Shown here: positions 1-64,000 of the stretch, piece by piece
Layout: each line of letters starts with the position of its first letter
Position numbering within the stretch: position 1 is the stretch's first letter
Assembly: GCF_005377625.1 (NCBI RefSeq)
Contig: NZ_CP040098.1
Span: forward strand, 434,001-498,000
Direction of reading: 5' to 3'
Length of the DNA stretch: 64,000 bases
Origin: Desulfoglaeba alkanexedens ALDC
GTDB lineage: Bacteria; Desulfobacterota; Syntrophobacteria; Syntrophobacterales; DSM-9756
Program-made: the position numbers and the translations under genes
Notes under the pieces: model-generated
Database searches by the model: none
What the model was told of the DNA's origin: nothing
The model's input: only the letters and a program-made list of their open reading frames with translations

Positions 1-1
1 C

Positions 2-94
2 ACATACCTGGATGACGAGATGATCTGCCCCTTCGAAGCGGTACTGGCTCCGGTGGAACGAAGGTGTGATGTTTCAGAAGAGGAAAATTCATGA
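2..94 (+). pseudogene. 3' end of a coding sequence cut by the window start
   Basis: An open frame runs in from the window edge and stops with TGA at 92-94, giving about 30 residues ending in VSEEENS. A second short frame starts at the overlapping ATG at 91. Just downstream lie two direct copies of a 20-nt motif of the kind found at IS ends. I therefore infer the tail of a transposition gene, possibly of an IS21-like element, but the residues visible do not identify a family. It could equally be an ordinary gene. Confidence 0.3.
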
Positions 95-176
95 CGGACG
101 AAAAACGGCACCTTCGGCTGACCACCACCTACAGGGGCAAGCCCCATGTCATCCAAGACCAAGCAGAGCTCAGGGT

Positions 177-220
177 GGTCAAAATTCGGTTGTCACAGAT
201 GGTCAATTTTCGGTTGTCAC
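177..220. repeat. Two direct repeats, likely IS terminal repeats
   Basis: GGTCAAAATTCGGTTGTCAC (177-196) recurs as GGTCAATTTTCGGTTGTCAC (201-220), two mismatches, 24 nt apart. Multiple short terminal repeats are typical of IS21-family ends, and they sit just after the truncated frame at the window start. The rest of 95-340 shows no convincing gene. A strong ribosome binding site, AAGGAGGT at about 322-329, serves the next gene. Confidence 0.45.
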
Positions 221-340
221 TACGACGGGTGCTCGATTTTTCCAGCAAGGTAATGGATTCAACCCAACTACCCGTAGCATTAAAGATTTCGATCACCGCT
301 ACCGGCTGTTTCGGTAATTACTAAGGAGGTATCATTTATA

Positions 341-2653
341 ATGGACAGAAGAACATTTATTAAGGTAAACTTACAAATGGCTGCCGCTACCGGAATATTT
401 CCAGTTCTATCCTATGCAGAATCAAGGCGACTTGCACCAAATGAAAAGCAAACAAAACAATATGTGACAGGGTGTATGTGGTGCCAGAACGGGTGCAGCA
501 TGATCGCTCACATCAACAACGGCAAACTAGTTCACTTGACCGGTAACCCGGAAGATTCTGTGACAAAAGGAAAAATCTGCATCAAGCCTTTCGGCAGTAT
601 GGAACTTTTAAACAGCCCGCATCGTATGGTTCAGCCCTTAAAACGAACCAGTGGATATGGTTCTTCAGCGCAATTTTCAAAAATCAGCTGGGAACAGGCG
701 TTGGACGAAATAGCAGAGAAACTGATCAGCCTTCGACAAAACTTCGGTGGTGAATCATTGGGGATTTGGGCATCTGGGCGTAGCGCATCCGACGGACGAA
801 AATTGAATAGTGCATTTGCAAAACTGTATGGTACACCTAATTATGAAAAGACGGGTCCGTTTTGCAACTATTCAGGCAAACCCGCAGGAGAATCCGTCGT
901 CGGAACAAGGCATACACCATGGACATATAGTGATGACGATTTTTTTAATGCCGGTCTCTATATTTTTGTCGGGAGTAATTTTGCTGCAACACGTCCGGTT
1001 GCATATTCTCTTTTGAGAGAAAGAAAAAAGTTGGGGAAATGCACCATTTGTGTCATTGACCCCAGAAAATCCCAGACTGCGGAAGAGGCGGATCTCTGGT
1101 TACCCATCAAGCCCGGTTCGGACTTGGCCCTGGCACTGTGTATGATCCACACTATCATTTCAGCGGATCTTGCTGATTACGAATTTATTAACGCCCACAC
1201 TATTGGGTTTGAGACTCTAAAGACTGAGATCATGGACGGCCAATATACCCTTGCCTGGGGAGCAAAGGTGACCGGGCTTGAAAAAGAGCGCATAAGAAAG
1301 CTAGCGTCCACCTATGCGAAAACCCGAAAAGCCATCATTATCGGAAATGCAGGGCTGAGCCATCATACAAATGCTGTTCAAACCCATAGAGCATTCTATT
1401 ATCTTGCCGCTATCACCGGGCACTACGGTGATAAATCAATGGGCTATGCCTGTCTGAACAATGGTGGCATCTCTACTGGTAGCCTTCCTTTACCTAAGGA
1501 AAAAATACCTGAACAAAAAATGGAGTTGTCCAAAAATCCTGTCGGGTGGCTTGATTCCATTGAAAATCCCAATTATCCATACACGTTACAGGCACTGATT
1601 TCCACCGGCAGTCCGCTGACACAATGGCCCGACCAGGCAAAACTTCGCAGGCTGATCCCAAAATTGAAATTGAGCGTATACAACGGCCTGACCCGAAATA
1701 TTAATGCACGTTATTTTGATTACATTCTTCCTGCAGCCATCTGGATAGAAGCCGGTGGTCTCGCCCCGGTTTCAGATGACAGCCGTTTTGTATGGGTACC
1801 GAAACTCATTGAAGCGCCGGGAATGGCAAAACCGGACAGGTGGTGGTGGGTTGAACTGGCCAAACGCATGGGCTGGGGAGACATTTTTACGGATACATTA
1901 AAAGACCCTGTAAAATTACAGAACCTCGCTGGAGGTGCAAATGGTTACACAGTGGAGCGTTTCACTGCCAAAAAGGATAATTCCTTACGCGCACCTATAA
2001 AGATTGTCAACGAAACGGTAAAAGAAAGAGAGACGCTCTTTCTTGACAAAAGGTTTGCAACCAATAGCAAAAAAATTGAATTGTGGACACAGGAACTTGA
2101 AGATAAGTTCTCCTCATACGGCCTTAGCGCTGTTCCCAGGTATTATACTGATCCTGATATTGCCAGACCCGGTGAGACCACAATCAAATATGATACTGCC
2201 AAGTTAATTCCTTCGGCATTCCAGAAAAATAAAACCTATACCAATAGAGTTGAACTGATCAAAAAGGATACATCAGAGGACCAGTATTCTTTCTACCTGA
2301 TCACCGGTAGACCTTCAAGCGCCATCATGGGACACACATCCCACTGGATCAAAAGGCTTGACAAGGAATGCCCGGATCAATTCTGCGCCATTCACACAGA
2401 GCCTGCAAAGAAACTGGGCATAAAGGATAATGATATGGTCAGTATTCAATCCGCTTTTGGTGAAATCCAGGCAAAAGCCATGGTAACCTCCTATATCCGT
2501 GAAGACACCATTTTTATCCCTTACTCTTTTGGCAGATACAGCCCCTATCACGCCTGGGAATCTGTCAACTTTCTCACTAATGCCGAGGCCCGGTGCCCTG
2601 TTTCAGGGCAAGTCGCATTCAAAGGAATGACAGTAGCCGTTAAAAAGGCATAA
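341..2653 (+). CDS. Tat-exported molybdopterin oxidoreductase, catalytic subunit (thiosulfate/polysulfide reductase-like)
   Basis: A 770-residue protein of the DMSO-reductase superfamily. The N-terminus DRRTFIKV (residues 2-9) with the hydrophobic stretch after it is a twin-arginine signal, so it should act in the periplasm. Cys45, Cys48, Cys52 and Cys80 form the [4Fe-4S] motif CxxCxxxC...C. The C-terminal part (about 660-770) is the molybdopterin-dinucleotide binding domain, with ITGRPSSAIMGHT. A Cys in GPFCNYSG (about residue 175-180) is a candidate Mo ligand, as in PhsA/PsrA. Gene spacing and the AAGGAGGT site fix the ATG start. No electron-transfer (FeS) or membrane-anchor subunit lies next to it, so it is an orphan catalytic subunit. 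Its GC content is much lower than that of later genes, suggesting transfer. The substrate cannot be read from the sequence; thiosulfate, polysulfide, tetrathionate or arsenate are all possible. Confidence 0.88.
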   Translation: MDRRTFIKVNLQMAAATGIFPVLSYAESRRLAPNEKQTKQYVTGCMWCQNGCSMIAHINNGKLVHLTGNPEDSVTKGKICIKPFGSMELLNSPHRMVQPLKRTSGYGSSAQFSKISWEQALDEIAEKLISLRQNFGGESLGIWASGRSASDGRKLNSAFAKLYGTPNYEKTGPFCNYSGKPAGESVVGTRHTPWTYSDDDFFNAGLYIFVGSNFAATRPVAYSLLRERKKLGKCTICVIDPRKSQTAEEADLWLPIKPGSDLALALCMIHTIISADLADYEFINAHTIGFETLKTEIMDGQYTLAWGAKVTGLEKERIRKLASTYAKTRKAIIIGNAGLSHHTNAVQTHRAFYYLAAITGHYGDKSMGYACLNNGGISTGSLPLPKEKIPEQKMELSKNPVGWLDSIENPNYPYTLQALISTGSPLTQWPDQAKLRRLIPKLKLSVYNGLTRNINARYFDYILPAAIWIEAGGLAPVSDDSRFVWVPKLIEAPGMAKPDRWWWVELAKRMGWGDIFTDTLKDPVKLQNLAGGANGYTVERFTAKKDNSLRAPIKIVNETVKERETLFLDKRFATNSKKIELWTQELEDKFSSYGLSAVPRYYTDPDIARPGETTIKYDTAKLIPSAFQKNKTYTNRVELIKKDTSEDQYSFYLITGRPSSAIMGHTSHWIKRLDKECPDQFCAIHTEPAKKLGIKDNDMVSIQSAFGEIQAKAMVTSYIREDTIFIPYSFGRYSPYHAWESVNFLTNAEARCPVSGQVAFKGMTVAVKKA

Positions 2654-2730
2654 TCCATGATGAATCTAAACTTTTTAAAGTTGATTACGCTTTTTGAAAA
2701 TATATTAATTCTAAACAAAGGGGGGCATAA

Positions 2731-3747
2731 ATGAAAAAAACACTTTTTCTTATCACTATGATAGCAGTAGTATGCATTGTGGGCCGCTATTCATGGGCAG
2801 AATCAGCACAAGGAACCATCTCAATGGATTTTGACCTGTCAGATCATTGCACAAATGAAGTGGTAAAATTATGGATACCCTACCCAATCTCCAATGAGAA
2901 CCAAACTATTACGAAAGTGCAGGTGAGTGGTAACTACAAAACGTCTGCAGTATATACGGATAACAAATTTCAGACCCCTATGCTGTTTGCCAAGTGGGAG
3001 AAAGGCGCTTCCTCTAGAATCCTCCATTTCAGCTTTCATGTGGTCCGGAAGGAAGTAATTAAAAATAATTTCCCAAGCAATGAAGCAGCCTGGTCACCGG
3101 CTGATTATGCCGAATATCTGGCACCTAGCACTTGGGGACATTGTAACGATGATGTTAAAAAGTTGGCCGAAAAAATAACAAATGGCAAGAAATCAGTCCT
3201 TGCCAAAGCAAAGGCTATTTATGACTGGACATGTGAAAACACTTACAGGGATCCGAAAACACGCGGTTGTGGCTCAGGCAATGTGTGCGAGCTGCTTAAA
3301 GATCCGGGCGGAAAGTGTGTTGATATATCTTCTGTTTTCGTTGCTCTTGCCAGAGCGTCAGGTGTTCCTTCAAGAGAAGTGTTCGGTATCCGCCTGGGTA
3401 AGGAGCCAGTTGTCGATATTACCGGGTGGCAGCATTGCTGGGCGGAATTCTTTTTGCCGGGATACGGCTGGGTACCCGTGGATCCAGCAGACGTTCGTAA
3501 GATGATGCTCAAGCATGATCTCAAACTTGGTGATGCCAAGATCAATGAGTACCGCAGCTACTTCTGGGGCGGTCTTGACCCTTATAGGGTTAAACTTGCC
3601 CAAGGACGGAATCTTATTCTCAATCCTCCACAGAAGGGTGGACAAATAAATTACTTGATGTACCCTTTTGCTCAGGTTGGCGACAAGACGCTGGACTGGC
3701 TTGATCCTGATACTTTTAAATATACTATTGCTTACAAACATAACTAG
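2731..3747 (+). CDS. Secreted transglutaminase-like (papain-fold) protein
   Basis: A 338-residue protein with a Sec signal peptide (residues 1-24, cleavage near SWA-ES). A transglutaminase-core domain occupies about 150-260. Its catalytic triad is visible: Cys196 in GGKCVDIS, His235 in WQHCWAEF and Asp251 in VPVDPAD. The family covers bacterial proteases, peptidoglycan hydrolases and transglutaminases, so the substrate is open. An AAAGGGGGG purine tract precedes the ATG by about 6 nt. It lies 77 bp after the molybdopterin oxidoreductase and shares its low GC, so the two probably arrived together and may be co-transcribed. The IS that follows begins only 12 bp after the stop. Confidence 0.82.
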   Translation: MKKTLFLITMIAVVCIVGRYSWAESAQGTISMDFDLSDHCTNEVVKLWIPYPISNENQTITKVQVSGNYKTSAVYTDNKFQTPMLFAKWEKGASSRILHFSFHVVRKEVIKNNFPSNEAAWSPADYAEYLAPSTWGHCNDDVKKLAEKITNGKKSVLAKAKAIYDWTCENTYRDPKTRGCGSGNVCELLKDPGGKCVDISSVFVALARASGVPSREVFGIRLGKEPVVDITGWQHCWAEFFLPGYGWVPVDPADVRKMMLKHDLKLGDAKINEYRSYFWGGLDPYRVKLAQGRNLILNPPQKGGQINYLMYPFAQVGDKTLDWLDPDTFKYTIAYKHN

Positions 3748-3759
3748 GCTGTGTCTGCA

Positions 3760-3799
3760 CAGCAATTTCCGGAGCATCTGTAACTGCTTGACTCAAGCT
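3760..3799. repeat. Solo right-end fragment of an IS
   Basis: The 32 bases from 3760 match the inverted right end of the adjacent IS (5515-5546) at about 26 positions, including the first 16 (CAGCAATTTCCGGAGC). The true left end of that IS starts only at 3800. This is therefore a leftover terminus of another, related copy. Confidence 0.6.
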
Positions 3800-5546
3800 C
3801 AGCAATTCCCGGAGCGGATGGTCCTTGGGTGAAAAGCGGGCGTGAAAGCAGAGTCTTCGAGTGTTCAGCGGGCCGTTTGGGGTGATCGAGGGTCCGAACG
3901 TCCCGCTGAGGGATGCCACCCGGAGCGTGAGGGGCTCAGATGCCCGGTTTGAAGTCGCACCTCCGCGTCGGTTTTTCGGGTGAAAGGCTCAGGTTCTGCA
4001 TGGGGTAATTCCTTTCTCCGCCCTACGAGGTGTTATAGGCGATGATCGGGGTCAGCCTTTTGTATCCGTAAAGAAGGGCCTCGTAGAGCATCCGGATGGA
4101 CTCCAGGCGGAAGTCCCAGAACATGGCCCGGATCCTCTCCCAGAGGTCCCGTTTGGTTTGGAGCTTTCGCCATACGGCCTGAAACAGCGGGCAACACAGT
4201 TGGAGGCTCTGGTCCACGCAGAAGGCCAACATCATGAGGGTGACGAAGACGGCGCTAAGGTGTTTTCGGCCCAGGCCGTAGTTGTGTTCGAGGTGGTAGC
4301 CCTGGTTTTTCAAGGTGTTGAAGGTTTCGTTTTCGATGGGCCGGCGTGCCCGGCCGATCCGCATCAAGGTAACGGCGTTTTCCCGGCGGATGAGGATATC
4401 GGTGACCCAGGAAAACCGCAGCAGCCCCTTGGGAGTCACCTGCCAGTACTCGAGGAGGTTCACTCGTAGGTCGGGATGGGACTTGTTGAGGGGAAGGTCG
4501 TTCACGAAGCGGAAGTAATGGAGGGTTTCGGGGTTGTCTTCCGCTGCGTGCCAGAACTCCACAGCCCGGCCCTCGGCGATGGCCTCGTCGGCCTTTTCGA
4601 AGAGGAAGGTGTGATCGCCGGGTTTAACCCCAAGCACGAAGCGGCAGTCGAAGCGCTTGAGGGTTTCAATGTGGGGAGCGTTGGGACTGAGGGCATCTTC
4701 GGTCACGATGAGCTTGATATGGGGGTGGTCGGTTCTCAGGTTCTCGATACAACGGCCGGCGGCGTTGCGTTCGCAGTCGTTTTTGGTGTCACCGTCCTCT
4801 CTCTGGATCACTTCCGGGGGAAAGGGGATCACGGCCTTGTGGTCCGGGTGGACGAGGGCGGCTCCCATCATTTGGAGGGAATAGGTGGTCTTGCCGGTGC
4901 GAGAGGTTTTTCGAAGGCAGGCGTCGGAAAAGACCTTTTCCGACGAAAAATAGCCCGTGCCGTCCAGGGCCAGGATGTAGTGGCCGTCCAGCACGGTCAT
5001 CTGAGCCAGCGCCTTGCCGCGCTGAAGCCGTGAGAAGATCTCGCCGAAGGCGGGTCGGAACACATAGGGCGAAACCTCATCGAGAATCTCCCGCATGGTG
5101 CTGTCGGCAGGGATCTTCTCGATGTGGTAGAGCGCGTGCAGGTTGTGATCCCGAGCCGACCAGCGTTTCTCAAAGGCCAGAAGAGAGGGATCCTTCAAAG
5201 AAAACATGGCGAAGGCGCTCATGGCCGCATCCGCAAAGGAGATCTGCGGCCTGCCTTTGCGGGGATCGGGGATCTTTTCGAACTCACGGCGCACCGCCCT
5301 CACCAGGGCATCTGCATTCAGATGCTTGCGAAGTCGGATCTTGGAGGAAGGAGCGTCTTTGCTGGGCTTCATGGCAAAATAGCCTACCAGAGACGCGGGC
5401 GGCTGTCCAGCATGAAACAGCAAAATAGTCGAAAAAATTCACCTCCGAAACCCCCTTCGGAGCCCGAAATCACCCCCTGGGTTCGCGAAAACCAAATCCT
5501 TCAATCCCCGGTTTTCAAGGCTTTACATGGGCTCCGGAAATTGCTG
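3800..5546 (-). mobile_element. Complete IS element with DDE transposase (copy 1)
   Basis: The ends are CAGCAATTCCCGGAGC at 3800 and the inverted CAGCAATTTCCGGAGC ending at 5546, a 16-nt inverted repeat with one mismatch. The left end is defined by copies 2 and 3, which stop at the same base (26623 and 28841). One transposase gene fills the element. I see no clear target-site duplication. Length is 1,747 bp. Confidence 0.8.
4023..5423 (-). CDS. IS4-superfamily DDE transposase
   Basis: A 466-residue transposase. The RNase-H-fold acidic residues can be placed at Asp154 (LALDGTG), Asp243 (TEDALSPN) and Glu365 (PIENETFNTLKNQGY), the last in a YREK-like setting typical of IS4-type enzymes. Residues 40-130 form an N-terminal DNA-binding region. 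The frame begins with TTG at 5423, preceded at some distance by a GGAGGTG sequence (5440-5446). The internal ATG at 5372 (MKPSKDA) is an alternative start. The gene is intact here but truncated or shifted in the two other copies in the window. Subfamily assignment (IS4, ISNCY) is uncertain. Confidence 0.85.
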   Translation of the reverse strand: MLFHAGQPPASLVGYFAMKPSKDAPSSKIRLRKHLNADALVRAVRREFEKIPDPRKGRPQISFADAAMSAFAMFSLKDPSLLAFEKRWSARDHNLHALYHIEKIPADSTMREILDEVSPYVFRPAFGEIFSRLQRGKALAQMTVLDGHYILALDGTGYFSSEKVFSDACLRKTSRTGKTTYSLQMMGAALVHPDHKAVIPFPPEVIQREDGDTKNDCERNAAGRCIENLRTDHPHIKLIVTEDALSPNAPHIETLKRFDCRFVLGVKPGDHTFLFEKADEAIAEGRAVEFWHAAEDNPETLHYFRFVNDLPLNKSHPDLRVNLLEYWQVTPKGLLRFSWVTDILIRRENAVTLMRIGRARRPIENETFNTLKNQGYHLEHNYGLGRKHLSAVFVTLMMLAFCVDQSLQLCCPLFQAVWRKLQTKRDLWERIRAMFWDFRLESIRMLYEALLYGYKRLTPIIAYNTS

Positions 5547-5941
5547 CCCTCCCCTTGTGGGAGGAGACTAAGGGGGGGAGGGGGGAGAGGGGGATTTTTT
5601 GAGCTTCGTTAACTTTTTTGCTTAAGGTCTACACTTTAGAATGCTACCAATAAATTACCAGATGTGACGAAGTAGGGGTAGTCGGGCCCTTTGTTATGGA
5701 TTTTGTAGCGGGTTCGCATGGGTCGCGGCATCAGGGGAACAGAAGCTGGAGCTTCTGCACAGTTGTGTTCCCAAGCTGGAGCTTGGGAACAAGGGGAAAG
5801 GGGAAGCTGGAGCTTGGGAACAAGGGGAAGCCGTGAAGGTTCACCCTGCCGCGGAGGGACCGATCTCAGGCCCGACAGCGACGAAACCCGATCCCGCTGG
5901 TCGGCCCGCTCCACGAAAACGCCCCCTAGGTGAGGTGAAGC
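5547..5941. repeat. Non-coding gap filled with dispersed palindromic repeats
   Basis: No gene is visible. 5547-5600 carries G-rich/C-rich units of the CCCTCCCC...GGGGGAGG type. About 5595-5645 (TTCGTTAACTTTTTT and following) recurs in the same orientation at about 44826-44880. About 5660-5826 carries the unit with GAAGCTGGAGCTTC and TTCCCAAGCTGGAGCTTGGG palindromes, and the same unit appears inverted at about 14460-14620. The segment ends just before the amidohydrolase start. Confidence 0.75.
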
Positions 5942-7117
5942 ATGAGACGCTCGATCGAAACGCCTTTTCACGACTGGCTGGTGGAACTTCGCCGCTTCTT
6001 TCATCAACATCCCGAACTCTCCTACCAGGAAGAAAAGACGGCGGCCCGCATCCGCTCCGAACTGGCGGCCCTGCGTGTCCCCTTCGAAAGCGGAATCGCA
6101 GAAACCGGCGTGGTGGCCCGGCTGCGGGCGCCTCGGCCGGGCCCCGTCGTGGCTTTTCGAGCGGACATGGACGGACTTCCTTTGGAGGAAGCCAACGACG
6201 TGCCTTACCGCTCGCTTCATCCCGGCCGGATGCACGCCTGCGGCCATGACGGCCATGTGACCATCGCCCTGGGGGTCGTGAGAAGCCTCGTGGAATGCGG
6301 CTGGTATCGGGAGGGCGCAGGGGAAGTGATCGTGATCTTCCAGCCGGCCGAGGAAGGCGGCGCGGGAGCGAAGGCCATGCTGGAAACGGGTTGTTTCGAC
6401 GGCGACATGGTCCGTGCCGTCTTTGCCGGGCACATGCATCCGGATCTTCCCGTCGGGGAAGTCGCCGTGGCCGAAGAAGTGAGTAACGCCGCATCGGACA
6501 TGCTCACCCTGCGCATCCGTGGAAAAGGCGGCCACGGCGCGCATCCGCACAACTGCGTCGACCCCATCGTAGCCGCCGCGCAGCTGGTGGCGCAGCTTCA
6601 GACCATCGTGAGCCGTGAACTCCCGCCCCTGGAAAACGCCGTCCTCACCATCGGCCAGTTTCACGCGGGAACCGCATCCAACATCATTCCAGAAGAAGCG
6701 TTCCTGGAAGGCACCCTGCGGACACTCGATAGGGAACGCAGATCCCGAATCATCGAGCGCATCCGGGAAATGCTCCGGGGGCTCGAAATCAGTCACCGGG
6801 TCGAGGCGGCATTCGAAGTGAGCCACGGTTACCCCGTACTTCGAAACGACCCGGCGCTGGTGAAACGGACGCTGGAGTGGGCTCGCGATGTACTGGGGCC
6901 CGAGGCGGTACACGTCGAACCCCCGAGAATGGGATCCGAGGATTTCGCCTATTTCGCAGAAAGGTGGCCGGCGGTACTCATCCGATTCGGGTGCCACGAC
7001 CCGGAGGAAGGCTACCGAGCCGGGCTCCATTCCCCTCATTTCGACTTCGACGAACGGGTCCTGGACGTGGGAACGATACTGTCTACGGAACTGATACTTC
7101 GCGCCCTGTCGGACTGA
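5942..7117 (+). CDS. M20D-family metal-dependent amidohydrolase (hippurate/IAA-amino acid hydrolase type)
   Basis: A 391-residue cytoplasmic enzyme, the usual length for this family, which hydrolyses N-acyl amino acids or related amides with a binuclear metal centre. Visible motifs are FHQHPELSYQE near residue 20, the metal-binding HACGHDGHV (about 99-107), the catalytic PAEEGG (about 137-142), and FAGHMHPDLPVGEV. A dimerisation domain follows, with GKGGHGAHPH. The C-terminal metal-ligand region is MGSEDFAYF. The start at 5942 follows an AGGTGAAG site. The downstream gene converges only 16 bp away. The true substrate cannot be inferred from sequence. Confidence 0.9.
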   Translation: MRRSIETPFHDWLVELRRFFHQHPELSYQEEKTAARIRSELAALRVPFESGIAETGVVARLRAPRPGPVVAFRADMDGLPLEEANDVPYRSLHPGRMHACGHDGHVTIALGVVRSLVECGWYREGAGEVIVIFQPAEEGGAGAKAMLETGCFDGDMVRAVFAGHMHPDLPVGEVAVAEEVSNAASDMLTLRIRGKGGHGAHPHNCVDPIVAAAQLVAQLQTIVSRELPPLENAVLTIGQFHAGTASNIIPEEAFLEGTLRTLDRERRSRIIERIREMLRGLEISHRVEAAFEVSHGYPVLRNDPALVKRTLEWARDVLGPEAVHVEPPRMGSEDFAYFAERWPAVLIRFGCHDPEEGYRAGLHSPHFDFDERVLDVGTILSTELILRALSD

Positions 7118-7133
7118 TGGGGACACATCCGGA

Positions 7134-7607
7134 TCAGAGCGCGCGAATGGGATAGCGTCGGCCGCCTAAAACGATGTAGAACCCGTCCTGGTCGAGATCG
7201 ATATAGCGGGCCAATTCGTAATAGGCCACTTTACCAAAACGGGCCAAGAGGCGCTTCCGCGTGACCCGGCAATAGAGGGCCCGTTCCCCGCGGACCCGAA
7301 GCGTTTCGGGATCCAGTGGTTCCCTTCGTCCGTCCTCCAGTTCGATTTCCACCTCCTGAAGCATCCCGTCGGCGGTGGTCCTCGGGTGGATGTACCGCAC
7401 CCAAAGCGGTGCGTCCGCTGTTCGGACCGGGTGCACTTCGCCTTCGCACTTAATGAAATAGCCCCCGTCCTTTTCAAAAAGCGACCGACTCAGGAGGCGG
7501 AAGAGTTCCGGATCCTCGACCGGGTTTCCCTCGCAGAACCACTTCCCGTATTCGTCGATGAAATAATCGTAAACGTGCCTCTGGTGTTGCGGTCCGGATG
7601 GATTCAT
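7134..7607 (-). CDS. DUF1285-like protein
   Basis: A 157-residue protein. The region IDEYGKWFCEGNPVEDPELFRLL, then DAPLWVRYI, matches the pattern of DUF1285 proteins, which begin with a (D/E)G.W...G.PI-type strand and are of unknown function. I chose the ATG at 7607 because upstream residues to 7685 are low-complexity and overlap the neighbouring gene. It is the last gene of a minus-strand set selB - Dabb protein - this gene. No membrane segment or signal is seen. Confidence 0.6.
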   Translation of the reverse strand: MNPSGPQHQRHVYDYFIDEYGKWFCEGNPVEDPELFRLLSRSLFEKDGGYFIKCEGEVHPVRTADAPLWVRYIHPRTTADGMLQEVEIELEDGRREPLDPETLRVRGERALYCRVTRKRLLARFGKVAYYELARYIDLDQDGFYIVLGGRRYPIRAL

Positions 7608-7648
7608 GGGATTACCTGCAACCGAAGGAGATTGCGTTCCCCCGCCGT

Positions 7649-7939
7649 TCAGAACGTAAAATCTACAACGATGATCTGATCGCACAGGGACGTCAACTTC
7701 CCCAAAATCGCCTGGTGGTCCGGATGCTCCTGGTACCGCTCGAGCGCCTCCAGGTCGGAGAAGCTGGAAACCAGGCCGAAATCGAACGAACGTTCCGAAT
7801 GGACCACGTCCCGCCCGAAATCGTAGCTGAGAATCTCGGGGATGGCCCCCGGAAGTGCATCCAGGCTCCGCTCCACATCGTCCACCTGGTCTTCCGTCAC
7901 CTCGGGCTTGAACTTTATGAGCACCACATGCTTGATCAT
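7649..7939 (-). CDS. Stress-responsive alpha/beta-barrel (Dabb) domain protein
   Basis: A 96-residue protein starting MIKHVVLIKFKPEVTEDQV, a canonical Dabb start. It continues with the FDFGLVSSFSDLEALERYQEHPDH strand-helix pattern that forms dimeric ferredoxin-like barrels. Family members are small cytoplasmic proteins, some of them enzymes of polyketide or aromatic metabolism, most without known function. The start at 7939 is supported by AAGGAG seven bases upstream. It lies between selB and the DUF1285-like gene on the same strand. Confidence 0.82.
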   Translation of the reverse strand: MIKHVVLIKFKPEVTEDQVDDVERSLDALPGAIPEILSYDFGRDVVHSERSFDFGLVSSFSDLEALERYQEHPDHQAILGKLTSLCDQIIVVDFTF

Positions 7940-8088
7940 AGTTTCGCTCCTTGCCGTGTGTCTCTTCAGCTCATCCACCCCGCATTCCCCGGCGGACCGA
8001 ATCCGTCCGACGCCGTGAAGGAATGGCGACAGGCCGCCCGTCGCGGCATGCCTTTGTCCATCTGTGCCCGCGCTGGGCCTTCGGTCCG

Positions 8089-10011
8089 TCACGCGGTGGT
8101 TTCGCGGAGCCTTCGGACGTCCTTTACCCGGATGGTCACCCTCTGGGCGTCGAAATATTCCGAAAGCGGGATCGTGTATTTTCGGCTGGCCTGGGTCATC
8201 TCCTTGAACTGCGGCGTGGTGATCTCACCGTGTTCTTTCAGGAACGCGATGAGGCGGTTTCGGAGGTCATCGATGGCGGCGGTGTGGAAGTAGAGGTCTT
8301 CCTTCACCTTCACCAAAATGTCCTGGGAGAGCATCCATTCGAGCACATCGGCGTGCTGACGGCTGTTTCCGGGAAGGCTTTCGGCGATCTCCTTGAAAAA
8401 CGGCGGCTGAAGCCCCGCTTCCGCGTAGATCGCCTCAATCTTGCGCCGTACCACCTGCTCTTCTTCCGTGAGGTCCACCTTATGGGTGCTCAGGCGCACC
8501 CACTCCTTTTCCAGCACGATCCGCCCTTCATCGGCTGTCTGCCGGAGGGCGTAGTTGTAGACCCGGGAATCGATCGGACGGGGAAGCTGGGCGGCCAGTT
8601 CCTCCTTGGCCATCCCCGCCTTCAGCGGAAACTGCCGGTGATAGGCGGCGAGGAGTTCCAGGACGGCCGCCTGGATTTCCGACAGGGCGCCGGGATCCAG
8701 GAAGCGCCGGTTGTCCTTGTCGTAAAGGAGGACCTGCTTCTGACTCACCAATTGCTGCAGGATGTTCTGGAACGCCTTTCCGGAAATGTTCGCGCGGATC
8801 GCCAGTTCATTTTCCGATACCCCCGCCCACGCCGCATCCCGCACGTGCCACAGCACGATGTCTCGATCCTCTCCGGACTGCAGAACCTGCAACGCCTGCG
8901 CGGCCTGCCGCTTTTCCCTGCCCTTGTGTTTTTTCGGCACGGGATGGAGGATGGATCCGCCGCCGACTGTCATTACCGGCGAATAAGACCGCAGAACGAA
9001 CCGGTCGCCGCGCAGCACCGCCAAGGGGCGGTCAAGTCGCACCTGTGCGAAGGCCCGTTCGCCGGGAACCAGTTCCTGGCGGTCGAGCAGCACCAGGGTG
9101 GCCAGGTTTTCGGTTGTTCCCGTGTGGAAGCGGAATTTCTGGCGGTTCTTGACCGGCCGGGGCGCGCTGGAAAGGATCTCCAGGTCCACATCCAGCATGT
9201 GGCTCGAAAGCAGCGAATCGGGAGTCGCCGCCACATCGCCGCGCTCGATGGCTTCGCGATCCACCCCCTGCAGGTTGATGGCCGTCCGCTGCCCGGGCAG
9301 CACCTCCTGGACTTCTCGGTTGTGGACCTGAAGGCCCCGGACCTTGGTCTTTCGCCCCGAAGGATAAACCATCACGGGGTCCCCGACCTTCAGCCGGCCG
9401 GAGATACTGGTTCCGGTCACCACGGTTCCAAAACCGCGCATGCTGAACACTCGGTCGATGGGGAGCCGAAAAGGTCCCGCGGTGCTCCGAGGTTCCACTC
9501 CGGCCACCAGGTCGAAAAGCGTCTGCCGCAACGCATCGATACCTTCGCCCGTCGTCGCCGAAACCTGCACGATGGGACTTCCCTCGAGGAAGGTTCCCTG
9601 AAGGAAATCCCGGATGTCCTCCTGGACCATCTCCACCCATTCGGAATCGTCCACCAGGTCGATCTTGGTGAGCACAACCAGTCCCTTCTTGACCCGAAGC
9701 AACTGGCAGATTTCCAGGTGTTCCCGGGTCTGAGGCATGACGCCTTCGTCGGCGGCGATCACCAAGGCCACCACATCGATGCCGGTCGCTCCCGCCACCA
9801 TGTGCTTCACGAACCGCTCGTGGCCCGGAACATCCACGATCCCCAAGATATCGCCGTTTGGAAGCTCCAGGTGCGCGAAGCCCAGCTCGATGGTGATCCC
9901 CCGGAGTTTCTCTTCCTTCAGCCGGTCGGTGTCGATGCCGGTGAGCGCCCGAATGAGCGACGTCTTTCCGTGATCGATGTGACCCGCGGTCCCCAGCACC
10001 ACTTGTTTCAT
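8089..10011 (-). CDS. selB: Selenocysteine-specific elongation factor SelB
   Basis: A 640-residue GTPase that delivers Sec-tRNA(Sec) to UGA codons marked by a SECIS hairpin. The G1 loop is [13 protein letters not shown] (about 7-19), G3 is DVPGHERFV and G4 is TKIDLVD. EF-Tu-like beta-barrel domains follow (about 175-350). The C-terminal ~270 residues are the winged-helix repeats that bind the SECIS. I chose the ATG at 10011 because the family motif [16 protein letters not shown] begins there, after a GAAGGT site. It implies a selenoproteome, although no selA, selD, tRNA-Sec or clear selenoprotein gene lies in this window. Confidence 0.95.
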
Positions 10012-10215
10012 CGGTTCGACCTTCTTTTCTTCACCGGACGAGGCGGCCGGAAGCGCCGCCGAAATAGTGCCACAAGGAAATGCCGGATTCAATCGGCCCA
10101 TCGAAATTTCACTCAAGTTTTGTGCTTGGCGCTACGATTAGTCTTGTCAACGAGACCACCATTCACCCTATCGACCCAAAGAGGCGGGCCCTTCGGTGCT
10201 TCAAGGAGGGTCATT

Positions 10216-10566
10216 ATGAAATCATCAGCAAAGAGGATGCTTTTCCCGGTTGTTATGATCGTTTCTCTTTTCGCATTCACGTTCGCTGTCGTGACGGTGC
10301 CGCAGCCGGCGTCCGCGGCGGCCGAGGGCGTGACGGCGCCCCAGCCGGAATCCGCAGCGGCCGAGGGCAAGAGTCTCATCAACATCAATAGCGCATCGGC
10401 CGAAGAGCTCCAGGAACTACCGGGAATCGGTCCCGCCATTGCCGCAAAGATCGTGGAATATCGAACGGCAAACGGTCCTTTTCAAAGCCTCGATGATTTG
10501 AAGAACGTGCAGGGCATCGGCGACAAGAAGTTCGATGCGATCAAGGCCATGATCACCATCGAATAA
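10216..10566 (+). CDS. ComEA-like helix-hairpin-helix protein, exported
   Basis: A 116-residue protein. A signal peptide (about 1-36, ending ASA) is followed by a short linker. The ComEA/HhH domain is LININSASAEELQELPGIGPAIAAKIVEYR...LKNVQGIGDKKFDAIK, two HhH motifs that bind DNA non-specifically in DNA uptake. The linker carries a tandem 39-bp duplication (10291-10329 and 10330-10368; VT.PQP.SAAAEG twice). The start has an AAGGAGG site six bases upstream. It is divergent from selB. Presence of pil genes in the window fits, but does not prove, a competence role. Confidence 0.88.
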   Translation: MKSSAKRMLFPVVMIVSLFAFTFAVVTVPQPASAAAEGVTAPQPESAAAEGKSLININSASAEELQELPGIGPAIAAKIVEYRTANGPFQSLDDLKNVQGIGDKKFDAIKAMITIE

Positions 10567-10612
10567 CCGGCCCGGAGCCCGCCTCTTTGGGAACCTTCAA
10601 CAGCCCACCTCG

Positions 10613-11167
10613 TCAGGAAATGTCGGTGAAGGCATCTGCATCGCGGAGAGCCGGAGCCTTTCGATCCTTTTCCGAAAGGACCGGTGGGCCGGAAAGGGGC
10701 CACGCGATCCCCAGGTCCGGATCGTCCCACCTCACGCAGCGCTCCCACTGCGGTGCATAGTAATCCGTGGCCTTGTAGAGGAATTCCGCCACCTCGGAAA
10801 GCACCAAGAACCCGTGCGCAAAACCCTCGGGAATCCACAACTGCCGCCGGTTTTCCTCGGAGAGAACGGTTCCCGTCCACCGGCCGAAGGTGGGCGACTG
10901 CTTTCGGAGATCCACCGCCACGTCAAAGACTTCCCCGACCACCACGCGTACCAGCTTGCCTTGAGGCCGGCGAATCTGGTAGTGCAGTCCCCGCAGCACG
11001 CCTTTCACGGACCGCGAGTGGTTGTCCTGGACGAAATGCGTGTTGAGTCCCGTCAGGCGCCGCCATTCCTTTTCGTTGTAGCTTTCGAAAAAGAAGCCCC
11101 GCTGATCGGAAAAAACCCGCGGCTCCACGATCAGAACATCCGGGATCGGTGTGGAAACGATTTTCAT
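10613..11167 (-). CDS. rfbC: dTDP-4-dehydrorhamnose 3,5-epimerase
   Basis: A 184-residue cupin enzyme, third step of dTDP-L-rhamnose synthesis. Visible signatures are FSDQRGFFFESYNEKEW, the active-site region QDNHSRSVKGVLRGLHYQ with the catalytic His, and LWIPEGFAHGFLVLSE. The start at 11167 is chosen for MKIVSTPIPDV, the family N-terminus. It is the last gene of a four-gene minus-strand operon and converges on the ComEA-like gene. Confidence 0.95.
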   Translation of the reverse strand: MKIVSTPIPDVLIVEPRVFSDQRGFFFESYNEKEWRRLTGLNTHFVQDNHSRSVKGVLRGLHYQIRRPQGKLVRVVVGEVFDVAVDLRKQSPTFGRWTGTVLSEENRRQLWIPEGFAHGFLVLSEVAEFLYKATDYYAPQWERCVRWDDPDLGIAWPLSGPPVLSEKDRKAPALRDADAFTDIS

Positions 11168-11274
11168 GCGCCTCTCATCTCGAAGCGTTCGACCCGTCCT
11201 CGAAAAGCAACCGGGCGGCACGGCCCCGCCATTCGCCCGGCCCGACCATTCACCCGCCGCCTTACGGCCGGTGC

Positions 11275-12156
11275 CTAACCCTTCTCTTCAAGGATTCGCA
11301 CCAGGTAGTCCCGGTAGGTCGATTTTGGGGTTTCGGCCACGATCCGCTCGAACTGCTCCGCGTCGATGTAACCCAGGTTGAAGGCCAGTTCTTCCAGACA
11401 GGCGATCTTAAGGCCCTGGCGCATTTCAAGAGTCCCGATGAAGTGGCTGGCTTCCAGCAGGCTCTCGTGAGTTCCGGTGTCGAGCCAGGCGATGCCGCGA
11501 CCGAGGCGTTCCACCCGGAGCCGGCCTCTTCTAAGGTATTCCAGGTTCACGTCGGTGATTTCCAGTTCGCCCCGTGCGGAGGGTTTCATCGCGCGCGTGA
11601 TCGCCACCACGTCGTCATCGTAGACATAAAGGCCAGGAACGGCGTACCGGCTCCTGGGGCGCGCCGGTTTCTCCTCGATGCTGAGCACGCATCCCGTTTC
11701 GTCGAATTCCACCACGCCGTAGCGTTCGGGATCGTTCACGGGGTAGCCGAAAATGAGGGCACCCCCCGAAAACTCCCGGCAGATCCGGTTGAGCCCCATT
11801 CGACCGTAGAAAATGTTATCGCCCAGGATCAGGCAAACCGCCTCGCCGTCGATAAATGCTTCGCCAATGAGAAACGCCTGCGCGATGCCCCCCGGTTCGG
11901 GCTGCACCCGGTAGCTAAGGCGGATGCCCCAACGGCTCCCGTCGCCGAGCAGGTTCTCGAAGCGTGGCGTGTCCGCCGGCGTCGAAATCACGAGCACATC
12001 GCGGATGCCCGCCATCATGAGGACGGAGAGCGGGTAGTAGATCATCGGCTTGTCGTAAACGGGAAGAAGCTGCTTGCTCCCGACCAGGGTGAGCGGATGC
12101 AGCCGGGTGCCGGCCCCTCCCGCCAACAGAATGCCCTTTCGAACCCCATGGTTCAT
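11275..12156 (-). CDS. rfbA: Glucose-1-phosphate thymidylyltransferase
   Basis: A 293-residue nucleotidyltransferase making dTDP-glucose from dTTP and glucose-1-phosphate. The N-terminal [16 protein letters not shown] nucleotide loop, the [20 protein letters not shown] motif and the LGDNIFYG metal-binding motif are all present. The length is normal. The ATG at 12156 is chosen because upstream residues are not family-like. It lies between rfbD and rfbC. Confidence 0.95.
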
Positions 12157-12218
12157 TCCGTCCTCTCCTGCAATGTTCCGGCGCCGGCTTCCGCGACACG
12201 CCGCACGCAGCCGCCGCC

Positions 12219-13187
12219 TCACCCGGAAGCACCGCCTCCGAACCGGGACTCGAGATATCGCGCGAGGGCTTCCCGCCAGTCCGGCACGCTTTTTCCGGTC
12301 ACGGTCCGGAACTTGTCCGTCGAAAGCACCGAATAGGCCGGGCGCCTCGCCGGAAGAGGATAGTCCTCCGTCCGGATGGGCCGGATCTTCCGCGCCTTTA
12401 CCGGCAGGCCCAGCCGGACCAGTTCGTGGGCGATCCGTTCCGCCAATTCATACCGGCTGCAGGCACCCCGGTCGGCGAAATGATAGATCCCATGGACGGC
12501 CGCTCCATCTTTCCCCTCACCGCCCCGGGATCCAAGCCGCCGGGCGTCCCCGTCCAACCGGACGAGATCGAAGATGGCTTCCGCCAGATCCTCGGTATAT
12601 GTCGGAGACCCCACCTGGTCGGACACAACGCTCAAAACCTCTCGATCCAGGAGCAGCCGGACCATGGTGTCCACGAAATTTCGGCCCCACGGACCGTAGA
12701 GCCAACTGGTCCGGACGATGAAATACCGCTTGATGCCGCTTGCCGCAACGCGTTCTTCCCCCAAAAGCTTCGAGCGTCCGTAGGCCGAAAGTGGATTCGG
12801 CGGATCGCTTTCCACGTAAGGCGTTTTCTTGTTTCCGTCGAAAACGAAATCGGTGGACACATGGACCAGGAGGGCTCCGGCGGCGAGGCACCATGCAGCC
12901 AGGTTCCCCGGCGCCATTCCGTTCACGGATTCGGCCGTCTGGGGCGTCCGTTCGCATCCGTCCACGTCGGTGACCGCTCCGCAGTTGATCACCACTCCGG
13001 GGCTGAGCTGATCCAGCACCTCCGCGGTCTTCGAGGGGTCCGAAATGTCGGCCTGCGCTTTCGTCAGGGCCAGAACGTCGAATGCCGGGGGAGCCTTCTG
13101 GACCACCATCTTCCCAAGCATCCCGCCCGCCCCCAAAACGGCGATCCTTCTTCGAGAATCAACGCCTCTTTTTTCCGCTTCCGACAA
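12219..13187 (-). CDS. rfbD: dTDP-4-dehydrorhamnose reductase
   Basis: A 322-residue Rossmann SDR, final step of dTDP-L-rhamnose synthesis. The glycine-rich loop is [10 protein letters not shown], followed by [10 protein letters not shown] and the [11 protein letters not shown] motif carrying Tyr and Lys of the active site. No ATG fits. A TTG at 13187, 22 bases after the rfbB stop codon and preceded by GGAAGG, gives the expected N-terminus. The open frame continues upstream to 13607, but that part is antisense-like sequence over rfbB. Confidence 0.92.
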
Positions 13188-13209
13188 CGTCCCGAACCTT
13201 CCACTCCCT

Positions 13210-14295
13210 TCAGCCTTCGAAACGCCAGCCGTACATCCGGTCGTAGTCATCCCGGTAAGTCCCGTCCACGATCCGTTGAAGCCAGGCCCGGTTTTGCAAG
13301 TACCAGTCCACTGTGGAACGAAGACCGTCTTCAAAGCTGAACCTGGGCGCCCAACCCAGCTCCCGCATAACCTTCCCGGCGTCGATGGCGTAGCGCCGGT
13401 CGTGCCCCGGTCGATCCTTGACGAAGCGGATGAGCGACCGCCGGGGCCGCACAGCGTCCAGCGGACCGAGCTTTTCGTCCAGAATGTCGCAGATCGCCTC
13501 AACGATTTCGATGTTGCGCCTTTCGTTGTTTCCGCCGATGTTGTAAGTCTCACCCGGGCGGCCTTTGGCGAGGACCGCGAGTAACGCCTCGCAATGATCC
13601 TGGACATGAATCCAGTCGCGGATGTTGTTCCCGTCCCCGTAAACCGGAAGATCGCGACCCTCCAGAGCGTTGATGATCATGAGCGGGATGAGCTTTTCCG
13701 GAAACTGGTAAGGGCCGTAATTGTTGGAGCAGTTGGTGATAACGGTCGGCAGCCCATAGGTGTGGTGATAGGCGCTCACCAAGTGGTCGGAAGCGGCCTT
13801 GCTGGCCGAATAAGGTGAACGGGGATCGTAGGGCGTGTTTTCGGTGAAAAACCCGTCGGGGCCGAGCGAGCCGTAGACCTCGTCGGTACTCACGTGAAGG
13901 AAGACCGGGTTTTCCGGACGCCGCTTCCGGGCGGCTTCGATCCAGCTTTTCCGCGCCGCTTCGAGCAGCACGTAGGTCCCGAAGATGTTGGTCCGGATGA
14001 ACGCCTCGGGCCCTTCGATGCTTCGATCCACGTGGGATTCGGCCGCAAAGTGGATCACCGTGTCCACACCCTCGTCGCCGAAAAGCCGGCCGACCGTCTC
14101 AGCGTCGCAGATGTCGCCTCGGACGAATCGGTATCGCGGGTGCCCATTCAGGTCGCTCACATTTTCCAGGTTGCCGGCGTAGGTGAGTTTGTCCAGGTTG
14201 ATGATGCGGCTTGCGGCCAGCCGCTCCAGCGCGGCCCGCACGAAGTTGCTTCCGATGAAGCCACATCCCCCGGTGACGAGAATGGTGCGTTTCAC
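13210..14295 (-). CDS. rfbB: dTDP-glucose 4,6-dehydratase
   Basis: A 361-residue extended SDR and first gene of the rhamnose operon in transcription order (rfbB-rfbD-rfbA-rfbC). The NAD loop TGGCGFIGSNFV, FAAESHVDRSI, the HVSTDEVYGSLG substrate motif and SPYSASKAASDHLV (catalytic YxxxK) are present. The enzymes supply dTDP-L-rhamnose for O-antigen or other surface glycans. No glycosyltransferase or flippase gene is adjacent. Confidence 0.95.
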   Translation of the reverse strand: MKRTILVTGGCGFIGSNFVRAALERLAASRIINLDKLTYAGNLENVSDLNGHPRYRFVRGDICDAETVGRLFGDEGVDTVIHFAAESHVDRSIEGPEAFIRTNIFGTYVLLEAARKSWIEAARKRRPENPVFLHVSTDEVYGSLGPDGFFTENTPYDPRSPYSASKAASDHLVSAYHHTYGLPTVITNCSNNYGPYQFPEKLIPLMIINALEGRDLPVYGDGNNIRDWIHVQDHCEALLAVLAKGRPGETYNIGGNNERRNIEIVEAICDILDEKLGPLDAVRPRRSLIRFVKDRPGHDRRYAIDAGKVMRELGWAPRFSFEDGLRSTVDWYLQNRAWLQRIVDGTYRDDYDRMYGWRFEG

Positions 14296-14789
14296 AGCGT
14301 ATCCTGCTCTTTCGGACGATTCCAGGTTTCAGCACGGGCCGCTCGACCCATCGGTACGCAAGTCGCCGGGGCCGTCACTCCAGCGCCGCGCGCGATTATA
14401 GACCGGTCCCCGCCTCGAAACAAGACGCGAAAACCGCCCCCGGCGCTTCCTCAGTACAGTGTTCTCAAGCTCCAGCATCCCCTCCCCCTTGTTCCCAAGC
14501 TCCAGCTTGGGAACACAACGGTGCAGAAGCTCCAGCTTCGATTCCCATGAGGCCGTGACCCATGCGAACCCACTGCAAGATCCATAACAAAGGACCCGAA
14601 CACCCCTGCTTCGTCGCATCCACTGTTGTAGCGTGGATCCCGCTCTTCACCCAAAAAGACCACTTCGAGATTTCGGCTGGCTGACTTCAGTGAGGCGAAG
14701 CTGGAGCTTCGCGGGCAGGCCGTTCCCAAGCCGGAACTTGGGAACGAGGGGAAGACCGCCGGAATTCGGCGGCCCAGGTGGCATTTTTT
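14296..14789. repeat. Non-coding gap with palindromic repeats
   Basis: No gene. 14460-14620 is an inverted copy of the unit at about 5660-5826, with TTCCCAAGCTCCAGCTTGGG and GAAGCTCCAGCTTC cores. 14695-14757 holds a further copy of the palindromes. A near-perfect hairpin (14756-14772, CCGCC...GGCGG) lies downstream of the tRNA in its direction of transcription; it lacks a T-run, so a terminator role is doubtful. Confidence 0.7.
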
Positions 14790-14866
14790 TGGTCGGGACG
14801 ACTGGATTCGAACCAGCGACCTCTGCGTCCCGAACGCAGCGCTCTACCAGGCTGAGCCACGTCCCG
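14790..14866 (-). tRNA. tRNA-Pro (anticodon CGG)
   Basis: The minus strand folds into a 77-nt cloverleaf: acceptor CGGGACG/CGTCCCG, D-arm with AGCCTGGTAGA, anticodon stem CTGCG/CGCAG and loop TTCGGGA with anticodon CGG at 14830-14832, and T-loop TTCGAAT. The 3' CCA is encoded (14790-14792), with A as discriminator. It is a single gene flanked by repeat-rich DNA. No integrase gene is adjacent. Confidence 0.96.
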
Positions 14867-15137
14867 ACCATTGCCGGCCCTTCTAGCAAAAAACCTTCGC
14901 TCTGTCCAGTCTTTTGCCGTGCTCGCTGAGGCGCTCCCGGGCCGAGTCAGCGCCCGTGACGCCCGCAGGCGGCGGAGAACACCGCCTGACCGCACGATGG
15001 CGGCGTCCACCGCCTTCAGGGAATCCCTAAGCCCCTGGGGTGCTGCGGCTTGGACCGGGCACTTGCGTCCAGTTTCCCCTTGCCCCCGGTGCGGCGTTTT
15101 TGTAGACGATGAACCGTTTTACTTTTCAACCTCTCCC
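14867..15137. other. Gap without recognisable gene
   Basis: It contains the presumed promoter side of tRNA-Pro (minus strand) and the upstream region of the next plus-strand gene. An open frame crosses it but its residues are not protein-like and the next gene starts better at 15138. Nothing else is seen. Confidence 0.5.
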
Positions 15138-15578
15138 ATGGAGACGGCACAAATGGAGAGACGGAATCGATTGTTGGGAAGCGTTGCCTTAGCGAACGGC
15201 TTGGTCGCCCATTTCTACGACCGATCGCGAAAGGTCGCCGGTGATAGGTGGCAGGTGGAACTCGCCATCGAAATCCCTATCGACGCCCATGGGTATGAAC
15301 CACCCAGCGAGGAGTCTTCCAAAGAATATCGCGCCTTTCTGGAAGAAAGCGGAGGGCGCCTCGTCTTTCGGCAATCCAAGGTGAGAAATTTCGTCGCCGA
15401 AGACCAGGTGGAGCCTCTTCTGGAAACCTTGAAAAGGGAATTCCTCGATTCCAACCGGGCGTACTTGAATCACCCGCGGTTCGCGGCGCTTTTTCTGAAG
15501 CAGGAATTCACAAAGTGGAAGGAACGGAAGGACCTGGAAGCCAGGCGTGCGGCACTGCACCGCGGCGCCGAGCCATGA
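15138..15578 (+). CDS. Hypothetical protein, 146 residues
   Basis: I do not recognise this family. The chain is METAQMERRNRLLGSVALANGL and onwards: soluble, charged, with no signal or membrane segment. An N-terminal strand-rich part contains HFYDRSRKVAGDRWQVELAIEIPI, and a helical C-terminus is rich in Lys, Glu and Arg (FTKWKERKDLEARRAA). Codon usage is normal for the window, supporting a real gene. The start could also be the ATG at 15153. It stands alone between tRNA-Pro and a repeat cluster. Confidence 0.6.
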   Translation: METAQMERRNRLLGSVALANGLVAHFYDRSRKVAGDRWQVELAIEIPIDAHGYEPPSEESSKEYRAFLEESGGRLVFRQSKVRNFVAEDQVEPLLETLKREFLDSNRAYLNHPRFAALFLKQEFTKWKERKDLEARRAALHRGAEP

Positions 15579-15921
15579 AGGACGAAGGGGACTTCATGAC
15601 CGGCAGATGAAGGAAAGAGGCTGTCTAAAAATACCCTTCACCCTTCTGGGGATTGAGGGTCCGTTTTCTCGCGTACGGGCAGTTCGCGAACTGCGCTTAA
15701 GGAGCGGCTCATGCTCTGTAGGAGCCGGCTTGCCGGCGATCCGCATCGCGGCCAAGGCCGCTCCTACAGGACCAAAGCTACGACAAGATTATTGGGCAGT
15801 TAGGGCGATCCGCATCGCGGCCAAGGCCGCTCCTACAGGAATAAGGAACCTCAGCGCCTAAGAATAGCATATGAGCTTGTTTTGGACAGGCTCAAATCCC
15901 TTCATGCCCGTCAGACTCCGG
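15579..15921. repeat. Gap with GCCGGCTTGCCGGC-type palindromes
   Basis: About 15615-15710 (GAGGCTGTCTAAAAATACCC and following) recurs at about 41490-41580. 15715-15842 carries two units with GCCGGCTTGCCGGC and GCGGCCAAGGCCGC palindromes, in the style of Pseudomonas REP sequences (TAGGAGC...GCTCCTACA). No gene. Confidence 0.75.
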
Positions 15922-16602
15922 TCAGGGCCGCACAACAACCCGGGTCCCGATGTGAGCAACCTGGTAAAGCTCTTCCATGTCGCTGTCATACAAGGCGACA
16001 CAACCGTCGGTCCAGTCCACGTGGGCTCCGCCGCCGTGGATAAAGATTTCCCCTCCAAGGGCCGTGTCCCAAGGGGGCCGCGAGGACCTTTCGAGGGCCA
16101 GAATGATATCGCGGTACTCGTCGGGGGAAATCATGCCCGCCATGAAAGCCCTCTCCGCGTGTTTGCGGGTGGGATAGGAAAGCCCCAGGGATCGGAAGAA
16201 CTTGCTGCCGCCGTTTTTAAGGCAGACGTAGAATTCACCCTCCGGCGTTCTGCCGTCGCCTTCCCTTTCCTTGTCTCCGACCGTGTTGGGACCCAGCCCC
16301 ACCGGGTATTCTCGAACCAGAACCCCTCCCTCCAGCACGTAAAGGCGGCGTTTTCCCTTGTAAATGTAGAGCTCCGGTGACCGGATGGACTCGGTCGGCC
16401 GGAGATAATCCACTCGGATCACGTAGTGATCGATGGGCGGGGATGCGTCCGCCGGAACCCCCACCGCCCCGGCGGCCTTGCTGCGCCCCTGGGCCGAATC
16501 CGTTGCCGGATTGGGGTTCTGAACCGAACAGGAACCCACCAGAAGCAGTCCCGCCGACACCCAAAGCCCCAGCCGCATGATGGCTCTCAACCCCCCAAAC
16601 AT
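15922..16602 (-). CDS. L,D-transpeptidase (YkuD domain), probable lipoprotein
   Basis: A 226-residue envelope protein. The N-terminus has a hydrophobic signal ending LLVGSC, a good lipobox, so it is probably lipid-anchored in the periplasm. The YkuD domain (about 65-225) includes LYVLEGGVLVREYPVGLG and the catalytic signature IHGGGAHVDWTDGCVAL with the nucleophilic Cys. Such enzymes form 3-3 peptidoglycan cross-links or attach proteins to the wall. An AAGGAG site precedes the ATG at 16602. It is the gene after pilQ on the same strand, 40 bp away. Confidence 0.9.
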   Translation of the reverse strand: MFGGLRAIMRLGLWVSAGLLLVGSCSVQNPNPATDSAQGRSKAAGAVGVPADASPPIDHYVIRVDYLRPTESIRSPELYIYKGKRRLYVLEGGVLVREYPVGLGPNTVGDKEREGDGRTPEGEFYVCLKNGGSKFFRSLGLSYPTRKHAERAFMAGMISPDEYRDIILALERSSRPPWDTALGGEIFIHGGGAHVDWTDGCVALYDSDMEELYQVAHIGTRVVVRP

Positions 16603-16642
16603 GATCCATTCATCTCCTTGCGCATGGGTCCGCAGCTTCCGC

Positions 16643-18601
16643 TCAATAACCCGAAGTCATGAAATCCGAATCGCTCCCAGGCCGCCCGCCACCTGTCATT
16701 CGGCCCGAGATGTCCACGACCTTAGGATTGATGAAAATGAGGAGTTCGTTCTTTTCCAGTCGGCTCGTATTGGACTTGAACAGCCTTCCCAGCAACGGCA
16801 CCTTGTGGATTCCGGGGGTTCGGCTTTCCGTCTCGCTGTCCGATTCTTCGATGATGCCCCCGATCACCACCGTGTGTCCGTCTTCCACCAGCAGTTCCGT
16901 GTCGATCTTCCGCGTATCGATGGCCGGAGGCTGCCCCGGAATCACCTGCACGAAATTGGGCTGTTCTTTCTTGGCCTGGAGTTCAAGCCGGACGCGCCCG
17001 TCGGGGGTGACGTGCGGTGTCACTTGCAGCTCGAGGGTGGCGTCCTTGAATTCCGTGGAAATTCCGTCTTCGCTTTGCTCCTGGTAGGGGATCTGCGTTC
17101 CCTGCGAGATGGTCGCCTTCACGTGGTCCATGGTGAGCACCCGCGGTGCCGAAATGACCTTGCCTTTGCCCGCCTGTTCGGTGGCGGCCAGCCTGAGGTC
17201 CAGGTTCCAGATCGTGGCCCCGAGCCGTTTCAACTTAAAATCGATCATGGAAGACCCTTCGGTCGGCGGATGGTTGATCGCAAACCCCCCGCTCCAGGGA
17301 TGCTGCCCTCCGTCATGGGAAATGTCGAGGCCCCAGTCGATGCCCAATTCCTTGCTCGCCGTGGTGGAAAGCTGAACGATTCTCGCTTCGATCAAGACCT
17401 GCAGCGTGGGGCGGTCGAGCCGCTCAAGTAGAGAGCGGGCCTCGGCGATCCTTCCCGGATAATCGGTGTAGATGAGCAGGCTGGTTCGCTGATCCACGGC
17501 GATCTTTCCATCCTCGCTTTTCGTCTCGCTGATCTTCGCCGCGATCTCGGAGGGCTCCGCATAGTTGACCTGCAGGTATTCGGTGGTGATTTCGCCCAGA
17601 TCCCTTTTGGCCCGAAGCAGTTCCTGTCGGGTCTTGATCCGTTCTTCCCGTTCTTTCCACTGCTGCTTCAATTTCTCTTGGCTTGCGACTCGAATGACCC
17701 CGCCGATCTCTTCCTTCCCCAGTCCGTTGATCATGAGCACCATGTCGAGCACCTGGTCCCAAGGCACGGCTTCCACCTTGAGGGTCACTCGGCCCACCAC
17801 GTCCGGTTCCACCACGATGTTCATCCCGCTGATATCCGCGAGCAGCCGGAGGACGTTTTCTATGTCCGCGTCCTGCAGGTCCAGGCTGATGGGTTTACCC
17901 CGATAGGCTTCCTTGTAACCCAAGATATCCGCATCGCTGACCGCCATGGACGACGTAGTTCCGTAACGTTCATACGTCGCCGGCGCATTCGAAACCGCCG
18001 CGCGCCCGCCGGAACCCGACGCCCCCGGCGATCCGTCCACCCGCCCTTCGGCTCCTTTCCGGGGCGCAGGCGCTGCTTCCGGCGGCGACTCATGGTACCC
18101 GCGTCGGCCTGGATAGACGGAAATCACCAGGACATGGCCCTCACTGTGTGCTTCCAGTTGCTGGAGCGTTTCGTTCGCGGTGGCGCTCAACACCGCACGG
18201 TCTCCCTCGAGTCCTTCCAGGAAAAGACCCGCCAGCCGCTTCGAAGGCGTGGGGATGGAAGCCTTGACCGCATCGGCTCTCACCCCTTCCAGCGTCAAGA
18301 CAAAGGACCGGGCACCGTCCCGTTCCACCTGATACTTGGAAAACGCCCCGTCGCCCAGCACCCGGATCTCGGTCCGATCGTCAAAATCGGAGGCCTGAAC
18401 CCCAAGGATCTTCACCGCCCGTCCCGGTTCGTTCACCGCCGCCGCAGAAACCTCAGAGGACTGGGTACTCCCGACGGCGAGTGCACTTCCCGCTCCCACA
18501 TCCCTCGGTGTTCCGGCACATCCACAGAGCTGGAGCAGCGCACAGCCGACCAATACCCCCCACAGGACCACACGTTCCGGGCGAAGGCCTTTTCCATGCA
18601 T
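16643..18601 (-). CDS. pilQ: Type IV pilus secretin PilQ
   Basis: About 652 residues. The N-terminus carries a lipoprotein-like signal (LLQLCGC). An AMIN domain (about 60-150; VKILGVQASDFDDRTEIRVLG) binds peptidoglycan. The STN domain (about 235-300; ISLDLQDADIENVLRLLADISG) and a NolW/N1 domain (TEYLQVNYAEPSEIAAKI) follow. The secretin pore domain (about 390-640) ends with VEDGHTVVIGGI and GIHKVPLLGRLFK. It forms the outer-membrane channel for pilus exit. A TTG six bases upstream of the chosen ATG is possible. It ends the pilM-N-O-Q run. Confidence 0.94.
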   Translation of the reverse strand: MHGKGLRPERVVLWGVLVGCALLQLCGCAGTPRDVGAGSALAVGSTQSSEVSAAAVNEPGRAVKILGVQASDFDDRTEIRVLGDGAFSKYQVERDGARSFVLTLEGVRADAVKASIPTPSKRLAGLFLEGLEGDRAVLSATANETLQQLEAHSEGHVLVISVYPGRRGYHESPPEAAPAPRKGAEGRVDGSPGASGSGGRAAVSNAPATYERYGTTSSMAVSDADILGYKEAYRGKPISLDLQDADIENVLRLLADISGMNIVVEPDVVGRVTLKVEAVPWDQVLDMVLMINGLGKEEIGGVIRVASQEKLKQQWKEREERIKTRQELLRAKRDLGEITTEYLQVNYAEPSEIAAKISETKSEDGKIAVDQRTSLLIYTDYPGRIAEARSLLERLDRPTLQVLIEARIVQLSTTASKELGIDWGLDISHDGGQHPWSGGFAINHPPTEGSSMIDFKLKRLGATIWNLDLRLAATEQAGKGKVISAPRVLTMDHVKATISQGTQIPYQEQSEDGISTEFKDATLELQVTPHVTPDGRVRLELQAKKEQPNFVQVIPGQPPAIDTRKIDTELLVEDGHTVVIGGIIEESDSETESRTPGIHKVPLLGRLFKSNTSRLEKNELLIFINPKVVDISGRMTGGGRPGSDSDFMTSGY

Positions 18602-18673
18602 CGACAAACCTGCCTTTCGGCTGACTTAGAAATGATGCTGAACGATGACCGGCAAATGTCAGGTTCCTTCGGA

Positions 18674-19291
18674 TTATCTCTTCTTGTTGGGGGCCGCAGG
18701 TTTCGGCCGCTCTTGTTCTTCCAGAAATCGAAAGGTCTTCAGCACGCAGTTGACCTGCAGCGAGGAATCGTCCCGGCGGTTGAGCGTCAGCGTATCGACC
18801 TGAATGATGCGATCGAGCCGGCTGATCTTGTCGAGGAAGGTCGCCAGCTGGTGAAATCCGCCGGCAAGGTCCAGGCGGATGGGGATCGTTGCGTGGAACT
18901 GGTGGGTCTGTTCCGCCTGAGGCTGGAACAGGATATTCTCCAGTCCATCCTGAGCTCCGATCCGGGAAACCGTCTCCAGCAGTTCGGGAATCTCTTTCCG
19001 ATCCGGCAGAAGTACCAGGAGCTGCTCGAATTCTTCCTGGGATTTCTTGACCTCCGCTTCAAACACCTTCACCTCTTGAGCGATCCGTTGCAACGCGGCC
19101 AGCCGCCTTTCGTGCTCATGGATACCGGCCGTCAGCCGTCGGAGCGTCTGAGCTTGGGGCTTGTACTTGAAAAAATAGAACGCTCCCGCCAGCACCCCCA
19201 CCATGACGACAAACACCAGGATCCTTTGAAGGTTCGTCAGTTCCGAAAGTCTACCTTCAACGGCCGCTATGGGATTCACCTTAAATTCCAT
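18674..19291 (-). CDS. pilO: Type IV pilus inner-membrane assembly protein PilO
   Basis: A 205-residue bitopic protein. It has a cytoplasmic N-terminus (KVNPIAAVEGRLSELTNLQ), one TM helix (about 25-45; ILVFVVMVGVLAGAFYFF), a coiled coil (about 50-95), then a ferredoxin-like periplasmic domain. The motif FEQLLVLLPDRKEIPELL is typical of PilO. It pairs with PilN in the alignment complex. Its stop lies 72 bp before the pilQ start. That gap is too short for pilP, which usually sits here. Confidence 0.92.
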   Translation of the reverse strand: MEFKVNPIAAVEGRLSELTNLQRILVFVVMVGVLAGAFYFFKYKPQAQTLRRLTAGIHEHERRLAALQRIAQEVKVFEAEVKKSQEEFEQLLVLLPDRKEIPELLETVSRIGAQDGLENILFQPQAEQTHQFHATIPIRLDLAGGFHQLATFLDKISRLDRIIQVDTLTLNRRDDSSLQVNCVLKTFRFLEEQERPKPAAPNKKR

Positions 19292-19393
19292 GCTTTGTAC
19301 CGTTCTCCGGGACATCCCGGCCGCACCGTGCGGCCGCTGCTTTCCACCTGGAAGAGACTCCGTTGACCCTCGCCTGCGCAGGGCTCCACCCTG

Positions 19394-20047
19394 TCATCCG
19401 CCGGCAGGGCTCGAACCCGGACCCGGTTTTCCTTCCCCGTGCTCCGGTTCGGCGGCGGAACCCTGCGGCAAGGCCGAAAGCATCTTCTGCACGGCGGAAT
19501 AGGGCAACACCTTGCAGCTCAACTGAAACTCCCGCAGTTTGCTGCCGCCCATGGAAGTCATCCGCGAATGCGCCAAGCTCACCGAGCCGCGTCCCACGAA
19601 AGGCGACGTTTCCAGATTGCGCATAAATTCGGCGATGGCCTCGTTGCTCACCGCCACCCCGCTGATGCTCACCTGCTCGCCGCTCTGACTGAATCGCTGA
19701 AACCACATGCGCTCCGGCGGGGTCATGAGGCTGAACAATGTCAGAGACCGCACCAGGTGATCCCGATCCCTTTGGAGCGAGCGGATCACTTCTTTCTTCT
19801 GCTCGATGATTTCCTTCTGCGCCTTCAGCTCTTTCAGCATGACTTCGTACTTGGCGAAGCGACCCACCTCTTCTTTCAGGCGGGCTTCCTTTCGCTGCAG
19901 ATCCTGGATCCGGCCGTCCCGACTGATCCAAAGGAAACCCATCACACCCGCCGCCGCCAGCAGGCCGACCAGGTAAAAATAGACCCATTGTCGCGTCGTG
20001 GTCTTCCTGACCGGTTCACGGAAGGGTAAGAGATTGATCCGAATCAT
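19394..20047 (-). CDS. pilN: Type IV pilus assembly protein PilN
   Basis: A 217-residue bitopic protein. The conserved MIRINLLPFRE N-terminus binds PilM, one TM helix (about 21-42) follows, then a coiled coil and a periplasmic domain with ISGVAVSNEAIAEFMRNLE. The tail is Gly/Pro-rich. Its ATG overlaps the pilM stop (ATGA), a sign of translational coupling. Confidence 0.94.
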   Translation of the reverse strand: MIRINLLPFREPVRKTTTRQWVYFYLVGLLAAAGVMGFLWISRDGRIQDLQRKEARLKEEVGRFAKYEVMLKELKAQKEIIEQKKEVIRSLQRDRDHLVRSLTLFSLMTPPERMWFQRFSQSGEQVSISGVAVSNEAIAEFMRNLETSPFVGRGSVSLAHSRMTSMGGSKLREFQLSCKVLPYSAVQKMLSALPQGSAAEPEHGEGKPGPGSSPAGG

Positions 20048-21099
20048 GGATTTTCGTCGCTCCTCAACCCCAGTCCCAGGCAGATGGCCATCTGAGGGCC
20101 GATATATTCCAGGTAAGCCGGGTCGAATTGATCGGCGTCGTAGTCCAGCCGCACCAACGGATTGAAGACTTCGGTCGGGACTTTCGTTTCCAGGCGGAGC
20201 ACTTCGGGCAGCCCGGGAAGCCGCGCGGAACCCCCGCTCAAAAGGATCCTGTGGATGGCGAAATCGGGGTAGTTGGTGTAGTAGAAGTCCAGGGCCCGCC
20301 TGAGCCCGCCGGCCCAGCCGCGGACCGCTTCCACGAAGATTTTTTCCAGTTCTGCGGCCGCCGCCTCGCCCGCCTTCTCTCCAAGCTTCAACCGTTCCGC
20401 CTGGTCCCACGGCACCGACAGCCCCCTTGCGATGGACTCGGTGATCTCGTTACCCCCCATGGGCAGATCGCGGGTGAAAACGGGGGCGCCCCCCTGCAGC
20501 ACCGTCATGCCGGTCTTGGAAGCACCGATGTCCACCAGGGCCACGTTTTCTTCCAAATTAACCCCGTAGGTCACCTCGAAGGCATTGCTCAGCGCAAAGA
20601 AGTCCACGTCGATAACCGCCGGCTCCAGCCCGGCGAGTCGTATGAGGCCCACATAATCGTTGACCGATTCCTTCTTGGCGGCCACCAGCAGCACGTCCAT
20701 GGCGTTGGGTTTGTCCCGCGCCACGCCGAGGATCTCATAATCGACGTTGACCTCTTCCAGTTGATAAGGCACATATTGCCCCAACTGCTCCTTGAGACGG
20801 CTTTCCAGTTCCTGCTCGCTCATGGAGGGAAGTTCGATCTTTTTGATCATGACCTCGTAGCCGGCGATAGAGGACGCCACCCGCTTTTCCTTCGTCTTGA
20901 GGTGGCTGACCAGCTTGGCGGCGGTTTCGGCGACCCGTTCGGGCTGCTCCACACGGCCTTCAACCACGGCACCGGGCGGAAGAATGGCCAAGCCCAGGTT
21001 GACGAGTTTCCACCCGGTCTTGGCCCTTGTCAACTGGACGACCTTGACCGAATGGGAGCCGAGATCCAGTCCGACGATTCCGGTTTGCCTGCGCAGCAT
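20044..21099 (-). CDS. pilM: Type IV pilus assembly ATPase-like PilM
   Basis: A 351-residue cytoplasmic actin-like protein. The phosphate-1 region is GIVGLDLGSHSVKVV, with VALVDIGASKTGM and LLSGGSARLPGL as the other nucleotide motifs. It docks onto the PilN N-terminus and begins the pilM-N-O-Q operon. The frame can start at TTG 21120, but the ATG at 21099 matches the family N-terminus and has GGAG upstream. It is divergent from lepB. The 137-bp gap between them must hold both promoters; I see no clear -35/-10 pair. Confidence 0.93.
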   Translation of the reverse strand: MLRRQTGIVGLDLGSHSVKVVQLTRAKTGWKLVNLGLAILPPGAVVEGRVEQPERVAETAAKLVSHLKTKEKRVASSIAGYEVMIKKIELPSMSEQELESRLKEQLGQYVPYQLEEVNVDYEILGVARDKPNAMDVLLVAAKKESVNDYVGLIRLAGLEPAVIDVDFFALSNAFEVTYGVNLEENVALVDIGASKTGMTVLQGGAPVFTRDLPMGGNEITESIARGLSVPWDQAERLKLGEKAGEAAAAELEKIFVEAVRGWAGGLRRALDFYYTNYPDFAIHRILLSGGSARLPGLPEVLRLETKVPTEVFNPLVRLDYDADQFDPAYLEYIGPQMAICLGLGLRSDENP

Positions 21100-21236
21100 G
21101 ATTGCGGCTTCGATCTCCAACGGAGTGAAAGAAGGGCTTCAACTTATGGCTTGTAATTTACCATCGGCTACTTATTATCTCAAAACACCAAATTCATGAC
21201 GGATCAGATTTCTAGTCGGCACAAGAGGAGGGCAAA

Positions 21237-21902
21237 TTGAATCATTTATCCACCCGGACCACCGCCGGGAAGAGGGCGAAAGGAACCCTGCGGGAGTATA
21301 CCGAAGCGATCCTCGTGGCCATCCTCTTGGCCCTCTTCATCAGAGCATTCGTGGTCCAGGCCTTCAAGATCCCGTCCGGATCCATGAAAAGCACTCTTCT
21401 TGTCGGCGATCACATTCTGGTGAGCAAGTTCGCCTACGGGGTAAAGATCCCCATGCTGGACATAACCGTATCCGAATTCGATCCCCCACAACGGCACGAT
21501 ATCGTGGTGTTCGAATATCCACTGGATCCTTCGAAAGACTTTATCAAGAGGGTGATAGGGCTACCGGGTGACACCCTCGAAATAAGGAACAAGAGAGTAT
21601 TCGTCAATGGAAAACTTCTCGAAGAACCCTACGTTCAGTTCACCGACAACCAGGTCCTTCCGGCGTCGGTCAGTCCCCGGGACAACTTGGAACCCATCCT
21701 GGTCCCGGAACGGAGCCTGTTCGTGATGGGAGACAACCGCGATGAAAGCTACGACAGCCGGTTCTGGAAATTCATAGATTTTTCCGCCGTCAAGGGGAAG
21801 GCCCTCATTATCTACTGGTCCTGGAACAAGAACGGCCGATTCACATTCGATCCTCAAACCGGCTACATCCGCTGGAACCGCATCGGCCGCCTCATCCGGT
21901 GA
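21237..21902 (+). CDS. lepB: Signal peptidase I
   Basis: A 221-residue membrane serine protease that removes signal peptides. One TM helix (about 22-42) is followed by the catalytic Ser49 in IPSGSM and the general-base Lys104 in FIKRVIGLPGD. The C-terminal box is MGDNRDESYDSRFW. The start is TTG at 21237, well placed after AGAGGAGGG. A single N-terminal TM is normal for this short form. Confidence 0.95.
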   Translation: MNHLSTRTTAGKRAKGTLREYTEAILVAILLALFIRAFVVQAFKIPSGSMKSTLLVGDHILVSKFAYGVKIPMLDITVSEFDPPQRHDIVVFEYPLDPSKDFIKRVIGLPGDTLEIRNKRVFVNGKLLEEPYVQFTDNQVLPASVSPRDNLEPILVPERSLFVMGDNRDESYDSRFWKFIDFSAVKGKALIIYWSWNKNGRFTFDPQTGYIRWNRIGRLIR

Positions 21903-21974
21903 ACCGCCGGCCTGTTTCCGCGGTAACCCGGCTTCTTCCGCGGTCAGCGGAACACCGGGCCAAAGGATCGCACT

Positions 21975-23420
21975 ATGAAGACGTCCCCTCTGGATCAAAT
22001 TCAGGAAATCAGGCAGTGGATCGCCCGGCAGGTGGAATCCGCCGGAGCGTCCGGGGCGGTCGTCGGCCTAAGCGGCGGCATCGATTCCGCCGTGGTCGCC
22101 GCGTTGGCCGCCCGAGCCCTGGGCGACAACCTGCTCGCAATCATTCTTCCGTGCCACAGCTCGGAACAGGACATCCAGGACGCCCGGCTTGTGGCCCGAC
22201 ACCTCCAGCTGAAGGTGGAGGAACAGGACCTTTCCTCGATCTTCGATCGATGGCTCGCCCTTTACCCCTCATCCGACCGGAGAATCCAGGGAAACCTGAA
22301 ATCGCGGCTCCGCATGGCCTCGGTCTATCACGTGGCGGCGCTTCGCAACCACCTGGTGCTGGGAACCTCGAACCGCAGCGAGTGGGAAATCGGCTACTTC
22401 ACCAAGTACGGAGACAGCGCTGCGGACCTTCTGCCCATCGTGCACCTTTTGAAAAGCGAAGTGCGCCAACTGGCCATGATCCTGGATATTCCTCAGCGTG
22501 TGATCGAAAAACCCCCCTCCGCCGGCCTCTGGGAAGGGCAGACCGACGAAGGTGAACTGGGCTTCACCTACGAACAGCTGGACAACTACCTCCTAGGCAG
22601 GTTGAGCGAGGTACCGCCGGAGGTCCAGGCCGCCATTCGAGACCGGCAGCGCTTCGCCGCCCACAAGAAACAGCCCGCCCCCCGGCTGTTTCCGGCCGGC
22701 CCGCCGTCGGAAGGACCATCGCTCACCGCCGGCGACTCCCCCTACGATCGGAGCATCGAAGCGCTCACGCTCATCAGCGGAGCCATCACATCCGACCACT
22801 ACATTGAAGACATTTTGCGGCTCATCGTCATGGTCACCGCCGAAGTGATGAACTCCAGCGTCTGTTCCTTGTGGCTCCTGGATGAAAAGGAAGGAGTTCT
22901 GCGCCTGCGGGCCACCCAGTCCATCAACCCGGAGTACATCCAGGATCGCGTGCTCAGGGTGGGCGAAGGGATCGTCGGGAAGGTGGTGGTCGAAAACCGC
23001 CCTTATTCCATCCCGGACGTCCTGATGGATCCTTACTACAAGGAAAAGGACCTGGCCCGGCGTATGGGGCTCGTTTCCATGCTCAGCATGCCCATGCGGG
23101 TCAAAGACCGGGTCATCGGCGTCATCAACTGCTACACGTCCTATCCCCACGTCTTTTCCGAACTGGAGACCAACATCCTCACCGCCGTGGCCAACCAGGC
23201 GGCCGTGGCCATCGAAAACACCGAACTGATGGTCAAGACCAAGGTCATCCAGGAAGAATTGGAAAAACGGAAGCTCATCGAAAGAGCGAAAGACCTGGTC
23301 ATGCGGCGTCTCGACCTTTCAGGGGATGAAGCCTACCGCTGGCTGCAGAAACGGAGCATGGACACGCGCAAGTCCATGCGCGAGGTGGCCGAAGCGGTGC
23401 TCCTCACCATGGAAGGGTGA
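21975..23420 (+). CDS. nadE: NH3-dependent NAD+ synthetase fused to GAF and ANTAR domains
   Basis: A single 481-residue frame. Residues 1-235 are a NadE synthetase: the PP-loop SGGIDS (33-38), LKSRLRMASVYHVA, and GTSNRSEWEIGYFTKYGD for deamido-NAD/ATP binding. No glutaminase domain is present, so ammonia is the donor. A Pro-rich linker (about 236-262) leads to a GAF domain (about 265-410; LRLIVMVTAEVMNSSVCSLWLLDE to AVAIENTELM). The C-terminus is an ANTAR RNA-binding domain (about 425-478; RKLIERAKDLVMRRLDLSGDEAYRWLQKRSMD). ANTAR proteins act as transcription antiterminators. The combination suggests that NAD synthesis is coupled to signal-dependent RNA control, or that the fused regulator senses metabolic state. 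It lies 72 bp after lepB. Confidence 0.9.
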   Translation: MKTSPLDQIQEIRQWIARQVESAGASGAVVGLSGGIDSAVVAALAARALGDNLLAIILPCHSSEQDIQDARLVARHLQLKVEEQDLSSIFDRWLALYPSSDRRIQGNLKSRLRMASVYHVAALRNHLVLGTSNRSEWEIGYFTKYGDSAADLLPIVHLLKSEVRQLAMILDIPQRVIEKPPSAGLWEGQTDEGELGFTYEQLDNYLLGRLSEVPPEVQAAIRDRQRFAAHKKQPAPRLFPAGPPSEGPSLTAGDSPYDRSIEALTLISGAITSDHYIEDILRLIVMVTAEVMNSSVCSLWLLDEKEGVLRLRATQSINPEYIQDRVLRVGEGIVGKVVVENRPYSIPDVLMDPYYKEKDLARRMGLVSMLSMPMRVKDRVIGVINCYTSYPHVFSELETNILTAVANQAAVAIENTELMVKTKVIQEELEKRKLIERAKDLVMRRLDLSGDEAYRWLQKRSMDTRKSMREVAEAVLLTMEG

Positions 23421-23563
23421 ATCCGGCGGATCGAACCTTCGTGTTGTCGGCTGCTCAGACCGGCAACCTAACCGTTCAGTGGGCTGTTGAAGCAAGGCCG
23501 GGCGCTCTCGCCCTTGAAGGCCGGTTCCATGAGCTTCGAAAGGCAGCGGTGAGTACGTCCCTT
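23421..23563. other. Short gap between convergent genes
   Basis: 143 bp between the nadE fusion and the NamZ-like gene. It contains GCCGGGCGCTCTCGCCCTTGAAGGCCGG-like complementary stretches that could form a bidirectional stem, but no T-run terminator is clear. Confidence 0.3.
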
Positions 23564-24742
23564 TCAGGGATACATCAGGCCGGCCTGCCTGCGGTCGCGG
23601 TAGGCTTCCAGTTCCCCCTGCCAGTCGGCTTCCACTTCAGGAAGTTCCGCGCCCTTTTCCAGCCGCTCCCTGAGGAACCCATCCCCCAGGAGAATGTCGA
23701 TCGGCTTCTTTTCGTACTCGTATTCATAGGGAGGAGGCAGCCACTGGAAACGGTCGGCGTGGACTTCCAGAAAGGCCTTGAGCACGGCAAGTCCCAGCCG
23801 GTAGGGCTTCACCCGGCCCGGTTCGGTCACGTGAACCTGGAAACCGCAACACACTTCCCCCCGCCACTTGTCGAAGGTGGGCTCGAAACACACCGGCCGG
23901 AGCACCACGCCGTCGAGAGCCCGCACGTCCAGAGCGTTCAGAAGAAGGGACGGCCGAACGAAAGGGGCCCCGAAGACTTGGAAAGGAAGGGTCGTTCCGC
24001 GGCCTTCGCTCACGTTGGTTCCTTCGAGCAGCACCAGGCCGGGATACAGAAGCGCGCTTTCCCACGAAGGCATGTTGGGCGACGGCCAGAGCCAGGGCAG
24101 GCCCGTTTGAGGGTGGAACCGGTCCCTTCGCCACCCCGCGGCCGGGATCACCTCCAGGTCGCAATCGAGTCCCTCTTCCCGCACCACGAACCGGGCCAGT
24201 TCGCCCAAGGTCAGCCCGTGGCGCATGGGAATCGGGTAACGGCCCACGAAGGAACGCCATTGGGGCTTCAACGGGTTGCCTTCCACGCTGGTTCCGTTGA
24301 TGGGATTCGGCCGGTCCAGGACCACCACCTTCAATCCCGCTTCGGCGGCGGCCTCGACGCAAAGACCCAACGTGGTACCGAACGTGTAAACACGGGTTCC
24401 CACGTCGGAAAGGTCCACCACCAGGACATCGATTGCCTGCAACATTTCTTCCGTCGGTCGGCGCACCTGCCCGTACAGGCTGTAGATGGGGGTGCCCAAG
24501 AGCGGATGGATGCCGTGGTCGGACTCCACCATATTGGCCTGCTTTTCCGCGTGGAACCCGTGCTGCGGCGAAAAGATGCAAGCCAGGCGGCCGCCGGCCT
24601 GATGGATCATCTGGCTGACGTGCCTGAAATCACGGGTACACGACGCCTGGTTGGCCAGGAGCCCCATGCGACTCCAACGAAACCACCGCGGCGGACTTTC
24701 CAGGAACACCTCGCAGCCCGGTTTCACGCATGGTCCCGCCAT
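23564..24742 (-). CDS. DUF1343 / NamZ-like exo-beta-N-acetylmuramidase
   Basis: A 392-residue protein matching DUF1343 throughout. Characterised NamZ enzymes cleave terminal MurNAc from peptidoglycan fragments. Conserved stretches are GLLANQAS, IFSPQHGFHAEKQANM, TPIYSLYG, VVDLSDVGTRVYTF, VLDRPNPING and LLEGTNVSEGRGTTLPF. The N-terminus has no obvious signal peptide, so it may be cytoplasmic and serve wall recycling. The L,D-transpeptidase elsewhere in the window also concerns the wall but is not linked. Confidence 0.9.
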   Translation of the reverse strand: MAGPCVKPGCEVFLESPPRWFRWSRMGLLANQASCTRDFRHVSQMIHQAGGRLACIFSPQHGFHAEKQANMVESDHGIHPLLGTPIYSLYGQVRRPTEEMLQAIDVLVVDLSDVGTRVYTFGTTLGLCVEAAAEAGLKVVVLDRPNPINGTSVEGNPLKPQWRSFVGRYPIPMRHGLTLGELARFVVREEGLDCDLEVIPAAGWRRDRFHPQTGLPWLWPSPNMPSWESALLYPGLVLLEGTNVSEGRGTTLPFQVFGAPFVRPSLLLNALDVRALDGVVLRPVCFEPTFDKWRGEVCCGFQVHVTEPGRVKPYRLGLAVLKAFLEVHADRFQWLPPPYEYEYEKKPIDILLGDGFLRERLEKGAELPEVEADWQGELEAYRDRRQAGLMYP

Positions 24743-24791
24743 GGATCTCCCCCCTCTCCTTCACCCGGCGTTTCGGGTCTCGATGCGGGTC

Positions 24792-25187
24792 CTACTTCCG
24801 CTCTCGGGAAGATCCCATCCGATCGACCACTTTATCGTAGTAATACTGTCCTTCTTCCAAAAGCGGTGAGACGCGGCGCATGGTATTGAGCTTCATGATG
24901 AGATAATTCAGCTTCTTTATCTGAGCGTATTTCTCCTCGGTGTCCCGGATACCGGAAAGAAGTTCCTTGGTTGTGTGGATCTCTTTTCTGAGTTGCAATT
25001 CAGGCGGCAGGCAATCCGCGTTTTTCAGAATCTTATAGGCGAGCCTGAGATCTTCGGGAATATGACGGTCGTCTTCCAGCTTCAGCGGTTTTCCGCGGCC
25101 GGGCAGGTTGTCGAACTCGCCCCGCTCCATGGCTTCCCGGATCCGCTGTTCCGCCAGTTGCTCAAACACCGTAGAAATGTTACTCAT
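24792..25187 (-). CDS. DUF1992 (DnaJ-homologue C28-like) protein
   Basis: A 131-residue soluble protein. The N-terminal motif AEQRIREAMERGEFDNLPGRGKPL is diagnostic of DUF1992, a family of unknown function named after a eukaryotic DnaJ-related protein. The rest is helical (PPELQLRKEIHTTKELL). Length is normal. It is divergent from the next gene, and 49 bp upstream of the NamZ-like gene on the same strand. Confidence 0.88.
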   Translation of the reverse strand: MSNISTVFEQLAEQRIREAMERGEFDNLPGRGKPLKLEDDRHIPEDLRLAYKILKNADCLPPELQLRKEIHTTKELLSGIRDTEEKYAQIKKLNYLIMKLNTMRRVSPLLEEGQYYYDKVVDRMGSSRERK

Positions 25188-25220
25188 AAACGTTCCTCAC
25201 TCTTCAAGAAAGGACAAGCC

Positions 25221-25925
25221 ATGAGCCTTTCGACCCCCTTGCAGCACGAACGCGAAACGCCGATCCAGCCCGCCCCGGCGGGGATCACCATCCTCGGTGC
25301 GGGAAAGTTCGGCCGGCTGGCTCACCGGCGGCTGGCGCGTCGCTTTCCGGATGCGGACCTCACGGTGGTGGACCATGCGGAAGCAAAGCTTCTCGCCCTG
25401 GATCCTTCCGACCGCACGCGCACCCTCGCCGAAGACGCCATCGCCCATCTTTCCACCGAGCACCTCCCCCCGGACCGCTGGATCGTCCCGGCCGTTCCCA
25501 TCCACGTCGCCTTCCTCTGGCTGCTTGAACAACTCAAACCCAACGGCCGCGTCACCAGGCTCCCGGTGCCTCAGAACGTGGATCCGCAGTTGCCGCACCC
25601 CATGCGGGTACCCGGCGGGACGGTTTATGCCAGCTACGCCGATTTCCTCTGCCCGGACAACTGCCCCGAACCCGAAGACATCTGCACTTACACCCGCCAA
25701 CCCCGAAAGGGACATCTCTTCGAGACGGTAGGGGGTCTCCGGGTTCCGGGCTACTTCGTTCACGTCTGCAGGAGCCATCAGCTGGCGCCGGGTGTCGGCG
25801 GCTACACCCGCGGCCAACTGGAATCCCTGTACCGGGAAGTCCTCTCAAACCCCGGAAACCACGTGATCGCCACGTGCTGCTCCTGCCACGGCGTCCTGGA
25901 CGCTCTTTCGTGGGAGAAACCCTGA
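25221..25925 (+). CDS. Rossmann-fold protein with C-terminal cysteine clusters, unknown function
   Basis: A 234-residue protein. The N-terminal ITILGAGKFGRLAHRRLARRFPDADLTVVDH is a dinucleotide-binding GxGxxG Rossmann loop ending with an acidic residue that favours NAD(H). The second half has LCPDNCPEPEDICTYT (about 152-167) and ATCCSCHG near the C-terminus, six or more Cys that could bind a metal or FeS centre. AAAGGA precedes the ATG. I do not recognise a named family. A redox role is a guess. Confidence 0.65.
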   Translation: MSLSTPLQHERETPIQPAPAGITILGAGKFGRLAHRRLARRFPDADLTVVDHAEAKLLALDPSDRTRTLAEDAIAHLSTEHLPPDRWIVPAVPIHVAFLWLLEQLKPNGRVTRLPVPQNVDPQLPHPMRVPGGTVYASYADFLCPDNCPEPEDICTYTRQPRKGHLFETVGGLRVPGYFVHVCRSHQLAPGVGGYTRGQLESLYREVLSNPGNHVIATCCSCHGVLDALSWEKP

Positions 25926-26230
25926 AGGGCTTCCCCTAACCGCCGTTCCGGTATCTGCGGCACACGCGTAGCAGCCCGGAAAGGAGCCGTTCGACGCCAG
26001 AGGCAGCACCCTACTGGACTTTACGGTAAGAGCTTGTCCAAAAACAAGCTCATAAAACTCGGGCCCTGAGGTACCTTGTTCCTGTAGCAGCGGCCTTGGC
26101 CGCGATAAAGGTTGTTGTAGGAGCGGCGCCCTCGCCGCGATGAACCAACCCCAATGCCCTGCCCCATCGGCCCGAGGGCGGGCCTCCTACAGCGATGCGG
26201 ATCGCCGGCAAGCCGGCTCCTACAACGGTG
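25926..26230. repeat. Gap with REP-like palindromes
   Basis: 26060-26228 holds several alternating GCGGCCTTGGCCGC / GCCGGCAAGCCGGC units within TGTAGGAGC...GCTCCTACA frames, the same family as at 15715-15842. They run directly into the truncated end of IS copy 2. No gene. Confidence 0.7.
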
Positions 26231-26623
26231 CTACCCGCTGTTTCAGGCCGTATGGCGAAAGCTCCAAACCAAACAACCTCTGGGAGAGGATCCGGGCCAT
26301 GTTCCGGGACTTCCGGCTGGAGTCCATCCGGATGCTCCACGAGGCCCTTCTTTACGGATACAAAAGGCTGACCTCCATCATCGCCTATAACACCTCGTAG
26401 GGCGGAGAAAGGAATCACCCCATGCAGAACCTGAGCCTTTCACCCGAAAAACCGACGCGGAGGTGCGCCTTCAAACCGGGCATCTGAGCCCCTCACGCTC
26501 CGGGTGGCATCCCTCAACGGGACTTTCGGACCCTCGATCACCCCAAACGGCCCGCTGAACACTTGAAGACTCTCCTTTCACGCCCGCTTTTCATCCAAGG
26601 ACCATCCGCTCCGGGAATTGCTG
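26231..26623 (+). mobile_element. IS remnant (copy 2): transposase 3' end plus left end
   Basis: It matches the inverse of 3800-4195 of copy 1 and ends at the same terminal CAGCAATTCCCGGAGC (inverted, 26608-26623). The transposase tail WERIRAMFRDFRLESIRML to IIAYNTS is present (stop at 26398-26400). A two-base deletion near 26272 shifts the frame. Everything upstream of 26231 is missing, replaced by REP-like repeats. Confidence 0.85.
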
Positions 26624-26705
26624 GCCGCTGCTTAATTGTCAAGATTTTTCAAGTAATCTCTTCCAACGGCATCGCCATGGATTTTTTCAAAAAAGATTGT
26701 CTTCT

Positions 26706-26719
26706 TTGACCTATGTCAA
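26706..26719. promoter_or_regulatory. Palindromic operator upstream of hcp (HcpR/FNR-like)
   Basis: TTGAC-CTAT-GTCAA is a perfect inverted repeat 81 bp before the hcp ATG. CRP/FNR-family palindromes with TTGAC half-sites are typical, and HcpR regulates hcp in Desulfovibrio-type bacteria under nitrosative stress. The regulator gene is not in the window. Confidence 0.6.
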
Positions 26720-26800
26720 GAGAAAGGTGCACCAGAAGGAGTAAACAAACAAAACTGATCATGGTAAAATCACAAACCGTCAGCGGAAAGGAGTATCAAC

Positions 26801-28465
26801 ATGTTCTGTTTTCAATGTCAGGAAACCGCCAAAAACCAGGGGTGCACCATCAAGGGGGTCTGCGGCAAACCGGAGGATACCGCCAACCTGCAGGATCTGC
26901 TCATCCATGTGCTGAAGGGAATCGCCGTCTACGGCGAGAAGCTTAGCGAGCTGGGCCTCACCGACCGTGACACCGGCCTCTTCGTCGCCAAGGGTCTGTT
27001 CGCCACCATCACCAACGTCGGCTGGGATAACGATCGGTTCATCGCCATGATCCGGGAAGGACTAACCCGCCGCAACCAGCTGCGGGATTTCTTCCTGGCC
27101 GCCTACCGGGAAAAACACGGCAGTGATTTTACCGAACCGCTGCCCGATGCCGCCACCTGGTACGCCGACGACCCGGCGGCATTCGCGGAAAAGGCAAAAT
27201 CGGTGGGCATTCTGGCAACCGCAAACGAGGACGTCCGGTCGCTGCGGGAACTGCTGATCATCGGCGTCAAGGGCATCGCCGCCTATACCGACCATGCCGC
27301 CATCCTCGGCTACGAGCAGGACGACATCTACGGCTTCATCATGAAAGCCCTGGCCTCCACTACCAAGGAGCTGGCGGTGGACGAGATGGTCGCTCTGGTG
27401 CTGCAGGCCGGTGAGGCGGCGGTCAACACCATGGCCCTGCTGGACAAGGCCAACACGTCCAGCTACGGCAACCCGGAAATCAGCGAAGTCAATATCGGCG
27501 TCCGCGACAAGCCCGGCATTCTGATCAGCGGCCATGATCTCAAGGACATGGAGGAGCTGCTTGAGCAGACCGCGGGCACCGGCGTCGATGTCTACACCCA
27601 CGGCGAGATGCTGCCGGCCAACTATTACCCGGCGTTCAAGAAGTACGACCATTTCGTCGGCAACTACGGCAGCTCCTGGTGGCACCAGAACAACGAGTTC
27701 GAATCCTTCAACGGCCCGATCCTGCTGACCACCAACTGTCTCGTGCCGCTGAAGAAGGAGAACACCTACCTCGACCGGCTGTACACCACCGGCGTCGTCA
27801 GCTACGTGGGCGCAACCCATATTCCCGACCGGAAGGCCGGCGGCAGCAAGGATTTTTCCGCTCTCATCGCCCGGGCGAAACGGTGCAGTGCTCCCACCGA
27901 GATCGAGACCGGCACCATCGTCGGCGGTTTCGCCCACAACCAGGTGCTGGCCCTGGCCGACAAGGTCATTGACGCTGTCAAATCGGGCGCCGTCAAGCGG
28001 TTCGTGGTCATGGCCGGCTGCGACGGGCGGCAGAAATCCCGCAGCTACTATACGGAAGTGGCGGAAAAACTACCGAAAGATACCATCATTCTGACCGCCG
28101 GCTGCGCCAAATACCGCTACAACAAGCTCAATCTCGGCGACATAGGCGGCATTCCGCGCCTCCTCGACGCCGGCCAGTGCAACGACTGCTACTCCCTGGC
28201 AGTCATCGCCCTGAAGCTCAAGGAGGCCTTCGGCCTGCATGATATCAACGAACTGCCCATCTCCTACGACATCGCCTGGTACGAGCAGAAGGCGGTGGCC
28301 GTCCTGCTGGCCCTGCTCTTCCTCGGTGTCAAGGGCATTCGCCTGGGCCCCACCCTGCCGGCATTCCTCTCCCCGGCGGTGACCAAGGTCCTGGTGGAAA
28401 GGTTCAACATCAAACCCATCGACACGGTGGAAAACGATATCGCCGCGATGATGAGCGGCAAGTAA
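26801..28465 (+). CDS. hcp: Hydroxylamine reductase / hybrid-cluster protein
   Basis: A 554-residue cytoplasmic protein of class I type, the form known from Desulfovibrio. Cys3, Cys6, Cys15 and Cys21 ([13 protein letters not shown]...C) bind the proximal cubane cluster. The hybrid-cluster ligands are in motifs such as [54 protein letters not shown] and GQCNDCYSL. It reduces hydroxylamine in vitro and is thought to reduce NO in vivo. AAAGGAG lies before the ATG. It is the only intact gene in a stretch of broken genes and is flanked by IS remnants in opposite orientation. Confidence 0.96.
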
Positions 28466-28481
28466 GCATCCCCATCGGTAA

Positions 28482-28506
28482 CCCCGGCGGCGGGCCGCCG
28501 CCGGGG
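28482..28506 (+). terminator. GC-rich hairpin after hcp, possible terminator or attenuator
   Basis: CCCCGGCGGC / GCCGCCGGGG stem with a short loop, 16 bp after the hcp stop. It is followed by GGCTAAAAAAG rather than a T-run, so intrinsic termination on the plus strand is unconvincing. It may instead be an mRNA-stabilising hairpin. Confidence 0.4.
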
Positions 28507-28532
28507 TGGCTAAAAAAGAAGGACTACCAACC

Positions 28533-28760
28533 ATGAAATGCCCCGGCCGGAACAGCCGCTACTGAAAACACGACGCCATCTTCGACGTCCACTGCCCCCA
28601 GTACGGCGCCAATAAGGTGGATCTGGTTGCCGAGGCAATCGACATCATCAGCCGCCTGTCATGGCCCAGTGCTGATGAATCGATCAATTTTGCCTGCGTC
28701 CACGATGCCCTGCGACTGACGGAGCTGGTGGAACGACATAAAAGCGAACCTGTTTCGCCT
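28533..28760 (+). pseudogene. Broken hcp-partner gene (Cys-rich N-terminus plus HD-domain tail)
   Basis: The start MKCPGRNSRY is followed by an in-frame TGA at 28563-28565, then KHDAIFDVHCPQYGAN. Intact proteins often encoded next to hcp begin MKCPGQD..YWKPG.IFE..CP.CG and end in an HD domain, so the TGA replaces a Trp codon. The frame then jumps, after a large internal deletion, to LVAEAIDIISRLSWPSADESINF..VHDA, which resembles the HD-domain tail. Two lesions, nonsense plus deletion, make it non-functional. The 3' border is blurred near 28760. Confidence 0.65.
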
Positions 28761-28765
28761 CGCTC

Positions 28766-28840
28766 TGTCAAGGATTTGAACGATCGCATGGTATTTGATA
28801 GATGTAGGCTACTCGCGATGAGGTGAATGTGATTCTCCAT
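28766..28840 (-). pseudogene. RAYT / Y1-transposase fragment
   Basis: Read from 28840 downwards the residues are MENHIHLIASSLHLSNTMRSFKS. This is the HUH-motif segment of REP-associated tyrosine transposases. Its upstream part is cut off exactly at 28841, where IS copy 3 begins, and its downstream part merges into unrelated sequence. Such transposases mobilise REP palindromes, which abound in this window. Confidence 0.7.
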
Positions 28841-29637
28841 CAGCAATTCCCGGAGCGAATGGTCCTTGGGCGAAAAGCGGGCGTGAAAGAAGAGGCTTCG
28901 AGCGGATGAGGATATCGGTGACCCAGGAAAACCGCAGAAGCCCCTTGGGGATCACCTGCCAGTGATTTGAAGGGAATAGGTGGTCTTGCCGGTGCGGGAG
29001 GTTTTTCGAAGGCAGGCGTCGGAAAAGACATTTTCCGACGAAAAACAGCCCGTGCCGTCCAGGGCCAGGATGTAGCGGCCGTCCAGCAGGGTCATCTGAG
29101 CCAGCGCCTTGGCGCGCTGAAGCCGCGAGAAGATCTCGCGGAAGGCGGGTCGGAACACATAGGGCGAAACCTCATCGAGAATCTCCCGCATGGTGCTGTC
29201 GGAAGCGACCTTCTCGATGTGGTAGAGCGCGTGCAGGTTGTGATCCCGAGCCGACCAGCGTTTCTCAAAGGCCGGAAGAGAGGGATCCTTCAAAGAAAAC
29301 ATGGCGAAGGCGCTCATGGCCGCATCCGCAAAGGAGATCTGCGGCCTGCCTTTGCGGGGATCGGGGATCTTTTCGAACTCACGGCGCACCGCCCTCACCA
29401 GGGCATCTGCATTCAGATGCTTGCGAAGTCGGATCTCGGAGGAAGGAGCGTCTTTGCTGGGCTTCATGGCAAAATAGCCTACCAGAGACGCGGGCGGCTG
29501 TTCAGCATGAAACAGCAAAATAGTCGAAAAAATTCACCTCCGAAACCCCCTTCGGAGCCCGAAATCACCCCCTGGGTTCGCGAAAACCAAATCCTTCAAG
29601 GCCCGGTTTTCAAGGCTTTACAGGGGCTCCGGAAATT
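28841..29637 (-). mobile_element. IS remnant (copy 3) with two internal deletions
   Basis: The left end CAGCAATTCCCGGAGC starts at 28841. About 60 bp later the sequence jumps to the part equivalent to 4384-4445 of copy 1, then near 28962 to the part equivalent to 4870 onward, and continues to the right end near 29637. The last bases of the right end (TTGCTG) are altered. Matching segments are nearly identical to copy 1, so the deletions are recent or the family is young. Confidence 0.85.
28952..29518 (-). pseudogene. Transposase N-terminal half, truncated
   Basis: It encodes residues 1-186 of the copy 1 transposase with few substitutions, including the first catalytic Asp in LALDGTG. It then terminates at the deletion junction (QITGR). 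The second Asp and Glu are missing, so it cannot be active. Confidence 0.85.
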
Positions 29638-29872
29638 ATTTTACTTGACCCACCTCACCATACCCGCTACCCAAAAACCGTCAGAAAGCAATTTCCTATT
29701 ACCTCTTATTACCTTATCACCCCTCACCCCGATCCGGACGATGGCCAATAGGGCGATCGGCACCGGTTGTTTGTCTCGTTGTTTGTTGAGGACCAAGGAT
29801 AGACTGATAACGGATAGAAAGGAGTAGGTTTCATGGCTCGTGCAGTCAAAAACAATATCATGATTACGGGTA
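29638..29872. other. Gap, no supported gene
   Basis: AT-richer sequence with no repeats of the main families. A short frame at 29833 (MARAVKNNIMITGIMSGG...) has an AAAGGAG site but runs straight into antisense of the PglX fragment. I cannot support it as a gene; it may be the start of another truncated gene. Confidence 0.3.
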
Positions 29873-30379
29873 TCATGTCCGGCGGCATCGCAATTGGTCC
29901 CAAAGGCGCAAATAAGGGTCTAAAAAGAGGAGGCACTCCAGGAACACCCGATAGGTGTCGTAACGCCCGCCGAGCGCGCCGCCGGAGATGCGCTCGAACA
30001 TCTGGAAACCGGCCGAACCTGTTCCTTTGCGGACGCATTCGACGACCAGCCCCCGCTCCTCGCACAGACGCAGCGCCGCCAATCGGTTGAAAGCGGTAAA
30101 AGAGATCTCCAGGACCATCCTCTCATAGGCGACCTTGCGGCGGTCCGAATCCTTCCCCGCCGCTCCGGCGGTGTAGTGTTCGAGAAGATCGCGCAGACGG
30201 CGGGCCGCCGCGTGCTGATCGGGCGAAAGGTGCGTCAGCTTTTCAAGCGGCAGCACGACGCCGTCTGGGTGGAGTCCGAACACGCCGCGGAGCTGATCGG
30301 TGACGTCCCCGGCCAGCCGACGCCGGCAGGTTGCGACGGTTTTGGCCAGCAGATTGCGGGTCTCTTTATCAAAGACCAT
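29873..30379 (-). pseudogene. N-terminal fragment of a PglX-like (BREX) DNA methyltransferase
   Basis: The first ~148 residues (MVFDKETRNLLAKTVATCRRRL..., LRGVFGLHPDGVVLPLE, FNRLAALRLCEERGLVVECV, GGALGGRYDTYRVFLEC) match the conserved N-terminus of PglX-like adenine methylases of BREX phage-defence systems. These normally exceed 1,000 residues. At about 29930 the sequence changes abruptly and the frame soon ends, so the methylase and target-recognition domains are gone. It starts within the end of the HepT fragment upstream (10-bp overlap). Confidence 0.7.
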
Positions 30380-30535
30380 GGTTTTGATTTCCCAAGGAAA
30401 TATTTTCCAGGAGGCGCTCCAGAAGTGGGAGCGGTTCCGGAATATTCTTTACGGCCGTTTTCCACACAATAGCCGTGTTGACCCCGAAATACTCGTGCAC
30501 GACGACATTACACCATACATTCCGCAGCCATGTCG
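30369..30535 (-). pseudogene. C-terminal fragment of a HepT/DUF86-like HEPN protein
   Basis: The minus strand reads RNVWCNVVVHEYFGVNTAIVWKTAVKNIPEPLPLLERLLE and stops at 30369-30371. HEYFGV...VW is the C-terminal signature of DUF86/HepT toxins, HEPN ribonucleases usually paired with an MNT antitoxin. The N-terminal two thirds, including most of the RxxxxH region, is lost beyond about 30535. It overlaps the PglX start by 10 bp, as in an intact defence operon. Confidence 0.6.
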
Positions 30536-30598
30536 GTGATTAATGGAGTAATTATGACTCAGCAATACTCGGAGGGGAGGGCCACGTCCGGGAAACCG

Positions 30599-30880
30599 GC
30601 CGGGCTGATGGTGCTATCCGTTTATCCCATCGGCGAAATGAGGGAAACCGAGCCGCCCAGCGACAGCGATGGCTCCGGCGCGCTGTGCGCCGTGGTCGAT
30701 ATGGATGGCGAATGAGTGCCGGATTGCTCGGAGCACCTGGACGAAATGGATCCCAAGGTCCGCAACGCCGAGGGGAGGTGGTCTTTTCCGCTGAACCCCC
30801 GCATCGATTACATCTTTGTATCCCCCACGATACCGATGGACCAGGGCCGGGTGCTGCCCCATATGCATCAAGCCAAGGTA
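30599..30880 (+). pseudogene. Decayed endonuclease/exonuclease/phosphatase-family remnant
   Basis: Two short frames (LCAVVDMDGE near 30700 and WSFPLNPRIDYIFVSP near 30780-30825) resemble the end of EEP-family proteins, where (T/S)FP...RIDYIFVS is conserved. They are separated by a stop codon and a frameshift. Assignment rests on a short motif only. Confidence 0.35.
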
Positions 30881-30897
30881 GTGGTCAGGAAGAATTC

Positions 30898-31189
30898 GGC
30901 CCTTGGAGCGCGGGCGTCTCACCCGCAGAGGACGCCATAGGCCTAAGAGTTGCGGGCGGGACGCCCGCGCTCCCAGGTTGTTGCCCACCTGATTGTGGGG
31001 TCATGCGCTCAGTACAGGTCCACAAAATAAAATATTTCTTGTAACATGCTATTAATTCTCTGGAAATTCCACCTTGTTCCCAAGCTCGAGCTTGGGAACA
31101 CAACCGTGCAGAAGCTCCAGCTTCGATTCCCATGAGGCCGTTCCCAAGGCAGAGCTTGAGAACGAGGGGAAAAGAGGGTCGTCGGGTTT
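30898..31189. repeat. Palindromic repeats of two families
   Basis: 30898-30985 carries GCGGGCGTC...GACGCCCGC units (also at 41661-41735). 31075-31170 carries TTCCCAAGCTCGAGCTTGGG and GAAGCTCCAGCTTC units like those at 14460-14620. No gene. Confidence 0.75.
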
Positions 31190-31252
31190 CGGAAAACGAA
31201 ATCTTCCAAATATCGTTGTTTCAAGCAGTTACAGAGGCTCCGGGAATTGCTG
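31190..31252. repeat. Solo right end of the IS family
   Basis: The final 40 bases (31213-31252) end GGCTCCGGGAATTGCTG and match the right end of copy 1 (5507-5546) with scattered changes. No transposase sequence accompanies it. Confidence 0.6.
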
Positions 31253-31334
31253 CAGTAGGAGAAATGGTATTCTCTGGCAGCCTCTAAAGGCCTCGTTTGC
31301 GCAAAGCTCCAGTGAACCGACCCCGGGCCCGACT

Positions 31335-32078
31335 TCAGCCGTTCCGTTCCTTTTCGAGCGCCGTGAGGGTTTCGTGCAGGCAGTCTTCGGCCCGGTAGCC
31401 CGAACGCCGTGCCAGGTCCACCACTTGGAGGAGCATCTTGCCCACATCCTGAGCGGTGAGCTCCGATTTTCCGGGTGCCTGATCCGCGGCGGGACCCGGC
31501 GCGACCGCCGGCTGCGTCCCTTCTCCGCCCGCCTCCCGGCTCCCCCCGCCTCCGTCGGCCCACCGTGACAGCAGCCGGTGAGCCCGCACCAGGGCCGGAA
31601 GACTCGCGGGAACGCTCTGTCCTGTTTGCTTCTTCCCTTGCTTTTCCGCGGCCTTTATCCGTTCCCAGTTGCTTCGTACTTCGTCGACGGATGCAACCTC
31701 CACGTCGCCGAACACGTGAGGATGGCGCCGGATCATCTTTTCGCGGATTCCACGGCAGACGTCTTCAAGGCGGAAGGTTCCGGCTTCTTCATAAAGGTGG
31801 ATCATGAAAAGCACCATGAAGAGGAGATCCCCCAGTTCCTCGCAGGCTTCCACCGTGTCGCCCGCTCGAACGGCCGCGGAAGCCTCGTGCGCCTCTTCCA
31901 GCAGGTAGGTCTGAACGCTTGCGGGCGTCTGCTTCCGATCCCAGGGGCAACCGTTTTCACCTCTCAGACGATCGATGATTTCCCAGATGGCTCGAACCCC
32001 GTCCCATTTCCGCCGATCCCGGCCGCCGTCCCCGAATGCCTCAACACCACGAGCGCCGAAGTCTTCCCTTGAATGCAT
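31335..32078 (-). CDS. mazG: Nucleoside triphosphate pyrophosphohydrolase MazG
   Basis: A 247-residue enzyme hydrolysing (d)NTPs to NMP and PPi. The first MazG domain is visible: GENGCPWDRKQTPASVQTYLLEEAHEA, then EELGDLLFMVLFMIHLYEE, the EExxE...ExxD metal motif. RRHPHVFGDVEV follows. The linker before the second helical domain is unusually Gly/Ala/Pro-rich (about 165-205). The start ATG lies 115 bp inside the 3' end of the cvpA-like gene, an unusually long overlap, but no later start keeps the domain intact. Confidence 0.92.
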   Translation of the reverse strand: MHSREDFGARGVEAFGDGGRDRRKWDGVRAIWEIIDRLRGENGCPWDRKQTPASVQTYLLEEAHEASAAVRAGDTVEACEELGDLLFMVLFMIHLYEEAGTFRLEDVCRGIREKMIRRHPHVFGDVEVASVDEVRSNWERIKAAEKQGKKQTGQSVPASLPALVRAHRLLSRWADGGGGSREAGGEGTQPAVAPGPAADQAPGKSELTAQDVGKMLLQVVDLARRSGYRAEDCLHETLTALEKERNG

Positions 32079-32614
32079 CGTGCCGCCTCTCTCCCATGGG
32101 ACCAATAACGCTGGATGACTTCTCTTTTTCTGTCGAATTCCTGACGAACCTCTTCGGGCGCCGCCCGCACCACCATCTGCGCCAGGAAGTGCACATAGGG
32201 CGCCAACCTGGAATTTCGCAGGAGCGGCGCTTCGGGCGAGAGGAAAAAGGTCAGGAGCGTCAGAAGGACCACGGCCAAAACGAGCGCCTTGGCGATGCCC
32301 ACCACGGCCCCTAGAAAGCGGTCCAGCCACCCCAGTCCTCCCTTGTGCAGCAGGGAACCGGCATAATGGCCGGCAAAACCGATGATGAACCACGAAAGTC
32401 CGAACACGACCAGAAAGGCGACCAGCGAGGGCTTGGGAAGTCCCGGAAAGCTCTCCATAAGCCTCAACCCGATGGGTTCCTGCCAGCGAAGCCCCAGGAA
32501 AAAGCCGCCCAACACCGCCGCGATGCCGAAGACCTGTGAAACGGCACCCCGCAAGACACCTCGAAGGAGGCACAAAAGAGCCGCGGCACCGATCACCCAG
32601 TCCAGAAGGTTCAT
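31964..32614 (-). CDS. CvpA-family membrane protein
   Basis: A 216-residue protein beginning MNLLDWVIGAAALLCLLRGVLRG, the classical CvpA start. It has four probable TM helices (about 5-25, 30-45, 60-85, 100-125) and a soluble C-terminal tail. CvpA is linked to colicin V production and envelope stress, with no defined biochemical activity. The tail past about residue 178 is encoded in the region shared with mazG and is probably not conserved. Confidence 0.87.
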   Translation of the reverse strand: MNLLDWVIGAAALLCLLRGVLRGAVSQVFGIAAVLGGFFLGLRWQEPIGLRLMESFPGLPKPSLVAFLVVFGLSWFIIGFAGHYAGSLLHKGGLGWLDRFLGAVVGIAKALVLAVVLLTLLTFFLSPEAPLLRNSRLAPYVHFLAQMVVRAAPEEVRQEFDRKREVIQRYWSHGREAARCIQGKTSALVVLRHSGTAAGIGGNGTGFEPSGKSSIV

Positions 32615-32815
32615 CCCGTTTCCGTTTGCTTTCGATAGGCCTTCAACCTCGATAATGAAGCGATGATACCGCATGGACCAAGCGGGCTTCAACGTCAATC
32701 TGTGACGATTTTGAGGGGTGTTCATGGGGCTTGATTTCGATCCGCCGAGTCCCCTATTGTCAGAATCCAGTGCAAATGCTATGAATGTTCGCCGGTAAGA
32801 GCCGGCGCAGGCGGA

Positions 32816-33880
32816 GTGCGTGAACTCTCCGGTCGGGCGGACCGGGCATCAGAGGTCGATTTGCTGGCAGCCGATCAAAAAAGAGAGTCGGACGTTACTC
32901 AGGAAGTTGTCTTCGACGACATCGCCGTGGTGCAGCAACTGGCCGGCGAACGCAACGGCCATCTGCAGATCATCGAAAAGCAGCTGGACGTCCGAGTCCA
33001 CCTTCGCGGCAACCGCTTCACCATTTGCGGCGACCGGCCCCAGGTGGAAATCGCCCGGAGACTCCTGGAAGAACTGGCGGGACTGGTCCGAGCCGAATAC
33101 CCCGTCTATCCCGGCGACATCGTCTACGGCATCCGGATCCTCAGCGACAACATCCACCGAAACCTCAAAGAGATCTTTCTGGACCGCGTTTTCGTCACGT
33201 CGTCGCGGCGGGTGATCACGCCCAAGAGCATCAAGCAGAAGGAATACATCGAAGCCATCCGCCATTACGACATCGTGTTCGGGATCGGCCCCGCCGGGAC
33301 GGGAAAGACCTACCTCGCCATGGCCATGGCCGTGGCGGCGCTCGGCGCCGAACAGGTGCGCCGGATCATCTTGGTGCGGCCGGCCGTGGAGGCCGGCGAA
33401 AAGCTGGGCTTCCTTCCGGGTGACTTGGCCGAAAAGGTCAACCCCTACCTCAGACCACTCTACGACGCGCTCCACGACATGATGGATTTCGAAAAGGCAT
33501 CCAAGCTCCTCATGCGCGGCGCCATCGAAGTGGCGCCCCTCGCCTTCATGCGCGGGCGGACCCTGAACGAAGCCTTCGTCATTCTGGATGAAGCTCAGAA
33601 CACCACCAGTGAACAGATGAAGATGTTTCTCACTCGTCTGGGCATGGGTTCCAAGGCCGTGATTACGGGCGACATCACCCAGATCGACCTGCCCGAAAAC
33701 AAACCCTCCGGGCTGGTCCAGGCCATGGAACTTCTCAGTGACATCCGAGGCATCCGCTTCGTGTTTTTCAGTAACCGGGATGTGGTGAGGCACCGGTTGG
33801 TGCAGGACATCATCGAGGCATACGACCGATACGAAGAACGGCCAAGCCGCGAACACAAGACATCGAACCGGGACGACTGA
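32816..33880 (+). CDS. PhoH-like ATPase
   Basis: A 354-residue protein. An N-terminal KH-like segment (about 40-105) is followed by the PhoH domain, with Walker A GPAGTGKTYLA (about 161-171), RPAVEAGEKLGFLPGDL and Walker B FVILDEAQNTT. The family acts on RNA, and in many bacteria the gene precedes the 7TM-HD gene and ybeY, as here. The start is GTG at 32816. It ends 2 bp before the next gene, so an operon is likely. Confidence 0.93.
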   Translation: MRELSGRADRASEVDLLAADQKRESDVTQEVVFDDIAVVQQLAGERNGHLQIIEKQLDVRVHLRGNRFTICGDRPQVEIARRLLEELAGLVRAEYPVYPGDIVYGIRILSDNIHRNLKEIFLDRVFVTSSRRVITPKSIKQKEYIEAIRHYDIVFGIGPAGTGKTYLAMAMAVAALGAEQVRRIILVRPAVEAGEKLGFLPGDLAEKVNPYLRPLYDALHDMMDFEKASKLLMRGAIEVAPLAFMRGRTLNEAFVILDEAQNTTSEQMKMFLTRLGMGSKAVITGDITQIDLPENKPSGLVQAMELLSDIRGIRFVFFSNRDVVRHRLVQDIIEAYDRYEERPSREHKTSNRDD

Positions 33881-33882
33881 CC

Positions 33883-36327
33883 ATGCTGCTCGTCGAACGG
33901 CTGGAAAAGCCGGAAATCCAGAAAGCCTTGCTCCTGGTGGGAACGAGCCTCATCGTCGCCTTGCTGCTGGCCCCGTCTCTGACCGTTTCCACGCCGTCCT
34001 ATTCCATTGGCGATGTGGCCAAAGCCAATCTCAAGGCCAAGCGGGGCTTCCTGCTCCTGGACGAGGAGGCCACCCGACGCAAACGCCTGGAAGCGGCCGC
34101 ATCGGTGCCCTTGGTGTTCGATTTTCATGAAAAAGCCCTTCCGGCCGTCCAATCTCGGCTGACCCGAGCCTTTGAAACAATGCGTTCGCTGCAGCGCAAG
34201 GGCGACCCGGATCCCCAGGGGATACCCGCCCCGGACCGGGCGGTCGAAACCGGGTGGACGCCGCCCACGCGCGCTGATATCGACCGCCGTCGCTACGAGG
34301 TGGCCATGGAAAATCGGAAGACGTTCGAGGCGATGATCGGTTTCCGCGTGCCGGAAAGCGTCTTCCGCTCCCTCGCGTCGGAAGGCTTTTCAGTGGAGAT
34401 CGAGGAAAAGCTCTCCACGTGGCTGCAAAAGTTCATGAGCCAGGGCATCGTCGCCAACCCCACCCTCGTGGGTATAGGCGAAGGAAACGGCTCAGGAGAC
34501 AAACCGGGGCGTGCCGTCGCCGTCAGGCACATACCGTCCCTCAAGGAAGAGATCCATTCGACCGTCGGCGTTTACCGGGATCTGGACAGCGCCACGGCGG
34601 CGTTGAGCGAAGCGATTTCCGAGGAAGTCATGGACCCCGAGCTCGCCGAGGCCCTCATATTCCTCGGTTCCCGCCTGCTGGAACCCAACATCTTTCACAA
34701 CCGGGTGGAAACGGAGCACCGGGAGGCCAGGGCGGCCGATGCGGTGAAGCCCGTGTACGTGGCCATCAAGAAAAACGAAATGCTGATACGCGAAGGTCAG
34801 CGCATCGGCGTTGATGAATTAAGAAAACTTCAGGCCTATGCGGAGGGACGTCACGAATATCACTGTTTCCTGGCCTTTATTACAATCTTTCTTTTTATTG
34901 CGCTGTATCTCTCTCTTTTGATCCATGTAGCTCACCGCCACATCCCTGGATTTCAACTCAACATCCGGGACTACCTCTTCCTGGGCGCGGTCTTGGTGCT
35001 CATTCTGGCCATGGGCCGCTACACCGCCTGGATCTCCGAAGCCATCGGAACCACTTCCAGCTATATCGATCACCGAACCCTCGTCTTCGCCACCCCCCTC
35101 ACCACCGGAGCCATGCTGGCGAGCATCTTTTTCGGTGTCACTCCCGCATTCCTCTTCTCACTGACGTTGAGTCTCTTTCTCGGGATTCTCTTCGGCTCCG
35201 ACTTCGATCTTTTCATGTTCTCTCTCATGGGTTGCTTTGTGGGGGTGCACGGGGTGACTCCGTGCCGCAACCGCATGATTCCCATAAAGACGGGGCTGCT
35301 GGTGGGATGCACCAACGTGATCGTGGTGGTCCTGAGCATGCTGTTTCGGGAGCAATGGCCGGCGCCGGCGCTTTTCGCCAACGCATCGGTGGCGTTCTGC
35401 GGCGGGGTGATGGCCGGCATCCTGGTCACGGGGCTGGCCCCCCTGGCCGAGATGGGCTTCGGCTACACCACCGACATCAAGCTTCTGGAACTGGCCAGCA
35501 TGGATCAACCCCTCCTCCAGGAACTGCTCCTTCAGGCTCCGGGAACCTATCACCACAGCATCATCGTGGGAAACATGGTGGAAGCGGCGGCCAAGTCCAT
35601 CGGGGCCAATTCGCTGCTGGCCAAGGTGGCCGCCTATTACCACGATATCGGAAAGATCCGAAAACCCTTGTATTTCATCGAAAACCAATTCGACTGCGAG
35701 AACCGGCACGAAAAACTGGCGCCGTCCATGAGCAGCCTCATCCTCATCTCCCACGTGAAAGAAGGCGTGGACCTGGCCAAGAAGCACAAGCTGGGGCAGC
35801 CCATCATCGACATCATCCGTCAACACCACGGCCGGAGCCTCATTTCGTACTTCTACCAAAAGGCCCTGGATGCCCGCGAAAAGGCACAATCTTCCAAGGG
35901 GGCCGATCTTCCACCCATCAACATTGAAGACTACCGTTACCCGGGTCCGAAGCCCCAGACCAAGGAAGCCGGGCTGGTGATGTTGGCCGACATCGTGGAA
36001 GCGGCCTGCCGGTCTCTGAACGAACCCACCCCCGCCCGCATCCAGGGGCTCGTGAACAAGCTCATCAACAACGTTTTCATCGACGGGCAGCTGGACGAGT
36101 GCGAACTGACGCTCAAGGACCTTCACCAGATCGCCAAGCATTTCAATCAGATCCTCGCCACGGTTCACCATAAGCGCATCGAGTACCCAAGTGTGCCGCA
36201 GCCCGGAACGAAAGCCAGAGGACATGCCTCGGATCCAAATCAGCGAGAACCAAAATGCGATCGCGATCGATCTTCCACGTCTGGAGAAGGCAGCCGAAAC
36301 GATCTTAAACGCCTTGGGCTGCACTGA
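33883..36327 (+). CDS. 7TM-HD (PgpH/YqfF-type) membrane phosphodiesterase
   Basis: An 814-residue protein. It has an N-terminal TM helix (about 15-32), an extracytoplasmic 7TMR-HDED domain (to about 320), a seven-helix membrane domain (about 328-520), then a cytoplasmic HD domain. HD ligands are visible in GTYHHSIIVGNMVE, AAYYHDIGKI and ISHVKEGVDLA...IRQHHG. Characterised PgpH enzymes hydrolyse c-di-AMP; whether this organism uses c-di-AMP is not known from the window. The last ~35 residues overlap ybeY by 104 bp and look unstructured. Confidence 0.93.
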   Translation: MLLVERLEKPEIQKALLLVGTSLIVALLLAPSLTVSTPSYSIGDVAKANLKAKRGFLLLDEEATRRKRLEAAASVPLVFDFHEKALPAVQSRLTRAFETMRSLQRKGDPDPQGIPAPDRAVETGWTPPTRADIDRRRYEVAMENRKTFEAMIGFRVPESVFRSLASEGFSVEIEEKLSTWLQKFMSQGIVANPTLVGIGEGNGSGDKPGRAVAVRHIPSLKEEIHSTVGVYRDLDSATAALSEAISEEVMDPELAEALIFLGSRLLEPNIFHNRVETEHREARAADAVKPVYVAIKKNEMLIREGQRIGVDELRKLQAYAEGRHEYHCFLAFITIFLFIALYLSLLIHVAHRHIPGFQLNIRDYLFLGAVLVLILAMGRYTAWISEAIGTTSSYIDHRTLVFATPLTTGAMLASIFFGVTPAFLFSLTLSLFLGILFGSDFDLFMFSLMGCFVGVHGVTPCRNRMIPIKTGLLVGCTNVIVVVLSMLFREQWPAPALFANASVAFCGGVMAGILVTGLAPLAEMGFGYTTDIKLLELASMDQPLLQELLLQAPGTYHHSIIVGNMVEAAAKSIGANSLLAKVAAYYHDIGKIRKPLYFIENQFDCENRHEKLAPSMSSLILISHVKEGVDLAKKHKLGQPIIDIIRQHHGRSLISYFYQKALDAREKAQSSKGADLPPINIEDYRYPGPKPQTKEAGLVMLADIVEAACRSLNEPTPARIQGLVNKLINNVFIDGQLDECELTLKDLHQIAKHFNQILATVHHKRIEYPSVPQPGTKARGHASDPNQREPKCDRDRSSTSGEGSRNDLKRLGLH

Positions 36328-36709
36328 CGCGGAGCTGAGCGTTCTGATCGTGGACGATGGCGAGATGACCCGTCTGAACCGGGAATTCCGGGGCGTGGAC
36401 GAGACCACCGACGTGCTGGCCTTTCCCATGCGCGAGGGGGAATATTCCGACGTTGAGCCGGACCTGCTGGGGGATGTGGTGATTTCGGCCCCCACCGCCC
36501 GAATCTTGGCCGAAACACACGGAACCCCCCTTGAAGCCGTCCTGGATCTGCTCCTGGTTCACGGAACGCTTCACCTGCTCGGTTTCGACCACGACGAACC
36601 GGAGGAAGCCAGGCTCATGGACGCGAAGACCATCGAGCTTCTGAGAACCCTCGGACACGGGGCACATCAGGCCATCGGCTGGTACACGACCTCCAGTTCC
36701 CGACCTTGA
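36224..36709 (+). CDS. ybeY: Endoribonuclease YbeY
   Basis: A 161-residue zinc-dependent RNase involved in 16S rRNA maturation and ribosome quality control. The zinc site HGTLHLLGFDHD is complete, and TTDVLAFPM and LGDVVIS precede it. The start MPRIQISE was chosen at 36224. It overlaps the preceding gene by 104 bp in another frame. The context phoH - 7TM-HD - ybeY is a common conserved cluster. Confidence 0.94.
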   Translation: MPRIQISENQNAIAIDLPRLEKAAETILNALGCTDAELSVLIVDDGEMTRLNREFRGVDETTDVLAFPMREGEYSDVEPDLLGDVVISAPTARILAETHGTPLEAVLDLLLVHGTLHLLGFDHDEPEEARLMDAKTIELLRTLGHGAHQAIGWYTTSSSRP

Positions 36710-36748
36710 GACATCCAGGAAAACGAGAGAGAGAAAGGAGAGGATTTC

Positions 36749-37465
36749 GTGGTACGACTTGCGATCAACGTGGATCACGTGGCCACGGTCCGCCAGGCTC
36801 GACGGGGGGCCGAACCGGACCCCGTTACGGCGGCGGCCCTGGCGGAACTGGGGGGCGCCCAAGGGATCGTCGTGCACCTGAGGGAAGACCGGCGTCACAT
36901 CCAGGATCGCGATGTGGAAATCCTTCGCAAGACGGTCAAGACGCGCCTCAACCTGGAAATGGCCGCCACCAAGGAAATGGTGGAGACCGCGCTCGCCGTC
37001 AAACCGGACATCGTGACCCTGGTGCCCGAAAAACGCCAGGAGCTCACCACCGAAGGGGGTCTGGACGTGGTTCTCTACGAGGACGCTCTGCGAAGCGCAG
37101 TCAAGACCCTCCATGACGGCGGGATTCTTGTGAGCCTTTTCATCAATCCGGACCCGCGCCAGGTCAAGACAGCCCATAAGTTGGACGCCGACTGCGTGGA
37201 ACTGCACACCGGGATGTTCTCGGAAGCGCGGTCATTCGTACAACGCCAGGATGAATTCGAACGGCTGGAGACCGCCGCCAAACTGGCTCACAAGCTGGGG
37301 CTCGCTATCCTCGCCGGCCACGGCGTGGATTATCAGAATATTTATTGGCTTCGGAACCTCCCCGAGGTGGAAGAGTTCAGCATCGGCCATGCCGTGATCG
37401 CCCGTGCCATGCTGGTGGGGATGGAGCGAGCCGTGAGGGAAATGCTGGCGCTTCTGAGCAGGTAG
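36749..37465 (+). CDS. pdxJ: Pyridoxine 5'-phosphate synthase
   Basis: A 238-residue TIM-barrel enzyme forming PNP from 1-deoxyxylulose-5-phosphate and 3-amino-2-oxopropyl phosphate. The N-terminus LAINVDHVATVRQARRG, the loop VHLREDRRHIQDRD and the C-terminal GHGVDYQN...EFSIGHAVIARA are family hallmarks. GTG start with AAAGGAGAGG upstream. acpS follows after 2 bp. Confidence 0.95.
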   Translation: MVRLAINVDHVATVRQARRGAEPDPVTAAALAELGGAQGIVVHLREDRRHIQDRDVEILRKTVKTRLNLEMAATKEMVETALAVKPDIVTLVPEKRQELTTEGGLDVVLYEDALRSAVKTLHDGGILVSLFINPDPRQVKTAHKLDADCVELHTGMFSEARSFVQRQDEFERLETAAKLAHKLGLAILAGHGVDYQNIYWLRNLPEVEEFSIGHAVIARAMLVGMERAVREMLALLSR

Positions 37466-37467
37466 CC

Positions 37468-37848
37468 ATGGCCGTCTACGGCGTCGGCATCGACTTGGTC
37501 CGGGTGGATCGCATCCGGCGGAACGTGGAGCGGTGGGGCGAACGTTTTGAAGAGCGCCTTTTCACCCGTGCGGAACGCGGGTTCTGTGCCGGAACCAACC
37601 GGAAGGTATCGTGCCTGGCCTTGCGGTTTGCGGCCAAAGAGGCCTTCTCCAAGGCGCTCGGCCGCGGCATGCGTTCCCCCATACTCTGGCAGGACGTCGA
37701 AGTCAGAAGCGGTCCGCTGGGGAAGCCGGAGATTGAGCTGTCGTCGAGGGCCGAGGCCTTCTGCAGGGAACTAGGGATTCGTTACTGGCATTTGAGCCTC
37801 ACCGACGACGGTGACTACGGCGCGGCGGTGGTGATCTTGGAACGGTAG
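37468..37848 (+). CDS. acpS: Holo-[acyl-carrier-protein] synthase
   Basis: A 126-residue 4'-phosphopantetheinyl transferase. The metal-binding VGIDLVRVDRI and RFAAKEAFSKALG motifs are present. It transfers phosphopantetheine from CoA to ACP. pdxJ-acpS-NAD(P)HX repair is a frequent gene order. It ends 3 bp before the next gene. Confidence 0.94.
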   Translation: MAVYGVGIDLVRVDRIRRNVERWGERFEERLFTRAERGFCAGTNRKVSCLALRFAAKEAFSKALGRGMRSPILWQDVEVRSGPLGKPEIELSSRAEAFCRELGIRYWHLSLTDDGDYGAAVVILER

Positions 37849-37851
37849 GCC

Positions 37852-39435
37852 ATGTTGCTTGAGGATGGAGCGGCGGCGATGCTTCTCGTGACGGCTTCGG
37901 AAATGGCGGAAATGGATCGGCGGACCATCGAGGACATAGGGATCCCGGGCGCGGTGCTGATGGAAAATGCCGCGCGCGGGGCCGCGGCCTTTTTCGAACA
38001 GGTGGTTCCCGATCTGGTCCAGCGCCGGATCGTGGTGCTGGCGGGAAGCGGAAACAACGGCGGAGACGGTTTCGTCCTGGCCAGGCTCTTTTTCAACAAG
38101 GGCGCCCGGGTGCGCACGGTGTGTCTCCGCCCGCCGGATCGCCTCAAGGGCGACGCCCTCACCAACTTTCGAATCCTGGAAAAGATCGGAGTTCCCGTCG
38201 CGGTGTGGGACGAGTCCCAGGATTTCAAGGCTCAATTCGAAGCCGTCGAAGACGCCGATGTCATCGTGGACGCCATTCTGGGAACCGGGCTTCAGAGCGA
38301 AGTCCGCGGCCTTTATCGCCGCGTCATCGATGCGGTGAACGCCCTAGGAAACCCCGTCCTCTCCGTGGACATCCCATCGGGGATCGACGGCTCCACGGGG
38401 AGGGTCATGGGAACCGCCATACGGGCCACCGCCACCGCGACGTTCGCTCTTGCGAAGATCGGCCACGCGGTGCCGCCCGGCGAAGAGCATTCAGGGATCC
38501 TGAAGGTGATCGACATCGGGATCCCGCCCCTGGTGGCGCACGGAAGCGGGATCCGAAGATTCCTGCTGGACGCCGCCGCCTGCGCCCCGTGGCTCCGCCC
38601 CCGCCCGGCCGAAACTCACAAGGGACATGCGGGCCATCTGGGAGTCCTCGCCGGATCCCCGGGAAAAACCGGCGCCGCCGCACTCCTTTGCCAGGGAGCC
38701 GCCAAGGCCGGCGCCGGACTGGTGACGCTCTTCGTCCCCTCCGGCCTCAATCCCATCATGGAAGTGAAACTCACTGAAGTCATGACGCTCCCCATTTCCC
38801 AGACCCTCGAAGGCACCGCTTCCCTGGAAGCCTTGGAAGGCATCCTCGGCTTCATGGAAGACAAAGAGGCCTTCGCCATGGGCCCGGGAAGCTCTCTTCA
38901 ACCTGAAACCCGGGAACTCATGCGGCGGCTGGTCACGGAAATCCGGTGTCCTGCGGTACTCGACGCCGACGCCCTCACCGCCGTTTCCGAAGATCCGGCG
39001 GTCCTGAGCCGCGCCCAGGCACCGCTGATCCTCACCCCGCATCCCGGCGAGATGGCACGCCTCACCGGAGAAAGCACCGGCACGATCCAGGCGGACCGAC
39101 TTGGAACCGCCTCCCGGTTCAGTGAGAAGCACGGCGTCTTTCTGGTGCTGAAGGGACACCGCACGGTGGTCGCGGCGCCTGACGGCAGGCTGGCCGTTAA
39201 CGGTTCCGGCACCCCGGCCATGGCGAGCGGCGGCATGGGAGATGTCCTTACGGGACTCATCGGAGCTTTTCTGGCTCAGGGATTCGATCCGTTCGAAGCG
39301 GCCTGCCTGGGGGTCTACATTCACGGTGCCGCGGCGGAAGAGGTTCACGCCGCCGTCGCCACCCGAGGCCTTCTCGCCTCGGAAATCCTTCCCGCCATCC
39401 CCATCGTGATCGGCCGATTGGAGCGCTCCCCGTGA
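37852..39435 (+). CDS. nnr: Bifunctional NAD(P)HX epimerase / ADP-dependent dehydratase
   Basis: A 527-residue fusion that repairs hydrated NAD(P)H. The N-terminal epimerase half (YjeF_N, about 10-225) shows GSGNNGGDGFVLARLF. The C-terminal kinase-like dehydratase half (about 240-525) shows HKGHAGHLGVLAGS, the LILTPHPGEMARL motif and NGSGTPAMASGGMGDVLTG. The start could also be the ATG at 37879, where family similarity begins. tsaE overlaps the last 4 bp. Confidence 0.95.
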   Translation: MLLEDGAAAMLLVTASEMAEMDRRTIEDIGIPGAVLMENAARGAAAFFEQVVPDLVQRRIVVLAGSGNNGGDGFVLARLFFNKGARVRTVCLRPPDRLKGDALTNFRILEKIGVPVAVWDESQDFKAQFEAVEDADVIVDAILGTGLQSEVRGLYRRVIDAVNALGNPVLSVDIPSGIDGSTGRVMGTAIRATATATFALAKIGHAVPPGEEHSGILKVIDIGIPPLVAHGSGIRRFLLDAAACAPWLRPRPAETHKGHAGHLGVLAGSPGKTGAAALLCQGAAKAGAGLVTLFVPSGLNPIMEVKLTEVMTLPISQTLEGTASLEALEGILGFMEDKEAFAMGPGSSLQPETRELMRRLVTEIRCPAVLDADALTAVSEDPAVLSRAQAPLILTPHPGEMARLTGESTGTIQADRLGTASRFSEKHGVFLVLKGHRTVVAAPDGRLAVNGSGTPAMASGGMGDVLTGLIGAFLAQGFDPFEAACLGVYIHGAAAEEVHAAVATRGLLASEILPAIPIVIGRLERSP

Positions 39436-39929
39436 CGGTGGTGATCGTCCGTTCAAGGAGTACAGAGGATACCCTGAGACTCGCCCGGCTGATCGGTTCG
39501 CTCCTGCAGCCCGGCGACGTGGTGGCCCTGTGGGGCGAACTGGGCGCGGGGAAGACCCTCATGGCAGGGGGCATCGCCCGATCTCTGGGCGTCCCCCCCG
39601 ACGTTCCCGTGACCAGCCCCACCTTCACGTTCATCAACGAGTACGAGGGAAGCCTTCATTTCTACCACCTGGATCTCTACCGGTTGAGTCATCCCGACGA
39701 ACTGGAAACGCTGCCCTGGCGCGAGGCGCTCTACGGAGAAGGTGCGGCGGCCGTCGAGTGGCCCGACCGCCTGGGCGAAGCCCTTCCCGAGGAGCGCTGG
39801 GATATTCATCTCGCCATTATGGACGAACATTCCAGGGATATCCGCGTTCGGCCTCCCCGGCCGCAGGCGTTCCGGGAACTGTGCAACCGATTGAAAAACG
39901 AAGGGCTGAAGTGGGAAGCCGACGCCTGA
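39432..39929 (+). CDS. tsaE: tRNA threonylcarbamoyladenosine biosynthesis ATPase TsaE
   Basis: A 165-residue P-loop protein with Walker A GELGAGKTLMAGG, SPTFTFINEY and FYHLDLYRL. It supports TsaD in t6A37 modification of ANN-decoding tRNAs. The GTG start overlaps the stop of the previous gene (GTGA), so translation is probably coupled. It is the last gene of the 32.8-39.9 kb block. Confidence 0.94.
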   Translation: MTVVIVRSRSTEDTLRLARLIGSLLQPGDVVALWGELGAGKTLMAGGIARSLGVPPDVPVTSPTFTFINEYEGSLHFYHLDLYRLSHPDELETLPWREALYGEGAAAVEWPDRLGEALPEERWDIHLAIMDEHSRDIRVRPPRPQAFRELCNRLKNEGLKWEADA

Positions 39930-40022
39930 GAGCATGTCTGAGAACGGCCTGATAGCCTTTCCCCATCGCAGCACAGCCCTTTCGCATCCATCCCGCAGAC
40001 CCGAAGGCTTCCGGAGGCCCCC

Positions 40023-41489
40023 ATGGAAAGCGTCCCACGCTGCCGCATTCAACCCTTCAATGCCGCTCCCGTCCACAAGGAAGGCGGCTACGTCCTGTAC
40101 TGGATGACCGCGGCGCGAAGGCTTCGCTGGAATTTCGGCCTTCAACGGGCGGTGGAATGTTCGAAGGAATGGAACAGACCGCTTTTGATCCTGGAAGCGC
40201 TGCGCTGCGACTACCCTTGGGCGAATGCCCGCCTCCACCGGTTCATCTTGGAAGGCATGAGGGAAAACGCCCTGGGGCTCCAGGGGACGCCCGTCTTTTA
40301 CTACCCGTTCATCGAATGGAATCCCGGTCAAGGAAAGGGATTGCTCGAGGCCCTTTCAAAAAGGGCCTGCACCGTCGTGGCCGATTGGTTTCCGGCCTTT
40401 TTCATTCCCAACATGATCCGCGCGGCCGCCCGTAAGATAGATGTCCGTCTTGAAGCCGTCGACGGCAACGGGCTCCTGCCGCTCGAAGCCGCCGGCGGGA
40501 CCTTTCAAACCGCCCACGCCTTCCGCCGCTTCCTGCAGAAAAACCTGCGTCCCCATCTTTTCGAATTTCCGGAACCGGACCCCATTGGATCCGGAGCGCT
40601 TCCTCCGTTCCAAGGCACTATGACGGAGGTCGCGTCCAATTGGCCTTCCGCCCTCGAACACCTGCTGTCCGATGACGACACCTGGTGGGATGGAATCCCT
40701 TTGGATCGTTCCGTTTCGCCGGGATGGTGCCACGGAGGTGAAGGGGAAGCCCGCCGCCGCCTGGACACTTTTGTCCGCAGCCGGTTGCCCCGCTACGCCG
40801 AAGGACGTCCCCACCCCGACGAAGACGCCGAAAGCGGCCTGTCCCCCTACCTGCATTTCGGCCACCTTTCGGCCCACGAAATCTTCAGCCGCATTGCGGA
40901 CGAAGAAGAATGGACCTTCGAACGGCTGGCTTCCGCTTCCACGGGAAGCCGCACGGGGTGGTGGGGCATGAGCGAAAACGCCGAAGCGTTCCTTGATCAG
41001 CTGGTAACCTGGCGCGAACTGGGATTCAACATGTGCCACCACCGCGACGACTACGACCGCTATGCGTCTCTGCCCGACTGGGCTCGGAAGACTCTCGCCG
41101 TGCACGCCGCAGACCCGCGCCCCTTCCTGTATGAACCGGAGGCCTTCGAAACCGCCGCCACCCACGACCCCATCTGGAACGCCGCCCAGACGCAGCTCAC
41201 GACCGAAGGCCGCATCCACAATTACCTGCGGATGCTTTGGGGTAAGAAAATCCTTCACTGGACACGTTCGCCCGAAGAGGCCGTGGCCGTCATGCTGGAA
41301 CTCAACAACAAGTACGCCCTCGACGGCCGGGACCCCAATTCGTACAGCGGCATCTTCTGGATCCTGGGCCGTTACGACCGCCCCTGGGGCCCGGAACGGC
41401 CGGTCTTCGGGAAGGTGCGCTACATGAGTTCAAAAAATACGGCGAGGAAGCTGCGGATGAGCGACTATCTGGAGCGCTATCGTCCTTAA
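40023..41489 (+). CDS. phr: Class II CPD photolyase
   Basis: A 488-residue flavoprotein repairing cyclobutane pyrimidine dimers with light. An N-terminal photolyase domain (VLYWMTAARRLRWNFGLQRAVE) leads to the FAD-binding helical domain with the class II hallmarks LSPYLHFGHLSAHEI, TEGRIHNYLRMLWGKKILHW and YDRPWGPERPVFGKVRYMSS. GGAGG precedes the ATG. A photolyase is mildly surprising if the organism is a strict anaerobe, but not rare in Desulfobacterota. Confidence 0.94.
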   Translation: MESVPRCRIQPFNAAPVHKEGGYVLYWMTAARRLRWNFGLQRAVECSKEWNRPLLILEALRCDYPWANARLHRFILEGMRENALGLQGTPVFYYPFIEWNPGQGKGLLEALSKRACTVVADWFPAFFIPNMIRAAARKIDVRLEAVDGNGLLPLEAAGGTFQTAHAFRRFLQKNLRPHLFEFPEPDPIGSGALPPFQGTMTEVASNWPSALEHLLSDDDTWWDGIPLDRSVSPGWCHGGEGEARRRLDTFVRSRLPRYAEGRPHPDEDAESGLSPYLHFGHLSAHEIFSRIADEEEWTFERLASASTGSRTGWWGMSENAEAFLDQLVTWRELGFNMCHHRDDYDRYASLPDWARKTLAVHAADPRPFLYEPEAFETAATHDPIWNAAQTQLTTEGRIHNYLRMLWGKKILHWTRSPEEAVAVMLELNNKYALDGRDPNSYSGIFWILGRYDRPWGPERPVFGKVRYMSSKNTARKLRMSDYLERYRP

Positions 41490-41886
41490 GAGGCTGTCTG
41501 AGAATACCCTTTAGCCTTCTGGGGATGGGGTGTCCGTTTTTTCGCGAAGGGGCGGTTCGCGAACGGCACTTAAGGAGCCGGCTTGCCGGCGATGCGCATC
41601 CCTGTAGGGGCGGGGCATTCCCCTCGTTCCCAAGCCAGAGCTTGGGAACAAGAAAACAACCTTGGAGCGCGGGCGTCCCGCCCGCAACTATTAGGCCCCA
41701 CGCGTCCACCGCGGGCAAGACGCCCGCGCTCCCAGGGCCGAACTCATCGTGGCTGCTATCTTAGCTCGATGTAAATGGAGCATTGGCGACGACGGGGCTC
41801 CCCCGTTTCATTTCGTGCGGATCACCAAGGACGGGTTCACAATGAAAACCATGACCGCGCGCACCCCTTGACCGCAAGGCTTCGAC
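41490..41886. repeat. Gap with three repeat families
   Basis: 41490-41580 repeats the segment at about 15615-15710. 41572-41612 has the GCCGGCTTGCCGGC unit. 41625-41652 has TTCCCAAGCCAGAGCTTGGG. 41661-41735 has a pair of GCGGGCGTCCCGCCCGC-type units in opposite orientation. No gene is supported. Three families next to each other suggest a preferred landing zone. Confidence 0.75.
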
Positions 41887-42591
41887 ATGTGGCTGCAGCA
41901 GGAATATTTCACCGAAATCGGCAAACTGCTCCTGGCGGCGCTCCTCGGAGGCGCCATCGGGTTCGAACGGGAATCCCACGGCCAGTCGGCGGGTTTTCGC
42001 ACCAACCTGCTCGTCTGCATGGGCGCCTGCCTCATGATGCTGCTTTCACTCCACATGGAATCCCTGTACCGCCACCTGGACGAGGACTCAGTGGTCAGGG
42101 TAGACCCCGGGAGGATCGCTTCTTACGCCATCGCCAGCATGGGTTTCCTGGGAGCGGGAGCCATCATCAAGGGTAAAGGAAGTGTTCGGGGACTCACCAC
42201 GGCGGCGAGCCTCTGGCTGGTGACCGGTGTCGGGTTGTCCGTCGGTGCGGGCTATCTTCTTCCCGCCGTCTTCACGACCCTGGTGAGTCTTGTCATTCTC
42301 TACAATCTTCGGGTCATCAAAATCGGCATCCCCCGCGACATCTACACCATCCTGACCCTCACCTTCCAGGGCTGTGACCGGCCCTTAGGCGAGATACGCA
42401 ACGTGCTGTCGGAATACCCGGAACTGGATCTCAGATTCGTCAATTACCATTGCAGTATGAAAGACTGCACCGTCACCTACCGCCTGCGGTTCATCAGCAA
42501 GGACAACATCGGCTGGGGGAAAATCACCGGGCGCCTCAAGATGCTGCCGGGCCTGGTGGAACTCCGTTGGGATGAAAGCGACGTGCCCTGA
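41887..42591 (+). CDS. MgtC/SapB-family membrane protein
   Basis: A 234-residue protein. The N-terminal membrane domain has four to five TM helices with the family motifs LLLAALLGGAIGFERESHGQSAGFRTNLLVCMGACLM and ASMGFLGAGAIIKGKGSVRGLTTAASLW. A soluble ACT-like C-terminal domain (about 145-234) follows. Relatives affect Mg2+ homeostasis, intramacrophage survival or ATP synthase activity. No Mg2+ transporter or riboswitch is seen nearby. Confidence 0.9.
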   Translation: MWLQQEYFTEIGKLLLAALLGGAIGFERESHGQSAGFRTNLLVCMGACLMMLLSLHMESLYRHLDEDSVVRVDPGRIASYAIASMGFLGAGAIIKGKGSVRGLTTAASLWLVTGVGLSVGAGYLLPAVFTTLVSLVILYNLRVIKIGIPRDIYTILTLTFQGCDRPLGEIRNVLSEYPELDLRFVNYHCSMKDCTVTYRLRFISKDNIGWGKITGRLKMLPGLVELRWDESDVP

Positions 42592-42729
42592 CCGCCCGAC
42601 ATTTGCCGCTCTCCGAAATCCCGCCGCTGACCTCGCCGGCCGCGAAATCAAGGGCTCCTGGCCGGCAGATGAAGCTTCTTTCGACGGAGCACACCCGTCC
42701 CCGATCGCAACAGTCCGACGGACCCGTGA
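42592..42729. other. Short gap between convergent genes
   Basis: 138 bp with no repeat of the main families and no clear terminator. Confidence 0.4.
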
Positions 42730-43044
42730 TCAGCGTCTTGGGCCCCCGCCGGGACCCATACCGCGGCCACCCTGCTCCAGAGTACCACCCCGGGCCGGCG
42801 GTTCATCGGCGAGGGTCATTCCCCCCGCCTTGGCCCGCTCCTGCATGCGCTGCTGATGTTCGCCCCGGATCTGCTCCTGTTCCGCAGGAGTCTTCGCGGA
42901 GCGCATTTTCAGGAGGTGCTCGGTGCGCTCATGTTGCGTCATGTGTTGACTGCCGTAGGTGTCCCGGCCACCCGCGGTCGCGAAGCCAACCGGAAAAAAC
43001 ATGAGGGCGGCCAAGGTCCAAACCACCAGCTTTCGTTTGGTCAT
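42730..43044 (-). CDS. Small exported protein, unknown function
   Basis: A 104-residue protein with a signal peptide (KLVVWTLAALMFFPVGFATAGG). The mature part is GSQHMTQHERTEHLLKMRSAKTPAEQEQIRGEHQQRMQERAKAGG, a His/Gln/Glu-rich helical region seen in many small periplasmic proteins of Proteobacteria. A Gly/Arg-rich tail follows. The start at 43044 has AAGGAG six bases upstream, better than the frame start at 43062. Function unknown; a metal- or stress-related role is a guess. Confidence 0.7.
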   Translation of the reverse strand: MTKRKLVVWTLAALMFFPVGFATAGGRDTYGSQHMTQHERTEHLLKMRSAKTPAEQEQIRGEHQQRMQERAKAGGMTLADEPPARGGTLEQGGRGMGPGGGPRR

Positions 43045-43332
43045 CGAAGACTCCTTGTTCATAGGGTTATCTTGCGCTCGGCCCAGGCCACCGCGCGTTC
43101 TCTAAGGCCGCACAGGCACGGCGCGCCGTCCCTCTGCTGCTGAGTCTGTACCGGCACTCGCTTCATTTCGATCAGGACGACTCACAGAAGGTCTGTCTAT
43201 GCTTTGGATCCTACCGCATCTTCGGACCACTTTCCACCACAATGGGAAACGGCCCCGAAAGCTTCGGCGACCACCGCCCGGGACGGCTCTCGAGCGGAAA
43301 CGAGCATCCCCTCTTTAAACGGATTTCCCTCC
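43045..43332. other. Gap, nothing recognised
   Basis: It separates two minus-strand genes. No repeats of the main families, no RNA and no coding frame with protein-like composition. Confidence 0.4.
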
Positions 43333-44568
43333 TCACCGCCTAGGTCCGGCGGCTTTCCGCACCGCCGAGTACAGTTCCTTCGCGTGCCTTTTCAGGCGGA
43401 CTTCCAGGAAAGGGCGCTCCTCCTCTTCGATCACCGCGTCGTCCAGCGCCATGTGAAGGATCATCCGCCATTCTTCCTTGTCTAAGCGAAGGAGAAGATC
43501 AAGCACGTCGGCCACGGCCGGCAAGCCGGGCCGGCGCTCGGGCTTTTCTTCCCATGCTTCGAGGAAACCCTCGATCGCGGCGGGGAGGACGGAAGCGTCG
43601 GCCCAGGCGAGTTCGCCCGTTCCGTCGATACGGTCCACCCGGAGGCGAACGGTCATGAGAGCCAAGAAATGCAAGAGTGCCATCCATCGCGCCTCGTCCC
43701 GTTGCCCCGGCGCCACCATGGGACGGTAATCCCGCACCGTAACGAGGCGGACGTCCACTCCGCGCCGGTTTCGGCGGGCGACGAAATCTCCCGCCGCATG
43801 GTGCCAGGGATAAACCTGCTCGAAGCTTTCCCCGTCAAAACAGCAGGTTAGGATCCAGGCCATCTTTCGGAAAAGGGAATGGGTTTCCGGGACGGTCAGC
43901 GGCTGTTCCACGCGGGACCCATCCCAGATCTTGATCCGCACCCGCGTGGCATCTTTCGAGCGCGCCAGGTGGAATTCGTGAAACCCCGTGAACCATTCGG
44001 CGACGAAGAGCCGCAGCGGCAGCAGTCGGCCCTCTTCGTCCAGGTAGAACGTTTCTCCGGACACCATGACCCGGGGAAGGAAAGGCTTTGGGATACGGCA
44101 CTGGAGTTTTCGAAGGAGGGCGACTTCATTTTCAAGAAAGGCCTTCTGGTGAGTTGCGGCGGCGGTGTTCACGGCGAGTTCCACTGTGGCGTCCGAAAGC
44201 TTCGCCCGAGCCCGGCACACGTGGTAAAAGGCGCCGTGTTTTTCGCTGATGAGGTCCAGACCCAGGATGTGGGAAAGCCCGACGTCTTTGCCGAGGGCCT
44301 GGGACACGCAAAACGTGAGGGGTGCCCAATCTTCCCGCAAAAAAAACCGCCGGAGCGCTTCAAAATAGAAACCGTAAGTCAGGCCCGGTACCGATACGTC
44401 GCCCCCGGCGCTGCAGGGCAGCACCGCCTTTTCGGTTTCTGCGGAAAGCGGCACAAGGTGAGTGCCCGCGTTCACAAAAAATCGGACCGGGAACGGCATA
44501 TCAACGAGATTCATGGACGACGTGTAGACCCTTGTCATGATGCGTCGAAACCCATATGCTTCGCGCAT
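43333..44568 (-). CDS. Hypothetical protein, 411 residues, possibly kinase-like fold
   Basis: I do not recognise a named family. The protein is soluble with no signal. Composition and codon use are normal. The order of motifs FLENEVALLRKLQ (about 143-155), LRLFVAEWFTGFHEF (about 182-196) and YPWHHAAGDFVARRN (about 253-267) faintly resembles aminoglycoside-phosphotransferase/RIO-like kinases, in which an HxxxGD loop is catalytic, but DFG-like metal binding is not clear. Start options are ATG 44568, 44538 and 44514, none with a strong ribosome site. It has no operon partner. Confidence 0.6.
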   Translation of the reverse strand: MREAYGFRRIMTRVYTSSMNLVDMPFPVRFFVNAGTHLVPLSAETEKAVLPCSAGGDVSVPGLTYGFYFEALRRFFLREDWAPLTFCVSQALGKDVGLSHILGLDLISEKHGAFYHVCRARAKLSDATVELAVNTAAATHQKAFLENEVALLRKLQCRIPKPFLPRVMVSGETFYLDEEGRLLPLRLFVAEWFTGFHEFHLARSKDATRVRIKIWDGSRVEQPLTVPETHSLFRKMAWILTCCFDGESFEQVYPWHHAAGDFVARRNRRGVDVRLVTVRDYRPMVAPGQRDEARWMALLHFLALMTVRLRVDRIDGTGELAWADASVLPAAIEGFLEAWEEKPERRPGLPAVADVLDLLLRLDKEEWRMILHMALDDAVIEEEERPFLEVRLKRHAKELYSAVRKAAGPRR

Positions 44569-44895
44569 CGCTTATGGAACGGGCTTGATTGGAACGAGGA
44601 ACCCCAGCCGGTCAGGTTTCTGACATTTAGCAGCTGCTCGAAAGATTTTCAAAGGCTTTGGCAGCGTAGAAAATAATAGACCTAATATTTGATGCCAAAT
44701 TCTATTTCCCCTCCCCTTGTGGGAGGGGAGTAAGGGGAGGGGAATGTAACTGATTGACATACGTTAATTTTCTCACCCTCACCCCAACCCTCTCCCATCA
44801 AGGGAGAGGGGGATGGGAGAGGTGGATTTTTTGATCTTCGTTAACTTTTTTGATTAAGGTCTCCACTTTAGAACGCTACCAAGGGTTTGTGAGCC
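44569..44895. repeat. Gap with CCCCTCCCC/GGGGAGGGG repeat block
   Basis: 44700-44825 contains complementary C-rich and G-rich runs plus TCACCCTCACCCCAACCC and is an inverted copy of 57645-57765. 44826-44882 matches 5595-5647 in the same orientation. No gene. Confidence 0.75.
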
Positions 44896-45498
44896 ATGTC
44901 GGACCGGTACGCGACATTCGACGCGCTTCGCAGCGCCCATGAGGAGGGCCGGGATTTCCGTGTGGAATGGCGCTTGGGAGTCTCAGGGATCGCCGTTATG
45001 GCGCCTCACGGCGGCGGGATCGAACCGGGCACATCGGAAGTGGCGCGGGCCCTGGCCGGTCTTCGGCATTCCTTTTACCATTTCGAGGGACTGATGCGGA
45101 ACGGAAACGGCGCGCTGCACCTCACGAGCACCCGGTTCGACGAACCCAGAGCGCTTGCCTTGGCGGAGCGCGCGGAGTGGATCGTGACGGTCCACGGCTG
45201 CGACGGGGACCCGCCGGTGATCCACCTGGGCGGGCTTCACGAAGCCCGGAAACGGGAACTGGCCCGGAAGCTCGAAGTGCATGGATTCGCCACCGCAAGC
45301 CACCTGGACCACCGGGGGCTCGATCCGGAAAACCTGTGCAACCGCGGGAAGAACGGGAGCGGCGTCCAGTTGGAGTTGACTCTTGGGCTGCGGCGCGCCC
45401 TGTTTCCGGCCCTTACGCGAACAGGGCGGTTGAACACGACCCCGCTCTTTCACCGCCTGATCGACGCCTTCCGGACGATCTTGACGAGGAGCCCGTAA
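44896..45498 (+). CDS. Poly-gamma-glutamate hydrolase family protein (DUF867)
   Basis: A 200-residue protein. VMAPHGGGIEPGTSEVARAL is the metal-binding start of the phage PghP/DUF867 family; GCDGDPPVIHLGG and TASHLDHRGLDPENLCNRG follow. The family enzymes are Zn-dependent gamma-PGA hydrolases used by phages to cross capsules. No signal peptide is seen. Its stop codon overlaps the ATG of the next short gene by one base. Confidence 0.83.
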   Translation: MSDRYATFDALRSAHEEGRDFRVEWRLGVSGIAVMAPHGGGIEPGTSEVARALAGLRHSFYHFEGLMRNGNGALHLTSTRFDEPRALALAERAEWIVTVHGCDGDPPVIHLGGLHEARKRELARKLEVHGFATASHLDHRGLDPENLCNRGKNGSGVQLELTLGLRRALFPALTRTGRLNTTPLFHRLIDAFRTILTRSP

Positions 45499-45725
45499 TG
45501 CTCGAACACACCTTCTGCCATGTGCCGGGGATCGGCCGAACCACGGAAGCTCGGCTGTGGCGCGAGGGCATTCTGCGCTGGGAAGACCTGAAGGGTTCCG
45601 GTTCGCCGTCTTCCCGGGGCTTGCTACGGCGCCGGGAATGCCTCCTTGCGCCGCCTCCGCCGCGTTGTTTCCGCGCCTGCCGGAAGACTTTGGAACGGCT
45701 CAAGGGACGGCTTGTGACCGGATAG
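45498..45725 (+). pseudogene. N-terminal stub of a YprB-like RNase H-fold exonuclease
   Basis: A 75-residue frame beginning MLEHTFCHVPGIGRTTEARLWREGILRWEDL, the conserved helix-hairpin-helix start of YprB-like ribonuclease H-fold proteins. These normally continue for over 200 residues into a DnaQ-like exonuclease domain. Here the frame ends at 45725 and no exonuclease motif (D.ET) follows in any plus-strand frame before the next gene at 45774. It is probably truncated, although a free-standing short protein cannot be excluded. Confidence 0.55.
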
Positions 45726-45773
45726 TCCGACGACTTTCGTCATTTTTCTTGAACCGCCGCCAAAAACCGCCTT

Positions 45774-46910
45774 GTGATGCGAATCCTTTATTACTGCCAA
45801 CACGTCCTGGGGATCGGCCATTTCTTTCGGAGCATGGAAATCGCCCGGGCCCTTTCGCACCATTCGGTGCTGTTCGTGGAAGGGGGAGACCCGCTGCCGG
45901 GATTTCGAGCCCCGGGCCACGTGGAGCGCGCCTTCCTTCCGCCGCTCCGCATGGACCCGGAATTTCGGCGCATGGAAACCAGCGGTTCGGAGCTGGAAGC
46001 CGTCCAGGAGAAACGGAAGCGCAAGCTCCTCGAACTGTACAACGACTTCAGGCCGGCGCTAATCCTCATCGAACTCTTCCCCTTCGGACGCAAGAAGTTC
46101 CGCTTCGAACTCCTTCCGCTCCTCCAGGCCGCCCGTTCCGGCAACCGTTCGGCGCGGGTCGCCTGCAGCCTCCGGGACATCTTGGTGGAAAAGGAAAACC
46201 CCGAGGCCTATGAACAGCGGGTGCTGGATATCCTGAACCGCTACTTCGACCTGCTGCTGGTGCACTCGGACCCGGCGGTGATCTCCCTCGACGAGACCTT
46301 TTCGAGGACCGGCGCCATCGCCGTGCCCCTCGTTTATACGGGTTTCGTGGTGCGTCGGCTCACCGCCCCGCCCCCGGTTCGCGTTCCGAAGCAGATCGTC
46401 TGCAGCAGCGGAGGCGGGCGCGTGGGGGCGGAACTGCTCCTGGCCACCATTCGGGCGGTGGAACGGATCAACGATCCCGCCGTAAGACTCCGGGTGTTCA
46501 TGGGTCCCTTCATGGACCCCGGGGATCGCCGGTCCCTTGAGGAAGCGGCATCCCGAGACGCCCGCACGACCCTTCACCCTTTTTCCATGGACTTCCTCGA
46601 AGAACTGTGCCGGGCGGACATTTCCGTCAGTATGGCAGGCTACAACACGTGCATGGACGTATTGGCTTCCGGCGTCAAGGCCCTGGTCCATCCCTTTCCA
46701 CAGAACCGGGAGCAGGGGTTGAGGGCCCGGCGTCTTGCAGACCACGGCCTCCTCGAGGTTCTTCCCGCCACGGAACCGTCCATACTGGAAGAAAGGCTTC
46801 GGAATCTGCTGGACCCGAACGCCGCGCGATCCGCCCCTCCCTCCGGCATTGATCTCGACGGAGCTCAAAAGAGCGCCCGTGCGGTTGAAAAATTACTCGC
46901 CAGAGATTAA
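45774..46910 (+). CDS. GT28-like glycosyltransferase (MurG/UGT fold)
   Basis: A 378-residue protein. The N-terminal ILYYCQHVLGIGHFFRSMEIARAL is the Gly-rich acceptor-binding loop of GT-B enzymes. IVCSSGGGRVGAELLLATIRAVE (about 205-227) starts the donor domain, and SMAGYNTCMDVLASGVKALVHPFPQNREQGLRARRL (about 285-320) is the nucleotide-sugar binding segment. No signal or TM helix is seen, so it acts on the cytoplasmic face. GTG at 45774 and ATG at 45777 both fit. Its stop overlaps a possible ATG of the next permease gene, so it belongs to the transporter run. The sugar and acceptor are unknown. Confidence 0.8.
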   Translation: MMRILYYCQHVLGIGHFFRSMEIARALSHHSVLFVEGGDPLPGFRAPGHVERAFLPPLRMDPEFRRMETSGSELEAVQEKRKRKLLELYNDFRPALILIELFPFGRKKFRFELLPLLQAARSGNRSARVACSLRDILVEKENPEAYEQRVLDILNRYFDLLLVHSDPAVISLDETFSRTGAIAVPLVYTGFVVRRLTAPPPVRVPKQIVCSSGGGRVGAELLLATIRAVERINDPAVRLRVFMGPFMDPGDRRSLEEAASRDARTTLHPFSMDFLEELCRADISVSMAGYNTCMDVLASGVKALVHPFPQNREQGLRARRLADHGLLEVLPATEPSILEERLRNLLDPNAARSAPPSGIDLDGAQKSARAVEKLLARD

Positions 46911-46954
46911 TGGATCAGAAGGCAACGGGAAACAAGGGAAGGAGAGCACTTTCC

Positions 46955-47608
46955 ATGAACACCGTCGGACGCCAGGTCGTGCTCCCCTGGAAGCAGGTGA
47001 TGAAGATCGCCTACATCTCCCTTCGCGTTCGCTTCTTTCGCTCGCTCATCACCTCACTCACGCTGGTTTTCGCAGTGGCTTTCTTCTCTTACCTGGCAAC
47101 CGGCTACGAACTGCTTAACGGAGCGTGGCCCTTCGCCGACGAAAGGCTCCAGGAAGCAATACTTTCCGCCGGCTACGACATATCGCAGGGGGAATTCGGG
47201 AGCACCCCCAAGGATCGGTGGCTGGTTATCCTGTCTCTTCTGGTGTGCGTAGTGGGCATCGTAAACGCGCAACTGATGGCCGTAACCGAGCGTTTCCGCG
47301 AGATCGGGACCCTCAAGTGCCTGGGGGCCCTGGACAGCTTCGTGGTGAAGATTTTCATCCTGGAATCCGCCTACCAGGGGCTCTTCGGAGGACTGACAGG
47401 CGGCGTGCTGGGGCTGACGGTGGCGGTGATGGTCATGGTTGTCAAATTCGGCTTCGCGATGGTGGCTCACTTCCCCGTGGTTCCAATTCTTGAAATCCTG
47501 GGCGGCTCAGCGCTTCTCGCGGTGACCCTGTCCTTTCTGGGCGTCCTCTACCCCGCCCTGGTGGCGTCCCGGATGCAACCTGCCATCGCGCTTCGCGCCG
47601 AACCGTGA
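46955..47608 (+). CDS. FtsX/MacB-type ABC permease, short form
   Basis: About 217 residues. One N-terminal TM helix (near RSLITSLTLVFAVAFFSYLAT), a very short extracytoplasmic segment, then the FtsX domain: TM (WLVILSLLVCVVGIVNAQLMAVTERFREIGTLKCLGA, with the ATPase-contacting ERxxEIG.L...GA loop) and two more TM helices. MacB/LolCE proteins have a ~200-residue periplasmic domain that is missing here. The ATG at 46955 has AAGGAG upstream; ATG 46910 overlapping the previous stop is an alternative. The ATPase gene follows after 77 bp. Confidence 0.85.
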   Translation: MNTVGRQVVLPWKQVMKIAYISLRVRFFRSLITSLTLVFAVAFFSYLATGYELLNGAWPFADERLQEAILSAGYDISQGEFGSTPKDRWLVILSLLVCVVGIVNAQLMAVTERFREIGTLKCLGALDSFVVKIFILESAYQGLFGGLTGGVLGLTVAVMVMVVKFGFAMVAHFPVVPILEILGGSALLAVTLSFLGVLYPALVASRMQPAIALRAEP

Positions 47609-47685
47609 GGAAACCCGGAAGCGTCCGGGTTCCTCACCCCCCCGAGTCGAAGGCCCGGCCCATGGACAACCGGTGAGTGACTGTC

Positions 47686-48420
47686 ATGCATGACACGGCT
47701 CGACACAACGTGGTCCGCCTCAAGGAGGTGACCAAGGTGTTCCGCCTGGGGCATCAGAGCGTGGAAGCCCTTCGAGGCGTCTCGCTGGAAATCAAGACCG
47801 GCGAATATATTTCCATCATGGGTCCTTCTGGTTCGGGTAAATCGACCCTGTTCAACATGATCGGCGCGCTGGACAAACCCACTTCCGGCCGGGTCTTCAT
47901 CGACGAAGTGGACGTGGCTCAGTTGGACGCGTATGAACTGGCATGGCTTCGCTGTCGCAAGATCGGCTATATCTTCCAGACCTTCAACCTGATCCAAGTG
48001 ATGACGGCCATCGAGAATGTGACCCTCCCCATGATCTTTGCCGGGATGAGCCGTGACGAGTACATGGAGAAAGGCATGGAGCTGTTGGAACTGGTGGGAC
48101 TGGCGGAGCGGTTCCAGCACAAGCCGTCGGAGCTGTCCGGAGGCCAGCAGCAGCGGGTGGCCGTTGCGCGGGCGCTGGCGAACGACCCGACCATTGTACT
48201 GGCCGACGAACCCACCGGAAACCTGGACCTTTCGACCGGCGAAGAAATCATCAATCTGCTGAAGGACCTCTCCAGGGAACGGGGAGTCACCATCATTTCC
48301 GCGACTCACGACATCAAGATGATCGCAGTTTCGGACCGGGTGGTCTGGATTCGGGACGGGCGCGTGGAACGGATCGAAGACCGTGACAAGCTGACAATCT
48401 CCGTCGGCGAGGTGGCCTGA
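47686..48420 (+). CDS. LolD/MacB-type ABC transporter ATPase
   Basis: A 244-residue ATPase. Walker A GPSGSGKST, Q-loop YIFQTFNLI, signature LSGGQQQRVAVARAL, Walker B IVLADEPTGNLD and switch SATHD are complete. It should power the FtsX-type permeases on both sides of it (46955 and 48574). Such transporters move lipoproteins, peptides or act mechanically on wall hydrolases, rather than importing solutes. GTG at 47677 is an alternative start. Confidence 0.92.
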   Translation: MHDTARHNVVRLKEVTKVFRLGHQSVEALRGVSLEIKTGEYISIMGPSGSGKSTLFNMIGALDKPTSGRVFIDEVDVAQLDAYELAWLRCRKIGYIFQTFNLIQVMTAIENVTLPMIFAGMSRDEYMEKGMELLELVGLAERFQHKPSELSGGQQQRVAVARALANDPTIVLADEPTGNLDLSTGEEIINLLKDLSRERGVTIISATHDIKMIAVSDRVVWIRDGRVERIEDRDKLTISVGEVA

Positions 48421-48573
48421 TCTCGTGTGGTTCGGCCTTCTTATGGTTGCCGGACAGAGCAAAAGGCGGCCGAATGCAGCACGACCTTTCCCCGGGAATT
48501 CAAAGCGGCGGATTTGAAATCCGCCATTCCAGATCCAAGCAGCCCGTGTGCGATCGGACCCGTTATCGTGTGG

Positions 48574-51500
48574 ATGCCGACTAAACCTCTCAGACCGCCA
48601 GCCTTGTGGATGACGGCCTCCGTTTTGGGCGGCGCTGTGCTCGCCCTTTTCCTGGCTGTCTTCGCTTCGGTTCGGCCGGCCGCCGGGGCTTTGCCCGCGA
48701 TGGATACGGGCCCGAGCGTGGTGGATCATGTGCGTTTCTTCGCCGGCCTGGGCGATCGTTCCACCGGTTCGGACGGCGCCTATCGCGCCGCCGACATGAT
48801 CCGGGAACGCTTCGAGGCCGCAGGGCTGCAGGTGGGAACCCAAAAATTCCATCAGCCCGTTCCGGTCGTGGACGAAGCGCACGTGGAAGTGGACGGCCGG
48901 CGCTTCCCGCTCTATCCCTGGGGGCCGAACATGGCGTACCTGCCTCGGACCCCCGACGAGGGACTCACCGGCCCGCTGGTTTACGTGGGCAAAGGATCGC
49001 TCGCCGAATTCAACGGCCGTGACCTGGAAGGCGCCATCGTGCTCATGGACCTCACAGCCGGCCGGGAATGGTTCCCCGTGGCGATGTTCGGCGCAAAGGC
49101 CCTGATTTTCCTGGAAGACGGTTCCGCAACACGGGTCGAGTTCGAAGAAAAGGACACACCGACGCCGGTGGTTTTCCCACGTTTTTATGCGCCGGCGGAG
49201 ACCGCTCGTTCGCTGATAGGCCTGGCTGAAGACACAGCGAAATCGGCCACCGTGGTCAGTCGCACTCGATGGGAAAACAAGACCGTCGAGAACATCTACG
49301 CGATCATTCCCGGGGCATCGGCGGAACTGAAAGACGAACTGGCAGTGGTGGAAGCTTCCTATGACGCGGGATCCCATGTTCTCGGATTGGCTCCCGGGGC
49401 CGACGAGGCCACATCCATCGCGCTCCTTCTGGCCCTGGCGGACCATCTGTCCCATAACCCTCCGCAGCGCACCGTGCTGCTGGTGGCGACTGCGGGACAC
49501 AACCAGGGGCTGGCGGGAACACGAGAATTCTACTGGGCCTTCACCGCCGACATGCGCGATCTCCGGCGTGAACTGCAAATCGTCAAAAAGCGAAGAAGTC
49601 ATCTGAATCAGTTGTGGAAGCAGGCACACGAACCCGATCCCCTGGCCCTCGGCGACCCGGAAGGCCGGGTGGTGGTCTGGAACTTCGTGGCGGAACGGGC
49701 CAAGGACCGGGCCGACTTCCTCATTCGGGAAGCCCAGTACCGTAAGGCCCTGGAGCGGCGCGGCGGAATCCGAAACGGCGAACCGTCGGGACCGCCCCAG
49801 GAAGACCTGGAAGATCCCCGCCCCTACCGGCTCCTCAGCTGGCGGAAGAAGGCCTCAGATCTGGACGAGGAACAACGGGCTCTGGCTTACACCCTGCTGT
49901 ATCAGGGGCTGCCCGACATTCAGGCGGAACGCGCCGAACTGAAGGAACGGGAGTCCAACCTGCGTTCCAGCGTCGCCCTTCAACGGCTGGCCCGGGACTA
50001 CACCCCCGTTTTCTTCCTCAGTCTTTCCCTTTCGAGCCGGAGCTTGCCGTTCGGCCTGGCGGAGTGGGGCGCGACCTTCCCGCTTCGGGAAAACGTTCGG
50101 CGCCAGATGCGGGCTCTCCGGCTGGGGCCGGTGCTGCTCAGCGCGTCGCAGGAAGCCGCCGAACGTGCCGGCGTGGTCAATCCCTTCGTGGACACGACCC
50201 GCTTCGGAGTCGCGCAGAGCGAAATGCCTGCGGGATCTTCACGCCACTGCCTGGCCTGCGACATCGGCGCCATCGCGGACTGTTCGGCTGTTTCCCTGGC
50301 GACCCTCAACACTCGGTTTTCGTTTTGGGCGACGCCCGCCGACACGTTCTCCATGGTCAATACGGAAAACTTGGAAATCCTGGGCCGAGTGTTTCCGGCG
50401 ATCATCGCATCCGTGGCCGCCCATCCGGACCTGGCCGGGGCGTGCCGAGCGGGCGTGGAGGGGTTTTCGAGCCTGCAAGGCAGGGCCCTTTTCATCCGGC
50501 AGGGAGAACTGTTTCCCGACCAGCCGGCCCCCGGAACCATCGTCTCGGCCATCCAGGGCTCCAGCATCTTCCGAGCCATGAGCTACCGGGACGGCTCCTT
50601 TTTTCTCCATGGCGTGGTCAGCAAAAAGGTGGCCTTCCAGAAGCTTATCCTGGAACCCTACGGCCTGGACTCGGAGACGGGCTTGATCGCTTGGACCGCG
50701 GACAAGGAACAGACGGCAAAGGACAACTACCGCATCAACATCAAGGGAAACACCGCGACCACGACCCTCGTCATGTTCCACTGCCTGCAGACGGACGTGA
50801 TCGGGAGTTTCAATCCTCAGCGGCTCGACCACCTGACCAAGGTCAACCTCCTGGACGGTTCCACCGGGGCTCAGCCGGTACGCTATTGGTACAGCCGGGT
50901 GGACGGCCGCGACACCATGGCCGTTTCCGTCTTCCTTGAAAAAGGCACCCGCTTCAAACTCATCCTTTCGGACACGCTCCTTCGAAAGGAACTCCTGCTG
51001 CTGAACAGCTCCCCGGAACGCCCCGACGGAAAAGGCTTTCTCATCGGCTCCCCGCCCGCCATCCCCCTGGTTCCCCTTCGGGTCGCCCTGGATCTTCACG
51101 CGCTTGCCGGCACCCGGCTTCAGAACCTGCACAAACACGGCATCGTCAACCGCTACCTGGAAGATCTCTACGTGAGCGCATCGGAGGACCTGACCGGCGC
51201 GGAATCCATGCTGGCTGCGAACCGTTACGACGCTTTCTGGGAGCATGTGGTAGGGGCGTGGGCGCACCTCAACGTGGTTTACCATGAGGTGGAGAGCACA
51301 CAGAGGGACGTGCTGGCCGGCGTCATGTTTTTCATCGCGCTTTTCGTGCCCTTCGCCTACTGCCTGGAACGTTACCTTTTCTGTTTCCGTAACGTCTACA
51401 AGCAGATCACGGCGTTCCTGCTGATTCTGGTAACGACCATCCTCGTGATCCGCTCGCTCCATCCGGCATTTCAGCTCACCTACAACCCGATGGTGGTGAT

Positions 51501-53400
51501 CATCGCTTTTTTTATCCTGGGGCTTTCTTTTCTGGTTTCCTGGATCATTTTCGTCCGGTTCGAACACGAAATGGAGCGCAGCCGGCAGGCTCACCGCGGC
51601 AGGGGGGGCAATACCCGAGAAGGCGTGAACAAGTGGCAGGCCTTCGGAGCGGGCTTCGCGATCGGCGCTTCCAACCTGTTCCGGCGGCGACTGCGAACGG
51701 CGCTCACCTGCATCACCCTCATCATCTTGACCTTCACGGTCATGTCGTTCACCAACGTGAAGACCCTCCACAAGACTACTCGGACGCGCATCGCCGACAG
51801 CAACGCCTATCGGGGCATTGTGCTCCATCACCAGATCCGGCGGGGACTCACACCGATCGCCCTGGCGGATTTGAGGGCCCGCTTCGCCGGGGAAGCCCGC
51901 TTGTGGCCTCGGGCCTGGGTGGAGCCGGACCACCCGTCTCAGCGGGTGCTGGCGCTCGTTCAGGCCGGAAACCGAGCCGCCGCGGTGGAAGGAGTGCTGG
52001 GCCTGGGTGAGGCGCCACCGGACCACGTGGCGCAGATCGTCCGGCACGGCCGCTGGTTTCGAGAGGGGGAAAGCCGGGCGGTGCTCCTGCCGGTCCGCAT
52101 CGCCGAGGTACTGGAACTGGATCCGAGCCGCGACATCGGCGCCTCGGTCACCCTCTGGGACCACGCCTTCACGGTGGTGGGCTTCTTCGATGAAGGGCGG
52201 CTGGAACGGCTCAACGACCTGGACGGCAACCCCCTCACCCCTGCCTACCTGGAAGTACCTCCCGACGAAGAGATCACGGAAGTCGAGGTGGAAGCCATGG
52301 AAGCGGGGGAAGAGATCCTTCCCATGACGGAACGATTCCGAAACGCCCGGTCGGATTCCATCGTCATCGTCCCCTACGAGACATCGCTCTCGTTGGGGGC
52401 TACCCCGCGCTCCGTCAGTATCCTTCCCGAACCGGGGCGAACCGCCGTCGGCCTGGCGGACAGGCTGGCTTCCTGGCTGGCTTATCCTCTCTTTGTCGGC
52501 GAAAACGGCACCTGGTTCCAAACCGCCGGCCGGACCCTCCGCTACCAGGGTGCTGCAAACCTCCTCGTTCCCATCCTGATCGTCGTGTTCATCTGCCTCA
52601 ACACCATGATCGGCCACGTCCATGAACGCCAGAGGGAAATAGCCGTCTACACTTCCGTGGGACTGGCGCCGACGCACGTCGGGTTTCTCTTCATCGTGGA
52701 AGCACTCTCGCTGGCCGTTCTGTCGACGGTTTCAGGCTACATCCTGGCGCAGCTCACGGCGAAGTACCTGGGAAACACCGCTCTGTTCGCCGAGCTGACC
52801 TTCAACTACTCGTCGCTGGCGGGCGTCGCCTGCATGGTGCTGGTCTTCACCGTGGTCTTTCTGGCCTCGCTGTACCCGGCCCGGATCGCCGCCCGCCTTT
52901 CCATGCCCGACGTCACGCGGACCTGGGATCTCCCGGATCCCGTCGGCGACACTCTGACGCTCAACCTCCCGTTTCTTCTCAAAGAACAGGAAGAATCCGG
53001 CATCATGAACTACCTCACGGAACACTTCCTCGCCCACCAGGACATCGCTCACGGCGAATTCATCGTCGACGATACACAGCTCCATCCGGACGTTCCGCAG
53101 ACGGGCTCGGGACAGCTTCCGGCTTCGGTATGCCTCACGCTGCGCACCTACGTGTGGCTGGCCCCGTTTGACTTCGGCATCAAGCAGCGGGTTCAGCTCC
53201 ATTGTTGCCCTTCCGAAGACAACCCCGGTTACCTGGAATTGGCCGTTCTCATGATACGGGTCTCAGGAGAACGGACTGCGTGGCTCCGCGCCAACAAGAA
53301 CTTCATCAAGTCGCTCAGAAAACAGATGCTCTTCTGGCGCCTGCTGGATGAGGAAACCAAGAAGCGCTATTCCGCCGCAACCGAAGTCGCTGAGGACTGA
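48574..53400 (+). CDS. Giant fusion: degenerate M28-peptidase-like/PA ectodomain plus FtsX-type permease
   Basis: About 1,608 residues. TM1 (about 13-35) is followed by a long extracytoplasmic region. The part to about residue 340 resembles M28 aminopeptidases with a PA insert, but the metal-binding positions are eroded: SYDAGS instead of H.D (about 262), GADEATS (about 277), HNQGLAGT instead of EE.GL.G (about 309). Later soluble parts (about 350-900) are unrecognised. A membrane cluster (about 915-1000) is followed by a second domain flanked by FtsX-like helices: RRRLRTALTCITLIILTFTVMSFT near 1035, and about 1325-1445 with ERQREIAVYTSVGLAPTHVGF, the ATPase-contact loop. A cytoplasmic ~160-residue tail is unassigned. 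The open frame extends to 48427; the ATG at 48574 precedes the first hydrophobic helix. The next gene starts 3 bp after the stop. Confidence 0.8.
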   Translation: MPTKPLRPPALWMTASVLGGAVLALFLAVFASVRPAAGALPAMDTGPSVVDHVRFFAGLGDRSTGSDGAYRAADMIRERFEAAGLQVGTQKFHQPVPVVDEAHVEVDGRRFPLYPWGPNMAYLPRTPDEGLTGPLVYVGKGSLAEFNGRDLEGAIVLMDLTAGREWFPVAMFGAKALIFLEDGSATRVEFEEKDTPTPVVFPRFYAPAETARSLIGLAEDTAKSATVVSRTRWENKTVENIYAIIPGASAELKDELAVVEASYDAGSHVLGLAPGADEATSIALLLALADHLSHNPPQRTVLLVATAGHNQGLAGTREFYWAFTADMRDLRRELQIVKKRRSHLNQLWKQAHEPDPLALGDPEGRVVVWNFVAERAKDRADFLIREAQYRKALERRGGIRNGEPSGPPQEDLEDPRPYRLLSWRKKASDLDEEQRALAYTLLYQGLPDIQAERAELKERESNLRSSVALQRLARDYTPVFFLSLSLSSRSLPFGLAEWGATFPLRENVRRQMRALRLGPVLLSASQEAAERAGVVNPFVDTTRFGVAQSEMPAGSSRHCLACDIGAIADCSAVSLATLNTRFSFWATPADTFSMVNTENLEILGRVFPAIIASVAAHPDLAGACRAGVEGFSSLQGRALFIRQGELFPDQPAPGTIVSAIQGSSIFRAMSYRDGSFFLHGVVSKKVAFQKLILEPYGLDSETGLIAWTADKEQTAKDNYRINIKGNTATTTLVMFHCLQTDVIGSFNPQRLDHLTKVNLLDGSTGAQPVRYWYSRVDGRDTMAVSVFLEKGTRFKLILSDTLLRKELLLLNSSPERPDGKGFLIGSPPAIPLVPLRVALDLHALAGTRLQNLHKHGIVNRYLEDLYVSASEDLTGAESMLAANRYDAFWEHVVGAWAHLNVVYHEVESTQRDVLAGVMFFIALFVPFAYCLERYLFCFRNVYKQITAFLLILVTTILVIRSLHPAFQLTYNPMVVIIAFFILGLSFLVSWIIFVRFEHEMERSRQAHRGRGGNTREGVNKWQAFGAGFAIGASNLFRRRLRTALTCITLIILTFTVMSFTNVKTLHKTTRTRIADSNAYRGIVLHHQIRRGLTPIALADLRARFAGEARLWPRAWVEPDHPSQRVLALVQAGNRAAAVEGVLGLGEAPPDHVAQIVRHGRWFREGESRAVLLPVRIAEVLELDPSRDIGASVTLWDHAFTVVGFFDEGRLERLNDLDGNPLTPAYLEVPPDEEITEVEVEAMEAGEEILPMTERFRNARSDSIVIVPYETSLSLGATPRSVSILPEPGRTAVGLADRLASWLAYPLFVGENGTWFQTAGRTLRYQGAANLLVPILIVVFICLNTMIGHVHERQREIAVYTSVGLAPTHVGFLFIVEALSLAVLSTVSGYILAQLTAKYLGNTALFAELTFNYSSLAGVACMVLVFTVVFLASLYPARIAARLSMPDVTRTWDLPDPVGDTLTLNLPFLLKEQEESGIMNYLTEHFLAHQDIAHGEFIVDDTQLHPDVPQTGSGQLPASVCLTLRTYVWLAPFDFGIKQRVQLHCCPSEDNPGYLELAVLMIRVSGERTAWLRANKNFIKSLRKQMLFWRLLDEETKKRYSAATEVAED

Positions 53401-53403
53401 TTC

Positions 53404-55386
53404 ATGCGGGACCGAAACGTGCGCGCGGTACCCCTGCTGCTGGGTCTGGCACTGGCGGCCTTATTCTGTGCGGTGACCCCTTACAACAATGTGTTTCTTC
53501 AGAACAGCCCCCTCGCCGGCGGCCATTTTCCCCTGGCCTCCTTCGGGTGCCTGCTGTTGCTGGTGATTGTGTTGAACCCGCTGCTTTCGCTGGTACGGGC
53601 GTCGTGGCGGCTTCATTCTCACGAACTGCTGCTGGTGTGGGCCATGGTCACAGTGGCTACGGGCATCGCCTTCACCGGCCTCATGCGGACGTTTATCATC
53701 AACATCACGACCCCGGCCTGGTTCACCAACACGGCCACGCCCGTCGGTCGAATTCTTGAAGCCCTGCTGCCACCGGGACTCTTTCCCACCGACCCGGAAA
53801 CGATCCGCGCGCTTTACAACGGCCTGGAAGGCGGCCGGGACATGGCCTGGTGGGAAGTCCTCTATACCATTCCATGGCACCGGTGGATCGCCCCCATGGT
53901 AGGGTGGGGCGCCTTCGTCGCCCTTGTCTATACCGCACTCATGGGATTGATGGGCCTATTCACTCACCAGTGGATCGAAAATGAAAAGATGAATTTCCCC
54001 CTTCTGCGGGTTCCCATGGCGCTGAGCGACGAGTCGGAAAAGGGGACACTCCGCGCGTTCTTTTTCCACAAGTATTTCCTGGCGGGATGCAGCATTCCCT
54101 TCTTTCTTCACCTTCTGAACGGTCTTCACGCCCATTACCCCCAGGTTCCCCAGATCCCCACCCTCATCCTCATGCAGCCCTACATGCCGAAAGAAGGCCT
54201 GCTTTCCGGATTCTACAAGCTGAAGGTCTACCTCTATCCGGCCTTCATCGGGTTCGCCTTCCTCACGTCCAAGCAGGTGTCGTTCAGCCTCTGGGGGTTT
54301 TTCATGCTGGGAGGACTTCTTCCGGGACTCTTGCAGGTCATGGGATGGCGCCTGCCGTCGGCGGCGCTGGGGACGACCTTCGGGCCGGTACTCTCGGGCG
54401 TGGAAGAAATGCAGATGATCGGCGCCTTCGGGGTGTTCTTCTTCTTTATCCTGTGGCTCGGCCGGTATCACCTTAGTTACGTCGTTCGGACGCTTTTTCG
54501 AAAGGATCCCGCGCTGGACGAAGCCTACCATGGGCTCCTTTCGCCTCGCGTCTCCTTCTGGCTCTTCGCAGCCGGTTTTGCGGGAACCCTGGCGTGGTTA
54601 TGCCTTTTCGGAATGCAGCTCCTGGCGGCGTTTCTTTTTCTGATCGTCTGCTTCATGCTCCAGCTGGTCACGGCCCGACTCATCTGCCAGGGCGGCCTGC
54701 CCTATTTCACCCTCACCGCCGCGCCTTCAGACGGCTTCCTGGCCTTTCTCGACACGCGCCTCATCGCCCCCGCCACCGTTTTCCTGGCTCTGGTGGTGCA
54801 AAAGGTGACCTTCGTCGACGTGCGCGAGTCCCTCATGCCTTCGCTGTTACACGCCTCCAAGGTGTCGAACGGGGCCCGACCGAAGCGGCGCTTCCTTTTC
54901 GGGGTGACCGCCTCCGTGGTGATCGGGGTGGCGGTTTCTTTCGCGGCCATGCTGATCCTGTATTACAAACACGGCATTGCGACGCTTCCCGACAGCTGGG
55001 CGGTGGAAACGGCGCGAAGGGTCCACGAAAACGTGGCTCAGCTGGTGGAATACCCGGAAGGGCCCAAGCCGTGGAGCACCTCGTTCGCGGTCATCGGAGC
55101 CGTCGTGATGACCTTTCTCGTGGTAGGCTATCAGCGGTTCATCTGGTGGCCGCTCCATCCCATCGGGTACCTCACCACCTACAGCTCGGCCATGCGGATT
55201 CTCTGGTTTTCCTTTTTTATCGGCTGGCTGGTGAACACGCTGGTTCTCCGTTACGGGGGCGTGGCCCAGTTCAAGGAAGCACGGCGCTTTTTTATCGGCA
55301 TGATCGTCGGCGACATGGTGATGGCGCTCGCCTGGATGGTCGCCGGGCTCTTTTCGCCGGTGAGGTATAACGTACTGCCGCTTTGA
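53404..55386 (+). CDS. Polytopic membrane protein, OPT-superfamily-like (DUF6785-type)
   Basis: A 660-residue protein with about 14 hydrophobic segments. Visible features are the start RAVPLLLGLALAALFCAVTPYNN, a GLMGLFTHQWIENEKMNFPLLRVPMAL cytoplasmic loop, and a central RLICQGGLPYFTLTA segment. The pattern matches uncharacterised proteins related to oligopeptide transporters. The loop HQWIENEKMNFPLLRVP recalls the E+LPFP motif of OPT proteins. It starts 3 bp after the giant permease gene, so co-expression is near certain. Substrate unknown. Confidence 0.7.
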   Translation: MRDRNVRAVPLLLGLALAALFCAVTPYNNVFLQNSPLAGGHFPLASFGCLLLLVIVLNPLLSLVRASWRLHSHELLLVWAMVTVATGIAFTGLMRTFIINITTPAWFTNTATPVGRILEALLPPGLFPTDPETIRALYNGLEGGRDMAWWEVLYTIPWHRWIAPMVGWGAFVALVYTALMGLMGLFTHQWIENEKMNFPLLRVPMALSDESEKGTLRAFFFHKYFLAGCSIPFFLHLLNGLHAHYPQVPQIPTLILMQPYMPKEGLLSGFYKLKVYLYPAFIGFAFLTSKQVSFSLWGFFMLGGLLPGLLQVMGWRLPSAALGTTFGPVLSGVEEMQMIGAFGVFFFFILWLGRYHLSYVVRTLFRKDPALDEAYHGLLSPRVSFWLFAAGFAGTLAWLCLFGMQLLAAFLFLIVCFMLQLVTARLICQGGLPYFTLTAAPSDGFLAFLDTRLIAPATVFLALVVQKVTFVDVRESLMPSLLHASKVSNGARPKRRFLFGVTASVVIGVAVSFAAMLILYYKHGIATLPDSWAVETARRVHENVAQLVEYPEGPKPWSTSFAVIGAVVMTFLVVGYQRFIWWPLHPIGYLTTYSSAMRILWFSFFIGWLVNTLVLRYGGVAQFKEARRFFIGMIVGDMVMALAWMVAGLFSPVRYNVLPL

Positions 55387-55463
55387 GGATGGCTTCCGCC
55401 CGGGCATGAACGGCCGCCCGAGCCGCCGTGCCCGTCCGTGCACCGTTGACACGGGGATCTTGC

Positions 55464-57428
55464 ATGCACGACGACAAGGAACTCAGGGAATATCGAGACC
55501 TGCTGAAGCCGCCCGAAAAATTTGAGGAAGGCTTCGGCTGGAAATCGATCATCGGAGCCGTTTTTATCGGCTTTCTCATGATGCCGGGCTCCATGTACCT
55601 GGGGCTGGTGATCGGGACAGGCATCGGCCCGGCCGCCCGCTGGGTCACCATCATTCTTTTTGCCGAAATCGCCAAGCGCGCCTACACGCGCCTTAGCCAG
55701 CAGGAAGTCTTCGTTCTCTACTACATGGCGGGCGCGGCCATGGCGTCCCCCTTTTCGGGGCTTCTCTGGAACCAGTACCTGGTCCAGTCGGAAGCGGCCA
55801 TGATGCTGGGGCTCACCCAACACATCCCCGAATGGATCGCCCCGCAGCCCGGTTCGGAATCCTTCGTGGATCGGACCTTCTTCCACCGCGACTGGCTCAT
55901 CCCTATCATCCTCATGATCGGTTTCGAACTGATCCAGGCGGTGGATCACTTTGGGCTCGGCTACGCCCTCTACCGGCTGACCTCCGACGTGGAAAAACTT
56001 CCCTTCCCCATGGCTCCTGTGGGTGCGTTGGGTAACATGGCACTGGCCGAATCCACGGAACGGTCGGAAACCAGCTGGAAGTGGCGGATCTTTTCCATCG
56101 GGGGTGTGCTGGGGCTTGCCTTCGGAGCGGTCTACGTGCTGGTCCCGGCGGCCTCGGGGGTGATCCTTTCGGAACCGATCCGGATCCTGCCCATTCCCTG
56201 GATCGAACTGACGCCGGCCACCGAAAACATTCTTCCGGCCGTGGCCACGGGCATCCAGCTGGACCTGGGACTCCTCTTCGTGGGCATGGTGTTGCCCTTT
56301 TGGGCGGTGATCGGCGGGGCCGCCGGCTTTCTGATCACCCTCTTCGCCAACCCCATCCTGTACGACCACGGGATCCTCCACCGCTGGCACAAGGGCATGG
56401 GCACCGTGGACACTGTTTTTGCCAACAATTTCGACTTTTACATGAGCTTCAGCATCGGGTTGGGGCTGGCCGTGGCCGTGGTGGGCATCGTCCAGGTGAT
56501 CGGGAGCCTCAGAAAAAGCGACATGGGGCCGTTTCGGCAACGGCTGAAGGATCTTTTCAAGCCGCCGCCCGGGCGGGGGGACTTCAACATCTGGATCGCC
56601 ATCGGTATCTACGTGGCATCGACAACCACCTACGTCGTCATTTCGTCGGCCCTGGTCCCGGGCTTTCCCTGGATTTTTCTGGTGGCCTACGGCTTCATCT
56701 ACACGCCGTTCATTTCCTATGTTTCCGCCCGGCTGGAAGGGATCGCCGGCCAGTTCGTGAGCCTGCCCATGGTGAGGGAAGCCAGCTTCATCGCGGCGTC
56801 CAAGTTTTTCGGCTACCACGGGATCGGGATTTGGTATGCCCCCATCCCGTTTCACAACTACGGAAAGGCGACGGTCCGCTGGCGCGAAATCGAACTCACG
56901 GGGACCAGCTTCAGGAGCATCATCAAGGCGGAGATCCTGGTCTTCCCCATCGTGATGATCGCGAGCCTTCTTTTTTCCCAGTACATTTGGCGGCTTGCCC
57001 CCATCCCTTCCAACCAGTACCCGTATGCCCAGGAACTCTGGCACCTCCAGGCCCTCAATACTCTCCTCCTCCAGAGCGCCACCCTCGAGGGGTATTCGCC
57101 CTTTTTCGAAGCATTGAACCTGAACTACGCCGCGTGGGGGTTCGGCCTGGGGGCCGCCTGTTACTGGGTCCTGGCGGCGCTCAACCTGCCGGTGCTCCTC
57201 ATCTACGGGGTCGTCCGCGGACTGGGGCAGTCCACGCCGCACAGCATCTTCCTGGAAGTGATCGGAGCGCTCCTCGGCCGGTACTATTTTGTGAAAAAAT
57301 ACGGGCTCGCCTGGCGCCAGTACGCACCGGTGCTCCTTGCCGGCTTTTCGTGCGGCATGGGACTCATGGGCATGCTCGCCATGGGGTTCACGCTGATCAT
57401 GCGTTCCCTTGGAAGTCTCGCCTACTGA
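55464..57428 (+). CDS. Second polytopic OPT-superfamily-like membrane protein
   Basis: A 654-residue protein with about 14-16 hydrophobic segments. An N-terminal soluble stretch (about 1-28) is followed by MMPGSMYLGLVIGTGIGPAARWVTIILFAEIAKRAYTRLSQQE, similar to the first OPT helix pair. YRLTSDVEKLPFPMAPVGALG resembles the OPT loop with LPFP, and a later GLGQSTPHSIFLEVIGALLGRYYF is near the C-terminus. It is not a duplicate of the preceding gene but the same type of fold, so the two may form a heterodimer. The ATG at 55464 follows GGGGAT. Confidence 0.7.
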   Translation: MHDDKELREYRDLLKPPEKFEEGFGWKSIIGAVFIGFLMMPGSMYLGLVIGTGIGPAARWVTIILFAEIAKRAYTRLSQQEVFVLYYMAGAAMASPFSGLLWNQYLVQSEAAMMLGLTQHIPEWIAPQPGSESFVDRTFFHRDWLIPIILMIGFELIQAVDHFGLGYALYRLTSDVEKLPFPMAPVGALGNMALAESTERSETSWKWRIFSIGGVLGLAFGAVYVLVPAASGVILSEPIRILPIPWIELTPATENILPAVATGIQLDLGLLFVGMVLPFWAVIGGAAGFLITLFANPILYDHGILHRWHKGMGTVDTVFANNFDFYMSFSIGLGLAVAVVGIVQVIGSLRKSDMGPFRQRLKDLFKPPPGRGDFNIWIAIGIYVASTTTYVVISSALVPGFPWIFLVAYGFIYTPFISYVSARLEGIAGQFVSLPMVREASFIAASKFFGYHGIGIWYAPIPFHNYGKATVRWREIELTGTSFRSIIKAEILVFPIVMIASLLFSQYIWRLAPIPSNQYPYAQELWHLQALNTLLLQSATLEGYSPFFEALNLNYAAWGFGLGAACYWVLAALNLPVLLIYGVVRGLGQSTPHSIFLEVIGALLGRYYFVKKYGLAWRQYAPVLLAGFSCGMGLMGMLAMGFTLIMRSLGSLAY

Positions 57429-57437
57429 ATCGAGAAA

Positions 57438-57612
57438 GGGTGCGGATCTTTTAGAACGACATCCAGGGTGACCCTCTGAGATAGATCCAGACGGCCTTGA
57501 AGCAGCAAGCGCATCAGCTCCGTTTGCCCTCGTTCCGAAGCGCTGGCTTGGGAACGGCCTCACCGAAGCTGGAGCTTCTGCACAGTTGTGTTCCCAAGCT
57601 GGAGCTTGGGAA
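57438..57612. repeat. Left arm of a ~175-bp inverted repeat
   Basis: From GGGTGCGGATCTTTTAGAAC onward this segment is nearly identical to the inverse of 59168-59345. The outer ~95 bp differ at only a few positions, and the inner part consists of the TTCCCAAGCTGGAGCTTGGG palindrome unit. It starts 9 bp after the stop codon of the transporter gene. Confidence 0.85.
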
Positions 57613-57811
57613 CAAGGTGGAAGGTACAGCTTGGGAACAAGGTCAAAAAATCCCCCTCTCCCTTGATGGGAGAGGGTTGGGGTGAGGGTGAGAAAATTAA
57701 CGTATGTCAATCAGTTACATTCCCCTCCCCTTAATCCCCTCCCACAAGGGGAGGGGAAATAGAATTCCTCTTGTTCCGAAGCGCTGGCTTGGGAACGAGG
57801 GGAATGACATG
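57613..57811. repeat. C-rich/G-rich repeat block
   Basis: 57645-57765 is an inverted copy of the block at 44700-44825. 57772-57805 adds a degenerate GCGCTGGCTTGGGAACGAGG unit. No gene. Confidence 0.75.
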
Positions 57812-58342
57812 TTACCTGTTGTCTATCGGCTCCATTCCAACATCCAGATACTTCTTAGCCAGATCAATATAAAGCTGTTTGGCCCAATTCCAAAATTCTT
57901 GATCTTTATCAGTTAGTTCTCGTACAATCTTGGCTGGATTTCCAGCGGCGACTACTTTCGGTGGAATTATTTGCTTAACCTTTACAATACTTCCTTCTGC
58001 TACAATCGCCGATTCTCCAATTTCAGCCAAAATACTGATTACGGCCCCCATGCCGATAACCGCTTGATCGCCAATGTGTTTCCCGTGCACCACAGCGCCG
58101 TGGCCAATAGTAACTTTTTTCCCGATTCTGTTCACATCGTTAGGTGGAGCGTGAAAGATTACTCCTTCTTCTACCGCTGTCCCATCCCCTATTTCAATTC
58201 TTCCATAATCACCTCTTAAAATGGCACCATGCCCAATATAGCAGTTGTCTCCTATGACGACATCACCGATGACACTTGCAATGTCACTGACATATGAGTT
58301 TTTTCCAACTACCGGTTGCTTTCCGTCAAATTTATAGAGCAT
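57812..58342 (-). CDS. Gamma-carbonic anhydrase-like hexapeptide-repeat protein
   Basis: A 176-residue left-handed beta-helix protein. Hexapeptide repeats run from about 10 to 140 (VIGDVVIGDNCYIGHGAILRGD...). The three zinc His of gamma-carbonic anhydrases can be placed in VIFHAPP and TIGHGAVVHG. A C-terminal helix (DKDQEFWNWAKQLYIDLAKKYL) follows. The family includes CaiE, PaaY and YrdA, many without tested activity. GC content is far below that of its neighbours, and it lies inside a large inverted repeat, both pointing to transfer. Confidence 0.9.
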   Translation of the reverse strand: MLYKFDGKQPVVGKNSYVSDIASVIGDVVIGDNCYIGHGAILRGDYGRIEIGDGTAVEEGVIFHAPPNDVNRIGKKVTIGHGAVVHGKHIGDQAVIGMGAVISILAEIGESAIVAEGSIVKVKQIIPPKVVAAGNPAKIVRELTDKDQEFWNWAKQLYIDLAKKYLDVGMEPIDNR

Positions 58343-58654
58343 TGCAAACTCCTTTAACCATCATTTTGCAACCTATTATAATGAGTTCTGGGTGGATGTA
58401 TAACGCCGCTGCGTCTGAAGTCAAGCGTCGGACGAGCTTACTCGCCCCGACTCGACGACTTCGTGACGATTGTTCAGGGGCGCGCATAGCGCGCGCCCGC
58501 GTACAAAGACAAATTCAGCGGGAGTTCGCGGGACGCGCAGCGTCCTGCAAAAGTGTTATTCTCCCGAATCTCGGTTTGTCCGGGACGGCTCTTAGTCGAT
58601 CGACGTAACTGAACGCCGCTCATATTAACCGGGTGGCGTAAGATTTTCCACCTT
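58343..58654. other. Gap with two unusual GC hairpins
   Basis: Perfect or near-perfect stems are visible at 58478-58498 (GGGCGCGC-ATA-GCGCGCGCCC) and 58531-58545 (GGACGC-GCA-GCGTCC). The surrounding sequence has no gene and differs from the other repeat families. Confidence 0.5.
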
Positions 58655-59167
58655 ATTCCCAAGCTCCAGCTTGGGAACAAGGTGCAATCCCCCTCTCCCT
58701 TGATGGGAGAGGGTTGGGGTGAGGGTGAGAAAATTACCGTATGACAATCAGTTACATTTACATTCCCCTCCCCTTAATCCCCTCCCACAAGGGGAGGGGA
58801 AAAGGTGCAATCCCCCTCCCACAAGGGGAGGGGAAAAGGTGCAATCCCCCTCCCACAAGGGGAGGGAAATTAGAATTTGGCGTCAAACATTAAGTTTATT
58901 ATTTTTTTTACGCTATAATTTGAATCGTTTACAGCAAGGGGAAGCTGGAGCTTCCCGGGCAGGCCGTTCCCAAGCTGGAGCTTGGGAACGAGGGGAAACC
59001 AGTCGCCATGCCGAGCATAAACAACCGCACGGATGTGCTCATTTCGGGTTGCTTTCCGGTATGTCTGTCTTGACATAATGGTAAATCACATGATACAGGG
59101 AAAACCTCAAAGGTTTGTAAGCTTTGTTGCAACCGTCTTAGGCATTGGGTGCAGATCTTTTGCTTCT
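58655..59167. repeat. Repeat-rich gap
   Basis: 58657-58682 has TTCCCAAGCTCCAGCTTGGG. 58684-58870 has the CCCCTCTCCC/GGGGAGGGG block, with the unit AAGGTGCAATCCCCCTCCCA repeated three times in tandem (about 58800-58865). 58938-58998 has two more TTCCCAAGCTGGAGCTTGGG-type units. No gene. Confidence 0.75.
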
Positions 59168-59345
59168 TTTTCCCAAGCTCCAGCTTGGGAACACAGCTGT
59201 GCAGAAGCTCCAGCTTCGGTGAGGCCGTTCCCAAGCTGGAGCTTGGGAACGAGGGGAAACGGAGCTGATGCGCTTGCTGCTTTAAGGCCGTCTGGATCTA
59301 CCTCAGAGGGTCACCCTGGATGGTCGTTCTAAAAGATCCGCACCC
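59168..59345. repeat. Right arm of the ~175-bp inverted repeat
   Basis: The inverse of 57438-57612. The outer end is GATCCGCACCC at 59335-59345. The phrase TTAGGCATTG flanks it outside (59346) and recurs at 59138, perhaps a small duplication. Confidence 0.85.
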
Positions 59346-59462
59346 TTAGGCATTGTTTGCTTTGCCGGTTGCTCTCCCGAAAGGTCGGTGCCGGCGGTGG
59401 CGACAGTGATGGTGCTGTGAATTAAGCGTCCGTTCTTCGAGACTCCTGGAACTGGTTGGGAA

Positions 59463-60890
59463 ATGAGTAAAACGCTCGCCAATTCGGTCGTAGTGCTCCT
59501 GCTGTTCTCTGCCTGGCTGCCGGTATCGTGGGCAGATCCCCGCCTCGCAGACGCCGATCCGGTGCTGACTATGGGCGCCGGGATGCGCTATCGTTATGAG
59601 TTTCAGGACGATTTCAACCAAAAGTTTTACGGCAGGAATCCGCCCGCCGGCACCACAGACGACGGTTTTCTGCTCGGCCGTTTTCGGGCCGGGATTGACT
59701 GGTATCCCGTCGCCGATATCCATGTTGCCCTCTGGGGTCAGCACGCCGTGTGCTGGGACTCGAGCATGAAAGACGAGGATTTCTACAACGCTTCTTTCCG
59801 CCGTGAAGACAACCCCAACAAGGATTACCTGGAGCTATACACCACCTACATCGAGTTCAATCATCTCTTCGCACAATCGCTTTCCCTACGGGTTGGACGG
59901 CAGCTTGTGAGCTACGGCGACTGCCGCATATTCGGTCCCGGCGAGTGGGGCAATACGGGCCGCTGGATCTGGGATGCCGCCAAGCTGTCGTGGCGATTCG
60001 ACCGAGGCTTCGTCGATCTTTTCTACGGCCGTACCATGCTCCATGACGTGAATACCTTCAGTCTCAATCACCGGCACGGCTTTGAAGGCCTTGGCGGTTA
60101 CGGGCACGTCGATCTGGTGCAAAGGCCTTTTCTCATCGCCTTTGAGCCGACGTTCTTCACCAAGGATGATCGGCATGACAACTATACCGGCGAGACGATG
60201 ATGTATGTTGCTGATGGTGCCGGCGGTGCGACGTTCCTCCGCCGGACCGGCGATATCGATTCCTGGTATGTCGGGGGGCGGTTGTACGGTCGGGATATCC
60301 ACGGCTTCGATTTCGATTTCACCTTCTTGCGTGAGGCGGGTGATTTCGCCGGTGACGATCTCGACGCCTACGGCTGGCACGCGATGGTGGGATATCACCT
60401 GCCGCTGCCGTGGAAGCCGTTTGCAACCCTGCAATACAGCTATGCCTCGGGTGATGACGATCCCGCCGACGGCGACCACGAAACCTTTTCCGGGGCCTTC
60501 GGCGCCCGCGACCGGATGTACGGCCGGATGAACCTCTTTCATTGGCGGAACCTGAAGGATTACGAGGCCGGGCTGGAGCTGAAGCCGCACAAGAAGGTGA
60601 GGATGGAGGCTGGATTTCACAAGTTTCTTCTCGCCGAGAAGGCAGACGCCTGGTATCTGAACCCGAAGGCGTACCGTGACCCCACCGGCGGCAGCGGCGA
60701 CGAGGTGGGCCGTGAGCTGGATATCATCACCACCTGGGAACCGAGTCCCAACAACGTCCTGATGGCCGGCTACGGTCATTTCTGGCCGGATGAATTCGCC
60801 CGGAAGATGGCGTCCGACACCGAAGCCGATTGGGTGTTTCTCCAGTGGGAATACACCTTCGGCAAGACCTTGGTCGCCCGGGAGAACTGA
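59463..60890 (+). CDS. Outer-membrane porin of the alginate_exp/AlgE-like type
   Basis: A 475-residue protein. A signal peptide (1-24, ending SWA-DP) leads to a barrel of alternating strands: GAGMRYRYEFQDDFNQ, LLGRFRAGIDWYPVADIHVALWGQ, SLRVGRQLVSYGDCRIFGPGEWGNTGRWIWDAAKL. Strands continue to a C-terminal WVFLQWEYTFGKTL. This arrangement matches alginate-export-type beta-barrels, found in many bacteria without alginate. It lies 39 bp before an ABC binding protein, so it may let that system's substrate enter. The ribosome site is weak. Confidence 0.82.
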   Translation: MSKTLANSVVVLLLFSAWLPVSWADPRLADADPVLTMGAGMRYRYEFQDDFNQKFYGRNPPAGTTDDGFLLGRFRAGIDWYPVADIHVALWGQHAVCWDSSMKDEDFYNASFRREDNPNKDYLELYTTYIEFNHLFAQSLSLRVGRQLVSYGDCRIFGPGEWGNTGRWIWDAAKLSWRFDRGFVDLFYGRTMLHDVNTFSLNHRHGFEGLGGYGHVDLVQRPFLIAFEPTFFTKDDRHDNYTGETMMYVADGAGGATFLRRTGDIDSWYVGGRLYGRDIHGFDFDFTFLREAGDFAGDDLDAYGWHAMVGYHLPLPWKPFATLQYSYASGDDDPADGDHETFSGAFGARDRMYGRMNLFHWRNLKDYEAGLELKPHKKVRMEAGFHKFLLAEKADAWYLNPKAYRDPTGGSGDEVGRELDIITTWEPSPNNVLMAGYGHFWPDEFARKMASDTEADWVFLQWEYTFGKTLVAREN

Positions 60891-60929
60891 TGGCCGACCA
60901 CAAAAATTCCTGCTGACTGGAGGCGGACA

Positions 60930-61886
60930 ATGAAGAAAGGCTATCTGCTGTCGGCCGTGGTGCTGGTCATTTCCTGGCTCGCCGGCGGCCTGCCGGCGAC
61001 GGCAGGCGAAAAGGAACTGCTGTTCCATGCCGGCGTCGGGCAACGCTCATCCCTCAACGAGATCAAAGAGATCTGGGAAAAACGGTACCCGGACCAGCGG
61101 GTCAACTTCTCCTACAAGGGTTCCGGGTATTTTATCGCCGACCTGACCCGGTCGCGGCAGGGCGACCTGTTCATGCCCGGCGAGGAGTTTTACCTGTTGC
61201 AGGCCAAGGAACGCGGTTTCGTCGATAACTACAATCCCGCAACCGACATTCCGGCCTATTTCGTCACCGTTATCATCACCCCGCGGGGCAATCCCGCCAA
61301 GATTCACAAGATCGAGGATTTCGCCCGTCCGGGGGTGCGCGTGGGGCTGGGCAACCCGCGTTCCTGCGCCATCGGCCTGTGGCATGAAAAGATCTTCAAG
61401 AAGGCCGGCATCTGGGATCAGGTCCAAAAGAACGCCACCTTAAGCGCGAAATGCATTCCCGAGCTGGGCAACGCCGCCCAGCACAAGGCCATCGATGCCA
61501 CCATTGTATGGTCGACCACCGCGGTGCTCTATCTGCGGGATGTGGAGATCGTTCCCATCGAGCCGCGCTACCGGGGCATCGTCCGGCTGCCGGTGGCGAC
61601 CCTGACCTGTGCGCGGTACAAAGAGGAGGCAAAACAACTCAAGGCTTTCATCCTTTCCCCTGAGGGGCGGCGGATATTCCACAAGCACGCCTACGTCATC
61701 ACTCCGAACATCCCGGTGGACGCGCAGGGCTTCTGCCTTGACGATGCCACCGATGCCGATATGCGCTATCTGGTCAACGCGGCCCGGGCGGTGAAGGACG
61801 AAACCTTTCCGGTGACGCCGGAAACCGTTGGTGACCTCATCGAAGAGGTGGAACGGCAGCGCAAAACCTTGCGCTCGGGGTCGTGA
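60930..61886 (+). CDS. Periplasmic ABC substrate-binding protein, molybdate/tungstate (ModA)-like
   Basis: A 318-residue protein with a signal peptide (1-25, ATA-GE). KELLFHAGVGQRSSLNEIKEIWEKRYPDQRVNFSYKGSGYFIADLTRSRQGDLFMPGEEFYL is the type II binding-protein start seen in ModA/WtpA, where Ser residues in the first loop contact the oxyanion. VRVGLGNPRSCAIGLWHEKIFKKAG gives the second ligand loop. The C-terminus (about 255-318) is longer than usual. It overlaps the permease start (TGATG). Oxyanion uptake is likely, but Fe3+ or other anions cannot be excluded. Confidence 0.8.
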   Translation: MKKGYLLSAVVLVISWLAGGLPATAGEKELLFHAGVGQRSSLNEIKEIWEKRYPDQRVNFSYKGSGYFIADLTRSRQGDLFMPGEEFYLLQAKERGFVDNYNPATDIPAYFVTVIITPRGNPAKIHKIEDFARPGVRVGLGNPRSCAIGLWHEKIFKKAGIWDQVQKNATLSAKCIPELGNAAQHKAIDATIVWSTTAVLYLRDVEIVPIEPRYRGIVRLPVATLTCARYKEEAKQLKAFILSPEGRRIFHKHAYVITPNIPVDAQGFCLDDATDADMRYLVNAARAVKDETFPVTPETVGDLIEEVERQRKTLRSGS

Positions 61887-63688
61887 TGGGTGCCGGGAAA
61901 TCGGCAGCGGCCGGATCCGCGCCTGTGATGCCGCCCCGCTTCCGTCCCCGCGGCGCTTTCCGCGGTCGCTGGTGGCCGGCGGTGGCCGGCGGCTGCATCC
62001 TGCTGGTCGTCGTCTTTTACCTTACCATGGTGGTCAGCAACTGGATCTATCTCGGTTGGAGTGACACGGTTTACTTCTTTTCCCAGCCGCGGATGTGGCA
62101 GCGTTTCTGGCTCACGGTCTGGACCTCGAGTGTGTCAACATCCATTTCCCTGCTTTTCGGTATCCCCGCGGGCTATGCTTTGTCGCGCTTTTCCTTTCCG
62201 TGTCGCAATCTCTTTGCCGCGGTTATCGATCTTCCCATCGTTGTCTCCCCGGCGGTGGTCGGTGCGTTCCTGTTCGGCATCACCACCCGCTTTCCCTTCG
62301 ATCTTGTAAGCAGCCATTACGATATCTACATCGGTCGCAATGTCTACGGCGTCCTCCTGGTGCAGTTCACCGTTACCTGTGCCTTCTGTGCCCGGCTGAT
62401 GAAAGCGACCTTCGATATGATTCCGCCGCGGTTCGAGACCGTATCGCGCTCGCTTGGGGCCTCCAACTTCCGCACCTTCTTCAAGGTGGTGCTGCCGCTG
62501 GCCAAGAACGGCATCATGGCCAGTATGTTCGTCGTTTGGGCGCGGGCCGCGGCCGAGTGGGAAGGACTCATGCTTTTCGTCGGTGCCTCGGAAGGGAAAA
62601 CCGATATCATGCCGTTCGCAATCTATCTGGATTGGAACGGCGGCATGATGGGCTGGGTGGTATCCATGACCATCGTCTGTATCCTCATGGCGGTTACCGC
62701 CATGGCCGCCATGCGTCTGATCGGGGGAAAAGCCATGTCTGGTGATGTTTCGGCACCGGTAGCGACCGCATCGCGTTGTGGTGTCGGTGACCGTTTGCTC
62801 TTCAAGGCCTTCTTCGGCAGCTTCGTCGGCTTTCTCTTTTGCTTTAGCGCCTGGCTGTTTCTCAGTAACATCGATCAGTTGTTCGTTACCGAGGCGGCGC
62901 GCGAAACCCGGGAGCTGCTGGCCTGGGATGATAACCGTGAGATTATGAACCGCTTCGCCGGCGGTTTCTGGCGCGATCCCTATTTCTGGAAATCGCTCAA
63001 TCTTACCCTGATGATCACCGTCATTACCACCGCCATCGCCGCCGTTCTCGGCATTCCGGCGGCCTATGCCCTCAGCCGCTACCCCATTCGAGGGAAGTGG
63101 TTTATCGAGATCCTGTTCTCTTCCGTCATCGTCATTCCCGCCTCTTCGGTGGGCCTGTGTCTGATCGTCATGTTCAACTACGGTCCGCTGTGGAAACTTC
63201 AGCAGCACCTGGGCTTTCGCTTCGCCCACAGCATCTTTCCGGGGATGATCATCGCTTCCTTCGTGCTCTCCTTTGCCCTCGGGCTGAGCGCCTGGAAGGC
63301 GACCTTCGAAAGCATCAATCCGCGTTTCGAGCATGTCGCCCGCTCCCTGGGCAGCAGCCGCTGGCGCGCCTTCCGCACCGTCACCCTGCCGCTGGCAAAG
63401 AGCGGCCTGATTGCGGGTATCATACTTGCCTGGACGCGGGCGATGGCGGAGTTCGGTGCGGTGCTCTTCTTTTGTGGTACCTTTCGTGAACTACCCCCCG
63501 AGCGCTTCAGTGCCTTCGAACAGGCGCTGCATATCGACCGGGCCGACTGGCTGTCGGTGGCTGTCTGGGCACAGATCGAGTTCGGTAATGTCGAATATGG
63601 CTTCGCCCTGGCGTACATCTTGGTGCTTATCGGCGGGGTGTCGGTCTATGTTATGCACCGCATCGGCGCCAAGGGATATGTCTGGTAG
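61886..63688 (+). CDS. ABC permease with two fused transmembrane domains
   Basis: About 600 residues. Two homologous ModB-like halves are joined: half 1 (about 20-280) with the EAA-type loop SRSLGASNFRTFFKVVLPLAKNGIMA, half 2 (about 310-600) with ARSLGSSRWRAFRTVTLPLAKSGLIAG. Each has about six TM helices. Double permeases are typical of Fe3+ (FbpB) and thiamine (ThiP) systems, whereas molybdate systems use a ModB homodimer, so this fusion with a ModA-like partner is notable. ATG at 61886 or GTG at 61883. Confidence 0.88.
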   Translation: MGAGKSAAAGSAPVMPPRFRPRGAFRGRWWPAVAGGCILLVVVFYLTMVVSNWIYLGWSDTVYFFSQPRMWQRFWLTVWTSSVSTSISLLFGIPAGYALSRFSFPCRNLFAAVIDLPIVVSPAVVGAFLFGITTRFPFDLVSSHYDIYIGRNVYGVLLVQFTVTCAFCARLMKATFDMIPPRFETVSRSLGASNFRTFFKVVLPLAKNGIMASMFVVWARAAAEWEGLMLFVGASEGKTDIMPFAIYLDWNGGMMGWVVSMTIVCILMAVTAMAAMRLIGGKAMSGDVSAPVATASRCGVGDRLLFKAFFGSFVGFLFCFSAWLFLSNIDQLFVTEAARETRELLAWDDNREIMNRFAGGFWRDPYFWKSLNLTLMITVITTAIAAVLGIPAAYALSRYPIRGKWFIEILFSSVIVIPASSVGLCLIVMFNYGPLWKLQQHLGFRFAHSIFPGMIIASFVLSFALGLSAWKATFESINPRFEHVARSLGSSRWRAFRTVTLPLAKSGLIAGIILAWTRAMAEFGAVLFFCGTFRELPPERFSAFEQALHIDRADWLSVAVWAQIEFGNVEYGFALAYILVLIGGVSVYVMHRIGAKGYVW

Positions 63689-63708
63689 CCGGCAGGAGGA
63701 CACCAGCG

Positions 63709-64000
63709 ATGATCGAGATCCGCAATTTATTCGGTACCCTGGGTGAATTCCGTCTGGAGAATATCAATCTCACCGTGAAGGATGGCGAATATTTCGTGCT
63801 CCTTGGTCCCACCGGCGCCGGCAAGACCGTACTGATCGAATACATCGTCGGGATGTACCGCCAGGAGCGCGGCGGCATCCTGCTGGATGGCGAAGACATC
63901 ACGCCGCTTTTCCCCGAGGAACGCAATATCGCTTATGTGCCGCAGGATTACGCCCTGTTTCCCAACCTGAACGTGGAGCGCAACATCGCCTACGGGCTGG
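63709..64000 (+). CDS. ABC transporter ATPase, 5' part (cut by window end)
   Basis: The first 97 residues are visible: MIEIRNLFGTLGEFRLENINLTV, Walker A GPTGAGKTVL and Q-loop AYVPQDYALFPNLNV. It is a ModC/PotA-like importer ATPase. AGGAGG precedes the ATG. It completes the binding protein - permease - ATPase order. Confidence 0.88.
   Translation, partial: MIEIRNLFGTLGEFRLENINLTVKDGEYFVLLGPTGAGKTVLIEYIVGMYRQERGGILLDGEDITPLFPEERNIAYVPQDYALFPNLNVERNIAYGL

Follow-up and report, generated by a model that had tools for sequence, protein, structure and literature searches.

A six-gene set of Desulfoglaeba alkanexedens coding for a candidate type VII ABC envelope machine

Known type VII systems and the six-gene locus

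YbbAP-TesA of Escherichia coli, a type VII ABC transporter working with a periplasmic hydrolase, is reported to extract hydrophobic compounds from the inner membrane (PMC12646458). The locus analysed here resembles it in that a type VII ATPase and permease are coupled to a periplasmic module with a hydrolase fold. It also departs from it: YbbP is one chain of ten transmembrane (TM) segments made of two similar halves (PMC12646458), whereas the FtsX halves are split here between a short and a giant chain. Furthermore, the hydrolase-like module is fused, belongs to the M28 type and is devoid of catalytic residues, and the set also includes a glycosyltransferase and a pair of large membrane proteins.

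MacAB-TolC and LolCDE share with this locus FtsX/MacB-type permease domains, a predicted MacB-like periplasmic core (in the giant permease) and a MacB/LolD-type ATPase. Yet ATPase and permease are separate genes here, unlike in MacB, and the two best NCBIfam models for the ATPase, MacB and LolD, both stay under their cut-offs (233.7 against 966 bits for NF007826, and 230.9 against 307.75 bits), as does the LolC/E model (47.2 against 362.45 bits). The short permease lacks a periplasmic core and the giant one carries an ectodomain; no gene for MacA, TolC or LolA was found among the typed neighbours. FtsEX, whose type VII engine is considered to move periplasmic parts rather than cargo, also scores under cut-off (FtsE 210.8 against 264.85 bits; FtsX 20.9 and 19 against 225 and 255 bits), and differs from a system in which the permeases are two and unequal, and in which a glycosyltransferase and a pair of large membrane proteins are linked with them. 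Finally, the fold of the module found here, PA insertion included, is shared by PA-containing M28 aminopeptidases (2ek8, BSAP/YwaD) and by the transferrin receptor and nicastrin, which are inactive relatives of the family. In contrast to 2ek8-type enzymes, our module has a long helical insertion, has lost catalytic residues and is fused to an ABC permease.

The window is the whole stretch of 64,000 nucleotides that was analysed. An ORF check combined with a Pfam and NCBIfam domain scan recovered, between positions 45774 and 57428, the six plus-strand genes listed by the initial annotation. Their products are a glycosyltransferase of the GT28 type, an FtsX permease of minimal size, an ATPase of the LolD/MacB type, a permease of 1,608 residues and two large membrane proteins. 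The glycosyltransferase, GT28a (45774..46910, 378 aa from GTG 45774, with an ATG at 45777), owes its predicted enzyme activity to a GT28 C-terminal domain (PF04101, E 1.9e-9; 38.2 bits against a cut-off of 22). Its stop codon overlaps the ATG of the short permease by 1 nt, a detail missed when gaps of 3-153 bp were first reported; the other gaps were correctly given and measure 68, 153, 3 and 41 nt, the last one becoming 77 nt if the final gene starts at ATG 55464. A porin-like gene lies 2 kb downstream, within the window; apart from it, the typed neighbour proteins comprise no outer-membrane or adaptor partner.

The engine, the giant permease and the two large membrane proteins

The short permease (46910..47608, alternative ATG 46955; PF02687, E 2.4e-15) displays four hydrophobic stretches and weaker windows in its hydropathy profile. 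Its alignment (A4) is that of a minimal type VII half, with about four TM segments and almost no periplasmic domain, the stretch between TM1 and TM2 being only about 40 residues long in the window. The coupling-helix pattern is kept in 27/27 short permeases. For the ATPase (47677..48420, 247 aa; PF00005, E 2.4e-34), all four motif patterns (Walker A, signature, Walker B, H-loop) are present in 30/30 sequences. Short and giant permeases are homologous across their FtsX domains (hhalign, E 1.3e-10), so that the early suggestion of one ATPase serving both fits the homology as well as the motifs. Judged from sequence, the assignment to a type VII ABC engine is well supported.

The giant permease (48574..53400, with an ORF open from 48427 and a likely ATG at 48574) was studied through an alignment of 30 sequences and a domain scan of 18 members; in the window, Pfam detects both M28 (E 2.2e-4) and FtsX (E 8.2e-12). 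All its features lie on the plus strand. After an N-terminal hydrophobic segment, predicted from hydropathy to be an anchor or a signal (48616..48672), comes the first part of an M28 fold with an inserted PA domain (about 48688..49551; 2ek8, E 1e-16). A long helical insertion interrupts the M28 domain (49552..49992, residues 291-437 of the AlphaFold2 model), with ten-residue pLDDT means of 64-90, except for 43 at residues 361-370. The C-terminal part of the domain (49993..50430) is seen as a weak second hmmsearch segment (score -2.1) and in alignment columns 634-639, and the fold match reaches approximately model residue 583-599. Compared with 2ek8, the M28 model gives Z 20.4 and rmsd 8.6 over 368 aligned residues. 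Among the 18 members scanned, PA is matched in 4 and nicastrin in 1.

The residues that we take to be the metal ligands tell what became of this domain. The first metal-binding histidine and the Glu-Glu pair are absent in 29/29 sequences (columns 311, 358 and 359), and the last metal-binding histidine in 30/30, where W-x-T-P (x being mostly G) replaces the Y-H-T-P of 2ek8; the aspartates at columns 313 and 326 are kept in 29/29. Because the catalytic residues are gone in every sequence that spans them, the M28 domain with its PA insertion is predicted to be an inactive pseudo-enzyme. The fusion of M28-like and FtsX parts proposed at the outset stands as far as the folds are concerned, with the reservation that the M28 catalytic residues are lost.

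Further along the chain, a conserved ectodomain (50479..51309) consists of predicted strands followed by helices at its end; it contains residues invariant in the alignment and has no Pfam match at E<=10. Its model is poor at residues 591-796 (pLDDT below 50), the final helices reaching 62-89. Three hydrophobic segments form an extra TM group (51310..51549, from hydropathy) in which hhalign detects no FtsX similarity. Nor were two homologous FtsX halves detected within the giant, the N-terminal module or TM group matching the C-terminal module or the short permease at E 0.08-0.45 (hhalign). The MacB/FtsX-type half lies at 51697..52902, with a TM segment, a predicted MacB-like periplasmic core, then three TM segments and a coupling helix. 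It matches MacB 5lil at E 2.6e-11 (profile positions 1245-1422); FtsX is found in 18/18 of the giants scanned and MacB_PCD in 7/18. The coupling helix follows the strict pattern in only 20/30 sequences, its Glu and Arg residues being near-invariant. A conserved C-terminal domain (52933..53397), placed in the cytoplasm by predicted topology, holds a conserved WLAPFDFG and matches no Pfam family at E<=10.

Both large membrane proteins had been called OPT-like. We keep the labels OPT1 and OPT2, while the identity that they suggest is unproven: neither protein matches the OPT family (PF03169) above a curated cut-off. OPT1 (53404..55386, 660 aa), for which the scan gave no PF03169 match, is instead a clear member of DUF6785 (E 2.6e-149; 498.4 against 25 bits) and DUF6784 (E 1.7e-33; 115.3 against 26.4 bits), and its fold model, with a pLDDT of 45.6, is too poor for fold comparison. 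OPT2 (55428..57428, 666 aa, or 654 from ATG 55464) belongs to no Pfam family above cut-off. None of its 23 members passes the PF03169 threshold, one relative reaching 18.7 bits for a cut-off of 25.8. A [KR]-[LMQ]-x-[FY]-P pattern occurs in 20/24 OPT1, 23/23 OPT2 and 4/5 OPT proteins. With a mean column identity of 83% over 23 sequences, OPT2 is the most conserved membrane protein of the set, far above the giant.

Distribution of the set and of its glycosyltransferases

The sample consisted of 395 genomes drawn from the phylum, which are not independent of one another, and each search scored few candidates per genome. The giant (full-length or split between contigs), OPT1 (DUF6785 above cut-off), a relative of OPT2 and an orthologue of GT28a (at least 219 bits, the best non-member being at 121.8) are each present in 28/395 genomes, and these 28 are identical. 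In 19 of them the five membrane and ATPase genes are contiguous, 4 more being apparently broken only by contig ends. The outcome that would have counted against the initial annotation, genes failing to stay together in related genomes, was not observed. Two genomes have their parts spread over at least four places, with none missing. In G295 the ATPase-giant pair is on contig C144, OPT1-OPT2 on C116, GT28a on C186 and the short permease on C63; in G254 the ATPase-giant pair is on C11, the short permease on C4, and OPT1-OPT2 and GT28a are both on C68, about 70 kb apart. At least five families (f3, f18, f40, f43 and f102) include both genomes with the set and genomes lacking it. The grouping exceeds chance, since related genomes preserve the order of the genes and four genes have one phyletic profile. 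Together, the identical distribution, contiguity and retention when scattered are strong evidence that the six genes make one system, all-or-none in the sampled genomes. The six proteins have correlated distance matrices (r 0.79-0.96), a result that shared descent alone could produce. Many member genomes are related (families f1-f4).

GT28a sits immediately upstream in only 11/28 genomes and is distant or elsewhere in 11. Further glycosyltransferases, overlooked by the initial annotation, accompany the set. A second GT28-type protein, GT28b, reaches at least 316 bits in 16/263 genomes drawn, all members, non-members staying at or below 249. Five genomes (G036, G135, G161, G339 and G389) have the complete order GT28b-GT4-GT4-histidine phosphatase-GT28a-deacetylase type and others have part of it, the phosphatase and deacetylase-type genes not being universal among members; in the present genome a GT28b-GT4-GT4 run is located 1.5 Mb from the six-gene set. 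An accessory gene of the poly-gamma-glutamate hydrolase type (family F13; here 44896..45495, plus strand, upstream of GT28a; PF05908, E 5.9e-56) adjoins the glycosyltransferase in 7/7 genomes of family f1 and is absent from the other loci fetched. It could be a pointer to peptide-like material.

What the machine might handle

While the unity of the set and its engine are well supported, what the engine serves has to be conjectured. We tentatively propose, as quite possible, a single envelope machine of the type VII ABC kind, whose cargo, to be exported or handed over, is a glycan or glycolipid. The ATPase, as a homodimer, would power a heterodimeric permease of the MacB/Lol/FtsX type, in which the short permease pairs with the C-terminal half of the giant, and ATP binding and release would shift the periplasmic parts of the giant rather than open a channel. 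The dead M28-PA domain, which the extra TM segments would attach to the membrane, would be a binding or docking module, not a peptidase. GT28a, the second GT28-type enzyme and the two GT4-type enzymes would build the cargo on the cytoplasmic side, OPT1 and OPT2 might carry it, or its precursor, over the inner membrane, and the ABC part would next lift it off the membrane and pass it onward. The glycosyltransferases could also decorate something that the ABC part does not move. A bolder version, which we consider somewhat unlikely, is a novel type of glycoconjugate exporter: the GT28 and GT4 enzymes would make a lipid-linked oligosaccharide, the OPT-like pair would stand in for its flippase of the Wzx or MurJ type, and the type VII ABC part, with its dead M28-PA receptor domain, would then pull the product out of the inner membrane and towards the surface.

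Peptides or muropeptides are another candidate cargo, an unlikely one in our opinion. The membrane proteins would take up peptides or pieces of the wall, peptide ends would be bound by the dead M28 domain, the ABC part would drive release or FtsEX-like wall remodelling, and the GT28 enzyme would recycle the sugar. The M28 fold is typical of aminopeptidases, members of the OPT family transport peptides or chelates, and MurG is a GT28 enzyme, to which GT28b is weakly similar (38.3 against a cut-off of 250.25 bits); the hydrolase-type gene of family f1 points the same way, although it is confined to that family. However, the OPT identity is precisely what is unproven, the M28 catalytic residues have vanished from every covering sequence, and the linked set of two GT28, two GT4 and a deacetylase type resembles glycan synthesis rather than recycling.

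Still less likely is a machine that moves no cargo, ATP-driven motion serving to open, close or sort OPT1 and OPT2 while the M28-PA domain senses an envelope ligand. Type VII ABC proteins often work mechanically, FtsEX being an example. A sensing role would suit an enzyme domain that is dead, and OPT2 is indeed much better conserved than the giant. Against this, the fixed glycosyltransferase partner is left unexplained, and we know of no type VII ABC protein that gates such a membrane protein. Lol-like sorting of a special glycosylated lipoprotein looks very unlikely: the resemblance of the ATPase to LolD and of the short permease to LolC/E falls below both Lol cut-offs, neighbouring FtsX permeases of Lol-like length occur elsewhere in this genome (ORFs of 417 plus 430 aa and of 388 plus 393 aa), and neither the large membrane proteins nor the glycosyltransferase find a role. 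Genes sharing only habitat or lineage, adjacent by descent, would fit the relatedness of many members and the distance correlations; this is hardly credible when four proteins agree on the same genomes, relatives differ within families and scattered parts are all retained.

Among the papers searched there was no description of the set, in keeping with the first impression that no characterised system has this composition, and no paper naming DUF6785 or DUF6784 or combining two of the terms selected to describe the set. If the glycan or glycolipid reading is true, scattered lineages of one phylum, many members of which are sulfate reducers, would possess a multi-part envelope machine undescribed in the papers searched, a type VII ABC system with a dead-protease receptor on its permease and two large membrane proteins. 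DUF6785/DUF6784 would then acquire a functional context in which the role of the family is directly testable, and the all-or-none distribution in the sampled genomes offers a clean comparison of envelope glycans and lipids with and without the set.

Six genes and their distribution in the phylum

The window spans bases 434,001-498,000 of a 3.37 Mb genome held in a single contig. Pfam and NCBIfam place at the head of its six-gene plus-strand run (45,774-57,428) a GT28-type glycosyltransferase of 378 residues, GT28a (45774-46910), then an FtsX-type short permease of 232 residues (46910-47608), a LolD/MacB-type ATPase of 247 residues (47677-48420) and a giant permease with M28 and FtsX domains (48574-53400). 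The length of 1,608 residues proposed for the giant in the initial annotation is indeed that given by the ATG at 48574, though the reading frame is open from 48427. Two large membrane proteins close the run: OPT1 (53404-55386; 660 residues, DUF6785/DUF6784) and OPT2 (55428-57428; 666 residues, without Pfam family), "OPT" being a working name only. A consensus scan of the window gave 8 promoter-like sites (2.8 in shuffled sequences) and 26 terminator-like sites (15.2 in shuffles). On the plus strand, promoter-like sites are found upstream of 44.7 kb and downstream of 57.8 kb, with a single one in between, inside OPT1; the strongest stem-T site is at 57,654-57,676, on the minus strand. All of these are consensus matches and no proof of one transcript.

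Flanks of the giant were fetched from the 28 genomes carrying it, the window itself standing for one of them (G000), and the six proteins were mapped on them, with gene calls at fetched loci made in this analysis from codon usage, not taken from annotation. Nineteen of the 28 keep the permease, ATPase, giant, OPT1 and OPT2 genes as an uninterrupted run in that order. Pieces at contig ends are compatible with the same order in G390, G352, G135 and G213, and the order is rearranged in five genomes: the OPT pair is 12 kb downstream in G106, two genes are inserted in G161, OPT2 is elsewhere in G073, and the set is dispersed in G254 and G295. In this last pair the short permease (310 and 336 bits) sits away from the ATPase, on another contig, and its neighbours there bear no likeness to one another when the two genomes are compared. 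Four gene groups occupy four contigs in G295. In G254, contig C68 carries both the OPT pair and GT28a, with about 70 kb between them; the giant is found on C11, the short permease on C4. As for GT28a, it stands directly upstream in 11 of the 28 genomes, one to three genes off in 6, and farther away or elsewhere in 11. The OPT genes of G135, G213, G254, G295 and G352, OPT2 of G073, and the short permeases of G254, G295 and G390 lie beyond the first fetched stretches and are absent from the protein sets.

Four profile searches (giant, OPT2, DUF6785 and GT28a) covered the same 395 genomes of the phylum, scoring at most 2-4 candidates per genome, so that weak relatives may be missed. The giant, full-length or split between contigs, is present in 28 of them; a further 287 genomes have some match to it, at a best E of 8.6e-11 or weaker, and among the matches listed these are short and limited to the FtsX or M28 region. 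OPT2, DUF6785 over its cut-off and GT28a orthologues (at least 219 bits; best non-member 121.8 bits) were likewise each found in 28 of the 395, and these are identical genomes every time. It had been proposed that the six genes make up one machine, and we asked whether they fail to stay together in related genomes. They do stay together: the parts share the same genomes and are kept when dispersed. Separate functions sharing an operon were rejected on the co-occurrence of four proteins that persist where they are unlinked. We are highly confident that all six genes belong to a single system. This system is not simply one inherited block, since its presence differs within five families of the phylum (f3, f18, f40, f43 and f102).

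Two genomes devoid of the system gave lesser matches. In G001 (C172:1571-1780), a fragment interrupted by an in-frame stop scores below the DUF6785 threshold and is possibly a remnant, or chance; in G288, an open frame of 1,549 residues that matches weakly in the FtsX region (C147:4681-5217, minus strand; E 1.1e-6) may be another long permease or a chance frame.

Among 72,556 plasmids, OPT2 and the giant had no match. A scan for the giant across 84,980 species gave five loci, all in organisms with Desulfo- or Syntrophobacterales names; it missed most (three of its five loci are among the 28) and says little on other phyla. Relatives of the giant include Desulfacinum hydrothermale, D. infernum and Desulforhabdus sp. 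TSK; D. hydrothermale and Desulforhabdus are Syntrophobacterales, of the phylum Thermodesulfobacteriota according to NCBI, which the initial annotation named Desulfobacterota. Loci L004, L005 and L008 were treated as repeats of G187, G296 and G162 and counted once, while L006 and L007 come in addition to the 395-genome counts, with which they possibly overlap.

Permeases, ATPase and the M28 domain

All 30 ATPases display the expected motif patterns, and all 27 short permeases the coupling pattern. The giant's coupling helix follows the strict pattern in 20 of 30 proteins, Glu1400, Arg1401, Glu1404 and Ile1405 (P0004 numbering) being near-invariant. Profile comparison identifies the C-terminal half of the giant and the short permease as homologous (E 1.3e-10). 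A duplicated permease of the YbbP type would combine both halves in a single chain; the giant's N-terminal transmembrane group has no detectable FtsX relationship by sequence comparison, and this candidate was rejected. The natural reading, drawn from sequence, is that short permease and giant would pair as the two chains of a split type VII heterodimer. With good confidence, we consider the ABC part likely to work as an engine of this type. The closest known arrangement is YbbAP-TesA (PMC12646458).

The giant starts with a hydrophobic segment at its N-terminus. Next comes an M28 fold that carries a PA insertion and is broken by a long helical stretch, then a conserved region of unassigned fold. 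Three more hydrophobic segments precede the MacB/FtsX-type permease half, and a conserved C-terminal domain without family completes the chain. The profile built from 18 giants finds the aminopeptidase 2ek8 (E 1e-16) and MacB (5lil, E 2.6e-11). An AlphaFold2 model of the ectodomain (mean pLDDT 61.9, pTM 0.54), better in its M28 part than in the rest, aligns with 2ek8 over 368 residues (Z 20.4, rmsd 8.6), and glutamate carboxypeptidase II, glutaminyl cyclases and the transferrin receptor come within one Z of it. Residues ~685-961, after the M28 fold, are mostly below pLDDT 50, and the VIA-align rows span model residues 3-599.

The "M28-like" label stands for the fold and fails for a working enzyme. 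In the alignment with 2ek8, read at the metal-binding M28 positions, the first metal His and the Glu-Glu pair are missing in all 29 giants covering the site. The last metal His is missing in 30 of 30, at a position that depends on a weak second profile segment around a W-x-T-P-x-D motif; Asp at 313 and 326 are kept. An active M28 peptidase was rejected on these residues, and their loss therefore makes a binding or docking module the most likely role of the domain.

The OPT1 and OPT2 proteins

Of the system's membrane proteins, OPT2 shows the strongest conservation, with 70-89% identity to the window protein and a mean column identity of 83% (alignment A2, 23 sequences), rising to 91% in the alignment eligible for structure modelling. 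The corresponding values are 61% for OPT1 (A1, 16 of 24 sequences), 54% for the short permease (A4, 27) and 49% for the giant (A3, 18 of 30), genes spanning two fetched stretches being left out.

Pfam, taken to E≤10 for the proteins of the window and to E≤1 for the 23 OPT2, gave no clear OPT assignment. A single weak, partial PF03169 match falls inside OPT2 of one relative, and searching the window's genome with PF03169 found no OPT protein. Compared by profile with five OPT proteins, OPT2 aligns weakly (E 0.0064, probability 5.9%) and OPT1 reaches E 0.071. A five-residue motif common to OPT1, OPT2 and OPT proteins may be due to chance. The "OPT-like" name draws on this match, motif and alignment and is provisional. 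Profile comparison found no relation between OPT1 and OPT2, and neither profile retrieved a PDB chain at E≤10. Foldseek gave no match at E≤0.001 for an AlphaFold2 model of OPT1, which at pLDDT 45.6 is uninformative.

Glycosyltransferases and neighbouring genes

Our preferred reading, at somewhat less than even confidence, is that the six-gene system would be a machine for the handover of a glycan or glycolipid; its cargo, direction and carrier role are inferred. In a literature search that covered few subscription papers, neither DUF6785 nor DUF6784 nor the accessions tried were named anywhere, and none of the titles listed dealt with the gene set.

A second GT28-type gene, GT28b, goes with the system. 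G036, G135, G161, G339 and G389 have the complete order GT28b-GT4-GT4-histidine phosphatase-GT28a-deacetylase/DUF2334 type, named after Pfam on representatives, and other genomes have part of it. The window's genome carries GT28b-GT4-GT4 in a row near 1.96 Mb, far from the six genes. GT28b scores at least 316 bits in 16 of the 263 genomes drawn, all of them system members, with non-members at 249 bits or less. The 12 members absent from these matches are taken as outside the 263, because G339, G389 and G391 show a GT28b-type gene at their loci.

Just upstream of GT28a, all seven genomes of the window's family carry a poly-gamma-glutamate hydrolase-type gene (PF05908, Pfam on two; window 44896-45495, plus strand), found in no fetched locus other than those of this family; the frame overlapping it at 44967-45725 matches no family. 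In the four genomes of a second family (f2) and in L007, a 175-residue protein without family and a weakly DOT1-like one (L086:10114-11230, plus strand; L139; L140) adjoin GT28a, and this gene pair occupies the place held elsewhere by the histidine phosphatase.

Further genes line the cluster. Divergent to it, at 43333-44568 on the minus strand, is a 411-residue protein without Pfam family, whose relatives (31-37% identity) are upstream of the cluster in five of the six other genomes of the family. A gene at L040:14037-15404 (minus strand), whose family comes after OPT2 in seven relatives, combines TIGR04282 (188.4 bits, cut-off 134) with a TIGR04283-like part (171.6 bits, below 182), both named "arsenosugar" glycosyltransferases. 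Downstream in the window are a hexapeptide-repeat protein (57812-58342, minus strand) and, at 59463-63688 on the plus strand, an alginate-export-type outer-membrane protein, then a solute-binding protein and a permease.
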